A stretch of DNA of 42,022 nucleotides from Chitinophagaceae bacterium (GTDB lineage Bacteria; Bacteroidota; Bacteroidia; Chitinophagales; Chitinophagaceae), in contig CANGBH010000017.1 of the NCBI GenBank assembly GCA_947451935.1, positions 1 through 42,022 on the forward strand. Reading direction: 5' to 3'. Position numbers and translations under genes: made by a program. Each line of letters opens with the position of its first letter. Positions within the stretch are counted from its first letter, which is position 1. Positions 1 through 42,022 of this stretch are shown in pieces. The notes below the pieces were generated by a model. That model was not told the DNA's origin. It did not search any database and saw only the letters and a list, made by a program, of their open reading frames with translations.

Positions 1-110
1 GTTGCCATAACCCGCTCCAATTCCCCTTGAATAGTCATTGCATTATCTTGAATCTGAAATCCAGCATAGTTAGATCCACGATAAGAAAGTGATAAAAAAT
101 AATAATGCAT
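1..110 (-). CDS. truA: tRNA pseudouridine synthase A, N-terminal fragment cut by the window edge
   Basis: The first 110 bases read on the minus strand give an open frame from ATG at 110 that runs off the window edge. The 36 visible residues contain SYRGSNYAGFQIQ followed by TIQGELE, the conserved N-terminus of TruA, which isomerises uridines 38-40 in the tRNA anticodon arm. The catalytic Asp lies further on and is outside the window. The recognition rests on 36 residues only, but the motif spacing is characteristic. It is too short to show anything about regulation. The next gene, on the same strand, ends at 131, only 20 bases before this start, so the two may be co-transcribed. Confidence 0.85.
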   Translation of the reverse strand, partial: MHYYFLSLSYRGSNYAGFQIQDNAMTIQGELERVMA

Positions 111-130
111 TCTGTAGTTATAAATAACAA

Positions 131-1309
131 TTAAAAATGAGCAGAGATGTTTTGCTTAAAATTTTTTATACTCTCCTCTTTTAAAAAAACACGCTGCAGC
201 TCATTAACATTTTCAACATCAGAAATTAATTGAACTATCAATCGAAAAAAAAGAAGTCGCTCATCTTCTGATACAAAAAACCAACCTATTTCCTTAGTCT
301 TTTCCACCGTATAATGCCTTTTAGTATAGATCTTTTGCAAGTAACTTAACTGATCTTCTAGGGATGAAATGCCTAATAGTTTTTTCAGTATTCGCCTAAT
401 CTCCTTAGAACTCTCAGGCATAAAAGACGGAATTATTTTAACCGAATCTTGATCAGGCGAATGATTTTCAAGCTTCGTTGAATCACTCATAAACACTAAG
501 TCCACTGACCTGTTACTACTTTTTTCAGTAAGGACTATCGGTGTCTTTGCACTATCGTTTATAATGACATCAACAGTATCTAACAAGCCCGGCAGAGACG
601 AAGAAAGTGAATTTGTATAGACAATCTCAACCTCTATGGTATCTGCTTTTTTACTAGAAGATTGATCAACGAATATAAGCGTTGAAGAATGGGGGCTGCT
701 AGTGTCCTGACTAAGCAAACGTATTCTGCTTTGAGCTGAAATCTTTGCAGCAACACCCTTCTTTGCAGCTGGAGCATTAGCAACTGATGTTCTCTTCTGG
801 AGATTTGTAATTTCATTAGCAGGTTTTACCATTACAGTAACGGGTACTGCAGGGATTTCTAGCAAAGTATAGTCATCAGTCACTTCAGCTAGCATTCTAC
901 TAAATTCATCTGCCGATTTTTTAACAGGCACTACGATTTCCTGCTTTTTGATTTCAAGGGATTGATTGGGCTCGAAAATTTCAAATGACCCGCGATCAAA
1001 AAGAACCCAACCTTTCTGATCTAATTTTTTCAATTGAAACCCCCTGTCGTGATCCATATCCTTCATATTGAAAATGATTTCAGGATACTTGTTTTGAGGA
1101 AAACCTATGGAAAAAGTCAATTCTGATTGATAGTTGCGGGAAATAATAATAAAACCAATTGCATTTGACGAAAACAACGTATCCGCTTTCTTTACATAAA
1201 ACGGTTGCCCTCGCTCAGCTTCAATAAAAAAATAATGTTGCGCCAAAACATGGCACACAGGCACCATGAACAAAACCAAACAAACAATATACTTCTTCGC
1301 CTTATACAT
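131..1309 (-). CDS. Secreted protein with DUF4476-like C-terminus, function unknown
   Basis: About 392 residues. I start at ATG 1309 because it gives a clean signal peptide (MYKAKKYIVCLVLFMVPVC, cleavage after VLAQ); an in-frame ATG at 1363 would put 18 poorly hydrophobic residues in front. After the signal comes a segment with QPFYVKK and SIGFPQNKYPE, a pattern I associate with secreted Chitinophagaceae proteins. The middle, about residues 115-300, is Ser/Thr/Lys/Val-rich and looks disordered. The last 85 residues (KEIGWFFVSEDERLLFF, then NFKQNI) resemble the helical DUF4476 domain. No catalytic motif is visible and no function is known to me. It lies just upstream of truA on the same strand and diverges from the aminopeptidase gene. 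Confidence 0.75.
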   Translation of the reverse strand: MYKAKKYIVCLVLFMVPVCHVLAQHYFFIEAERGQPFYVKKADTLFSSNAIGFIIISRNYQSELTFSIGFPQNKYPEIIFNMKDMDHDRGFQLKKLDQKGWVLFDRGSFEIFEPNQSLEIKKQEIVVPVKKSADEFSRMLAEVTDDYTLLEIPAVPVTVMVKPANEITNLQKRTSVANAPAAKKGVAAKISAQSRIRLLSQDTSSPHSSTLIFVDQSSSKKADTIEVEIVYTNSLSSSLPGLLDTVDVIINDSAKTPIVLTEKSSNRSVDLVFMSDSTKLENHSPDQDSVKIIPSFMPESSKEIRRILKKLLGISSLEDQLSYLQKIYTKRHYTVEKTKEIGWFFVSEDERLLFFRLIVQLISDVENVNELQRVFLKEESIKNFKQNISAHF

Positions 1310-1374
1310 CCTTACAAATCTACCGAAAGTATTAATCAAATAAAACTCGTATAGAATTGCCATTCATAAAATAA

Positions 1375-1407
1375 TTGATATAGTTACTGTAAGGCAAAAT
1401 ATATTTG
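1375..1407 (+). promoter_or_regulatory. Bacteroidota-type promoter of the M1 aminopeptidase gene
   Basis: A -7 element TATATTTG (1400-1407) matches the Bacteroidota consensus TAnnTTTG. A TTG lies at 1375-1377, spaced 22 bases, slightly longer than the usual 19-21. Transcription would begin near 1414, about 10 bases before the ATG at 1424. The -33 match is the weak part. Confidence 0.5.
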
Positions 1408-1423
1408 TTGTATAAATTATACT

Positions 1424-3901
1424 ATGCGAAACATTACTTTACTTGTACTCGTTTTATTTTCATGCTTCAAAGGGATCGGACAAGACAACAATCTTATTGA
1501 CAGTTCTTGGAAAAAGACCCCAAGATACACCCCTACCAGAATTAATGATCTAGTGCATACTAAACTTGATGTTCAGTTTGATTTCGACAAGTCACATTTG
1601 ATAGGTAAAGCATGGATTACGTTAACACCTCATATCGACCCAACAGATTCCTTGAGACTTGATGCAAAAGGAATGGAGCTACATGAGGTTTCACTGATTG
1701 ATAAAAACAACACAAAAAACAAGCTTGTATACTCTTATGATGGTTTACAGGTAAATATCAAACTTCCTAAACTGTATAAAAAAGGGGATCTCTATACCAT
1801 TTACATTACCTATACCTCAATGCCTAATGAATACGAGGAGGCCTCTGGAGTTGATCCCATGCTGGGCGTGAAAGGACTATTTTTCATCAACCCAACAGGT
1901 GAGATAAAAAACAAACCAACCCAAATTTGGACACAAGGGGAAACTGAATCAAATTCTGTATGGTTCCCAACAATTGATCAGACTCAACAAAAAACAACTG
2001 AAGAAATTTACATGACTGTACCTGCTAAGTATGTAACATTGAGTAATGGTGTATTGGTAAGCCAAAAGCAAAATAAGAATGGGACAAGGACAGATTATTG
2101 GAAAATGACACTCCCACACTCACCTTACCTATTCTTTATGGGTGTTGGTGATTATGCAGTAATAAAAGATTATTGGAAAGGGAAAGAGGTAAATTATTAT
2201 GTAGAGCGAGAATATGCACCTGTAGCAAAAAAAATCTTTGGCAATACCCCTGAAATGATAAGTTACTTTTCAAAAATCACAGGAGTTGAATATCCCTGGA
2301 ATAAATATGCCCAAATTACCGGCAGAGACTATGTATCTGGAGCAATGGAAAATACTACGGCGACACTCCACCAAGAATCTGCTCAACAAGATGCCAGAGA
2401 ACTTACAGATGAAAATAGATGGGAATCAACCATTGCCCACGAATTGTTTCACCAATGGTTTGGGGATTATGTTACTGCTGAAAGCTGGAGCAACCTCACC
2501 CTAAATGAATCATTCGCAAATTACAGTCAAACCCTTTGGAATCAATACAAATATGGCGCAGATGCTGGTGATGCAGAAAACTATACAAACATACAATCCT
2601 ATTTAAGAGGGAATAATTCTGAAAAGGATTTAGTACGATTTTATTACGCTGACAGAGAAGATATGTTCGATGCAGTCTCATATCAAAAAGGAGGAGCAAT
2701 ATTGCACATGCTGAGAAATCATATTGGAGACTCTGCTTTTTTCAAAGGATTAAATTTATACCTAACCACTAATAAATTCAAATCAGCTGAAGCAGCACAC
2801 CTAAGGCTTGCGCTTGAAGAAACAAGTGGTAAAGATTTAAGCTGGTTTTTCAATGAATGGTATTACGGCAGTGGACATCCTAAACTTGATATTAATTATA
2901 GTTATGTTGATTCCTTAAAAGCTATAAAAGTCATTGTAAAACAAACACAGAAGACTGGAAAAATCTTTCGAATACCTACATATATTGATATTTACACTGG
3001 CGACAAAAAAACAAGAAATCTAATTTGGCTAGAAAACGCCGTTGATACATTTACGTTCTCTGCAGACAAAAATCCAGAGTTAATCAACTTCGATGGAGAT
3101 AAGGTCCTGCTTTGCGAGAAGAAAGAAAATAAGAATATTGACAACTATGTCCATCAATATCACTTCGCAGGAAACTATTTAGACCGAAGAGAAGCTGTAG
3201 AATTTTGTGGAAGGAAAATGGACAACCCAAAAGCAATTCAATTATTGAAAGATGCGCTCAAAGATCCATACGCTGGAATCCGAGAACTTGCACTGAGTAA
3301 GATTGATTTAAAAAAAGAAAGTAATCGAAAGGAATTCGAACTGACTATTGCCTCTTTATTAAGCAAAGAGAAGAAGAAGCTTGTAAAAGCTAATATGATT
3401 AAAGCGTTAGGTAACACGCTCAATCTTACTTATAAGGAAACATACCTTCAATATATAAAAGACTCATCTTACTCTGTATCAGGTGAAGCACTAACTGCGT
3501 TAAGTAATGTCGACTCTTCACTTGCATTAAAATTAGCGAATGAACTTTCCCACGAAACCGCGAAGGGTGAATTGGATGCGGCGATTAATAAAATTTTAAT
3601 TGCTTCTGGAAATGAAGAAATCTATGATAAACTAGCAGAAAAATTTGCATCGATAGGCTTGTCAAATGAAAAGATCATGATTCTGCAACAAATAGCCGAG
3701 ATGACGGGGAATATGAAAAGTAATAATCGAATAAAAAATGCGATTGGTCTTATCATAAATTTCAGGAATGAACTTCCGGCTTCATTGAAAGATCAAATCA
3801 ATCCATATATGAATCAATTTCTGTTGCCAAGCATATTAAAGAAGTTGAAAGAAAAGGGCAACACTGAAATGATGACTTATTTAGAAGATCTCATGAAATA
3901 A
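1424..3901 (+). CDS. Secreted M1 family zinc aminopeptidase
   Basis: An 825-aa zinc metallopeptidase that would remove N-terminal residues from peptides in the periplasm or outside the cell. The N-terminus (MRNITLLVLVLFSCFKG, then IGQ) is a signal peptide. The family's substrate-binding GAMEN motif is at residues 306-310. The zinc site HELFH is at 339-343, and the third ligand Glu362 sits in NESFANY, exactly 18 residues on, as the M1 family requires. Residues about 20-230 form the beta-rich N-terminal domain. From about 565 to the end the protein is helical and HEAT-like (for example DPYAGIRELALSKIDL), as in other large Bacteroidota M1 enzymes. It ends at a bidirectional terminator shared with the convergent beta-propeller gene. 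It could feed peptides, including those of hydroxyproline-rich proteins, to the neighbouring operon, but that is inference. Confidence 0.95.
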   Translation: MRNITLLVLVLFSCFKGIGQDNNLIDSSWKKTPRYTPTRINDLVHTKLDVQFDFDKSHLIGKAWITLTPHIDPTDSLRLDAKGMELHEVSLIDKNNTKNKLVYSYDGLQVNIKLPKLYKKGDLYTIYITYTSMPNEYEEASGVDPMLGVKGLFFINPTGEIKNKPTQIWTQGETESNSVWFPTIDQTQQKTTEEIYMTVPAKYVTLSNGVLVSQKQNKNGTRTDYWKMTLPHSPYLFFMGVGDYAVIKDYWKGKEVNYYVEREYAPVAKKIFGNTPEMISYFSKITGVEYPWNKYAQITGRDYVSGAMENTTATLHQESAQQDARELTDENRWESTIAHELFHQWFGDYVTAESWSNLTLNESFANYSQTLWNQYKYGADAGDAENYTNIQSYLRGNNSEKDLVRFYYADREDMFDAVSYQKGGAILHMLRNHIGDSAFFKGLNLYLTTNKFKSAEAAHLRLALEETSGKDLSWFFNEWYYGSGHPKLDINYSYVDSLKAIKVIVKQTQKTGKIFRIPTYIDIYTGDKKTRNLIWLENAVDTFTFSADKNPELINFDGDKVLLCEKKENKNIDNYVHQYHFAGNYLDRREAVEFCGRKMDNPKAIQLLKDALKDPYAGIRELALSKIDLKKESNRKEFELTIASLLSKEKKKLVKANMIKALGNTLNLTYKETYLQYIKDSSYSVSGEALTALSNVDSSLALKLANELSHETAKGELDAAINKILIASGNEEIYDKLAEKFASIGLSNEKIMILQQIAEMTGNMKSNNRIKNAIGLIINFRNELPASLKDQINPYMNQFLLPSILKKLKEKGNTEMMTYLEDLMK

Positions 3902-3914
3902 CCCCATTTCATTT

Positions 3915-3957
3915 AATTCAGCTCGGCATTGGAAAATCCACTGACGAGCTGAATTTT
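3915..3957. terminator. Bidirectional hairpin terminator between convergent genes
   Basis: An 11-bp perfect stem, AATTCAGCTCG (3915-3925) with CGAGCTGAATT (3945-3955), encloses a 19-base loop. It is followed by TTTTA on the plus strand and preceded by TTAAAT on the other side. It sits between the aminopeptidase stop (3901) and the propeller gene's stop (3956), so it can serve both transcripts. Confidence 0.7.
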
Positions 3958-4789
3958 AGTCAACTAACTGATAAGCTACTACATTGTTCTTCCAAAATGT
4001 AGGAACATAAACTATCTTCTTTTTTTTATCGTAACCAATATCTGCAGAATTTATTTGCTCATTGCGTGTATCTAAAAGAAGCTTTTTAGTGCCATTAAGA
4101 TTTACATGCCAAATGGTTCCTGACCAACATGAAACAAGAAAATTCTGTTCATCAATTTGTTCTATTCCATCTGTGCCGCCTCCTAAGCCATCGGCAATAT
4201 GAATTTTTTCTTTGTTCTTACCTAGCTTACAAAATGATCCATCATCAACGAAATATAATGTCTTATCAACATACAGGACTCCGTTAGCGCCTTTCATTCC
4301 ATCAATTAATAAAGCTGGTTTGAATTTTGAAATCTGATAAATTTTATTAGCCTTAGAATCTGACACATATATATCACCTCGCTTATCAATAGTGATATCA
4401 TTGAGTTGTTGAGCACCATCGATCCCGATTTTTTTAACAACCGCAGCATGAACAATATCAACAATCAAAATGGAGTCCACGTCAGCAACAATTAAAATAT
4501 CGTCTTGAATCAACGCCATCCCCTTTGGTGAATTCAGCCCCTTCAACCAAGTTGGATTTAATACTTTACCATTTGGTGTAAGAATACCAATCGACCCCTT
4601 ACCCTCTCTGCTCCATGGATTCTTGCTGCCAATATTGGCAACAAACAATCGCTCATTTTTAGCATCGACCAATACAGACTCTGCCACTTTCAACGTTGTG
4701 TCAGAAGACCAAAGCATTGTTAAGCTTTGCGCATTTGCCAATGAATTGCTGAGTAACCCAATAATTAAAATGCTAACTATTTTTTTCAT
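3956..4789 (-). CDS. Secreted SMP-30/NHL-like beta-propeller protein
   Basis: About 277 residues from ATG 4789. That start gives the signal peptide MKKIVSILIIGLLSNSLANAQ; an upstream in-frame ATG at 4822 would overlap the preceding gene and spoil the signal. The mature part is made of repeated beta-blade phrases (NERLFVANIG, ILIVADVDSILIVD, GDIYVSDSKANKIYQI, KTLYFVDDG, IVYVPTF), typical of SMP-30/gluconolactonase/NHL six-bladed propellers. Many such proteins are lactonases or sugar/protein-binding scaffolds; I cannot tell which applies. It is the last gene of a six-gene minus-strand run, 16 bases after the FAD dehydrogenase, which suggests a role in sugar or hydroxyproline handling outside the cytoplasm. 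Direct catalytic residues were not identified. Confidence 0.75.
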   Translation of the reverse strand: MKKIVSILIIGLLSNSLANAQSLTMLWSSDTTLKVAESVLVDAKNERLFVANIGSKNPWSREGKGSIGILTPNGKVLNPTWLKGLNSPKGMALIQDDILIVADVDSILIVDIVHAAVVKKIGIDGAQQLNDITIDKRGDIYVSDSKANKIYQISKFKPALLIDGMKGANGVLYVDKTLYFVDDGSFCKLGKNKEKIHIADGLGGGTDGIEQIDEQNFLVSCWSGTIWHVNLNGTKKLLLDTRNEQINSADIGYDKKKKIVYVPTFWKNNVVAYQLVD

Positions 4790-4805
4790 AATGATTAATT
4801 TATAA

Positions 4806-6047
4806 CTAACGTTCAACATCAAATGCAGCGATATCTATACTTGTTTTTTTATGTCCTACTATTTCCTCAACTAATTTTCCACTTGCAGCAGCGAGTGATA
4901 TGCCTAGCATGGCGTGACCACCCGAGATTATTAGGTTATCATAAGCCGAGTGTCTTCCTATATAGGGAAGTCCGTCTGGACTCAATGGGCGAAGGCCGTA
5001 CCATATCTTTTCACGCTCAGGAAACTCTACTGGTAGATTAGGATAGTAATTTTTTGCAGCAGTAAAAATCGACTTTACCCTTTTCATTAGAAGAGGCGAT
5101 CCTATTCCGCTAATTTCCATAGTACCTCCCATTCTTAGGTCAGCCCCCATTGGAGTCATAGCCACCCTGTCATCTACAAGTATAGCTGGATAGTGAAGGT
5201 TTTTCTTTACATTTTCGAATGTCATACTATATCCCTTGCCTGCTTGCATTAGGATATCTATTCCAAGTTGCTTACTTACTATAGGCAACCAGGATCCCGT
5301 AGCTAACACATATTCATCAGCTCTAAAAACACCTTTGTCTGTTACTATTCCTGTAATACTTTTACTTTGTTTTTCAAAGCCTATGATGTTGGTATTTAAT
5401 GAAAATTCAACGCCATTATTTTTGAGGTATTCTGTTATGGTTGTCATCAAATCGCCTGGATGAAGATGACAATCGATTGGATACAATACCCCTCCCCTAA
5501 CATTCAATTCAACCTCAGGTTCCATAGCTTGTAGCTCCTGAAGGTTGAGCACTCGCGTATCAATATTTAATGCAGCAGCTTCTTTTGCAAGCTCAATTTC
5601 GTGATGTTCAGTAGTCAAGCTCTTATACAACATCAAACAGCCCATTTCCTTCATTCTGAAATTATCACCTAGCTCATCCCTAATTTCAGAAGTGAGGGCT
5701 CTACTGAGTTGTAGGATAGCATCTAGATGAGGGATATTACGTTCCATCGTAGACCTACCAGATCTTTTCCAAAATGTAAGGCCCCATCGAATCAAATCGA
5801 TGTTTAAGCGGGGTTTAATATAAAATGGAGAACTTGAACTCATCATCCATTTCATGCCTTTGGCAATAATTCCTGGGGAGGCAAGAGGGATAAAATGACT
5901 AGGAGAAACATATCCAGCATTTCCAAAAGAAGTGCCCGATTTTAGATCTCCTCTATCAATGATTAACACATCATGACCTGCTTTCTTTAAATAATATGCT
6001 GTACATAATCCAATTACGCCACCTCCTGCTACGACAACTCTTGACAT
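4806..6047 (-). CDS. FAD-dependent D-amino-acid dehydrogenase, probably acting on cis-4-hydroxy-D-proline
   Basis: A 413-aa DadA/DAO-type flavoprotein. The FAD dinucleotide fold is at the very N-terminus (VVVAGGGVIGLC; glycines 8, 10, 13), followed by IIDRG with the ribose-binding acidic residue. Conserved DadA/glycine-oxidase phrases are GTSFGNAGYVSPSHF near residue 40 and YGLRPLSPDGLPYIG near 350, then ISGGHAMLGISLAAASGK at the C-terminal FAD contact. No signal peptide is present, so it is cytoplasmic or membrane-associated. DadA-like enzymes oxidise D-amino acids to imino acids. Because the operon's first gene is a hydroxyproline epimerase that makes cis-4-hydroxy-D-proline, the natural assignment is D-hydroxyproline dehydrogenase giving pyrroline-4-hydroxy-2-carboxylate. 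The sequence alone would also allow D-Ala or a broad D-amino-acid substrate range. Confidence 0.85.
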   Translation of the reverse strand: MSRVVVAGGGVIGLCTAYYLKKAGHDVLIIDRGDLKSGTSFGNAGYVSPSHFIPLASPGIIAKGMKWMMSSSSPFYIKPRLNIDLIRWGLTFWKRSGRSTMERNIPHLDAILQLSRALTSEIRDELGDNFRMKEMGCLMLYKSLTTEHHEIELAKEAAALNIDTRVLNLQELQAMEPEVELNVRGGVLYPIDCHLHPGDLMTTITEYLKNNGVEFSLNTNIIGFEKQSKSITGIVTDKGVFRADEYVLATGSWLPIVSKQLGIDILMQAGKGYSMTFENVKKNLHYPAILVDDRVAMTPMGADLRMGGTMEISGIGSPLLMKRVKSIFTAAKNYYPNLPVEFPEREKIWYGLRPLSPDGLPYIGRHSAYDNLIISGGHAMLGISLAAASGKLVEEIVGHKKTSIDIAAFDVER

Positions 6048-6092
6048 GCTCTATTTTTTTAATAATAACTAAGAATGAATCGATTTGTTTAT

Positions 6093-7148
6093 TTATTTTT
6101 TTCGTGAGGTGATGCTTTTAATGAAATCAACTTCCTCTTTTTTATAAGGAGATCCATCCTTCCTAAAAACATCATGAAACCAAACGGCTGGTTCTGACCC
6201 ATCGGGGATTGGCATGCCCCATTGATATATGGTATTGCTCTTTCCTGCGACTAGACCCCAATTAATAGCGCTTACATTATATTTTTTAAATAGGGGAAGA
6301 TGTGTTTGAAATCTACTATTGCGGGTTCTTGCCATATATTCTGAGCATAATATAGGACGATCATAATTTTTTAATTTTATGATTTGATTTTCAAGTGAAC
6401 TAAGTTCCTCATAATTATGAAAAGTGATTACATCAGAATTACTTAAAATGATTTCATTTATCACTTCATTGCCATTCCACACTGCGCAAGTAAGTGGCTG
6501 AGAAGGTCTAACAAACCATGCCCACTCAAACACACGTTGCAAAAGCTCCACTGATCCATTTTCATAATCACTATTCCCTGGCTCATTATATAGATCCCAC
6601 ATTAAAATACGCTTATCGTCTTTGAAATACGAAAGAACATCTTTTACATACGCTTCAAGATATTGCCATTTCAATGGATTATCATGGACGGATATAGTCG
6701 GACTTCTAACCCACCCGCTATTATGGATTCCTGGCTTGGGGTCTGGCTGTTTACCTGGTGATGCATCAGCATTCCAGCAATCATCAAATACTGTAAATAA
6801 TATTTTTATCTTATGCTTATCCGCTATAGCAAGAAAATCATTCATTCTTTTTTTAAACCCTTGCGGATCTATCTGCCATGCGATATCATGTAAGTAAACA
6901 CGCATTACGTTCATGCCAATAGCAGAAGCCCAACCCAATTCTCTTGAAATGGTAACAGGGTCAAAGCTTTCGGCTTGCCACATTTCAAGTTGATTGATTG
7001 CTGTACTTGGGAGAAAATTACCGCCAACATACCATGGCTGCGCAGCGCCCCATTGATTTGCTTTATCCTTAGACCAGATGTTCTTTTCTTGTGAGAAAGA
7101 GGTAATCAAACTCAATCCAAAAAAAATAATCAATAAAAACTTTTTCAT
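6093..7148 (-). CDS. Secreted clan GH-A glycoside hydrolase (GH5-like)
   Basis: 351 residues with signal peptide MKKFLLIIFFGLSLITSFS. The fold is a (beta/alpha)8 barrel: MNVMRVYLHDIAW (strand 2), then IKILFTVFDDCW. The acid/base is in WDLYNEP (Glu189), and the probable nucleophile is in PILCSEYMAR (Glu270). The two glutamates on strands 4 and 7 are the clan GH-A signature. Such proteins are often labelled cellulase family or 1,4-beta-xylanase, but the substrate pocket does not match a CAZy family that I can name with confidence. It lies 38 bases after GH127 and 45 before the FAD dehydrogenase. That position suggests action on the same plant glycan, for instance an arabinosyl or galactosyl linkage. 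Substrate is inference. Confidence 0.82.
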   Translation of the reverse strand: MKKFLLIIFFGLSLITSFSQEKNIWSKDKANQWGAAQPWYVGGNFLPSTAINQLEMWQAESFDPVTISRELGWASAIGMNVMRVYLHDIAWQIDPQGFKKRMNDFLAIADKHKIKILFTVFDDCWNADASPGKQPDPKPGIHNSGWVRSPTISVHDNPLKWQYLEAYVKDVLSYFKDDKRILMWDLYNEPGNSDYENGSVELLQRVFEWAWFVRPSQPLTCAVWNGNEVINEIILSNSDVITFHNYEELSSLENQIIKLKNYDRPILCSEYMARTRNSRFQTHLPLFKKYNVSAINWGLVAGKSNTIYQWGMPIPDGSEPAVWFHDVFRKDGSPYKKEEVDFIKSITSRKK

Positions 7149-7186
7149 AAAACTAATTTAATGACTCACTTAAATATATATTTTGC

Positions 7187-9151
7187 TCAATAATTTATCT
7201 TGATGTCGTTCAATGAAATCGGCAACCAAACTTGCATTGGATTGCTTCCCCTATTACACCAACTATAATATGGAATTGCCCTGACTTTTATGCTATTCGT
7301 GTTGGCCGACAACCCATCATCAGAAATCTTTAACACAGGTAGATACGAGACCAAGCTAACTACATTTTCATTTACGATGTCCATGTTTTCAGTCGTATAA
7401 ACTGCATCTTTAGGTGACACGATATTCCAGGCTTTTCCATTATTGTCTGCCCCTTCAACGCAATAAACGAGTGGACCACGTTGCAGAGCCATACGGTTAT
7501 TGTCTAGTTTCAATTCATTCCTAGCTACCACTTTTTTTATCGTCATAGGAATTCTATATTCTACTATATCGCCATCTTTCCATTCTCTATCTACTACAGC
7601 ATATCCATCTTGATCTGTGTACGTAATTTCAACACCATTAATTAACAGAGTTGGTTTTTCTGCTTTGTCATCAAAAAATGTATACAGATCTCCGGGCGCT
7701 GGAATTCCCTTAGACCAACCAGGAATACGAAAAGCAATCGCTGTTTTGATTTTCTTTTTCATCCCAAGCACGCACTTTACATCGCCACTCCAAGGATAAT
7801 TTGTCTGCATTTTAAATTGCATCTCTCCCTTTGGAAGTGTAAAACTAGTTTCACTGCCAACAAATAAATTGACAAATATTTTATTGTCAGCATACCCATA
7901 AATAAAATTACCAAGCGAAGCAATAAGTCGAGCAATATTCGATGGACAACAAGCCGTACCGAACCACTCCTTCCGTGAATGCCTTCCATCAGAAGCTAGT
8001 GGATTGCCATAAAAGAAGTGATCACCGCTTAATGAGAGTCCATCTAATGCTCCGTTATAAAGACTGCGCTCAAGCACATCAATATATTCTGCGTTTCCTG
8101 TAAGGTTATTCATGCGTTGATTCCAAAATACCATGCCTACAGAGGCACAGGTTTCGCAATAGGCTTGTTCATTTGGCAAGTCATAGTCGCTTGAAAACCC
8201 TTCATTCGTTCCAGCTGAACCAATGCCTCCTGTGATATACATATTTCTATATACTACATCTTCCCATACCCTTCGCATGGCCTTCATATAACCTTGATCA
8301 CCTGTATAGGTGGCAACATCAGCAGCACCGGTATACAGATACATTGCTCTTACAGCATGACCAGTGATTTCTTTTTGATCCTTAACAGGCACTAGGTCTT
8401 GCACATAGCCTGTATCTTTCCAATCTGTCCAAGTATATCCAACCCCTAGCCCCTTTCCTCTTTCAGTCAATAACCAATCTGCTAACTTGAGGTATTTTTC
8501 TTTTTGAGTAGTCTTATATAATTTAACCAATGCTAATTCAAGCTCTTGGTGACCAGTAACCCAATCACGTTTTCCGGGTCCAAAAACTGAATCAAAATGA
8601 TCAGCCCAACGAATAGCTACATCAAGAAACTTTCTTTTTCCTGTTGCATCAAAATACGCCACTGCAGCCTCAATCATATGTCCCCCGATATAATCTTCAT
8701 GCATACTCATATCTTTCCAGCGATTTTCTAAGCCGGTTAGTGTGTAGTAGGTATTTAAATACCCATCAGGCTGTTGAGCTGCTGCAATTTTATCAATCCA
8801 TTCATCCGCCTTTGTCATTAATGCTTGGCTCTTATTTGTTTTAATAGCATAAGCCATCGCTTCGATTGCCTTAAATACATCTGAATCATCAAAGAAGATA
8901 CCTTCGTGCTCCTCCCCTTTCTTTCTAGCCACTTTTTCAAAATTTCGAATTCGACCAGTTTTTTCTTCTGTTTGGTAAATACATGCTTGCAATGTTTTAG
9001 TTGCCACATTATCAATCTTTGGTTTCCAAAATTCATCATTGATGGTCACCTTGGAAAAATTTACTGGATTCACTTTTACATGACTACCCTGTGCATTTAA
9101 GTTGCTACAAATCATGAAAACAAGGCAAGAAGAGAATACTTTTTTAAACAT
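7187..9151 (-). CDS. GH127 beta-L-arabinofuranosidase
   Basis: About 654 residues, secreted or periplasmic. ATG 9151 gives the signal peptide MFKKVFSSCLVFMICSNLNAQ; an upstream in-frame ATG at 9223 would overlap the preceding GH95 gene and hide the signal. This is the DUF1680/GH127 family, which removes beta-L-arabinofuranose, classically from hydroxyproline-linked arabino-oligosaccharides of extensin. The unusual zinc-thiolate active site of the family is intact: CETC (Cys332, Glu333, Cys335) and TACCPSN (Cys401, Cys402). These correspond to the Glu-x-Cys and Cys-Cys ligands of the Bifidobacterium HypBA1 enzyme, where the first Cys of the pair is the nucleophile. An (alpha/alpha)6 barrel fills residues 30-430, followed by beta-sandwich domains. 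It sits 26 bases downstream of GH95 in the operon. Rhamnogalacturonan II is another possible substrate. Confidence 0.93.
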   Translation of the reverse strand: MFKKVFSSCLVFMICSNLNAQGSHVKVNPVNFSKVTINDEFWKPKIDNVATKTLQACIYQTEEKTGRIRNFEKVARKKGEEHEGIFFDDSDVFKAIEAMAYAIKTNKSQALMTKADEWIDKIAAAQQPDGYLNTYYTLTGLENRWKDMSMHEDYIGGHMIEAAVAYFDATGKRKFLDVAIRWADHFDSVFGPGKRDWVTGHQELELALVKLYKTTQKEKYLKLADWLLTERGKGLGVGYTWTDWKDTGYVQDLVPVKDQKEITGHAVRAMYLYTGAADVATYTGDQGYMKAMRRVWEDVVYRNMYITGGIGSAGTNEGFSSDYDLPNEQAYCETCASVGMVFWNQRMNNLTGNAEYIDVLERSLYNGALDGLSLSGDHFFYGNPLASDGRHSRKEWFGTACCPSNIARLIASLGNFIYGYADNKIFVNLFVGSETSFTLPKGEMQFKMQTNYPWSGDVKCVLGMKKKIKTAIAFRIPGWSKGIPAPGDLYTFFDDKAEKPTLLINGVEITYTDQDGYAVVDREWKDGDIVEYRIPMTIKKVVARNELKLDNNRMALQRGPLVYCVEGADNNGKAWNIVSPKDAVYTTENMDIVNENVVSLVSYLPVLKISDDGLSANTNSIKVRAIPYYSWCNRGSNPMQVWLPISLNDIKINY

Positions 9152-9177
9152 GATGATGAATTTGTGGAGTAATAATA

Positions 9178-11580
9178 CTAAAGATTTTGGATGACCAGTG
9201 GTTTCATTGAATCTAGCTTCCAAGTTTTATGCTGATAACGTATCGTTTGAGTCATACCACCCAATGGTGTGATCACTGCCTTTTTGAGTTTACCATTTTC
9301 CCACGATATATCTACGGTGAAATTACCCCGGGCTTTTAATCCTTTTACATTTCCGGTTGACCAGTCAGCAGGAAGGGCTGGCAATAAAAGAATTTCTCCA
9401 TCATGACTCTGCATCAACATTTCTGCGATTCCAGATGTTGCTCCAAAATTACCATCAATTTGAAATGGTGGATGGGCATCGAATAAATTAGGATATGTTC
9501 CTCCTCCATGCATGACGATTTCAGATTTGTCGGCAGGGTAATACGATAAAATTTTTCGAATTGCATCGAACGCCATTTCCCCATTTTGCAATCTTGCCCA
9601 TAAATTAATCTTCCATGCAATGGACCAACCTGTTCCATTATTCGTTCTCAATTCTAATGATTTTTGTACCGCCTTAGCAAGTGTTGGATTTTTATTCATT
9701 GTAATTGATGAACCCGGATACAACCCAAATAGATGAGACACGTGCCGATGGTTTGGATCTTGATCTTCCCAATCATAATACCATTCTTGAAGATTTCCTT
9801 TTTTACCTATAGCATATGGATGCAGGTTTGCTAATGCAGATTCAATTTTTGAAGCAAATTCCTCGTCATGTTTAAGGATTTTCTGCGCCTCCAGTACATC
9901 AGAAAATAGCTCTCGAATCATTGACAAATCAGCTGTTCCTCCATAAAAAACATTTCCACGAAATTCTTTATCGGTAACAAATCCATTTTCTGGAGACGTT
10001 GATGGAGATGTTATCAGTAGTCCTTTTTTATCCTTTACAAGAAACTGCAAACAAAACAGAGCTGCATTTTTCATAACTGAATAGGCTTCATTTTTCAGAA
10101 ACCCAAGATCTCTGGTAAACAAAAAATGTTCCCAGAGATGTGTACTCATCCAGCTTCCTCCCATCGTCCAATTTGCCCAGACAGGATCACCGTTACCAAA
10201 ATCGCCAACAGGATTTGTGATAGCCCAAATATCTGAATTATGATGTGCTACCCAACCATCTAATCCATAGAATGATTTTGCGGTAACAGCACCTGTTACA
10301 CTCATATTTTTAATCAGGTTCAACATGGGCTCATGAAACTCTGATAGGTTAGTAGATTCTACAGGCCAATAATTCATCTCTGTGTTGATATTAATGGTAT
10401 AGTTACTACTCCAAGGTGGACGAACCTGCTCGTTCCAAATACCTTGAAGATTGATAGGGGCACCTGAGGTTCGAGATGAGCTGATCATCATATATCGACC
10501 ATATTGAAAATAAAGCGAAATCAATGAGTTGTCCTTCTCTCCTGAAGTGAATTTTTTAAGCCGTTCATCGGTAGGCAAAGTACTATTTTGTGATGAGCCG
10601 ATATTTAATGAAACCCGATTCATGTATTGGCCAAAATCAGCCAAGTGTAAGGCTAAATACTTTTCAAAAGAATCAGCGTTTAGTTGATTAAACGGCTGTT
10701 CACAAATCATCACTTCATTTTTTCCATCAACAGCTGGATCTTTATCAAATCCATTAAAACTTGTTGCTAAGGATACCGCTAAAATAATTTGAGTAGCACC
10801 AGAAACAGTTAGGCTTGAATCACTACTATTGATTTGCCCATCAGTTTTCAATACTCTAGCATCAGCCATAAATCTCATTGCATGAGCGGGATCAAATTGA
10901 ACAGCATTTTCAATATCCCCTCTATAATTAGGCTCGGCCAGTGAAGGCGCTATCCCATTCATTTTAAGTCTACTATTAAACGGCCTGTCTACAAGAGTCT
11001 CAGCTTGTGTTTGATGAAGTAATAAACTTTCGAGTTTAAGAGCAACGTTAGTTTTATTCTTTCCTTTTGATGTTAACCGAATAAACATCAACTGTTGCGG
11101 ATAGGAAACAAAATATTCACGCGTATAGGATGTTTTATCTGCAACTAAATCAACCCTAGCAATACCAGTACCAATATTCAAACTTCGTTTATAACTAGAA
11201 ACACTTGGTAAATTAAAGTCAAGGTAGAGGTTTCCTAAGGGAGCGTAAGAGTCGGAAAATTTCCCCTGTACAAAATGAAGCAAACTATCAGCTGCTTGAT
11301 AATCTTCATGCGACAAGGCCTCTCTGATTAATGGTAAGTACTTTTTTGCTTCGGGATTCATGTTGGGGTCTACTGGATGACCAGACCAAAGTGTTGCCTC
11401 ATTGAGTGAAATACGGTCTTCCTTTATGCCCCCATATACCATTGCCCCAATTCTGCCATTTCCGATTGGCAAAGCTTCTTCAAAATGGCGCGCAGGATTT
11501 TTATACCACATAATATTAGTATCCTGTGCATTGGCAAAAAGTTGCAATAGAGATCCTAAGACAATACAAATAATTCTCAT
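9178..11580 (-). CDS. GH95 alpha-L-fucosidase / alpha-L-galactosidase
   Basis: 800 residues from ATG 11580, which begins the signal peptide MRIICIVLGSLLQLFANAQ. A longer frame extends back inside the preceding epimerase gene and is not a credible start. The N-terminal domain opens with the family hallmark ARHFEEALPIGNGRIGAMVYGG. The (alpha/alpha)6 catalytic domain has PPWSSNYTININTEMNYW (Asn397, Asn399, Asn403), STSPENGF (Glu531) and FQIDGNFGATSGIAE (Asp709). These align in order with the Asn/Asn, Glu and Asp active-site residues known for Bifidobacterium AfcA. The enzymes invert and act on alpha-1,2-L-fucose, or on alpha-L-galactose in plant-directed members; the sequence does not let me choose. 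It starts 10 bases after the epimerase stop, so translation is probably coupled. Confidence 0.93.
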   Translation of the reverse strand: MRIICIVLGSLLQLFANAQDTNIMWYKNPARHFEEALPIGNGRIGAMVYGGIKEDRISLNEATLWSGHPVDPNMNPEAKKYLPLIREALSHEDYQAADSLLHFVQGKFSDSYAPLGNLYLDFNLPSVSSYKRSLNIGTGIARVDLVADKTSYTREYFVSYPQQLMFIRLTSKGKNKTNVALKLESLLLHQTQAETLVDRPFNSRLKMNGIAPSLAEPNYRGDIENAVQFDPAHAMRFMADARVLKTDGQINSSDSSLTVSGATQIILAVSLATSFNGFDKDPAVDGKNEVMICEQPFNQLNADSFEKYLALHLADFGQYMNRVSLNIGSSQNSTLPTDERLKKFTSGEKDNSLISLYFQYGRYMMISSSRTSGAPINLQGIWNEQVRPPWSSNYTININTEMNYWPVESTNLSEFHEPMLNLIKNMSVTGAVTAKSFYGLDGWVAHHNSDIWAITNPVGDFGNGDPVWANWTMGGSWMSTHLWEHFLFTRDLGFLKNEAYSVMKNAALFCLQFLVKDKKGLLITSPSTSPENGFVTDKEFRGNVFYGGTADLSMIRELFSDVLEAQKILKHDEEFASKIESALANLHPYAIGKKGNLQEWYYDWEDQDPNHRHVSHLFGLYPGSSITMNKNPTLAKAVQKSLELRTNNGTGWSIAWKINLWARLQNGEMAFDAIRKILSYYPADKSEIVMHGGGTYPNLFDAHPPFQIDGNFGATSGIAEMLMQSHDGEILLLPALPADWSTGNVKGLKARGNFTVDISWENGKLKKAVITPLGGMTQTIRYQHKTWKLDSMKPLVIQNL

Positions 11581-11590
11581 GTATACTATT

Positions 11591-12643
11591 TTATAATACT
11601 TGAAATCCATGTGCATATGGATCATCTTCAGGTTGAATAGAAATAATATTATGTCCGTAAATCTTAGCCCAACCTTCGATGGAAGGACGCATGGAAGGTT
11701 TTCCGTGGAAGATGGATTCCTCTTCGATCCTGCCAATAAATTTGCTGCCAATAATACTTTCATGAATAAATTCATCTCCCTTTTTGAGCATCCCCTTCGC
11801 ATACCATTGTGCCATCCGAGCACTTGTTCCAGTTCCACAAGGAGAACGATCAATTGCCTTATCGCCATAAAAGACGGCATTTCGTGCTGTTGAAGATTTA
11901 TCAATCACTGCCCCACACCATAAAATATGACTACATGAGTTAATCGTTGGATCTTCCGGATGTACAAACTGATAAAGTGCATTGATATTCTTTCTCAATT
12001 GCCTAGCCCACCCAATTAATTGATCAGCTGAATATTGTTCAAGACCTTTGAAATTTTCTTGCACATCTACAATGGCATAAAAATTTCCACCATATGATAC
12101 ATCCACTTTTAATTCACCTAATTCCGGACAATTCACTCTGAGGTCTTGTTGATCTAAATAAGCGGGTACATTAACAAGCCTAACATTTTTTACTTTCCCA
12201 TTTTCTAATGAATATGAAATTTTGATTAATCCAGCAGGAGCTTCCATATTAACAAATCCCTGTTTCTTAGGGACGATTAACCCACTTTCAATACCTGCTG
12301 TGATTGTACCGATTGTTCCATGTCCACACATTGGAAGACAGCCGCTTGTTTCAATGAAAAGAACAGCCACATCATTTTGAGGATCATGTGGTGGGTAAAG
12401 AATACTTCCACTCATCATATCATGTCCTCTTGGTTCAAACATCAATCCTTTTCGTATCCAATCATATTCCCTTAAGAAGTGTTGGCGTTTTTCACTCATA
12501 TTATTCCCTTCAAGGGCTGGGCCACCGGATACAACTAGCCTTACCGGATTGCCACATGTATGAGCATCTATACAATGAAATATATGTCCGCCAAGATTAT
12601 GTTTAACTTCGTCTGGAGTTAGAGATAATGCATTTGTTACCAT
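11591..12643 (-). CDS. 4-hydroxyproline epimerase (proline racemase family)
   Basis: 350 residues, cytoplasmic. The enzyme interconverts trans-4-hydroxy-L-proline and cis-4-hydroxy-D-proline using two cysteines as general bases. Both are present: Cys106 in MCGHGTIG and Cys269 in DRSPCGTGTSA. A Thr in place of the second Cys would indicate a trans-3-hydroxyproline dehydratase, so the epimerase or racemase activity is favoured. The N-terminal phrase FHCIDAHTCGNPVRLV and the Glu/Arg segment EPRGHDMMSGSI are family standards and lean towards hydroxyproline over proline. It is the first gene of the six-gene operon, ahead of three glycosidases and the FAD dehydrogenase that would oxidise its D-product. 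The later steps, a deaminase and an alpha-ketoglutarate semialdehyde dehydrogenase, are not in this window. Confidence 0.9.
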   Translation of the reverse strand: MVTNALSLTPDEVKHNLGGHIFHCIDAHTCGNPVRLVVSGGPALEGNNMSEKRQHFLREYDWIRKGLMFEPRGHDMMSGSILYPPHDPQNDVAVLFIETSGCLPMCGHGTIGTITAGIESGLIVPKKQGFVNMEAPAGLIKISYSLENGKVKNVRLVNVPAYLDQQDLRVNCPELGELKVDVSYGGNFYAIVDVQENFKGLEQYSADQLIGWARQLRKNINALYQFVHPEDPTINSCSHILWCGAVIDKSSTARNAVFYGDKAIDRSPCGTGTSARMAQWYAKGMLKKGDEFIHESIIGSKFIGRIEEESIFHGKPSMRPSIEGWAKIYGHNIISIQPEDDPYAHGFQVL

Positions 12644-12747
12644 AATACGTACAAATTAATTAAAATGCCTCTAAGAGTTGAATTCTTTCGTTTAAATTTC
12701 ACTCATTTTAAAGGTAATAGACGAAATTAGCCTTCAATAATTCAATT

Positions 12748-14007
12748 ATGGAAACTTACGGTAGAATTTTATTGATTGCGATGCCTGTTTTTTTACTCTT
12801 GGTCTTATTAGAAAAATGGTATGGGTGGAAAACTGGACGAGTTTGGGTAAGGAGCATGGATATGATATCAAGTCTCACTTCTGGCGTAACGAATGTAACC
12901 AAAGATGTATTGGGGTTGAGTATTGGTATTTTGAGTTACCAATGGATGGTAAGCCACTTTGCTATTATACATATTCAACAAAGTATTCTACTTTATATAA
13001 TCGCCTTTTTAGCATTGGATTTTTCAGGCTACTGGATTCATCGAATTCAACATACAACAAATATTTTTTGGAATGCACACATCATACATCATAGCAGCGA
13101 AGAATTCAATTTAGCCTGCGCTTTACGACAAAGCATTTCAGTTTTTATTCACCTTTTCACCTTCTTTCTTATCCCTGCTGCAATTCTAGGAGTGCCGTCA
13201 GAAGTTATTGCTATAGTAGCCCCATTACATTTATTCATACAGTTCTGGTATCATACGGTTCTAATAAAGAAGATGGGATTCCTTGAAAAAATAATCGTTA
13301 CGCCCTCACACCACCGAGTTCACCATGCAATAAATCCTGAGTATATCGATAAAAACTATTCGCAAGTCTTCATTATTTGGGATAAGCTTTTTGGGACTTT
13401 TCAAGAGGAATTAGTTGAAGTTCCTGCGGTCTATGGGATTACCAGACCTGCAGCCACTTGGAACCCCATCAAAATTAATTTTCAGCATCTCTTTTTATTG
13501 ATTCGTGATGCTTGGAGAACAAAAAACATTGGTGATAAATTTCGAATTTGGTTTATGCCCACTGGATGGAGACCCGCTGATGTGGACGCTAACTATCCGG
13601 TTAACAAAATCGACAATGTGTTTGATTATAAAAAATTTGACCCGACAAGCTCATATGGTCTTAGAACTTGGTCGTTCATTCAATTACTATTTCTGATGTT
13701 TTTTGTTGGACATCTTTTTGGAAATATAGCAACCATTGGAAGTCCTGGTATGTTTCAATATGGCCTATTTATTTTCATTTATATTTATGCAATGACTGAA
13801 CTGATGGATAAAAATCCAATTGCGTATGTTTGGGAAGGACTAAAATGTTTATCTGGCTTATACTTTTTAAGTGTAACGGGAAATTGGTTTGGAGCAGACA
13901 AATACATTCCATTCGCCAATTACCTCGTTCAAGGATATCTGATTATTTCTTTTATTGCTTCAATCTATTTTACTACCCTAAAGAAAAGAGAATTGGCTAC
14001 TTTGTAA
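12748..14007 (+). CDS. Membrane sterol desaturase / alkylglycerol-monooxygenase-like di-iron protein
   Basis: A 419-aa integral membrane protein with several hydrophobic segments and the eight-histidine signature of the fatty acid hydroxylase superfamily. The boxes are HRIQH (His98, His102), HIIHH (His111, His114, His115) and HHRVHH (His188, 189, 192, 193). The overall length, the early histidine cluster and the additional C-terminal membrane segments (residues about 310-415) are closer to alkylglycerol monooxygenase (TMEM195-like) than to short C-5 sterol desaturases. The probable reaction is O2-dependent hydroxylation or desaturation of a lipid at a di-iron centre. A nearby electron donor is not obvious, although a ferredoxin-reductase-like gene lies 2.3 kb away. 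It is divergent from the hydroxyproline operon, and no specific substrate can be inferred. Confidence 0.85.
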   Translation: METYGRILLIAMPVFLLLVLLEKWYGWKTGRVWVRSMDMISSLTSGVTNVTKDVLGLSIGILSYQWMVSHFAIIHIQQSILLYIIAFLALDFSGYWIHRIQHTTNIFWNAHIIHHSSEEFNLACALRQSISVFIHLFTFFLIPAAILGVPSEVIAIVAPLHLFIQFWYHTVLIKKMGFLEKIIVTPSHHRVHHAINPEYIDKNYSQVFIIWDKLFGTFQEELVEVPAVYGITRPAATWNPIKINFQHLFLLIRDAWRTKNIGDKFRIWFMPTGWRPADVDANYPVNKIDNVFDYKKFDPTSSYGLRTWSFIQLLFLMFFVGHLFGNIATIGSPGMFQYGLFIFIYIYAMTELMDKNPIAYVWEGLKCLSGLYFLSVTGNWFGADKYIPFANYLVQGYLIISFIASIYFTTLKKRELATL

Positions 14008-14154
14008 TAAATGCTGTGCACTTATTTAGATCCAAGAAATATAGACACTATAAGATTATTTGACCAATCATCCGTGACCGAAGCCGAATAGACAAACACT
14101 AGAACTACGCAACATTTTTAATTAACTTCAGTGTTGGATTTAGAATTCAAACAA

Positions 14155-14721
14155 ATGGTGGAGAAGGAATTGATAATAGAACTAAAGCGTGGAGATGAAG
14201 CTGCATTTCAAGCATTGGTTTCAAGTCGTCAGACCTTAGTTTACAATACCGTTCTTGGATTCCTTCAAAATCAGGAAGATGCAGAAGATGTGACCCAAGA
14301 TATATTTATTAAAGTATTTGAATCAATACATCAATTTAAAGGAGACTCTACATTAACAACCTGGATATACAGAATAGCGGTTACCAGTTCATTTGAATTC
14401 TTGAGAAGGAAAAAGCGCAAAAAAAGGTTTGGATTCATGAGTCCTTTGTTTGGAGAGCAAAATGAACCAACCATTGAAATAGCCGACTTTTTTCACCCAG
14501 GGATAGCCTTAGACCAACGTGAAAATGCATCTATGCTTTTTAAGGCAATTAAAAAACTTCCTGAAAATCAACAAATTGCATTTCTTCTTAATAAGGTGGA
14601 AGGCTTAAGCTATCAGGAAGTATCAAAAGTCATGAACACTAGCTTCTCAGCGGTTGAGTCACTCATCCACCGAGCTAAAATCAATCTGAGGGAAATATTA
14701 AAAAACTTATATAACTTGTAA
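14155..14721 (+). CDS. ECF-type RNA polymerase sigma factor
   Basis: 188 residues from ATG 14155. An in-frame GTG at 14131 would add eight residues, but sigma factors of this family normally begin just before the helix ELKRGDEAAFQALV. Region 2 is clear: QNQEDAEDVTQDIFIKVFE for core binding, then STLTTWIYRIAVTSSFEFLRRKKRKKR for -10 recognition. A variable linker of about 40 residues follows. Region 4 is LPENQQIAFLLNKVEGLSYQEV, with the DNA-binding helix around FSAVESLIHRAKINLR. The gene is followed at 51 bases by a small one-pass membrane protein and then a periplasmic CnrX/Spy-like protein. This is the arrangement of a membrane-controlled sigma system such as CnrYXH. I found no consensus Bacteroidota promoter before it; it may transcribe itself. 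Confidence 0.92.
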   Translation: MVEKELIIELKRGDEAAFQALVSSRQTLVYNTVLGFLQNQEDAEDVTQDIFIKVFESIHQFKGDSTLTTWIYRIAVTSSFEFLRRKKRKKRFGFMSPLFGEQNEPTIEIADFFHPGIALDQRENASMLFKAIKKLPENQQIAFLLNKVEGLSYQEVSKVMNTSFSAVESLIHRAKINLREILKNLYNL

Positions 14722-14772
14722 GGAGCGCAATTATGGGATTAAAAAAACATCTAAAGAATAAAGCCTAGCATC

Positions 14773-15096
14773 ATGAATTCTAAAAATACCATTGAAGAAG
14801 TGCTTCAAAGCTTGGAAAATATCCAACGGGCGGAGCCTTCCCCATTTCTGTATACTAGAATTAAAGGCAGAATGATCCGAAACGAAAAAAGCCTACTCAA
14901 TATAATCTTACATACTATCATCACTCCAAAATCTGTGTTATGCATAACATGTATAGTAATAATAATCAATGGATACTTTTTATCCAATAAAATAAAGGAG
15001 CAATCTGCCCTGGCAGAAAAAGCTCAACCGATTGCTGTAGAATATGTCCATCAATCGTTGAATCCGTACGAAACCACAAATGATAGTCCACAATGA
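14773..15096 (+). CDS. Small single-pass membrane protein, probable anti-sigma factor
   Basis: 107 residues. Residues 1-50 are polar and include EEVLQSLENIQRAEPSPFLYTRIKGRM. A membrane helix (about 50-72, VLCITCIVIIINGYF) follows, and then a short periplasmic tail. The N-terminal EPSPFLYTRI phrase recurs in small Bacteroidota proteins encoded beside ECF sigma factors. With the positional evidence it suggests that the cytoplasmic part holds the sigma factor, as CnrY does. There is no zinc-binding anti-sigma motif (HxxxCxxC), so this is not a ZAS-type protein. Its TGA overlaps the ATG of the next gene (ATGA), which points to coupled translation and fixed stoichiometry with the periplasmic partner. 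Binding to the sigma factor is inference. Confidence 0.72.
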   Translation: MNSKNTIEEVLQSLENIQRAEPSPFLYTRIKGRMIRNEKSLLNIILHTIITPKSVLCITCIVIIINGYFLSNKIKEQSALAEKAQPIAVEYVHQSLNPYETTNDSPQ

Positions 15097-15551
15097 ATGA
15101 ACGTAAAAACAGATGGATTCTCCTTATAATTGTTGCGTTGATGTTGAGTAACATCATCTTGGCCGTTCTACTATTTACATCACATGAAGAAGGCAAAGGC
15201 AGAGGAAGAGAAGCAGCAGCCATGGCGATTTACAAAGAAATTGGACTTACTCCTTCACAAATTGATACATTCAAAGCGAAAAAGGAGGTCTTTTTTTCAG
15301 AGATGAAACCATTGTGGGAGAGCATTAAAGAACTCAAAAATACACTCTATACACATATGGGAAAATCTGGCGCAGAAGATAGTTTGATACAATCTTTGAC
15401 CTCAGAAATTGCAGAAAAGAATAGAGAAGCCGACTTAAAAATGTATCAACACTTTATTGAAATAAGAGCATTGTGCACTCCTGAACAAAAAATAAGGTTC
15501 GATTCAGTTATTCCAAAGTTCATAAACAGAGACAGGAAGCGGGAACGCTAA
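15093..15551 (+). CDS. Membrane-anchored CnrX/Spy-like periplasmic sensor
   Basis: 152 residues. An N-terminal anchor (residues 8-28, WILLIIVALMLSNIILAVLL) is followed by a wholly helical periplasmic domain. Its phrases LTPSQIDTFKAKKEVFFSEMKP and CTPEQKIRFDSVIPKF are two copies of the LTxxQ-type motif of Spy/CpxP and the heavy-metal-resistance (CnrX) fold. The domain has few candidate metal ligands (a single His-Met pair in YTHMG, YQHFIE, and one Cys), so the ligand may be a metal or a misfolded envelope protein. It overlaps the preceding anti-sigma candidate by four bases. The likely role is to sense envelope or metal stress and release the sigma factor through the small membrane protein. 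Confidence 0.75.
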   Translation: MNERKNRWILLIIVALMLSNIILAVLLFTSHEEGKGRGREAAAMAIYKEIGLTPSQIDTFKAKKEVFFSEMKPLWESIKELKNTLYTHMGKSGAEDSLIQSLTSEIAEKNREADLKMYQHFIEIRALCTPEQKIRFDSVIPKFINRDRKRER

Positions 15552-15584
15552 TTAAGTAAATCGGTTAGCTGATTACTAATGCCT

Positions 15585-16295
15585 CTATCGTTTGACTTGC
15601 ATAATTGCAGCCTCTACCAATGGCTCTAATACTTTATACCCTTCGACTGTTGGATGTACTCCATCTTCAGAATATTCTTTTTTCATTCCTTTTTTATCAT
15701 CCACTACTGCAGAGTATAAATCGAGGTAGAAGAATTTATTTTCTTCTGCAAATTTTTTGATTTCTATATTGAGTGCAATTACTTTATCTGCCGGCTTAAG
15801 TTCAGGTCTCCATGTGAAAATATTTGCAGGCAAAACAGAACACAGCACAACTTTTATATGATTAGCTCTTGCTAATTGGACAATTGCTTTAATATTATTC
15901 ATTGTTTTCTGTTGATCATATGGCCCCGTATTTTGAGCAATATCATTGATACCTGCTTTAAGCACCATAACATCTGGCTTAAGTGCCAACACGTCATCAT
16001 AGAAACGCAATAACATTTGTGGAGTAGTTTGGCCACTAATACCTCTATCATAATAAGGTTTCCCTGCAAAAAATTCTGGTCTTAGGTACAACCATCCTTC
16101 GAAAATAGAATTCCCTAAAAAAACCACACGCTTTTCTCCAGCAACTTTCGCTGGAACTTGTTCATTTTGCGAAGCATATTTTTGAAAATTAGCCCATGCC
16201 GACCAATCTTCGTTTATCTTTTGTTGAGCGAATAATCCTACTGATAAAATTGCGAATGATGCAAATAAGAAAATTGATTTAAAATTCTGTTTCAT
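15585..16295 (-). CDS. Secreted SGNH/GDSL-type hydrolase
   Basis: 236 residues. MKQNFKSIFLFASFAILSVG with LFAQ is a signal peptide. All four SGNH blocks are visible: the nucleophile Ser63 in FLGNSIFEGW, Gly88 in GISGQTT, Asn117 in KAGINDIA, and the Asp211/His214 pair in DGVHPT. Enzymes of this fold with a GNSI block cleave acyl or acetyl esters, often from plant polysaccharides or lipids. It is the last gene of a minus-strand run of symporter, 57-aa membrane protein, reductase and hydrolase, 56 bases after the reductase. The exact ester is unknown; a carbohydrate acetylesterase is plausible given the other glycosidases in the window. Confidence 0.88.
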   Translation of the reverse strand: MKQNFKSIFLFASFAILSVGLFAQQKINEDWSAWANFQKYASQNEQVPAKVAGEKRVVFLGNSIFEGWLYLRPEFFAGKPYYDRGISGQTTPQMLLRFYDDVLALKPDVMVLKAGINDIAQNTGPYDQQKTMNNIKAIVQLARANHIKVVLCSVLPANIFTWRPELKPADKVIALNIEIKKFAEENKFFYLDLYSAVVDDKKGMKKEYSEDGVHPTVEGYKVLEPLVEAAIMQVKR

Positions 16296-16351
16296 TATGA
16301 TTTATTTAATTCTATTACTTAAAAACTATTATCAACTTAAGATTGAACTAT

Positions 16352-17083
16352 TTATCCGTAGAGTTCAAAATGAATTGACTTTTTATCGAATCCTTTATCT
16401 TGAATACGTTTACGAGCATCATTAATCATATCTCGCCATCCACATAAATAAAAATGAGCTGACTCGTTTTTGTCTTCTAACAATTGTTCATAAATGGCAT
16501 GAACATATCCAATACAATGGCCTTCTGGCACATTTTCTTCCCTTGAAAAGGTTGGAAAATAATGAAATCCAGGCAACTTTTCTTTTAGATCAAACATTTC
16601 TTCTAAGTACAGTGCATCGGGACATTTTCTTGTGCCAGAAATCAGAAAGATATCTTGATGTGGAATATTATTTCGATGGATATGCTGAACCATGGATCGA
16701 AACGGAGCAATTCCGGTGCCAGTGCAAATCATATAAATATCAGTTGTTATAGGGTCAGGCAGTATGAAATGCCCCATTGGGCCACGAACAGGAAATTCTG
16801 TTCCAACTGATGCTTCATTAAACAAATAACTCGTACCTAATCCACCTTCCATGATTACTATAACAAGCTCGAAGACATTCGTTCCGTTGGGGCAAGAAGC
16901 AATTGAATAACTCCTTAAACGCTTACTTGGCTGATCATGGATTGGTAAATCCAATGAAACGAACTGCCCTGGGATAAAATCAAACTTTTCGATTTCAGTC
17001 AACTCTATCCAAAATCGTTTGGTAGAGACTGTTTCGTCTTCAATTCGAATAATTTTTCCATTTTGCCAAGGTTGTGCAGCCAT
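16352..17083 (-). CDS. Ferredoxin-NADP+ reductase-like FAD/NAD(P)H oxidoreductase
   Basis: 243 residues, cytoplasmic. An N-terminal FAD barrel carries RSYSIAS (Arg57, Tyr59, Ser60), the flavin-binding RxYS motif. A nucleotide-binding domain begins with MICTGTGIAPFRSM (121-128), and later comes FYLCGWRDMI, the usual CG box near the C-terminus. There is no iron-sulfur domain and no globin domain, so it is a stand-alone reductase of the ferredoxin/flavodoxin-NADP reductase type. It would pass electrons from NAD(P)H to a ferredoxin, flavodoxin or an oxygenase. It is encoded in the run led by the sodium symporter, divergent from the inositol oxygenase gene. That placement makes it a candidate for keeping that enzyme's di-iron centre in its active state; this is inference. 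Confidence 0.87.
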   Translation of the reverse strand: MAAQPWQNGKIIRIEDETVSTKRFWIELTEIEKFDFIPGQFVSLDLPIHDQPSKRLRSYSIASCPNGTNVFELVIVIMEGGLGTSYLFNEASVGTEFPVRGPMGHFILPDPITTDIYMICTGTGIAPFRSMVQHIHRNNIPHQDIFLISGTRKCPDALYLEEMFDLKEKLPGFHYFPTFSREENVPEGHCIGYVHAIYEQLLEDKNESAHFYLCGWRDMINDARKRIQDKGFDKKSIHFELYG

Positions 17084-17109
17084 GGTGATGAGTTAAAGAG
17101 TTAAAGTTA

Positions 17110-17283
17110 TCAAGCTTTTGAGCGAATCATGAGTAAACCAAAAACCAACATTCCTATTCCGGTATATAGATTTATAATTTTAGGCAAGTCTATAGGAAAA
17201 AAATATTCTCCTATCAAAACAAGAGATACTAACACAAAAAATACACCGATTACAAAACTTAACTGATTAAATTTTTCTAGCAT
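17110..17283 (-). CDS. 57-aa small membrane protein between symporter and reductase genes
   Basis: ATG at 17283 and TGA at 17112-17110 enclose 57 codons. The product starts MLEKFNQLSFVIGVFFVLVS and has two hydrophobic stretches, about residues 8-29 and 40-53 (TGIGMLVFGLLMIRSKA). It is therefore a hairpin-like two-pass membrane protein with a short positively charged end. The start is only 10 bases after the symporter's stop and the stop is 26 bases before the reductase start, so it fits an operon. I do not recognise the family. It could be an accessory subunit of the symporter. The reading frame, spacing and composition all support a real gene, but there is no homology evidence available here. 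Confidence 0.65.
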   Translation of the reverse strand: MLEKFNQLSFVIGVFFVLVSLVLIGEYFFPIDLPKIINLYTGIGMLVFGLLMIRSKA

Positions 17284-17293
17284 AAAAAATAGT

Positions 17294-18955
17294 TTAGAAC
17301 AACAGTATATTTAAAATTATGGTAATGATAAGTAAGATGATGCCAATTGGCGCAGCCTTTAGGTACCATTTTTGTTCAGGTGCTTGTACTTTTTCTGTTA
17401 GTGAATAAACAAGTCCTTTCAACTCGATGTCACTCTTTGGTTTTGTAACGAGACTAATTAAAATCGTTGTAGTAAAATTGGTTAACCAAGAGAATGCGGC
17501 AACAATGAATGCTTGCCCCATTCCACTTTTTATTTCAAACATAGGAGAAATCCATCCCCCCTTTCCTTCTGCAATTGTTAACCCATGGGTTATAGTCGCG
17601 GCAAGTGTGCCCGCCATTAGCCCCCAGAAAGCACCATGCCCGGTAGTTCGTTTCCAAAACATACCAAGCAAGAACGTGGCAAATAAAGGCCCATTCACAA
17701 AACTAAACACTAGTTGAAGAAAGTCATTTATGTTATTATAGCTTTTAGCTATATACGCTGTCATGATAGAAAGTAAAATTCCAATCAGCGTAATCATTTT
17801 ACCAACATATAGATAGTGGTTGTCTGATTTGTTTTTAACAAAATAGGATTGATAGATATCATAGGTGAAAACTGAATTGAATGCTGTAACATTTCCAGCC
17901 ATTCCACTCATAAAAGAGGCTATCAATGCAGTTATACCTACGCCAAGAAGTCCACTAGGATAATAGTGTGCAATTAAAGAAGGCAATGTCATGGTATAAT
18001 CCAACGCCCCTTTAGCATCAAGCGGTATACTATATCCTCTTGACTGAAGAGCAGGTTGCATTAAGGTAATGGCTACAACACCTGGAAGCACAACAATCAA
18101 TGGCATAAACATTTTTGGGATGGCTGCGAGAATTGGAGTACGCTGAGCAGCACTCATATTTTTTGCAATCATTGCGCGTTGAATTACCAAGAAATCAGTA
18201 CACCAGTATCCAAAAGACATAACAAAACCCAACCCAAAAAGCATGGAAATAAAATTGATTCCCATTGGATTTGATTCCGCATTTCCCATGTATTTCCAAG
18301 CATGTGTAAGTTCTGGTTGGAGGTTAGCTCTAATTGAAGACCACCCACCTGCATCATGCAAAGAGACAATGACCAATGGAGACAATCCGATTACAATCAA
18401 GAAAAACTGAAGCACTTCATTATAAACTGCACTAGTAAGTCCTCCCATGAATGTATATACCATTACCACCCCAGCAGCTGCCCAAATGCACACATCAAAG
18501 TTCCAATGAAGTATCACTTCAAGAAGTTTAGCTAGAGCATACAATGAAATACCGGATGAAAAGATTGTCATAGCGGCAAAAGTAAGTGCATTCAACCCTC
18601 TTGTTTTTTCATCAAATCTCATTGATAGGTATTCAGGAACGCTTCGTGCCTTACTGCCATAATAAAAAGGCATCATAAACACACCTAAAAAGATCATAGC
18701 GAATATTGCACCAACCCAATAAAAGTGAACAGTCATGATACCATATTTAGCTCCAGAAGCGACCATACCTAATACCTCTTGAGCACCAAGGTTTGCCGAT
18801 ATAAAGGCAAGGCTAGTAATCCAAAGTGGTATGCTTCGATTACTATTCAGGAAGTCATTGCTAGACTTAATCCTTTTTTTTATGATAAACCCTACAGCAA
18901 TTACAAAAATGAAATAAATGATAATGATTAAATAATCGGCTAGATGAAGTGTCAT
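17294..18955 (-). CDS. Sodium/solute symporter (SSS family), possible myo-inositol transporter
   Basis: 553 residues with about 13-14 membrane segments from residue 4 to the C-terminus. SSS-family phrases include WITSLAFISANLGAQEVLGM near residue 50, RSVPEYLSMRFD near 105, and the long GLTSAVYNEVLQFFLI near 175. Members import sugars, sugar acids, inositol, proline or vitamins with sodium. The gene diverges from myo-inositol oxygenase across a 155-base gap, so inositol is the most economical substrate; uronates or another polyol are alternatives. It heads a minus-strand run with a 57-aa membrane protein, a flavin reductase and an SGNH hydrolase. Exact substrate cannot be read from the sequence. 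Confidence 0.88.
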   Translation of the reverse strand: MTLHLADYLIIIIYFIFVIAVGFIIKKRIKSSNDFLNSNRSIPLWITSLAFISANLGAQEVLGMVASGAKYGIMTVHFYWVGAIFAMIFLGVFMMPFYYGSKARSVPEYLSMRFDEKTRGLNALTFAAMTIFSSGISLYALAKLLEVILHWNFDVCIWAAAGVVMVYTFMGGLTSAVYNEVLQFFLIVIGLSPLVIVSLHDAGGWSSIRANLQPELTHAWKYMGNAESNPMGINFISMLFGLGFVMSFGYWCTDFLVIQRAMIAKNMSAAQRTPILAAIPKMFMPLIVVLPGVVAITLMQPALQSRGYSIPLDAKGALDYTMTLPSLIAHYYPSGLLGVGITALIASFMSGMAGNVTAFNSVFTYDIYQSYFVKNKSDNHYLYVGKMITLIGILLSIMTAYIAKSYNNINDFLQLVFSFVNGPLFATFLLGMFWKRTTGHGAFWGLMAGTLAATITHGLTIAEGKGGWISPMFEIKSGMGQAFIVAAFSWLTNFTTTILISLVTKPKSDIELKGLVYSLTEKVQAPEQKWYLKAAPIGIILLIITIILNILLF

Positions 18956-19110
18956 GGCAATCGTTAGTGTGAGTTAATGGGATTTAAAATACACATTATT
19001 TCACTAAAACGGGTAAAATTTCAACGAAAACGGTTTATATATGCACTATTTCCAAAATAGTTTTTAACTTGTACTGTCAATTATACCAAGGCAATAAAAA
19101 ACAACATATT

Positions 19111-19995
19111 ATGCAACCGAATAATCTTAGTTCAAAGGAAATAAATCCTTTAGGAAGTTTGGATGAATGGGAAGAGGATTTGCTAGAGCGTTACCCTGAT
19201 CCTGAAAAAATTGCCACGGCAAAATCTACGGAAGCTTATAGAAATTATGAGGAGCCTGCACGTGATACAGTAAAAGAATTTTATAGACTGAACCATACTT
19301 ATCAGACATATGATTTTGTCATGCAAAAGCGTGAGCAATACCTTGCTTTTGACAAAAAAGAAATGGCGATATGGGATGCCTTTGAATTTTTAAATGAGTT
19401 GGTTGATGATTCTGATCCAGACACCGATTTAGATCAGTTTCAGCATTTACTTCAGACATCAGAGGCCATTAGACGTGATGGACATCCTGATTGGATGGTG
19501 CTTGTTGGATTGATGCATGATATGGGAAAAGTACTTTGTTTATTTGGTGAACCACAATGGGCAGTTGTTGGTGACACGTTCCCTGTTGGCTGTGCTTATT
19601 CAGATAAAATTATTTACTCAGAATTCTTTAGTGCCAACCCAGATTTTACAAACCCTGCTTACAATACAAAATTTGGTATTTACGAACCGAACTGTGGTCT
19701 TCGAAATGTTCACATGAGCTGGGGACATGATGAATACATCTATCAAATGATGAAAGATCATCTTCCAGAACCTGCATTGTATATGTTAAGATACCATTCC
19801 TTCTATGCCTGGCATCGTGAAGGAGCATACGAACATCTTTTGGATGATCATGACAGGGAAATGTTGAAATGGGTTAAGCTATTCAACCCATATGACCTCT
19901 ATTCAAAATGTCCAGTACAACCTGATTGGAAAGAACTAAAATCATACTATACAGAATTGATTGAAAAATATCTTCCAAAAACATTGAAGTTTTAA
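19111..19995 (+). CDS. myo-Inositol oxygenase (eukaryotic-type MIOX)
   Basis: 294 residues from ATG 19111; a TTG 14 codons earlier is unlikely. The enzyme cleaves myo-inositol with O2 to D-glucuronate at a mixed-valent di-iron site. All six iron ligands known from the mammalian enzyme are present in matching order and spacing: His112 (FQHLLQT), His136 and Asp137 (GLMHDMGK), His206 (WGHDEY), His229 (RYHSFYAWH) and Asp262 (NPYDLYSKC). The active-site phrases [28 protein letters not shown] and the C-terminal [11 protein letters not shown] also match animal MIOX closely. It is not the distant relative PhnZ, despite the phosphonate genes nearby. It ends in a strong hairpin terminator and diverges from a sodium symporter. 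Confidence 0.95.
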
Positions 19996-20011
19996 AAAAT
20001 TTCTTGATTTC

Positions 20012-20049
20012 AAAAATCCCAGCCTAGATAAAGTGCTGGGATTTTTTTT
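20012..20049. terminator. Bidirectional Rho-independent terminator after the inositol oxygenase gene
   Basis: AAAAATCCCAGC (20012-20023) pairs with GCTGGGATTTTT (20035-20046), giving a 12-bp stem with an 11-base loop. A T run follows on the plus strand and an A run precedes it, so it can stop both the inositol oxygenase transcript and the convergent beta-helix transcript whose gene ends at 20065. Confidence 0.9.
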
Positions 20050-20064
20050 AGCATTTAATCAATT

Positions 20065-22419
20065 CTATTTTTCGTTTGCAAATACTGTGATTAATTGTTG
20101 CCCTCTGAATACAGCGATTTCAATAGTTCCTTTCCACTTCGCTCCATTGTATAATGTGAATACATCTTTACTATCATGTACGGCTTCTCCATCGATCTTC
20201 AGTATAACGTCGCCCTTTTTAAGACCAAATTTATCTGCCATGCTTCCCGACTCAATTTGAGTAATATATACTCCCTCTTCATCCTTCATGCCCGTTGCAG
20301 AGCGCTCATTCAATCCTGAAATTTTTTTCAAGCTAGCCCCGAACCAAGGAGTAATCACATTAGGTTCGTTTATCATTTCTGTAAAAAGCTGCTTGCTGAA
20401 TGTGGGTTTTTTAGCAACCTGTTTTAACTTGGGTAATGTCACGCCGAATTCAGTCATGTTAAAATTCTTGTATCCAATCAGCAGGGCAGCTGATGTATTC
20501 TTCAGTTCATAATTACCAGTAAGTGGGTCTATGAATTCAGGATCTCCAAAAACAGAATGCAGATCGGTATTATTTTTTTGTGCGAAGTTCAACGATGCAC
20601 TATCGGGGAAAAAATTAAAATCGACCTTATCACCCCACCCGTTCAGCATGATCGGCTTGTATTTGTCCAATACTATATTATGTATAAACACATCATGACT
20701 CCTTCTAAACCAAACATGCGGATGGAATGAATTATTAATCATAATGTTATTCTCTACTCTTCGATTAAATCCTTCTCTTAATTTGAGTCCCCCTTGCAAG
20801 CAAACGTTATTGGAGATAATATAATTACTAGAGCCATCATCTAAGTCAATATCCCAACCATGATCACATCGAAAACGATTATTGAAAAGCGTAGTGGGTT
20901 TAATCGCATCGGCAAAAATCAAAAGGCTATCCTGTTCGGAAATCGATTGCATTCGATCATAATCTGGATGCCAGTATCGATCTCTTCCCCAAGAATTAAA
21001 TGCTCCATGATCGCCAGTCTCCAATACAGTATTGAACACATCATTAAATTGAATGGTATGTCCGCCCCAACAACCATCCCCTATATTAATTCCTGCACGT
21101 GGAACATCGTAAATGGTATTGTGACTAACCTCAATTTCAGAAGACATGCTTATTTCCACTCCTGCTACTTGCTTTTCTATCTTTCCAATATCATAAATAA
21201 GATTTTCCGTAGCATCACAATGAAAAGGGTAATTATTGGATTTTGGCCCTGGAGTTTTATCCAGCTTTTCAAACGAAATAAAATTTTCATAGCAAAATGA
21301 GGGAGATCGAACTGCGGCAGTATCACCAACAAATGCAATACCATTTCCTCCAATATGGCTAATGATATTTTCTCGAATAGTTACGGAACGATTATACTTG
21401 CTCACAAAAATCGCATTTCCACCTAAGTCTGTAAACTGACAATTGGAAACAGTAATATTTCGTGAGCCTTCAATTAAAATTGCCCCACCTCGATAGATTG
21501 TCCAATCGCTTCTCAACAGTGGCTCTTTCGTTAACATAAACGTTCTGTTAGTATGCTCGAAAGAGATGCCAGAAATTTCTACATGATCAGCCGGATTGTT
21601 TTCAGTTCCAACAACATGAATGATATCATTCAAAATTGAACGCTCAAAAGTGGCTTTCTTTAAATCGACTCCCAAGGGAGGATACAAATACAATTTGCCA
21701 AGTGATGAATCATAATACCATTCACCAGGCGCATCCAGTTCTTCAAAAATATTTTCAACATACCTATACTTTGCATGCATTGACGCTGGACGATTATTCT
21801 GCCAACCTCCTTCTAATTCAAGACTATCATTTTTTATTTTACCAATTACCTTATAATGAAAACCACCCCATTCACCATTATGCAATGCATGTATGTAAGC
21901 CCCTTGGGGATTAACCCATTTTTCGATTTTATTAGGGCTCAATGCATCAGGTGAGGTTCCATGCAATGGCAGAGCACTTTCATTATAATTTGGATAACGT
22001 GCCATATGAAGGATTTTTCCATTGCAAATCAATTGATCCAATATCAATCCTTTATCAATTGATGCTTCAACCAGTCCTTTTCGACTCCCAACATTGGTCC
22101 AATTTGTATGCAATGGTACCGATCCGCTAAGTATTACCGATTCATTTTTATAAGCAGAAATAGTTAGGCTATGCTTGTTTAATAAAGCAGGTGTAATAGA
22201 AATTACGCTCTTTGGATAATAGGTTCCTGTTCTCAATAAAATCTGAACATGGTTTGAATTAGCATTTGCAACTTTCTCCAATGCAGCATGTATTGATTTC
22301 AATGGCTTCTCAAAAGTTCCTATACTGAAATCATTCCCTGCAACTGAAACATAAATGGTTGTTTGACCTTCACAAAAGGACAGGAAAAATAAATACAATA
22401 ATGAAAGATAAAATTTCAT
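20065..22419 (-). CDS. Secreted right-handed beta-helix protein with C-terminal PDZ domain
   Basis: 784 residues. MKFYLSLLYLFFLSFCEGQ is a signal peptide. Next comes TIYVSVAGNDFSIGTFEKPLKSI, the usual cap of pectate-lyase-like parallel beta-helices. Residues about 110-300 contain ILDQLICNGKILHMARYPNYN and GEWYYDSSLGKLYLYPP, phrases shared with a large group of beta-helix carbohydrate enzymes (GH141-like). The helix coils lie at about 260-600 (ITVSNCQFTDLGGNAIFVS, VTIRENIISHIGGNGIAF, IEVSHNTIYDVPRAGINIG). Residues about 700-775 form a PDZ domain (VYITQIESGSMADKFGLKKGDVILKIDGEAV). Beta-helix plus PDZ in one secreted protein is an odd combination of glycan binding or cleavage with peptide or carboxylate binding. 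Catalytic residues were not assigned. It is convergent with the inositol oxygenase gene. Confidence 0.85.
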   Translation of the reverse strand: MKFYLSLLYLFFLSFCEGQTTIYVSVAGNDFSIGTFEKPLKSIHAALEKVANANSNHVQILLRTGTYYPKSVISITPALLNKHSLTISAYKNESVILSGSVPLHTNWTNVGSRKGLVEASIDKGLILDQLICNGKILHMARYPNYNESALPLHGTSPDALSPNKIEKWVNPQGAYIHALHNGEWGGFHYKVIGKIKNDSLELEGGWQNNRPASMHAKYRYVENIFEELDAPGEWYYDSSLGKLYLYPPLGVDLKKATFERSILNDIIHVVGTENNPADHVEISGISFEHTNRTFMLTKEPLLRSDWTIYRGGAILIEGSRNITVSNCQFTDLGGNAIFVSKYNRSVTIRENIISHIGGNGIAFVGDTAAVRSPSFCYENFISFEKLDKTPGPKSNNYPFHCDATENLIYDIGKIEKQVAGVEISMSSEIEVSHNTIYDVPRAGINIGDGCWGGHTIQFNDVFNTVLETGDHGAFNSWGRDRYWHPDYDRMQSISEQDSLLIFADAIKPTTLFNNRFRCDHGWDIDLDDGSSNYIISNNVCLQGGLKLREGFNRRVENNIMINNSFHPHVWFRRSHDVFIHNIVLDKYKPIMLNGWGDKVDFNFFPDSASLNFAQKNNTDLHSVFGDPEFIDPLTGNYELKNTSAALLIGYKNFNMTEFGVTLPKLKQVAKKPTFSKQLFTEMINEPNVITPWFGASLKKISGLNERSATGMKDEEGVYITQIESGSMADKFGLKKGDVILKIDGEAVHDSKDVFTLYNGAKWKGTIEIAVFRGQQLITVFANEK

Positions 22420-22493
22420 ACTCTGTTAAACTTTACTCTAGAATAGCACCGAAAGAATTTGAAATAAGAAATAACACCAAAGTTGAAAATTAA

Positions 22494-23609
22494 TCAAGAA
22501 ACAATCTCCTCAGCAAGTCCAAATGATAATGTCATACCAGCTCCGCCTAATCCATTAACAATAGTGACGCCATCCTGAGGCCTTATGACCAACTCTGTTT
22601 CACCGCTTTTCATTTTTGAATACACTCCGTTCCAAGTTTCAATAATTTTTTCATTCTTGAATTGAGCAAATTTATTAAGGTATTTTAAAATCAAGTCATT
22701 GACTAAGGCCTTGTCCCATGGGTCAGGAGTTAGGCCATATTCGTGAGAATCTCCGACGGTTAATTCTCCGTTTTGATTTTGAGAAACCATAACATGGATT
22801 CCCCATTTTATATATTCAGGAAAATCAAGATGAAGCCTGGCTTTTAGCTGAGCATGCGTAGGCGCTATTGAAAAACTGCTATAATTAATGAGTGATAAAC
22901 CCGCGCACAACATTGGTCCAATTCTAGTGTTTTCATCCTGTGCGGCCATTCTCATCATCTGAAGCTTACACTTAGTAATATTTTCATTGGCAAATTGTTC
23001 AGGGAATAATGTTTCAAAATCAGAACCAGAGCAAACGAAAATCTCATCTGCGCTGTACGATTTTGATCTAGCAAAAACAGTGTCGCGTGTGATTGATGTT
23101 GCTGTAGTATTCCAAATAAACTGCACACCATACCGTTCAGAAAGGAACTCAGGCATCTTATAAATAGCTTCTCTAGGATCCACGATAATTTCATCCTTAC
23201 TAAAAAGACTACCTCGTAAATTATATGAAACAACAGGGTAAGAAGTTGAACAAGTTTCTTCGCTATTCAATAATGTGTATCCCCTATGTTTGTATAACTC
23301 AGCTAATTCAGAAAGCACCTGCCATTCGTCATCAGCATAGGCGAGTTGCAATGAGCCCACTTCATCATGCCAAATTTTTGCATCAACACATAACGACTTC
23401 CATATTCGACGAGAATTCATTGCCCGTTCAAATAAGATCCCATCTGGCTGGGCAATTGGAAGCACCATTCCGAAATTTCGAATAGATGCGCCAACAGATT
23501 TAGACGATTTTTCAATAACTGTTACAACATAACCTCTAATCGCTAAGGCACGTGCAACAGCCAATCCAACAATACCAGCACCAATAACTATGGCTGATTT
23601 TTTAATCAT
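22494..23609 (-). CDS. PbfD-like FAD-dependent oxidoreductase of phosphonate catabolism
   Basis: 371 residues of the DAO superfamily. The FAD fold begins at once (SAIVIGAGIVGLAVARALA; glycines 10, 12, 15), then VIEKSSKSVGASIRNFGMV. The RNFGM phrase and the closing GLGGAGMTLSFGLAEEIV are the pattern of the TIGR03364 family, now called PbfD. Members occur in bacterial phosphonate clusters and oxidise 2-aminoethylphosphonate or its N-methyl form to phosphonoacetaldehyde. The gene overlaps the upstream transporter gene by four bases (ATGA). It lies beside phnA, phnY and phnW, which supports this substrate range. The family assignment is strong; the exact amine substrate is inference. Confidence 0.85.
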   Translation of the reverse strand: MIKKSAIVIGAGIVGLAVARALAIRGYVVTVIEKSSKSVGASIRNFGMVLPIAQPDGILFERAMNSRRIWKSLCVDAKIWHDEVGSLQLAYADDEWQVLSELAELYKHRGYTLLNSEETCSTSYPVVSYNLRGSLFSKDEIIVDPREAIYKMPEFLSERYGVQFIWNTTATSITRDTVFARSKSYSADEIFVCSGSDFETLFPEQFANENITKCKLQMMRMAAQDENTRIGPMLCAGLSLINYSSFSIAPTHAQLKARLHLDFPEYIKWGIHVMVSQNQNGELTVGDSHEYGLTPDPWDKALVNDLILKYLNKFAQFKNEKIIETWNGVYSKMKSGETELVIRPQDGVTIVNGLGGAGMTLSFGLAEEIVS

Positions 23610-24892
23610 AAATTGGACTTTAGCAATTTGTATTTATGATTGAAATATATAAACGAAAGTATCGTAGCAGATATACCAATGACAGAAACAATGACTACTC
23701 CTTGTGAGTAGACATCTGACCATTTAACATGTACATCAAAAAATTCTTTGCCAAGCATTACCAATACACTTCCTAAGTATCCAAATGAATCAGCAATATA
23801 AAGCAAGAACCCTACGTTTCCTTTTACCTTAAATGTTGCTATCAATCGTTCAAAATAAATACACTGAAAAGGGATATAGCCCATATATAGGCCCAAACTA
23901 ACCAATTGCATCCAAAGTCCACCTTCGATTTTGTGATTAACAAACAACCAAGATGATATGCCGGCTAAAAGAAATCCTAAAATGATGATGCCGTGAATTA
24001 CTCTAAAGGCCCTAATGTTTTTTCTGATTAAAACGAGCAAACCAATCATTATTAAGATAACTACAGATGTTCTTGTTTCTGTTTTAGTAAAAATTGAATA
24101 ATCTTTTCCATAACCAAGTTCAATCCAAATATTAGACATGTAATTATCTCTGATGTCACGCATGATACTAAGTAATGTATATGTAATTGTGGCTGCAAGA
24201 ATTCCTACGGTAAACAGCTTTAGGAATTTTTTGCGGTCGTCGTTAGACATTGGAAGTCTTTCAGTTCGAGCTTGAATATCAGCTTCAGATGGCTTTGGGA
24301 TTCGTTCCAATAGAAAAATGAATAACGCTAAGGGTATTGCAAAAATAAGTCCTGCAACAAATGGCATCCATTTTTCAGTAACATGCATATCAATAAGCAA
24401 CCATTTTGCGACAGACCTTGTGAATCCTCCCGCGAAAATGAAGCTGATAGCCAAAACAGAACCAATAAAATCAGTAGCTCGTCTACCTTCTACATAGCTA
24501 AACACGATTCCCCACAAAAAGCCAAGCGGAAATCCGTTGATAAATAAAAAAATCATGCCATAGGGAGCTGGAACTAATGCGAATAGAAACAACGCACCCC
24601 ATGATATACTCATGAGAATTAACGCTGTTTTCCATCTTCCAAATCGCTTCAACTCAGAGATGAACTTAATCCCATAAAACTTACTAAACATATAGCCAAT
24701 CACTTGGCTAATAATTAATAAGGTTTGATATGATATATTCCAATACTTCACGCCATCAAACGTTGCCACAGTAAATGGTTTTCGATATGCATAAACAGAT
24801 GCATATGCAAGAAAAGCAATGGCTGCAGTATATACAGGAAGTAAAATATCTTTCGAGAAGGATTTTTTTGAGTCTACTAATAATTCTGGCAT
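23606..24892 (-). CDS. MFS-type transporter, candidate aminoethylphosphonate importer
   Basis: 428 residues with about 12 hydrophobic helices and a cytoplasmic loop (about 195-225) between the two halves. It has the MFS/UhpC-like opening LAYASVYAYRKPF (residues about 29-41), then INGFPLGFLWGIVFSYVEGRR near 137. Its C-terminal half contains LGLYMGYIPFQCIYFERLIA, which I link with a Bacteroidota family labelled DUF5690; that link needs checking. Its stop overlaps the start of the PbfD-like gene, so the two are co-translated, and it diverges from phnA across 203 bases. No ABC transporter for phosphonates is present in the window, so this is the obvious uptake candidate for the pathway. The substrate is inferred from context only. 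Confidence 0.8.
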   Translation of the reverse strand: MPELLVDSKKSFSKDILLPVYTAAIAFLAYASVYAYRKPFTVATFDGVKYWNISYQTLLIISQVIGYMFSKFYGIKFISELKRFGRWKTALILMSISWGALFLFALVPAPYGMIFLFINGFPLGFLWGIVFSYVEGRRATDFIGSVLAISFIFAGGFTRSVAKWLLIDMHVTEKWMPFVAGLIFAIPLALFIFLLERIPKPSEADIQARTERLPMSNDDRKKFLKLFTVGILAATITYTLLSIMRDIRDNYMSNIWIELGYGKDYSIFTKTETRTSVVILIMIGLLVLIRKNIRAFRVIHGIIILGFLLAGISSWLFVNHKIEGGLWMQLVSLGLYMGYIPFQCIYFERLIATFKVKGNVGFLLYIADSFGYLGSVLVMLGKEFFDVHVKWSDVYSQGVVIVSVIGISATILSFIYFNHKYKLLKSNL

Positions 24893-25045
24893 AATAAAAA
24901 ATGATAAAAGAGATGATTCAAGTCAGCAATTTATGGATAATCTCTTAAAATGCGGAAATACACTACATGGACTAGACCCTATTAGCTAAGAATTACGATT
25001 TACTCACTCTTACAATTTTATACAAATGGGATGGAATAAGTATCT

Positions 25046-25053
25046 TACTTTTG
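25046..25053 (+). promoter_or_regulatory. -7 element of the phnA promoter
   Basis: TACTTTTG matches the Bacteroidota -7 consensus TAnnTTTG. Transcription would start near 25060, leaving a leader of about 35 bases before ATG 25096. This argues against the in-frame TTG at 25051 as the start codon. No good -33 TTG is seen at the expected distance, which would fit an activated or regulated promoter. Confidence 0.5.
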
Positions 25054-25095
25054 CACCATTCTAAATCGTTAATTGAGCAAAAAAAGCGAGATTCA

Positions 25096-26340
25096 ATGGC
25101 AAACATTTCCACCACCCCATTTAGTATTAATGACAGAACGTACACTCCATCCGCAAATCCGATTGTGGTAATATGTATTGACGGATCCGCAGATGAATAC
25201 CTAGACACTACCTTAGCGTTCAGAAGGATGCCTAATCTGGAAAAAATCGCTAAGTCTGGATATAGAGGCATGGTGAGAGGCGCATTGCCTTCTTTTACAA
25301 ATGTCAATAATTCTTCAATAGTTACTGGAGTTACCCCAGCTGTACATGGCATTTCTGGAAACTTCTTTTATGAAGAAGCGAAAGACCGTGAAGTGATGAT
25401 GAATTCTTCAGAATACCTCAGGGCAGAAACCATTCTTGCAGCTGCTGCCAATGCAGGTAGGAAAGTGGCAGTTGTTACTGCAAAGGAGAAGTTACGAGAT
25501 ATACTTTCATTTAAATTAAATGGGATTGCTTTCTCTGCTGAAAAAGCCAACCAAGCTACAATAGAAACTCATGGAATAGATAACCTAGAAGCAATAGTAG
25601 GTCATCCCACACCGCCTATATATAGTCCGGATGCCAGTCTATTTGTTCTTCAGTCAGGAGTTGCTTTAATAGAAAAAGGAATTGCCGACTTTCTTTATCT
25701 ATCGCTAACTGATTATATGCAACACACCTACGACCCTTATGCAGAAGAGTCACTTGCATTTTATGAAGCAATGGATGCAGAAATTGGAAAGCTAATCGCT
25801 CTTGGGGCTATTGTTGGGGCAACGGCAGATCATGGCATGAATGCAAAAATTCATGAGGATGGCACACCCAATGTATTGTTTGTAGAAGACCTTTTGGAAG
25901 AAAAATTCGGAAACCATTTTCGCGTAATATGTCCAATCACTGATCCATACGTAAAACACCATGGAGCCCTAGGCTCATATATTGTGATACATGTGGCTGA
26001 CAAATCGATTATCTCCGATGTCAAAAATTGGTTAATGGGGCTAGATGGTATTACTGAAGTGTATGATAAATCAACAGCAGTTAAAGTGTTAGAACAACCA
26101 GAAGACCGCATTGGCGATCTCGTTGTACTTTCTGGTCGAAATGTAGTGGTAGGTAGACGTCCTCAGTACCATGATTTGTCAGCATTAGACGGAACACTTC
26201 GCTCGCATGGTGGACGTTACGAAGAAATGGTGCCCATGATTATTTCCCATCCACTTAACGCGGTGTATTTAAGAAAGGCTGCAGGCGACCCGCGCAACTT
26301 TGATATTTTTGACTTCACTATCAATGGAACAAACGGCTAG
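25096..26340 (+). CDS. phnA: Phosphonoacetate hydrolase
   Basis: 414 residues from ATG 25096, a zinc-dependent member of the alkaline phosphatase superfamily. It hydrolyses phosphonoacetate to acetate and phosphate, the C-P bond breaking step of this route. Every residue known from the Sinorhizobium enzyme is found: Asp29 in CIDGSADE and the nucleophile Thr68 in LPSFTNVNNSS (identical numbering with this start), then Asp206/His210 in LTDYMQHTYDP, Asp245/His246 in TADHGMNAK and His371 in LRSHGGRYEE. The protein has no signal peptide and is cytoplasmic. It is followed at 83 bases by phnY on the same strand and diverges from the transporter gene. Phosphonoacetate hydrolase is much rarer in bacteria than phosphonatase, so the route used here is the oxidative one. 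Confidence 0.94.
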   Translation: MANISTTPFSINDRTYTPSANPIVVICIDGSADEYLDTTLAFRRMPNLEKIAKSGYRGMVRGALPSFTNVNNSSIVTGVTPAVHGISGNFFYEEAKDREVMMNSSEYLRAETILAAAANAGRKVAVVTAKEKLRDILSFKLNGIAFSAEKANQATIETHGIDNLEAIVGHPTPPIYSPDASLFVLQSGVALIEKGIADFLYLSLTDYMQHTYDPYAEESLAFYEAMDAEIGKLIALGAIVGATADHGMNAKIHEDGTPNVLFVEDLLEEKFGNHFRVICPITDPYVKHHGALGSYIVIHVADKSIISDVKNWLMGLDGITEVYDKSTAVKVLEQPEDRIGDLVVLSGRNVVVGRRPQYHDLSALDGTLRSHGGRYEEMVPMIISHPLNAVYLRKAAGDPRNFDIFDFTINGTNG

Positions 26341-26423
26341 TAACTCCACTTGTTTCAACAGAAGAAAACCCTGTTTAAAAAGCTTATATAATTATACTAA
26401 TAGTTTGATTTAAAAAATACATT

Positions 26424-27848
26424 ATGTCCGAATCCACCAATCTCTCTTGTTACATCGCTGGAAAAAAGATTGAATCAATTAATTCTCTTGAAGTTAGAAG
26501 TCCTTATGATAATAGACTTGTTGGAACAGTAGCACTTGCTAATGCATCCCATACTGAAGAAGCTATTGCGGCTGGACTTGCAGGGGGCAAAAAGCTAACT
26601 CGATATGATCGTTATCTAATATTAGACAAAACACGTCAATTACTTGTTGAACGAAAAGAAGAATTCGCAAAAGTAATCAGCGCAGAATCTGGATTAGCTA
26701 TACGTGAAGCGATTTATGAAACTGGAAGAGCACATGATGTATTGATGTTTGCTGCGATTGAATGTTTAAAAGATGATGGCCAAATTTTTTCTTGTGATAT
26801 TTCTCCAAGCGGAAAAGCTAGAAAAATATTCACCACTCGCGAACCACTTGGTTTAGCTGTCGCTATCACGCCTTTCAATCATCCATTGAATCAAGTTGTT
26901 CATAAAATTGCACCCGCTATCGCAGCAGGAACACCCGTTATTTTGAAGCCATCTGAAAAGACTCCATTAACTGCGATAAAGATTGTTGAACTATTATACG
27001 AAGCTGGATTACCCGGTTATATGTTGAGCGTTTTACTCGGACCAACAAATGAAGTGGCAGAACCATTGGTTAAGCATCCAGCAATAGAACTTGTTTCCTT
27101 TACAGGAAGCGTTGCTGTTGGAAAGAGAATAGCTACTACAGCTGGGTACAAAAAAGTTATTTTAGAACTCGGTGGTAACGACCCTATCATTATCATGGAA
27201 GACGCAGATATTGACACTGCTGTTTTATTAGCTGCTGAAGGATCATTTAGAAATAGCGGACAGCGCTGCACAGCAGTGAAAAGAATATTGGTCCATGAAA
27301 AAATCAATGACCTGTTTCTTGAGAAATTCTTAGAAAAAGTAAAAGAATATACCTGTGGAGATCCATCAGATCCTGCTACAAAAGTAGGTACAGTTATCGA
27401 TGAAGCATCTGCCATATACCTGGAAGGTGTTGTAAAAAAGGCTGTTGAGCAAGGTGCACGCGTATTATACGGAGGAAAAAGAACTGGTGCATTAATGGAA
27501 CCAACAGTCATTGTGGATGTTCCTAGAAATGCCGACATGGTTGTTCATGAATCCTTTGGACCTTTAGCACCAATCATGACATTTAAAAATATTGATGACG
27601 CTATAGAATTATCCAATTCAACAGCATATGGCCTATCATCTGGTATCATCACAAATAATATGGATTATGCGATCCGATTCATCAAGGAGTTGAAGGTAGG
27701 TACAGTCAACATTAATGAAGTTCCAGGATATAGAATCGAAAGTTCACCGTTCGGAGGAATAAAAGACTCAGGTCTTGGCATAAAAGAAGGCGTGATTGAA
27801 GCCATAAAATGCTTCACGTATGTGAAGACTTTTTCCATGCCTTGGTAA
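26424..27848 (+). CDS. phnY: Phosphonoacetaldehyde dehydrogenase
   Basis: 474 residues of the NAD(P)-dependent aldehyde dehydrogenase superfamily. The catalytic Cys282 is in NSGQRCTAVKR, Glu248 in LELGGNDPII and Asn152 in TPFNHPLNQ. The phrases DDGQIFSCDISPSGK and GNDPIIIMEDAD match PhnY, which oxidises phosphonoacetaldehyde to phosphonoacetate, and they separate it from alpha-ketoglutarate semialdehyde dehydrogenase of the hydroxyproline route. It lies between phnA and phnW, whose products use its product and supply its substrate. The 83-base gap after phnA has no visible terminator, so the two are probably one transcript. It ends in a hairpin shared with convergent phnW. Confidence 0.93.
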   Translation: MSESTNLSCYIAGKKIESINSLEVRSPYDNRLVGTVALANASHTEEAIAAGLAGGKKLTRYDRYLILDKTRQLLVERKEEFAKVISAESGLAIREAIYETGRAHDVLMFAAIECLKDDGQIFSCDISPSGKARKIFTTREPLGLAVAITPFNHPLNQVVHKIAPAIAAGTPVILKPSEKTPLTAIKIVELLYEAGLPGYMLSVLLGPTNEVAEPLVKHPAIELVSFTGSVAVGKRIATTAGYKKVILELGGNDPIIIMEDADIDTAVLLAAEGSFRNSGQRCTAVKRILVHEKINDLFLEKFLEKVKEYTCGDPSDPATKVGTVIDEASAIYLEGVVKKAVEQGARVLYGGKRTGALMEPTVIVDVPRNADMVVHESFGPLAPIMTFKNIDDAIELSNSTAYGLSSGIITNNMDYAIRFIKELKVGTVNINEVPGYRIESSPFGGIKDSGLGIKEGVIEAIKCFTYVKTFSMPW

Positions 27849-27854
27849 TAAAAA

Positions 27855-27878
27855 GAAAACCGACAATATCGGTTTAGA
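27855..27878. terminator. Short bidirectional hairpin between convergent phnY and phnW
   Basis: AAACCGA (27857-27863) pairs with TCGGTTT (27869-27875) around a 5-base loop. A-rich sequence lies on the left and a T-rich stretch with one interruption on the right. It lies 8 bases after the phnY stop and overlaps the phnW stop codon, so it may end both transcripts. The stem is short. Confidence 0.55.
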
Positions 27879-28983
27879 TTTTAATACCCTCTTCCTCTAT
27901 GACCTGCTTAATTGCATTAAGCAAGTATGTGATATCCTCCGGAAATATTTGACCAATATTCCCTATTCTGAAAGCATTTGTCTTGCTCAGCTTTCCTGGA
28001 TAAATGATACATCCCCTATCATTTAACTTTTTGTAAAACAGTTCAAAGTTAAATCCAGGGTCTGAAGGATATAAAAAAGAAGAGATGATATGTCCTTGAA
28101 TTTCAGGTTTAAGGTATTGCTTGAACCCAAGCGCCTCCATACCTTTATCCAATAATTGTTTATTTGTTTTATATCTAAGCTCGCGAGCTTTAACTCCTCC
28201 CTCCGCATCCAACTCTCTCAATGCTTGCCTGAATGCCATAAGACTCAACGTTGGAGGTGTAAATCTAAATTGTCCATTGGCTTCCAATCCAGCCCATTGA
28301 TCGTATAAATCAAGGCTTAAGCTTCTGCCATTCCCCTTGGATTTTTCTAGTTCCGTTTTTTTGCAAATAGCAAAGGCAAAACCAGGAACACCTTCTATGC
28401 ATTTATTAGAGGAAGAGAGCAGAAAATCAATGTTACATTTTTTTATGTCAATTTCAACACCACCAAAACTACTCATGGCATCAACAATAAAAATTATGCC
28501 ATGTGCTTTGCAGACTGCACCTATTTCTTCTATTGGATTGAAAAGTCCGGTAGTAGTCTCAGAGTGAATGCAAGCAATATGTGTAATACCCGGATTTGAT
28601 CTGATGTATTCTTCAGTTACCGATGGAGAAATGATTTCATCTTCTTCAAAACGAAGCTCTAATAGATTCAAGTGATGAATCTTCGCCATTTTGATGATAC
28701 GTTCGCCATAAGCCCCATTAGCAATAACGAGTAGCTTATCCTCTTTCTTTACAACACTGCTTATTACACTCTCAACTCCAAACGTTCCTGATCCTTGAAC
28801 AATCACTGATTCATAACCAAGCTCTTTTGAAACATGTCCTATAGTCAACAGCTGTGTTCTGATAACTCTGATAGCATCCATAAATTCATGATCTCTAGAG
28901 CCCATGTCTTCAAGCATTGCTTCTTTAACCGTTCTTGAAGTGGTAAGTGGCCCAGGTGTAAACAAGAATTTTTTCATGCTCAT
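27874..28983 (-). CDS. phnW: 2-Aminoethylphosphonate:pyruvate aminotransferase
   Basis: 369 residues, a PLP-dependent fold-type I transaminase. It converts 2-aminoethylphosphonate and pyruvate to phosphonoacetaldehyde and alanine. The N-terminus FLFTPGPLTTSRTVKEAM and DMGSRDHEF are PhnW signatures. The PLP Asp is in FIVDAMSSFGG and the Schiff-base Lys194 in LLSSSNKCIEGVPG. Start choice between ATG 28983 and ATG 28977 is open; the second gives the more usual MKKFLFTPGP. It has its own strong promoter 30-60 bases upstream and runs convergently to phnA-phnY, so its expression can be set separately from theirs. A phosphonatase (phnX) is absent from the window. Confidence 0.94.
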   Translation of the reverse strand: MSMKKFLFTPGPLTTSRTVKEAMLEDMGSRDHEFMDAIRVIRTQLLTIGHVSKELGYESVIVQGSGTFGVESVISSVVKKEDKLLVIANGAYGERIIKMAKIHHLNLLELRFEEDEIISPSVTEEYIRSNPGITHIACIHSETTTGLFNPIEEIGAVCKAHGIIFIVDAMSSFGGVEIDIKKCNIDFLLSSSNKCIEGVPGFAFAICKKTELEKSKGNGRSLSLDLYDQWAGLEANGQFRFTPPTLSLMAFRQALRELDAEGGVKARELRYKTNKQLLDKGMEALGFKQYLKPEIQGHIISSFLYPSDPGFNFELFYKKLNDRGCIIYPGKLSKTNAFRIGNIGQIFPEDITYLLNAIKQVIEEEGIKI

Positions 28984-29019
28984 CGGAGGAATTTTTAAGT
29001 TGGTTTAATTAGAGTGTGG

Positions 29020-29050
29020 CAAAGGTAATAATTGCCATTATCAATCGCAA
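29020..29050 (-). promoter_or_regulatory. Bacteroidota-type promoter of phnW
   Basis: Read on the minus strand, TTG (29050-29048), a 20-base spacer and TACCTTTG (29027-29020) give a full consensus match. Transcription would start near 29013 and leave a leader of about 30 bases before ATG 28983. The same spacing and TACCTTTGC sequence occur before the isocitrate dehydrogenase gene. Confidence 0.75.
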
Positions 29051-29083
29051 TTTTAGAAGATCAAATAAGAAATATTAATTCAA

Positions 29084-30010
29084 CTACTGCGCCATCCAAT
29101 AAACAGCATTAGTAATAATTTGCATAACACTTGATTCCTTAAAAACTGGATATGTTTCATGTCCTGGTCGGAAATAAAATATTTTACCTGCACCTAAATT
29201 CCAAAGCATGCCAGAACGAAACCATTCACCTGTAGCCCAAGATTCTTCAAATAATAATTGGTCAGGTTTGGGCACATGAAAAGGCTCATCATACATTTCT
29301 GTTTGAGGAATATTGAATTGTGTTGGAAGTCCTTTCATGATTGGATGGCTTGGCTGAAGCACTTTAACTGTGCTAGGTTTTCCGTCATTACGCACAGCAG
29401 GAAAACAACAATAAGGCAGAAACACTTCAAGTTTTTTTCGACCATCAGGAAATTTTCGTTCGATGGTATATGGCGTTAACCTTGAATCATATTTAGGTTG
29501 AGTGAACTGCTTGTAGGGCAAAACGAAAGAAAGATCTTCTTCTTTTACAGAACTGTCTTTTAATAAATCGAGCTTTGTTATTTCATACATGCATTGAACA
29601 AATGGTGTAGACCAATGCGCAGAATGCAATGCAATGAAAGCCAATTTACCAGATTGAATTCGGCGAACAATTTCTTTTCCTTTTTTAACAGAAATCTGGT
29701 CTTGTTTGGTATGCCCCCACCAAATCAATACATCAGTATTGTCTAGCACCTCATCAGAAAGTCCTTGATGTTTATCATCTAAGCCAGCTGAGGAGACTGA
29801 AAAATCTGGGTTCTCTTTTAATTGGTCGGCAATACAATTCCCTAAAAAATTAGGATATCCTTCTTTCTCAGAATCAGATCGCTCATCCCACACCAGCACC
29901 CTGATCTTTTCCTTTTTTATTGGATTTGACAAAATAGCACTAGGCAATAAGAGCCCGGAAATTGCTGAAAGTGAAGTTGTTTTTAAAAACTGACGTCTTT
30001 TGTATGCCAT
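29084..30010 (-). CDS. Tat-exported ThuA-like domain protein
   Basis: 308 residues from ATG 30010. This start gives a twin-arginine signal at once: YKRRQFLKTTSLSAISGLLLP (Arg5, Arg6), so the protein is exported folded. The mature part starts IRVLVWDERSDSEKEGYPNF and contains VLIWWGHTKQD, AFIALHSAHWSTPF and PVFKESSVMQIITNAVYWMA. These are the ThuA (trehalose-utilisation) fold related to class I glutamine amidotransferases. ThuA in rhizobia acts in trehalose/disaccharide oxidation, but the biochemical activity of the family is unclear. It lies 100 bases upstream of phnW on the same strand, separated by the phnW promoter, so a functional link to phosphonates is weak. Confidence 0.85.
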   Translation of the reverse strand: MAYKRRQFLKTTSLSAISGLLLPSAILSNPIKKEKIRVLVWDERSDSEKEGYPNFLGNCIADQLKENPDFSVSSAGLDDKHQGLSDEVLDNTDVLIWWGHTKQDQISVKKGKEIVRRIQSGKLAFIALHSAHWSTPFVQCMYEITKLDLLKDSSVKEEDLSFVLPYKQFTQPKYDSRLTPYTIERKFPDGRKKLEVFLPYCCFPAVRNDGKPSTVKVLQPSHPIMKGLPTQFNIPQTEMYDEPFHVPKPDQLLFEESWATGEWFRSGMLWNLGAGKIFYFRPGHETYPVFKESSVMQIITNAVYWMAQ

Positions 30011-30134
30011 TATTGAATACATTTAGAATAGAAAATAACAATAATCATTGCTGTTTAAATGTACCTATTTTTTAAATCCGAATAGTAACAAATAAACACA
30101 TTTACACTTATTAAATTAATAAACCTTAAAAGAA

Positions 30135-30563
30135 ATGGCAACCTTAAATAAAGCAATCACTATAGCCACAGCAGCCCACAAATCAGCACAAGACAAATAT
30201 GGCTCACCCTACATACAACATGTAACAAGAGTAATGGAGATGGGAAAGACCACAGATGAAAAAATTCTTGGCGCTTTGCATGATGTAGTTGAAGACTCTA
30301 ACTGGACATTCAAGCAACTCGAAAAAGAAGGCTTTTCAAAAAAAATTATAGCTGCACTTAAATGTGTTACCAAAACTTCAGACACAGAGGACTATGAAGC
30401 ATTTATCAATCGAATAGCTAAAAATAAGCTTGCAGTAAAAGTAAAACTGAACGACCTATCTGATAACATGGATATCAGAAGAATGGATAAAGTGAGAAGT
30501 AAAGACATCAAGAGGCTAAATAAATACCTAAAAGCGTATAAAAAACTTTCTGCATTAATTTAA
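30135..30563 (+). CDS. Stand-alone HD-domain protein, SpoT/Mesh1-like alarmone hydrolase candidate
   Basis: 142 residues, one HD domain and nothing else. The metal and catalytic residues of the RelA/SpoT hydrolase domain are all present: His29 (YIQHVTRV), His49-Asp50 and Glu53-Asp54 (LHDVVED), and Asp107 with Asn111 (KLNDLSDNMD). These correspond to SpoT His53, His77/Asp78, Glu81/Asp82, Asp144 and Asn148. There is no synthetase, TGS or ACT domain. That fits a small alarmone hydrolase that removes the pyrophosphate from (p)ppGpp with manganese. Other HD phosphohydrolases acting on nucleotides remain possible. It has its own intergenic region on both sides, and I see no obvious operon partner. 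Confidence 0.82.
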   Translation: MATLNKAITIATAAHKSAQDKYGSPYIQHVTRVMEMGKTTDEKILGALHDVVEDSNWTFKQLEKEGFSKKIIAALKCVTKTSDTEDYEAFINRIAKNKLAVKVKLNDLSDNMDIRRMDKVRSKDIKRLNKYLKAYKKLSALI

Positions 30564-31031
30564 TGCAACTGAATAAGTTATTTAGTTGAAAATCCTGGGC
30601 AATTAACTTCCCCTTGTGCCGCCTGTTTTGATAGGCTTTTTCGTTGCCCCTGAGGATTTTGTTGATGTGGCTTTTGCAATAAATTTCGAATTGCCACCTT
30701 GAACATTACTCTTTGCGTTTCCAGAAGAGTTCTTAGCAGCAATTTTTTGATTGATATGAAATCCCATGATGTGATGTTATTGTATAAATATAATTAAGAA
30801 TTGGGGAATTTGATACTTTTTATCTCTCAAACTCAATTAAATAGATCAACTACCTTTTATACTCATCTCTAAAATAATGGCTAATCACTTTTAGTTCAAC
30901 TTTCAAATGAGCTTTTAAATGTAATATTCAAAATCATTTACTCAATTCAACGTGGTTAGAATACAGTTTGATTATTCCTGATTTTGTAGAACTCTAAAAG
31001 AAAATATATATGTTTTACATAAGACAGTAAA
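30564..31031. other. 468-base stretch with no long gene
   Basis: Holds a 54-codon minus-strand ORF (30603-30767, listed separately). Two short inverted repeats lie at its left end: TGCATTAATTTAATGCA (30551-30567), which spans the stop codon of the HD gene, and an imperfect 11-bp pair at 30566-30587. Neither is followed by a convincing T run. From 30768 to 31031 the sequence is AT-rich and I see no ORF, RNA gene or repeat in it. Confidence 0.5.
30603..30767 (-). CDS. 54-aa basic, Ser/Gly/Lys-rich small protein (hypothetical)
   Basis: ATG at 30767 and TAA at 30605-30603 enclose 54 codons. The product begins MGFHINQKIAAKNSSGNAKS and ends ATKKPIKTGGTRGS. It has 10 lysines, many Ser, Gly, Thr and Asn, and almost no hydrophobic residues, so it should be disordered and positively charged, like small nucleic-acid- or ribosome-binding proteins. 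The composition is unlike random translation of this AT-rich DNA, which would give Ile, Phe, Leu and Tyr, and that favours a real gene. There is no consensus promoter upstream and I do not recognise the family. Its nearest neighbour, the HD protein, is convergent. Confidence 0.5.
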   Translation of the reverse strand: MGFHINQKIAAKNSSGNAKSNVQGGNSKFIAKATSTKSSGATKKPIKTGGTRGS

Positions 31032-31412
31032 TTAAGTTGCGCTTTTAAATTGGAATGTTTTAATTGTAAATCCACAAAACGAACCAATTAATCCCTGAAT
31101 TCCACCAATTGTACTGAAGAAAAGAGTAGAAAATAGGAAGTTGAAATATGAAAATGAAATGTTTTTTATTTCAAAATAATAATAATTGAACCTCAATATA
31201 TGATGATGGTTATAGCAGATATATAAACCACATCCAAATAAAAAACCATTTATTAGACTAGCACTTTTGTTACCAGTAAAATATCCAAGCAAAATTGAAG
31301 ATAAAGCCCATGGAATAAGATAAACCCAACCCGGGACACGAATGATTATGCACGTTAGGCCAATTATAATGCCGAAAAGGAGTGATATTGATTTATTGAT
31401 TTTCATATGCAT
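31032..31412 (-). CDS. Small integral membrane protein of unknown function
   Basis: 126 residues (120-126 depending on the choice between ATG 31412 and ATG 31406). There are about four hydrophobic segments: residues 9-25 (ISLLFGIIIGLTCIII), 28-45, 52-67, and a C-terminal one near 95-115 (FSTIGGIQGLIGSFCGFTI). Small polar loops include NHHH at 68-71. No catalytic motif or known family is recognised. The gene stands alone between the 54-aa ORF and the VOC gene. An AT-rich palindrome lies 45 bases upstream of its start. Confidence 0.6.
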   Translation of the reverse strand: MHMKINKSISLLFGIIIGLTCIIIRVPGWVYLIPWALSSILLGYFTGNKSASLINGFLFGCGLYICYNHHHILRFNYYYFEIKNISFSYFNFLFSTLFFSTIGGIQGLIGSFCGFTIKTFQFKSAT

Positions 31413-31456
31413 TTCAATTTATACCGAATATACAATTTTTACAACATTGCAATTTT

Positions 31457-31480
31457 CTATAATTTTTAATAAAATTATAG
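31457..31480. repeat. Perfect AT-rich inverted repeat upstream of the small membrane protein gene
   Basis: CTATAATTTT (31457-31466) is the exact reverse complement of AAAATTATAG (31471-31480), with TAAT between them. It is 45 bases upstream of the membrane protein start and 105 bases after the VOC gene's stop. It could be an operator or a weak terminator; the AT content makes the hairpin weak. Confidence 0.5.
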
Positions 31481-31585
31481 TTTACAAAAGCAAACTAAAT
31501 CTGATTGATACTAAACAATACATTTATTAATACTAATATTTTTATAAAAGACTTCTTGACTAGTTTTCACATCTTAATATGCTGA

Positions 31586-31981
31586 CTATTTCGGCTGTAT
31601 CAAATCCCACAAATTTCCATACAAATCACTAAAAACAAGCACTTGCCCATAAGCTTCCTGACTGGGAGGCCTAACAATTTTTACTTCATTTTTAATAAGT
31701 TGGTCATGGTCTCGTTTAAAATCATCGGTATAGAGAAATAAGAAAACCCTACCTCCAGTTTGGTTACCTATAAAATTTTCTTGCAGCGAATTTGAGGCCT
31801 TTGCCAAGAGTAGGTTACAACCCCTACCATCTGAATTTTTAGGCGCTATCACTACCCATCTTTTTTCTGGAGTAAGTTGAGTGTCTTCAATCAATTCAAA
31901 TCCTAAATTATTAATATAGAATTTCAACGCCTCATCGTAGTCTTTCACTAATATCGATATTTGACCTATCATTCTTTCCAT
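31586..31981 (-). CDS. VOC-superfamily (glyoxalase/bleomycin-resistance fold) protein
   Basis: 131 residues from ATG 31981; an in-frame ATG five codons earlier has no advantage. Two beta-alpha-beta-beta-beta modules are seen. The first is MIGQISILVKDYDEALKFYIN, then LGFELIEDTQLTPEKRWVVI. The second is GRVFLFLYTDDFKRDHDQLIK, then GQVLVFSDLYGNLWDLIQP. The closing D-YGN-W-D-L phrase is the standard C-terminus of glyoxalase-like VOC proteins. The metal-site histidine that opens typical glyoxalases (H-V) is replaced here by Gln-Ile (GQIS), so either the metal site is altered or the protein binds rather than transforms its ligand. Function is unassigned. Confidence 0.8.
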   Translation of the reverse strand: MERMIGQISILVKDYDEALKFYINNLGFELIEDTQLTPEKRWVVIAPKNSDGRGCNLLLAKASNSLQENFIGNQTGGRVFLFLYTDDFKRDHDQLIKNEVKIVRPPSQEAYGQVLVFSDLYGNLWDLIQPK

Positions 31982-32054
31982 GCTCAAAAATACCAATTTA
32001 TTCTATTCTTGATTTACCAGGGTATGAGCTGAAACATTCATGATTAAACTTGCC

Positions 32055-32087
32055 AAAAAAGAAAAAGGTCTCAATTGAGACCTTTTG
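32055..32087 (-). terminator. Terminator of the tRNA-Met transcript
   Basis: On the minus strand AAAAGGTCTC pairs with GAGACCTTTT around an AATT core (32063-32086). The run TTTTTCTTTTTT follows. It begins one base after the tRNA 3' end. Confidence 0.85.
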
Positions 32088-32161
32088 TAGCGAGATCGGG
32101 AGTTGAACCCGAGACCTTCGGGTTATGAATCCGACGCTCTAACCACCTGAGCTACCTCGCC
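32088..32161 (-). tRNA. tRNA-Met (CAT anticodon)
   Basis: A 74-base cloverleaf on the minus strand. The acceptor arm is GGCGAGG with TCTCGCT (two G-U pairs, one at each end), the D arm GCTC-AGGTGGTTA-GAGC, the anticodon loop TTCATAA (CAT), and the T arm TCGGG-TTCAACT-CCCGA. The discriminator is A and CCA is not encoded. The anticodon stem TCGGA/CCCGA has an A-C pair next to the loop. With G1-U72 paired and a TA at positions 8-9 it looks like elongator Met. A CAT anticodon could also mark tRNA-Ile2, or an initiator if the 1-72 pair were open. Confidence 0.93.
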
Positions 32162-32178
32162 TTGGAGCAAATGGGATG

Positions 32179-32209
32179 CAAAAGTAAAGAATGTGGCTCT
32201 TAAAACAAA
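32179..32209 (-). promoter_or_regulatory. Promoter of the tRNA-Met gene
   Basis: On the minus strand TTTTG (32210-32206), a 19-base spacer and TACTTTTG (32186-32179) match the Bacteroidota consensus. The expected start near 32172 is about 11 bases before the mature tRNA 5' end. Confidence 0.7.
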
Positions 32210-32358
32210 ATCGGATGATTTGACCCTAAAAAATGACAGAAATCATTTAAAAAGAAAACTATTGTCATTTTTAAGCGCTTTGAAAACCGAAATCTTTACA
32301 CCCGTTAAAGCACTGATAGTAGAGCAAACGCCATTTTATAACATTTAAACTCTACAAC

Positions 32359-33096
32359 ATGACTCGAATTAACTCCTATTGCCAAACATGCACAGTAAAG
32401 AACTGTATCATGCTTAAATCGTTCACTCAAGATGAACAACAAATTTATAAGCCCTACAAACATCACTATGAATTCAAAAAAGGTGAAACAATGTTTAGGG
32501 AGGGTGATGAGATTAATGGCCTGTATTTCATACAATCAGGTGTAATTAAGCTTGAAATCAACAGCCAGACCGAAAGACCCTTCATTTTAAGATTAATTGG
32601 CCCTGGCCAAACGATGGGACACCGTTTTCTTAGCTACACAGGTTTACAGCCATATACAGCAACAGCGGTAGAAGACAGTAGGGTTTGCTTCATCGAATTG
32701 GGCTTCTTCAAGAACTTAGTCCAAAAGAATGAATTACTTCAAGAGGAAATCAGGAAGATTTTCCTAAAGGAGATCAGGTCAACAGAAATAAAATTGCTTC
32801 AAATCGCACAACAAACCGTTCGAGAAAAAGTAGCTGGCATCTTGGTTCATCTTGCCGAGACCTATCAATACAAGCAAACAGGGGTTGGCATTCGTGTTCA
32901 TATTGACCGCCAGGAAATGGCAGATCTTGCTGGTACAACAAAAGAGCAGGTTTCAAGGATTTTAGCTGATTTTGACCAAGAAGAGTTGATTCGATTCAGG
33001 GCTAAACACTTCAAATACATAGCGGTTGACAAACTTCGTCAAATAGCAGAAAGCCATACTTCTCCTATCAAAGAACGTGTTGCCGTTGAAGCCTAA
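32359..33096 (+). CDS. Crp/Fnr-family regulator with FNR-type cysteines
   Basis: 245 residues. The N-terminus reads YCQTCTVKNCIML: Cys8, Cys11 and Cys16 (spacing CxxCx4C). A fourth Cys110 is in SRVCFIEL, at the place of FNR Cys122. In E. coli FNR, four cysteines at these positions hold an oxygen-sensing [4Fe-4S] cluster (spacing CxxCx5C there). The cyclic-nucleotide-binding fold spans residues 35-125, the dimer helix about 125-160, and a winged helix the last 75 residues. The recognition helix has EQVSR (Glu196, Ser199, Arg200), the E-xx-SR trio of FNR that reads TTGAT-N4-ATCAA. The regulator probably responds to oxygen or nitric oxide. It is upstream of isocitrate dehydrogenase, which has its own promoter. 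Confidence 0.88.
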   Translation: MTRINSYCQTCTVKNCIMLKSFTQDEQQIYKPYKHHYEFKKGETMFREGDEINGLYFIQSGVIKLEINSQTERPFILRLIGPGQTMGHRFLSYTGLQPYTATAVEDSRVCFIELGFFKNLVQKNELLQEEIRKIFLKEIRSTEIKLLQIAQQTVREKVAGILVHLAETYQYKQTGVGIRVHIDRQEMADLAGTTKEQVSRILADFDQEELIRFRAKHFKYIAVDKLRQIAESHTSPIKERVAVEA

Positions 33097-33111
33097 AAGA
33101 AGAAGAGTTGA

Positions 33112-33142
33112 TTGTTAATTTCATTGCTACTTAGTACCTTTG
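33112..33142 (+). promoter_or_regulatory. Promoter of the isocitrate dehydrogenase gene
   Basis: TTG (33112-33114), a 20-base spacer and TACCTTTG (33135-33142) match the Bacteroidota consensus exactly. The expected start near 33149 lies 12 bases before ATG 33161, which rules out the in-frame codon at 33140 as the translation start. Confidence 0.8.
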
Positions 33143-33160
33143 CACCCGAATATAAAAACT

Positions 33161-34393
33161 ATGGCAGCAAAGATTAAAGTACTCAATCCGGTAGTAGAAT
33201 TAGATGGCGATGAAATGACAAGAATCATTTGGAGGTTCATCAAGGATAAGCTTATTCTACCTTACCTTGAATTAGACATCAAATATTATGATTTGGGCGT
33301 CGAATATAGAGACCAGACAAATGATCAGGTAACTATCGACTCAGCTAACGCCATAAAACAATATGGCGTTGGTATCAAATGTGCGACGATTACCCCAGAT
33401 GAAGACCGTGTAAAGGAATTCAAGCTAAAGCAAATGTGGAAGAGTCCGAACGGAACCATCCGTAATATATTAGATGGAACTGTTTTCAGGGAACCTATTG
33501 TGATAAAGAATATTCCTAGACTGGTGACCAACTGGGACAGCCCTATCATTGTAGGACGTCATGCCTTTGGTGATCAATACCGTGCAACCGACTTTGTTGT
33601 GCCAGGAAAAGGAAAACTTACTATCAAGTTTGAAGGTGAAGATGGCCAAATCATTGAGCATGAGGTATATCAATATAAAGGTGCTGGTGTTGCATTGAGT
33701 ATGTACAATACTGACGAGAGCATTATGGGATTTGCGAGAAGTTGCTTTAATATGGCTCTTTCAAAAAAATGGCCACTGTACATGAGTACGAAAAATACTA
33801 TTCTCAAGAAATATGATGGGAGATTCAAAGATATTTTTCAAGAGATCTATGAAAATGAATTTAAAGCAGCATATGAACAAGCTGGGATAACCTATGAACA
33901 CAGGCTTATTGATGATATGGTTGCTAGTGCATTGAAATGGAACGGTAAATTTGTATGGGCTTGTAAAAACTATGATGGTGATGTACAAAGCGATACGGTG
34001 GCACAAGGTTTCGGTTCTCTAGGACTAATGACTTCTGTTCTTATTACGCCTGATGGTAAAACTATGGAGTCTGAAGCAGCACATGGAACGGTTACCCGTC
34101 ACTATCGTGAACACCAAAAAGGTAAACCAACAAGTACTAATCCAATTGCATCAATCTTCGCTTGGACCCGCGGTTTAGCATTCAGAGGGAAATTGGATGG
34201 AAATGAAGCGCTTATCGACTTCGCCAATGCACTTGAAGCGGTTTGTATAGAAACAGTGGAAGAAGGTAAGATGACCAAGGATCTTGCTGTATGCATTCAC
34301 GGAAATAAAGTGAACCATGGCGAACATTATCTTTATACAGAAGAATTCTTAGATGCTATTGATGATAATCTAAAGAAAAAGATGGCAAACTAA
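33161..34393 (+). CDS. NADP-dependent isocitrate dehydrogenase (eukaryotic-type)
   Basis: 410 residues from ATG 33161. It decarboxylates isocitrate to 2-oxoglutarate in the TCA cycle. Phrases typical of the homodimeric eukaryote-like class are [17 protein letters not shown] at the N-terminus, [22 protein letters not shown], then [20 protein letters not shown] around residues 124-143 and [19 protein letters not shown] with [14 protein letters not shown] in the C-terminal half. The Arg-rich substrate site and the GTVTRHYR loop for NADP phosphate are present. The gene is 64 bases downstream of the FNR-like regulator but has its own promoter and ends at a strong hairpin terminator. Confidence 0.95.
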
Positions 34394-34411
34394 AACTAGC
34401 CAATACTATTT

Positions 34412-34446
34412 AAAATCCCCGCTTCATTAAAGTGGGGATTTTTTTT
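34412..34446. terminator. Bidirectional Rho-independent terminator after isocitrate dehydrogenase
   Basis: AAAATCCCC (34412-34420) pairs with GGGGATTTT (34434-34442), extended by an imperfect inner GCTT/AGT pairing. A T run follows on the plus strand and an A run precedes it. It lies between the convergent isocitrate dehydrogenase and YdjM-like genes. Confidence 0.88.
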
Positions 34447-34464
34447 GAATGCATTTGAACAACC

Positions 34465-35475
34465 TCAATCTACTTTAATCTTTCTCCATATCGCTCTGAC
34501 CATTTCTGAATCAAAGCCTTCAAATCGACCACGCTGAACAACAAGATGGTTGTCATTTGGATGACTTAAGTAATAATGAAAAGCAAACTTATTATCTGGA
34601 TTTTTTATACCAGAAGATTGTCCAAATCGTAAATCGTTGAATAGTAATGTATCCCTAACTTTTTCAAGCGTATAAAAACCCTGAGAGAATTTTTTTAGTT
34701 CCATCACTTCTTTGTGATCATTTATGGAATCTAATAAGTATTCATTTCTATCAACATGGTGCAATTTCAATAATTCAGAAGTATCAAAAATAGAACGATA
34801 CCCTATTTCAAAACCAGACTCATTTTGAATCACAATAAACCAGAGTAAATTATTAAGCAAGGTAGGTGTTGTAAAATATTTATTGCTACTCAATCCCCGA
34901 CCACTCATTGATTTTTTTACGGCTTTATCAATGTTGTATTTATTTACAAATGCAAAGGATAAATACATGACTGATGCCCAAATTCCAATCCTAGCCCATT
35001 TGAGTCTATGACAATGATCTGTTTTGAGAAAAATTAAAAAAGCGAATGAAATGACTGGAATTATGCTGAATAGTGGATCGGCTACATAAATAATATTGAA
35101 TGAAATTCTAGTTGAAGAAAAAGGCTCAAACCATCCAATTCCATAGTTATTGCATGCATCTAGAAAAAGATGACATGCTATTTCAACTAAGAAAAAATAG
35201 AACCATTTTTTCAGTGGAATAGACTCAGCCTTATGCCAGCGAGCCGCAATTAAAGCAAGAAAAAAACTAATTACTCCACCAAATAAAAAAGAATGGGTTA
35301 TGCCTCGATGGGCCAATAGTTCTGTAGAAACAGGCATCCAAGAACCAGCAACGAAGTCTATGTCGGGCACACTTTGAGCCAAAGCGCCCCAGAGCATAGC
35401 CTTCCGACCAGCATTCTTATCCAATAAAACTTCTCCAATGCAAGCACCAATAAAAATATGCGTTAAGGAATCCAT
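34465..35475 (-). CDS. YdjM/DUF457-family membrane protein, predicted metal-dependent hydrolase
   Basis: 336 residues. The N-terminal 200 residues form a membrane domain with four or more helices and the family's metal-binding phrases: DSLTHIFIG (Asp2, His6), SVPDIDF (Asp38, Asp40) and AHRGITHS (His56, His61). Further on comes HLFLDACNNYG. These match YdjM/DUF457, predicted inner-membrane metal-dependent hydrolases, one of which is an SOS-induced protein in E. coli. The C-terminal 130 residues are soluble (LHHVDRNEYLLDSINDH, FGQSSGIKNPDN), an extension common in Bacteroidota members. No substrate is known. The gene stands alone between two terminators or gaps, convergent with isocitrate dehydrogenase. 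Confidence 0.85.
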   Translation of the reverse strand: MDSLTHIFIGACIGEVLLDKNAGRKAMLWGALAQSVPDIDFVAGSWMPVSTELLAHRGITHSFLFGGVISFFLALIAARWHKAESIPLKKWFYFFLVEIACHLFLDACNNYGIGWFEPFSSTRISFNIIYVADPLFSIIPVISFAFLIFLKTDHCHRLKWARIGIWASVMYLSFAFVNKYNIDKAVKKSMSGRGLSSNKYFTTPTLLNNLLWFIVIQNESGFEIGYRSIFDTSELLKLHHVDRNEYLLDSINDHKEVMELKKFSQGFYTLEKVRDTLLFNDLRFGQSSGIKNPDNKFAFHYYLSHPNDNHLVVQRGRFEGFDSEMVRAIWRKIKVD

Positions 35476-35577
35476 ACTTATTAATCAGTAAAGTACACAT
35501 AAAACAGACTCAATAGTCAGAAGAGGTTCTTGCTTTCTGGGAAAAAATATCAAAATAAATTTTTCATAAACCCATCC

Positions 35578-38355
35578 CTACATCCTAAATGAACGTACAT
35601 CTCCTGCTTGTGAACCAGAGAATTTGTTGATGCGATAAATGAAAGTCAGCATGAAGTATCGAGTCAACCTATTGACTTTTGTATCAGTAATATTATTACC
35701 ATTAACTGAACGGGCAATACTCTTATTTTGTTTAAACACATCAAATCCAGAAACCCTTAAAATACCTGTTTTTTTCTTGAAGAGTGTTTTTTCAAAAGAG
35801 GCATTCATTAATATAATATTTTGATTGACGCCAGAAGATAATCCTCTGTTAATGATATACTCTAGATCATGTTTAAACACCCAATCCTTAGGTAAATCAA
35901 TACGAGAATTATTACTGATAGTCCAACTTCCATAATCCACATTTTGTTGCCCAGGCAATGAATAGCGAACCCTATTCAACCCATAACGCGCACCAAGATC
36001 AAACTCCAACCATTCTTTCCAATTGAATTCCATTTTACCTCCTTGAGAGAAAAGAAGGTTCTTGCCTACATTACGCTGACTATCAATTAGGGCAATATTG
36101 TGATTAAGATTTACAGAACCGTTTATGGTTAACACATACGTTCTATTGTTCCAAGGCTTACTATAATTGTAAAATCCAGTGACGTTATAATACCCATTCA
36201 CATTATCGTAAGAAGTAAGCTGCGTACCAGCGTTACCTATTCGCATGGTATTATTTATGATTTGATTTTGGATGAAGTTATAATTGGCCCCTACAAAAAA
36301 CGTTCTACCTGAAGTAAAATTCAAATTATTGAAAAATAAACTGAAGAAATGATTTTGAGATGGCTTCAGCAATGGATTTCCCTGTGTTTGGTATTGTGGA
36401 TTTGAGATATCCTTAACAGGTTGTAGTTGGCCAAACGTAGGCTGAACAGCATTAGCAAAATAATTAAAATTCAGGTTCTTTGTTCTAGTGAAATTATAGG
36501 CAAACCGTGCGGTGGGAAAAACATTTTGTGTTCGAATAGGCATATAAGCACTATCCCTGGTGAGAGAATATCCTTTTTGACTTACCGGTTGAGTACTAAC
36601 TCCTACAGAATAATTGTACTTCTTTTTAACTGTACGAATATTAGCCCCAATGCGCTGATTCAAAAAATCTGTTTCAAATGCATTACTTAATTCTGGAAGA
36701 AATTGATTTACATTAAGTGCATCAATTGCATATGTTGCCCTATCATTACTAGTGTAAGAATGACCAAAACTATAAATCAAGTCAAGATAACGATCTTTCA
36801 TTATTGGCTCAGAATAATTGAATCGGACATTAATATTATCTGTCTGATTCATTGAATTGATGTATTGGTTCTGTTGTACAACATCTAAAATCGGAATCAA
36901 ATTATTTGTCAAGTTAAACTTGTTATTTGTTGCGTCAGAACTATTGAAACCGCCATTGATATTAACAGATAGGTTTCGTCCTCTCTTACGAAATTTATGA
37001 TTAAAAATGAGGTTGCTCGAAAAGTTGGGCGATTGAGAGTGGGTTAGATTATTATTAATTCCTCTGCTTGTTGTGTCAATGCTATTACGCAAATAATCAA
37101 AGATAGAATTAGACGTATTGTTCGCTTCACGCGTATTAAACTCAGGAATAAATTTGATATAGTTAAATGAATCTATATTCCATTCAATATTGATTGACGC
37201 CCTATGATTCTTAGATCGGTTTAGTGAACTATCTGCTTGGTGATTGAGAAAAGAACTGTTTTCAAAGAAGTTTTGTGAGACTACATCTCGATTTATATCT
37301 GTAGACTTATTTGAGAAACTATAGTTCCCATAAATTGATCCTTTCTTGTCCTTGAAATCATTTCTAAAGTTTGTACCAAATGACTTCGTAGTACTCAATC
37401 CTTCTGTACCTCCAATACCACCTTGATTATTACCCCCAATGTTCACTTGAATTCCTCTACCTCCACCACCGCCGCCACCATCAAACCCAAATGTACTTGT
37501 ATTGGTATTATTAGCACCCCCAAAAAAAGTGATCTGTTTGTTGTTATCAAATATGTTAACGTTCGCTGTACCCTGGTAGCGATTATCCGTACCCACCCCG
37601 GTTGTACTTCTACCGAAAATTCCACGATTCTTCTCTTTTTTCAATTGAAGGTTGATGACCTTATCTGGTTCTCCATCTTTAATTCCAGAGGCATTTGCCA
37701 TATCCCCATAATCATCAATCACCTGAACTTTATCAATCATATCTGCAGAAAGTTCACGGGTAGCGGTTTTGGGATCACCACTAAAAAAATCCTTCCCGTT
37801 AACCCTTACCTTAGTCACAGTCTTTCCTTGCGCCGTAATATTTCCATTCTTATCAACATCAATCCCTGGCATTTTCTTTAATAAGTCTTCAACCATAGCA
37901 TTGGGCTTCAATCTAAATGAATCTGCTTTATATTCTACAGTATCTTCCTTAACCATAATGGGAGGGACAGAAACAAATACTTCCTGCAATGATGTATATG
38001 AATTAGCCAATACCAACTTATCAATAGATAATACTTCGTTATCTGCTGGAATAGTTATTGCTTTTGTTGTAGTGCCATAACCAACACTAGAAATTACCAG
38101 GACAGAATTCTTTGTAGGAACATCTTTAAAGAGAAAAAATCCCACATTGTTGGAAACCGTTTTCAATGTATCCTGGCGTCCAACCGTATAAAGTTTTAAT
38201 GTTGCCCTAGCAATTGGGTTGCCCAAGGTATCAACCAATTTGCCTTTTACTTGAAAATCAGATCGAATAGAAACATTTAATGAAGAATCGGATTGAGAGA
38301 AAGTAGTAAGGGATGTAATTAAAATACTCCAAATCAATACGATACGTTTGCTCAT
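35578..38355 (-). CDS. Outer membrane beta-barrel protein, TonB-receptor-like, with CarboxypepD_reg domain
   Basis: About 925 residues from ATG 38355. It has a signal peptide (MSKRIVLIWSILITSLTTFSQ). A carboxypeptidase-regulatory-like domain follows (VKGKLVDTLGNPIARATLKL, GFFLFKDVPTKNSVLVISSVGYG). Then comes a plug-like segment with LLKKMPGIDVDKNGNITAQGKTVTKVRVNGKDFFSGD, and after it a long barrel of alternating aromatic strands ending in MLTFIYRINKFSG. This is the common Bacteroidota outer-membrane family without a SusD partner. A run of seven glycines (residues 293-299) in an Asn/Gly-rich loop follows the plug. No partner gene lies next to it, so the ligand is unknown. An in-frame ATG at 38370 would sit within about 7 bases of the expected transcription start. 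Confidence 0.88.
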   Translation of the reverse strand: MSKRIVLIWSILITSLTTFSQSDSSLNVSIRSDFQVKGKLVDTLGNPIARATLKLYTVGRQDTLKTVSNNVGFFLFKDVPTKNSVLVISSVGYGTTTKAITIPADNEVLSIDKLVLANSYTSLQEVFVSVPPIMVKEDTVEYKADSFRLKPNAMVEDLLKKMPGIDVDKNGNITAQGKTVTKVRVNGKDFFSGDPKTATRELSADMIDKVQVIDDYGDMANASGIKDGEPDKVINLQLKKEKNRGIFGRSTTGVGTDNRYQGTANVNIFDNNKQITFFGGANNTNTSTFGFDGGGGGGGRGIQVNIGGNNQGGIGGTEGLSTTKSFGTNFRNDFKDKKGSIYGNYSFSNKSTDINRDVVSQNFFENSSFLNHQADSSLNRSKNHRASINIEWNIDSFNYIKFIPEFNTREANNTSNSIFDYLRNSIDTTSRGINNNLTHSQSPNFSSNLIFNHKFRKRGRNLSVNINGGFNSSDATNNKFNLTNNLIPILDVVQQNQYINSMNQTDNINVRFNYSEPIMKDRYLDLIYSFGHSYTSNDRATYAIDALNVNQFLPELSNAFETDFLNQRIGANIRTVKKKYNYSVGVSTQPVSQKGYSLTRDSAYMPIRTQNVFPTARFAYNFTRTKNLNFNYFANAVQPTFGQLQPVKDISNPQYQTQGNPLLKPSQNHFFSLFFNNLNFTSGRTFFVGANYNFIQNQIINNTMRIGNAGTQLTSYDNVNGYYNVTGFYNYSKPWNNRTYVLTINGSVNLNHNIALIDSQRNVGKNLLFSQGGKMEFNWKEWLEFDLGARYGLNRVRYSLPGQQNVDYGSWTISNNSRIDLPKDWVFKHDLEYIINRGLSSGVNQNIILMNASFEKTLFKKKTGILRVSGFDVFKQNKSIARSVNGNNITDTKVNRLTRYFMLTFIYRINKFSGSQAGDVRSFRM

Positions 38356-38383
38356 TCTGATATTTTTCATTATAAATAGATGT

Positions 38384-38391
38384 CAAAGTTA
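38384..38391 (-). promoter_or_regulatory. -7 element upstream of the outer membrane barrel gene
   Basis: On the minus strand the element reads TAACTTTG, a match to TAnnTTTG. A TTG at the usual -33 distance is missing. Transcription from here would begin about 22 bases before ATG 38355. Confidence 0.45.
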
Positions 38392-38518
38392 CTTCTTTGC
38401 CTTCGGCAGAAGTAAAAAATACATAAATGGTAAAAAAATACGTTAAATCAGCTGAAAATAGCCCGATTTGAGGTGATAGTTCTCCTAAACTACTCCCTTC
38501 TAAACCAAATATTTGGGT

Positions 38519-38526
38519 TAATTTTG
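38519..38526 (+). promoter_or_regulatory. -7 element of the secA promoter
   Basis: TAATTTTG matches TAnnTTTG, 32 bases before ATG 38559. No good -33 TTG is seen at the normal spacing. Confidence 0.5.
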
Positions 38527-38558
38527 CCAATTCAATAAAGACCCAAAAGAGCCATACT

Positions 38559-41500
38559 ATGTTGAATTTTATATCTAAGATCTTCGGAGGTAGTAAGTCG
38601 GATAAAGATGTTGAAAAGATCAGGCCTTTAGTTGGACAAATAAATGCCCATTTTTCTTCTTATCATACCCTTAGCAACGATGAATTGAGAGGCAAGACAA
38701 CCGAGTTCAAAACAAGGATAAAATCCCATCTTACTGAGATAGATGAAACCATCAGTTCATTAACGGCACAAGCCGAGCATTTAACGATTGAAGATATTCT
38801 TGGAAGAGATGCCATTTATAAAGAGATTGATGAAGTAAAGAAAAAGAGAAATGAAAAAATTGAGGAAGCGCTAAAAGAAATTTTACCTGAAGCATTCGCT
38901 GTAGTAAAAGAAGCAGGACGTCGATTCAAAGAAAATGATGAATTAATTTCTTTAGCTACTGAACTTGACAAAGAATTCAGCATAAAAAAAGAGTATGTAA
39001 CTATTCGTGGCGATCAATCCATTTTCAAAACAAGTTGGATGGCTGCAGGCAACTTGGTGAACTGGAACATGGTGCACTATGATGTTCAGCTTATTGGTGG
39101 AGCAGTGTTACATGACGGCAAGATTTCAGAGATGGCGACAGGCGAAGGAAAGACATTAGTATCTACCCTTCCTGCATATTTAAATGCACTTGCTGGAGAG
39201 GGGGTTCATATAGTTACTGTTAACGACTACTTGGCTCGAAGAGACTCTGAATGGAATGGCACTTTATTTGAGTGGCTTGGACTGACCGTAGATTGTATCG
39301 ACAAACACCAACCCCATTCTGATGCAAGAAGAAAGGCCTACCAAGCTGACATCACTTATGGAACGAACAATGAATTTGGTTTTGATTACCTAAGGGATAA
39401 CATGGTTCATACGCCAGATGAAATGGTACAACGCACTCATCACTATGCAATGGTCGATGAAGTTGATAGTGTATTAATTGATGATGCAAGAACTCCTCTT
39501 ATTATTTCTGGTCCCGTTCCTAAAGGAGATGATCAGCAATACCATATCCTTAAGCCTAGAATACAACAACTCGTTGAAGTTCAAAAACAGGTTGTGACCA
39601 AAGCACTGCAAGATGCTAAAAAACTTATTGCAGAAGGAAAAGATGGCCCGCAAGATGGCGGACTTCAGCTAATGCGTGCCAATCGAGGATTACCTAAAAA
39701 CACTGCCCTCATTAAATTTTTAAGTGAGCCAGGCATGAAGGTTAAGTTACAGAAATCTGAGAACTACTATCTCGCAGAGCAACAAAAGCATATGCCTGAG
39801 GTAGACGAAGAACTGTATTTCCATATTGATGAAAAAAATAATCAGGTTGAACTTACCGACAAAGGTTTGCATTACATCACTAAAGGCGGAGAAGACCCTA
39901 ACTTTTTTGTGCTACCTGATTTGAGTATAGCTATTGCTGAAATAGAAAAAAGCAATGCCTCTGATGGTGAAAAAATAAATGGTAAAGAAACTTTAATTCA
40001 AGAATATTCAATCAAGGCAGACCGCATCCATACAGTGCAGCAGCTACTAAAGGCTTATACTGTTTTCGAAAAAGATGTGGAGTATGTTGTGCTGGATGGT
40101 CAAGTGAAAATTGTAGATGAACAAACTGGACGTATCATGGAAGGTCGACGTTATAGCGATGGCCTTCATCAAGCGATTGAAGCGAAAGAAAATGTAAAAA
40201 TTGAAGCGGCTACACAAACATATGCTACCGTAACGCTTCAAAATTATTTTAGAATGTACCATAAGCTTGCGGGTATGACTGGTACAGCAGAAACGGAAGC
40301 AGCGGAATTATGGAATATCTACAAATTAGATGTAGTTACTATCCCTACTAATATCCCGATGTCAAGAATAGATCACGAAGACCTAGTGTTCAAAACAAAA
40401 CGAGAAAAATTCAAATCTGTAATAGATGAGATTGAAGCACTTCGTAATGCAGGTCGTCCTATACTTGTAGGAACTACATCCGTTGAGGTTTCAGAATTAC
40501 TAAGTAGAATGCTTCAGCAAAAGAAAATTCCGCATAACGTTTTAAATGCAAAGCAACATGCTAGAGAAGCGCAAGTTATTGCTGAAGCAGGATTAGCTAG
40601 CAATGTAACCATCGCTACTAATATGGCAGGTAGAGGAACAGATATTAAATTGGGTGAAGGTGTAAAAGAAGCTGGTGGACTTGCTATCATAGGAACAGAG
40701 CGACATGAAAGTAGGCGCGTTGACAGGCAGTTGAGAGGCCGTGCAGGACGACAAGGAGATCCAGGTACTTCACAATTCTATGTATCACTTGAGGATGACC
40801 TCATGAGGATGTTTGGAAGTGAACGAATTGCTTCATTGATGGACAGGATGGGGTATAAAGAAGGTGAAGTGATTCAGCATAGCATGATCACCAAGAGTAT
40901 AGAAAGGGCTCAGAAAAAAGTGGAAGAGAATAACTTCGGAATCAGAAAGCGACTATTGGAATATGATGACGTAATGAATAAGCAACGTAATGTTGTATAT
41001 AGCAAAAGGCAACACGCTTTATTTGGAGAGAGGTTGGCGCTTGATTTGGACAATGCATTCTACGGTGTTGCCTCAGCATTAGTTAATCAATACGCTGGAA
41101 CAGGAGATTTTGAAGCATTTAGGTTGTCTGCCATCATGCATTTCAGCATTGATACTTCTATTTCAGAAGAATCACTTGGGAAAGGAGATATAAATACGCT
41201 TACAGAAGATTTATACAAACAAGCAATTGAACACTATAGCGCTAAAAAAATGGCATTAGCAAAACAATCGCTTCCTGTTTTTCAAAATGTCAGATTAACA
41301 CAAGGAAATCATATTGCAAACGTAGTTGTTCCATTTACTGATGGCAAAAAATCAATTAATGTGTTAACAAATCTTGAGAAAGCACTCAATTCAAAAGGTG
41401 CAGAGATGGCCAATACATTAGAAAAGACAATTACACTTGCATTAATAGACGACAGTTGGAAAGAACACCTCAGGGCAATGGACGATTTAAAACAGAGTGT

Positions 41501-41879
41501 TCAAACAGCAGTCTATGAACAAAAAGATCCATTGGTTATATACAAGCAAAGTGCGTTTCAGCTTTTCTCTGATATGGATGCCGAAGTAAATAAAGAAATT
41601 GTATCCTTTCTGTGTCATGCAGGATTGCCAACAGATCAAACTTCTGGAGGACTTAAAGAAGGGAAAGAGAGCAGAACAGATATGAGTAAAATGCAAATCA
41701 GAAAAGATGATGTTAATGCAAGAAACTCACCTGAAATGCTTGATACTGAAAATACATATCATGATCCATCTGAGCAAATTAAGCAAGAACCTATCCGAGT
41801 TGGACCTAAAGTTGGACGTAATGATCCTTGCCCATGCGGTAGTGGAAAAAAATTCAAGGCTTGCCACGGAAAAGAATAA
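38559..41879 (+). CDS. secA: Preprotein translocase ATPase SecA
   Basis: 1106 residues. This is the ATP-driven motor that pushes unfolded preproteins through SecYEG. Visible parts in order: Walker A MATGEGKT (192-199), the DEVD Walker B (Asp300-Asp303, followed by [16 protein letters not shown]), and [26 protein letters not shown] in the NBD1/PPXD region. Next come [10 protein letters not shown] and [13 protein letters not shown], with [17 protein letters not shown] in NBD2. The C-terminus is [19 protein letters not shown], a zinc-binding tail (Cys1091, Cys1093, Cys1102, His1103) that binds SecB or ribosomes in other bacteria. It is longer than the 840-900 residues of E. coli and Bacillus SecA. 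The extra sequence is an insert at about 330-460, usual for Bacteroidota. It is followed 48 bases later by a hydrolase gene. Confidence 0.98.
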
Positions 41880-41927
41880 TGGAAAGAGTTAGCGTTTCAA
41901 GAAAATAATGCCAAAAGCATCAATCAC

Positions 41928-42022
41928 ATGATGAAGGAAAAAATAAAAAAACGTGCTTCTGACTATTTCGAGCAATATCGTTCGATTAGGCACCATCTTC
42001 ATGCCCATCCAGAATTGAGCTA
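41928..42022 (+). CDS. M20-family amidohydrolase, N-terminal fragment cut by the window edge
   Basis: ATG 41928 (or the adjacent ATG 41931) opens a frame that runs to the window end. The 31 visible residues include YRSIRHHLHAHPELS. The RxxLHxxPELS phrase is the N-terminal hallmark of M20D amidohydrolases, such as N-acyl-L-amino-acid or hippurate hydrolases. The metal ligands lie further on and are not seen. It starts 48 bases after secA on the same strand with no terminator between, so it may be co-transcribed. Confidence 0.82.
   Translation, partial: MMKEKIKKRASDYFEQYRSIRHHLHAHPELS

Follow-up and report, generated by a model that had tools for sequence, protein, structure and literature searches.

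Earlier work has treated bacterial systems acting on hydroxyproline-linked arabinans as a means of arabinose release, and the hydroxyproline catabolic cluster of PMC7883544 as a means of using collagen. As set out in the available text of that paper, the trans-4-hydroxyproline route comprises an epimerase, a D-hydroxyproline dehydrogenase, a deaminase and an alpha-ketoglutaric semialdehyde (alpha-KGSA) dehydrogenase, and in the gammaproteobacterium Colwellia BB5 the first two enzymes are joined to the breakdown of a hydroxyproline-rich polymer in a collagen-utilisation cluster that is centred on an M9 collagenase and for which that text describes no glycosidase (PMC7883544). The HypBA1-HypBA2(-HypAA) system of Bifidobacterium (PMC7263609, PMC6085000) and the XeHypBA1/BA2/AA system of Xanthomonas (PMC6085000) serve sugar release and combine GH127 enzymes with GH121 and GH43 partners. 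The GH127 enzymes of both genera liberate arabinose from arabinosyl-hydroxyproline (Ara-Hyp), which XeHypBA1 prefers, and the word 'epimerase' does not occur in the available text of the paper (PMC6085000). In Latescibacteria, GH127 and GH95 enzymes are predicted to act on algal hydroxyproline-rich glycoproteins, within a genome-wide inventory whose available text mentions neither a hydroxyproline epimerase nor a hydroxyproline operon (PMC4454575). GH127 genes accompany GH95 genes in other loci of Bacteroides, and family GH127 also includes 3,6-anhydro-D-galactosidases (PMC5698469). A coupling of a GH127-type glycosidase with hydroxyproline-catabolic enzymes was not found by title and abstract start among the matches listed, most subscription journals lying outside the scope of that search, and the available main text of a racemase-superfamily neighbourhood paper contains neither 'glycosid' nor 'arabin' (PMC4113996).

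The locus described here was found in a window of 42,022 nucleotides, the whole stretch of DNA that was analysed, which is the entire contig C17 of a Chitinophagaceae bacterium assembly (2.56 Mb in 186 contigs, 95.9% complete). It shares with the trans-4-hydroxyproline cluster of PMC7883544 an epimerase and a DAO-family enzyme, which a deaminase-like gene and an aldehyde dehydrogenase (ALDH) gene adjoin in many relatives, but differs from it in having three glycosidases, predicted to be secreted, between these two enzymes, and in the location of the lower-pathway genes, which lie elsewhere in the nearest relatives. With the HypBA and XeHypBA systems it has in common a GH127 protein of the Ara-Hyp-cleaving family; here, however, this protein is accompanied by hydroxyproline-catabolic enzymes, and no GH121 or GH43 domain was found in the six operon genes. 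Where Colwellia BB5 has a collagenase, this locus has glycosidases. Its clustered secreted glycosidases also recall Bacteroidota PULs, although, as the preliminary description of this DNA had noted, there is no SusC/SusD pair in the operon as judged by Pfam domains, and no SusD match on the contig (12 lie on other contigs of the same genome). Precedents exist in pieces (PMC6085000, PMC7883544, PMC4454575), and calling this a new kind of locus, as had been done, was too strong given that a cluster joining a protease to hydroxyproline catabolism is known for collagen (PMC7883544). The operon is best read as a variant of the hydroxyproline catabolic cluster in which a GH127 enzyme would uncover hydroxyproline.

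Results

Layout of the operon

Six open genes follow one another on the minus strand between positions 3956 and 12643, in the order epimerase, GH95, GH127, GH5/GH2-like hydrolase, DAO-family FAD enzyme and NHL propeller, with gaps of 10, 26, 38, 45 and 16 bases. Both the series and the spacing given in the preliminary description were reproduced from open reading frames and ATG starts. The features are as follows.

11591..12643, minus strand: 4-hydroxyproline 2-epimerase, first gene, 350 residues, no signal peptide (PF05544, 417.8 bits)
9178..11580, minus strand: GH95 alpha-L-fucosidase or alpha-L-galactosidase, 800 residues, signal peptide (three Pfam GH95 domains)
7187..9151, minus strand: GH127 protein, 654 residues, signal peptide (Pfam GH127 cat, M and C domains)
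6093..7148, minus strand: unclassified GH5/GH2-like (beta/alpha)-barrel hydrolase, 351 residues, signal peptide (only a weak match to PF02836, Glyco_hydro_2_C)
4806..6047, minus strand: DadA-like FAD dehydrogenase, 413 residues, no signal peptide (PF01266, 204.5 bits)
3956..4789, minus strand: NHL/SMP-30-like beta-propeller of the six-bladed type, 277 residues, signal peptide (PF01436, 26.6 bits, cut-off 20)
3915..3955, minus strand: hairpin directly 3' of the NHL gene, where two genes converge (RNA folding energy -21.9 kcal/mol, z -3.98)

The gaps are measured from the ATG starts that open the signal peptides (11580 for GH95, 9151 for GH127 and 4789 for the NHL protein). The GH127 start was chosen by eye, and its 654 residues equal the length of a 95%-identical homologue; an alternative start six codons later would give a gap of 44. 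Signal peptides, judged by eye without SignalP, are present at the N termini of the GH95, GH127, GH5-like and NHL proteins and absent from the epimerase and the FAD enzyme, so that glycan removal would be extracytoplasmic and amino-acid catabolism intracellular. Pro_racemase, PF07944 and GH95 each have a single match in the genome, namely the operon genes.

None of 200 shuffles was as stable as the hairpin that follows the last gene, beyond which a gene for an M1 peptidase converges. The hairpin has no T-run and is missing from the terminator-like sites of the terminator scan; it is a possible transcript end. The sigma-70/terminator scan returned fewer sites than the shuffle average and is uninformative.

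The hydroxyproline enzymes and their lower pathway

The product of the first gene matches the NCBIfam model PRK13971 (4-hydroxyproline epimerase) with 572.5 bits against a cut-off of 376. It falls below the cut-offs of two other hydroxyproline-epimerase models (200.5 versus 450 and 158.9 versus 442), of trans-3-hydroxyproline dehydratase models (250.9 and 207.7 against 540 and 550) and of the proline racemase model (295.7 against 556), and its cysteines are Cys106 and Cys269. The FAD enzyme reaches 269.4 bits with PRK00711, below the cut-off of 383, and likewise stays below the cut-off of all 25 NCBIfam models shown out of 38 matched; among solved structures, glycine oxidases are closest to it. 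Its substrate was for these reasons taken from gene context, which makes it a probable cis-4-hydroxy-D-proline dehydrogenase.

This context was surveyed in 80 named epimerase loci (the best 80 of 593), 29 of which extend for less than 8 kb to one side. A member of the FAD-enzyme cluster lies no more than 8 kb from the epimerase in 64 of these best 80, a gene of the DHDPS family in 55, one for an ALDH in 50 and one of AraC type, so labelled from its sequence, in 21. When 119 relatives were searched with the epimerase (matches in 57) and with the GH127 protein (matches in 56), a deaminase-like (DHDPS-like) gene of at least 54% identity was found in 51 of the 57 genomes with an epimerase match, a set that includes two (G072 and G110) whose match is only 28% and 35% identical and which have no close deaminase, versus 2 of the 62 others. 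The deaminase-like protein is closest, among solved structures, to members of the DHDPS family, including 3na8, which we take to be the deaminase of the Pseudomonas hydroxyproline cluster, and the cluster ALDH to 3v4c and 1eyy; neither gene reached an NCBIfam cut-off. In outline the cluster appears to be the known hydroxyproline route, the role of the ALDH being assigned from context.

These data bear on a reading that assigns proline or other D-amino acids to the epimerase and the FAD enzyme as substrates and treats the glycosidases as passengers with no connection to them. The two cysteines are common to proline racemases, the solved structures closest to the epimerase carry proline racemase annotation, and the scores and glycine oxidase relatives of the FAD enzyme would suit such a reading. 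However, the epimerase exceeds the PRK13971 cut-off and falls well short of that for proline racemase, and it occurs alongside the deaminase-like gene and the cluster ALDH, which together make this reading very improbable.

The operon contains no deaminase gene, and the three DHDPS matches of its own genome are at best 26-28% identical to the cluster gene. Only the C-terminal 105 residues of the ALDH are present in the own assembly, where contig C179 ends. In three relatives (G036, G037 and G038) a deaminase of 61-62% identity lies together with the ALDH elsewhere than the operon, the ALDH being full length in G036 and G038 and split across two contigs in G037. In G036, G037 and the own genome, the ALDH gene is followed by one for a YCII protein. 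Many congeners carry the deaminase and ALDH genes between a sigma-factor gene and a fatty-acid hydroxylase gene, which adjoin directly in the window, in G036 and in G017; in G037 the pair is missing from this flank along with the sigma-factor gene. A broken lower pathway in the clade of the window was considered and rejected, because the pair is found elsewhere in G036-G038 and the ALDH fragment of the own genome borders a contig end. Among other genomes with the operon, no close deaminase or dehydrogenase was found in G017 (100% complete) and G039 (84%), and no close deaminase in G023 (89%). The idea that one transcript would hold the full pathway is unsupported, since the deaminase and semialdehyde dehydrogenase lie apart from the operon in the nearest relatives. 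An ALDH encoded at 26424-27848 of the window was rejected as the hydroxyproline-pathway dehydrogenase, as it scores above the cut-off of the phosphonoacetaldehyde dehydrogenase model. The window also encodes a sodium/solute symporter (17294-18955), a candidate transporter only.

The glycosidases and the propeller

The catalytic features named in the preliminary description, that is, the epimerase cysteines, the GH127 zinc-thiolate ligands and the GH95 catalytic residues, were all located in the sequences, as putative catalytic residues of the operon enzymes. For GH95 (Asn397, Asn399, Glu531 and Asp709) the assignment follows PMC4491172 in part. The nearest solved relatives of this protein are 2rdy, 8zbv, 4ufc and 7kmq. 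An attempt to read its specificity from the Thr/His position was abandoned: the Thr found in the window protein is common to an L-galactosidase and L-fucosidases (PMC4491172, PMC8245568), so that the choice between fucose and L-galactose is not readable from the active site. GH95 enzymes also attack xyloglucan and xylan (PMC8245568, PMC4491172).

The GH127 protein is probably a beta-L-arabinofuranosidase, as judged from sequence comparison. Its nearest solved relatives are 6ex6 (508 bits), which we take to be BT3674, 4qjy (482 bits) and 3wkw (341 bits). Glu317, Glu333, Cys335, Cys401 and Cys402, counted from the Met at 9151, presumably form the Glu/Cys zinc-thiolate site, an assignment made by analogy with HypBA1. 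A function as aceric acid hydrolase was rejected (NCBIfam NF049879, 415 bits against a cut-off of 950). The earlier proposal that GH127 takes arabinose off hydroxyproline agrees with the enzymes characterised in the available text of PMC6085000, and because such enzymes act on Ara-Hyp, a secreted GH127 encoded by the operon could yield free hydroxyproline for the cytoplasmic epimerase.

For the GH5-like protein there was no NCBIfam match and no convincing PDB sequence match, the best being a repeated weak match that was set aside. Its AlphaFold model predicts a (beta/alpha)-barrel with a modest pLDDT of 75.4, for which reason its nearest Foldseek neighbours, GH5 mannanases and GH2 glucuronidases at TM scores of about 0.5-0.6, give the fold class only. 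Glu189 and Glu270 are invariant in 10 sequences, amid many invariant columns. The NHL protein is confidently predicted to be a propeller: its AlphaFold model has a pLDDT of 90.1, and the best Foldseek match is Cj1041c, followed by NHL and DFPase/SMP-30-type propellers.

Conservation of the linkage

The search of relatives for GH127-epimerase neighbourhoods, which the preliminary description had proposed, found the linkage conserved. GH127 matches of at least 55% identity number 41, of which 30 have an epimerase match within 10 kb on the same contig, 7 lie farther away or on another contig, and 4 are in genomes without an epimerase match; two of the seven (in G036 and G008) are unscorable because the contig ends within the gene that comes after the epimerase. 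At 34-46% identity the corresponding figure is 3 of 34. This count leaves out matches below 34% identity and some short partial ones (some at 34-50%); several of those left out, with 24-31% identity, lie near an epimerase and are GH146-like where the same genes were scanned. Genomes with a close GH127 have an epimerase match in 34 of 38 cases versus 23 of 81 others (Fisher p 1.9e-10, kinship ignored), and within the family in 34 of 38 versus 19 of 34 (Fisher p 0.0026, kinship again ignored). Gene order is conserved as well: GH127 lies between the epimerase and the FAD enzyme, on the same strand, in 24 of the 32 distinct loci that have all three, the window included (of the 32, three come from genomes with a GH127 of only some 43% identity and four are Mucilaginibacter-type; gene calls in relatives are longest open reading frames, which may overlap or start too early).

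Exceptions to the linkage occur. At the corresponding site G011, listed as 100% complete, has GH127 and the propeller with no epimerase, GH95 or FAD enzyme, and neither an epimerase match nor a close deaminase or dehydrogenase was found in its genome, a pattern implying that GH127 there has a use apart from hydroxyproline catabolism. No epimerase match was found in G047, G056 and G003 (the last 60% complete), whose GH127 proteins are 62-66% identical, and in G048 the two genes are far apart.

Other Bacteroidota carry different glycosidases beside the same cluster, namely GH146-like, GH51-like, or GH127 with GH27-like proteins, the labels GH146, GH51 and GH27 being what we take to be the families corresponding to the Pfam domains; some loci also encode a protein with an alpha-L-arabinofuranosidase C-terminal domain. 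Glycosidases of six kinds, which were picked after the loci had been viewed and whose counts come without a base rate, lie near 28 of the 80 named epimerase loci (again the best 80 of 593), GH127 or GH146-like ones near 21. In four Mucilaginibacter-type loci (L141, L146, L149 and L155) GH127 and Melibiase_2 genes lie upstream of the deaminase, ALDH, epimerase and FAD-enzyme genes. In a tree of 63 GH127 and GH146-like proteins, the window GH127 falls in a supported set of 38, outside which are the GH127s of Mucilaginibacter-type (38-40% identity) and Ilyomonas-type (40-43%) loci; GH146-like proteins are separate from the GH127s. The presence of different glycosidases beside one cluster suggests repeated assembly. 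A GH146 enzyme is said, in the title of a paper cited by PMC10850190, to be the last needed for complete oligoarabinofuranoside removal from hydroxyproline-rich glycoproteins. In extensins, serine bears alpha-galactose and hydroxyproline bears beta-1,2-arabinofuranose (PMC8012813), sugars that sets of GH127 with GH27-like and arabinofuranosidase proteins would match.

The linkage might instead be chance or inherited gene order, passed down by descent within one family and functionally meaningless. Most linked GH127s do form one clade, largely from one family, and the in-family p value is only 0.0026 for genomes that are not independent. Against this, the flanking genes vary among loci while GH127 stays, GH127, GH146-like, GH51-like and GH27-like genes appear in varied combinations in other genera, and the distant GH127s are rarely near an epimerase; we regard a meaningless linkage as very improbable.

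Fate of the released sugar

The operon had been proposed to serve the use of both the sugar and the amino acid. The link between glycosidases and hydroxyproline enzymes stands, being conserved, but use of the released sugar is unsupported: a search that covered the AraA isomerase among the routes of arabinose use gave no match in 20 of the 29 operon genomes, the own genome being one of the 20 and 15 of them being listed as at least 90% complete. With AraA not found, such genomes may discard the sugar, and the use of the enzymes may lie in exposing the amino acid.

The most probable alternative holds that the glycosidases take L-sugars from other plant or algal polymers, such as arabinogalactan side chains, arabinan or pectin, that hydroxyproline itself is not deglycosylated, and that a shared transcript reflects the arrival of both foods in cell-wall debris. 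It draws on the nearest solved relative of GH127, since BT3674 helps degrade larch arabinogalactan (PMC10850190), on the xyloglucan and xylan activities of GH95 enzymes noted above, on the retention of GH127 without hydroxyproline genes in G011, and on the AraA found in 9 of the 29 operon genomes. It fits poorly with an own genome that has one GH127, one GH95 and no AraA, on a contig without a SusD match, with the position of GH127 between the two hydroxyproline enzymes in most loci, and with the addition of different glycosidases to the same cluster in different lineages. Taken together, we consider it rather unlikely.

Discussion

We favour, with a probability of roughly 0.6, a hydroxyproline-catabolism operon with acquired exo-glycosidases, in which GH127 uncovers hydroxyproline and the glycosidases are mainly not there for the sugar. 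Secreted or periplasmic exo-glycosidases would have been taken into the hydroxyproline-catabolism operon of this Chitinophagaceae bacterium, whose closely spaced genes would be transcribed together. GH127 would cut beta-linked L-arabinofuranose off hydroxyproline or short hydroxyproline peptides derived from plant or algal hydroxyproline-rich glycoproteins, while GH95 and the GH5-like enzyme would trim other caps. Free trans-4-hydroxy-L-proline would then enter the cell, where the epimerase would convert it to cis-4-hydroxy-D-proline, the FAD enzyme would oxidise this product, and an unlinked deaminase and alpha-KGSA dehydrogenase, presumably also present in the own genome, would carry it to alpha-ketoglutarate. 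Extensin, algal and arabinogalactan glycoproteins fit the operon alike as sources. Several observations weigh against the favoured reading: GH127 persists in G011 without the hydroxyproline enzymes, nine operon genomes have AraA, G017 and G039 carry the operon with no close deaminase or dehydrogenase found, family GH127 includes other activities and pairs with GH95 in other Bacteroides loci, GH121 and GH43 partners are missing from the operon, and the six kinds of glycosidase lie near only 28 of the 80 named epimerase loci.

A broader proposal, which we advance tentatively and hold to be somewhat doubtful, is that of a dedicated, recurrently evolved 'amino-acid de-capping' system. Its glycosidases would have been recruited to unmask the hydroxyproline of plant and algal glycoproteins as a source of carbon and nitrogen, and not for sugar, and the GH5-like protein would be the founder of a family of hydrolases specific for hydroxyproline O-glycans.

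If the favoured reading is true, the operon would outline a bacterial route from glycosylated plant or algal cell-wall protein to alpha-ketoglutarate, and would suggest how arabinosylated hydroxyproline is recycled. It would provide a genomic marker for this process in other environments, point to an uncharacterised hydrolase in the GH5-like protein, and make the question of who eats extensin-type protein testable by growth and enzymes. Secreted sugar-stripping enzymes would let such bacteria feed on the sugar-coated proteins of plant and algal cell walls.

Genes within and around the proposed hydroxyproline operon

The GH5-like protein of the operon (window 6093-7148) has a weak GH2 barrel match as its sole match to a curated family, and its homologues were found in 16 epimerase loci; every one of these homologues came from a search that used the epimerase as query or lay close to that gene. 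At the equivalent site in a relative's genome (locus L185, G011:C98), GH127 and the propeller are retained without the epimerase, the FAD enzyme and GH95.

The following features lie elsewhere in the window:

12748-14007, divergent to the epimerase gene: fatty-acid-hydroxylase-family gene (PF04116)
17294-19995, upstream: sodium/solute symporter and myo-inositol oxygenase genes
22494-28983: HpnW-type FAD oxidoreductase, DUF5690 protein, phosphonoacetate hydrolase PhnA, phosphonoacetaldehyde dehydrogenase and PhnW transaminase

Of the 80 named loci (the best 80 of 593), 26 have a member of the PF04116 cluster no more than 8 kb from the epimerase. The symporter and myo-inositol oxygenase clusters occur in 13 and 6 compared loci, respectively, the window and duplicate records included. 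The third group is probably a 2-aminoethylphosphonate degradation cluster, all five members except the DUF5690 protein scoring above an NCBIfam cut-off.

In some loci a small YCII-domain protein is encoded between the epimerase and GH127 (L151:1169-1459 and L180:2513-2806), and it is also found behind the unlinked ALDH, a putative alpha-ketoglutaric semialdehyde dehydrogenase, in the window's clade. Its presence in both contexts suggests that this protein may be part of the hydroxyproline pathway.
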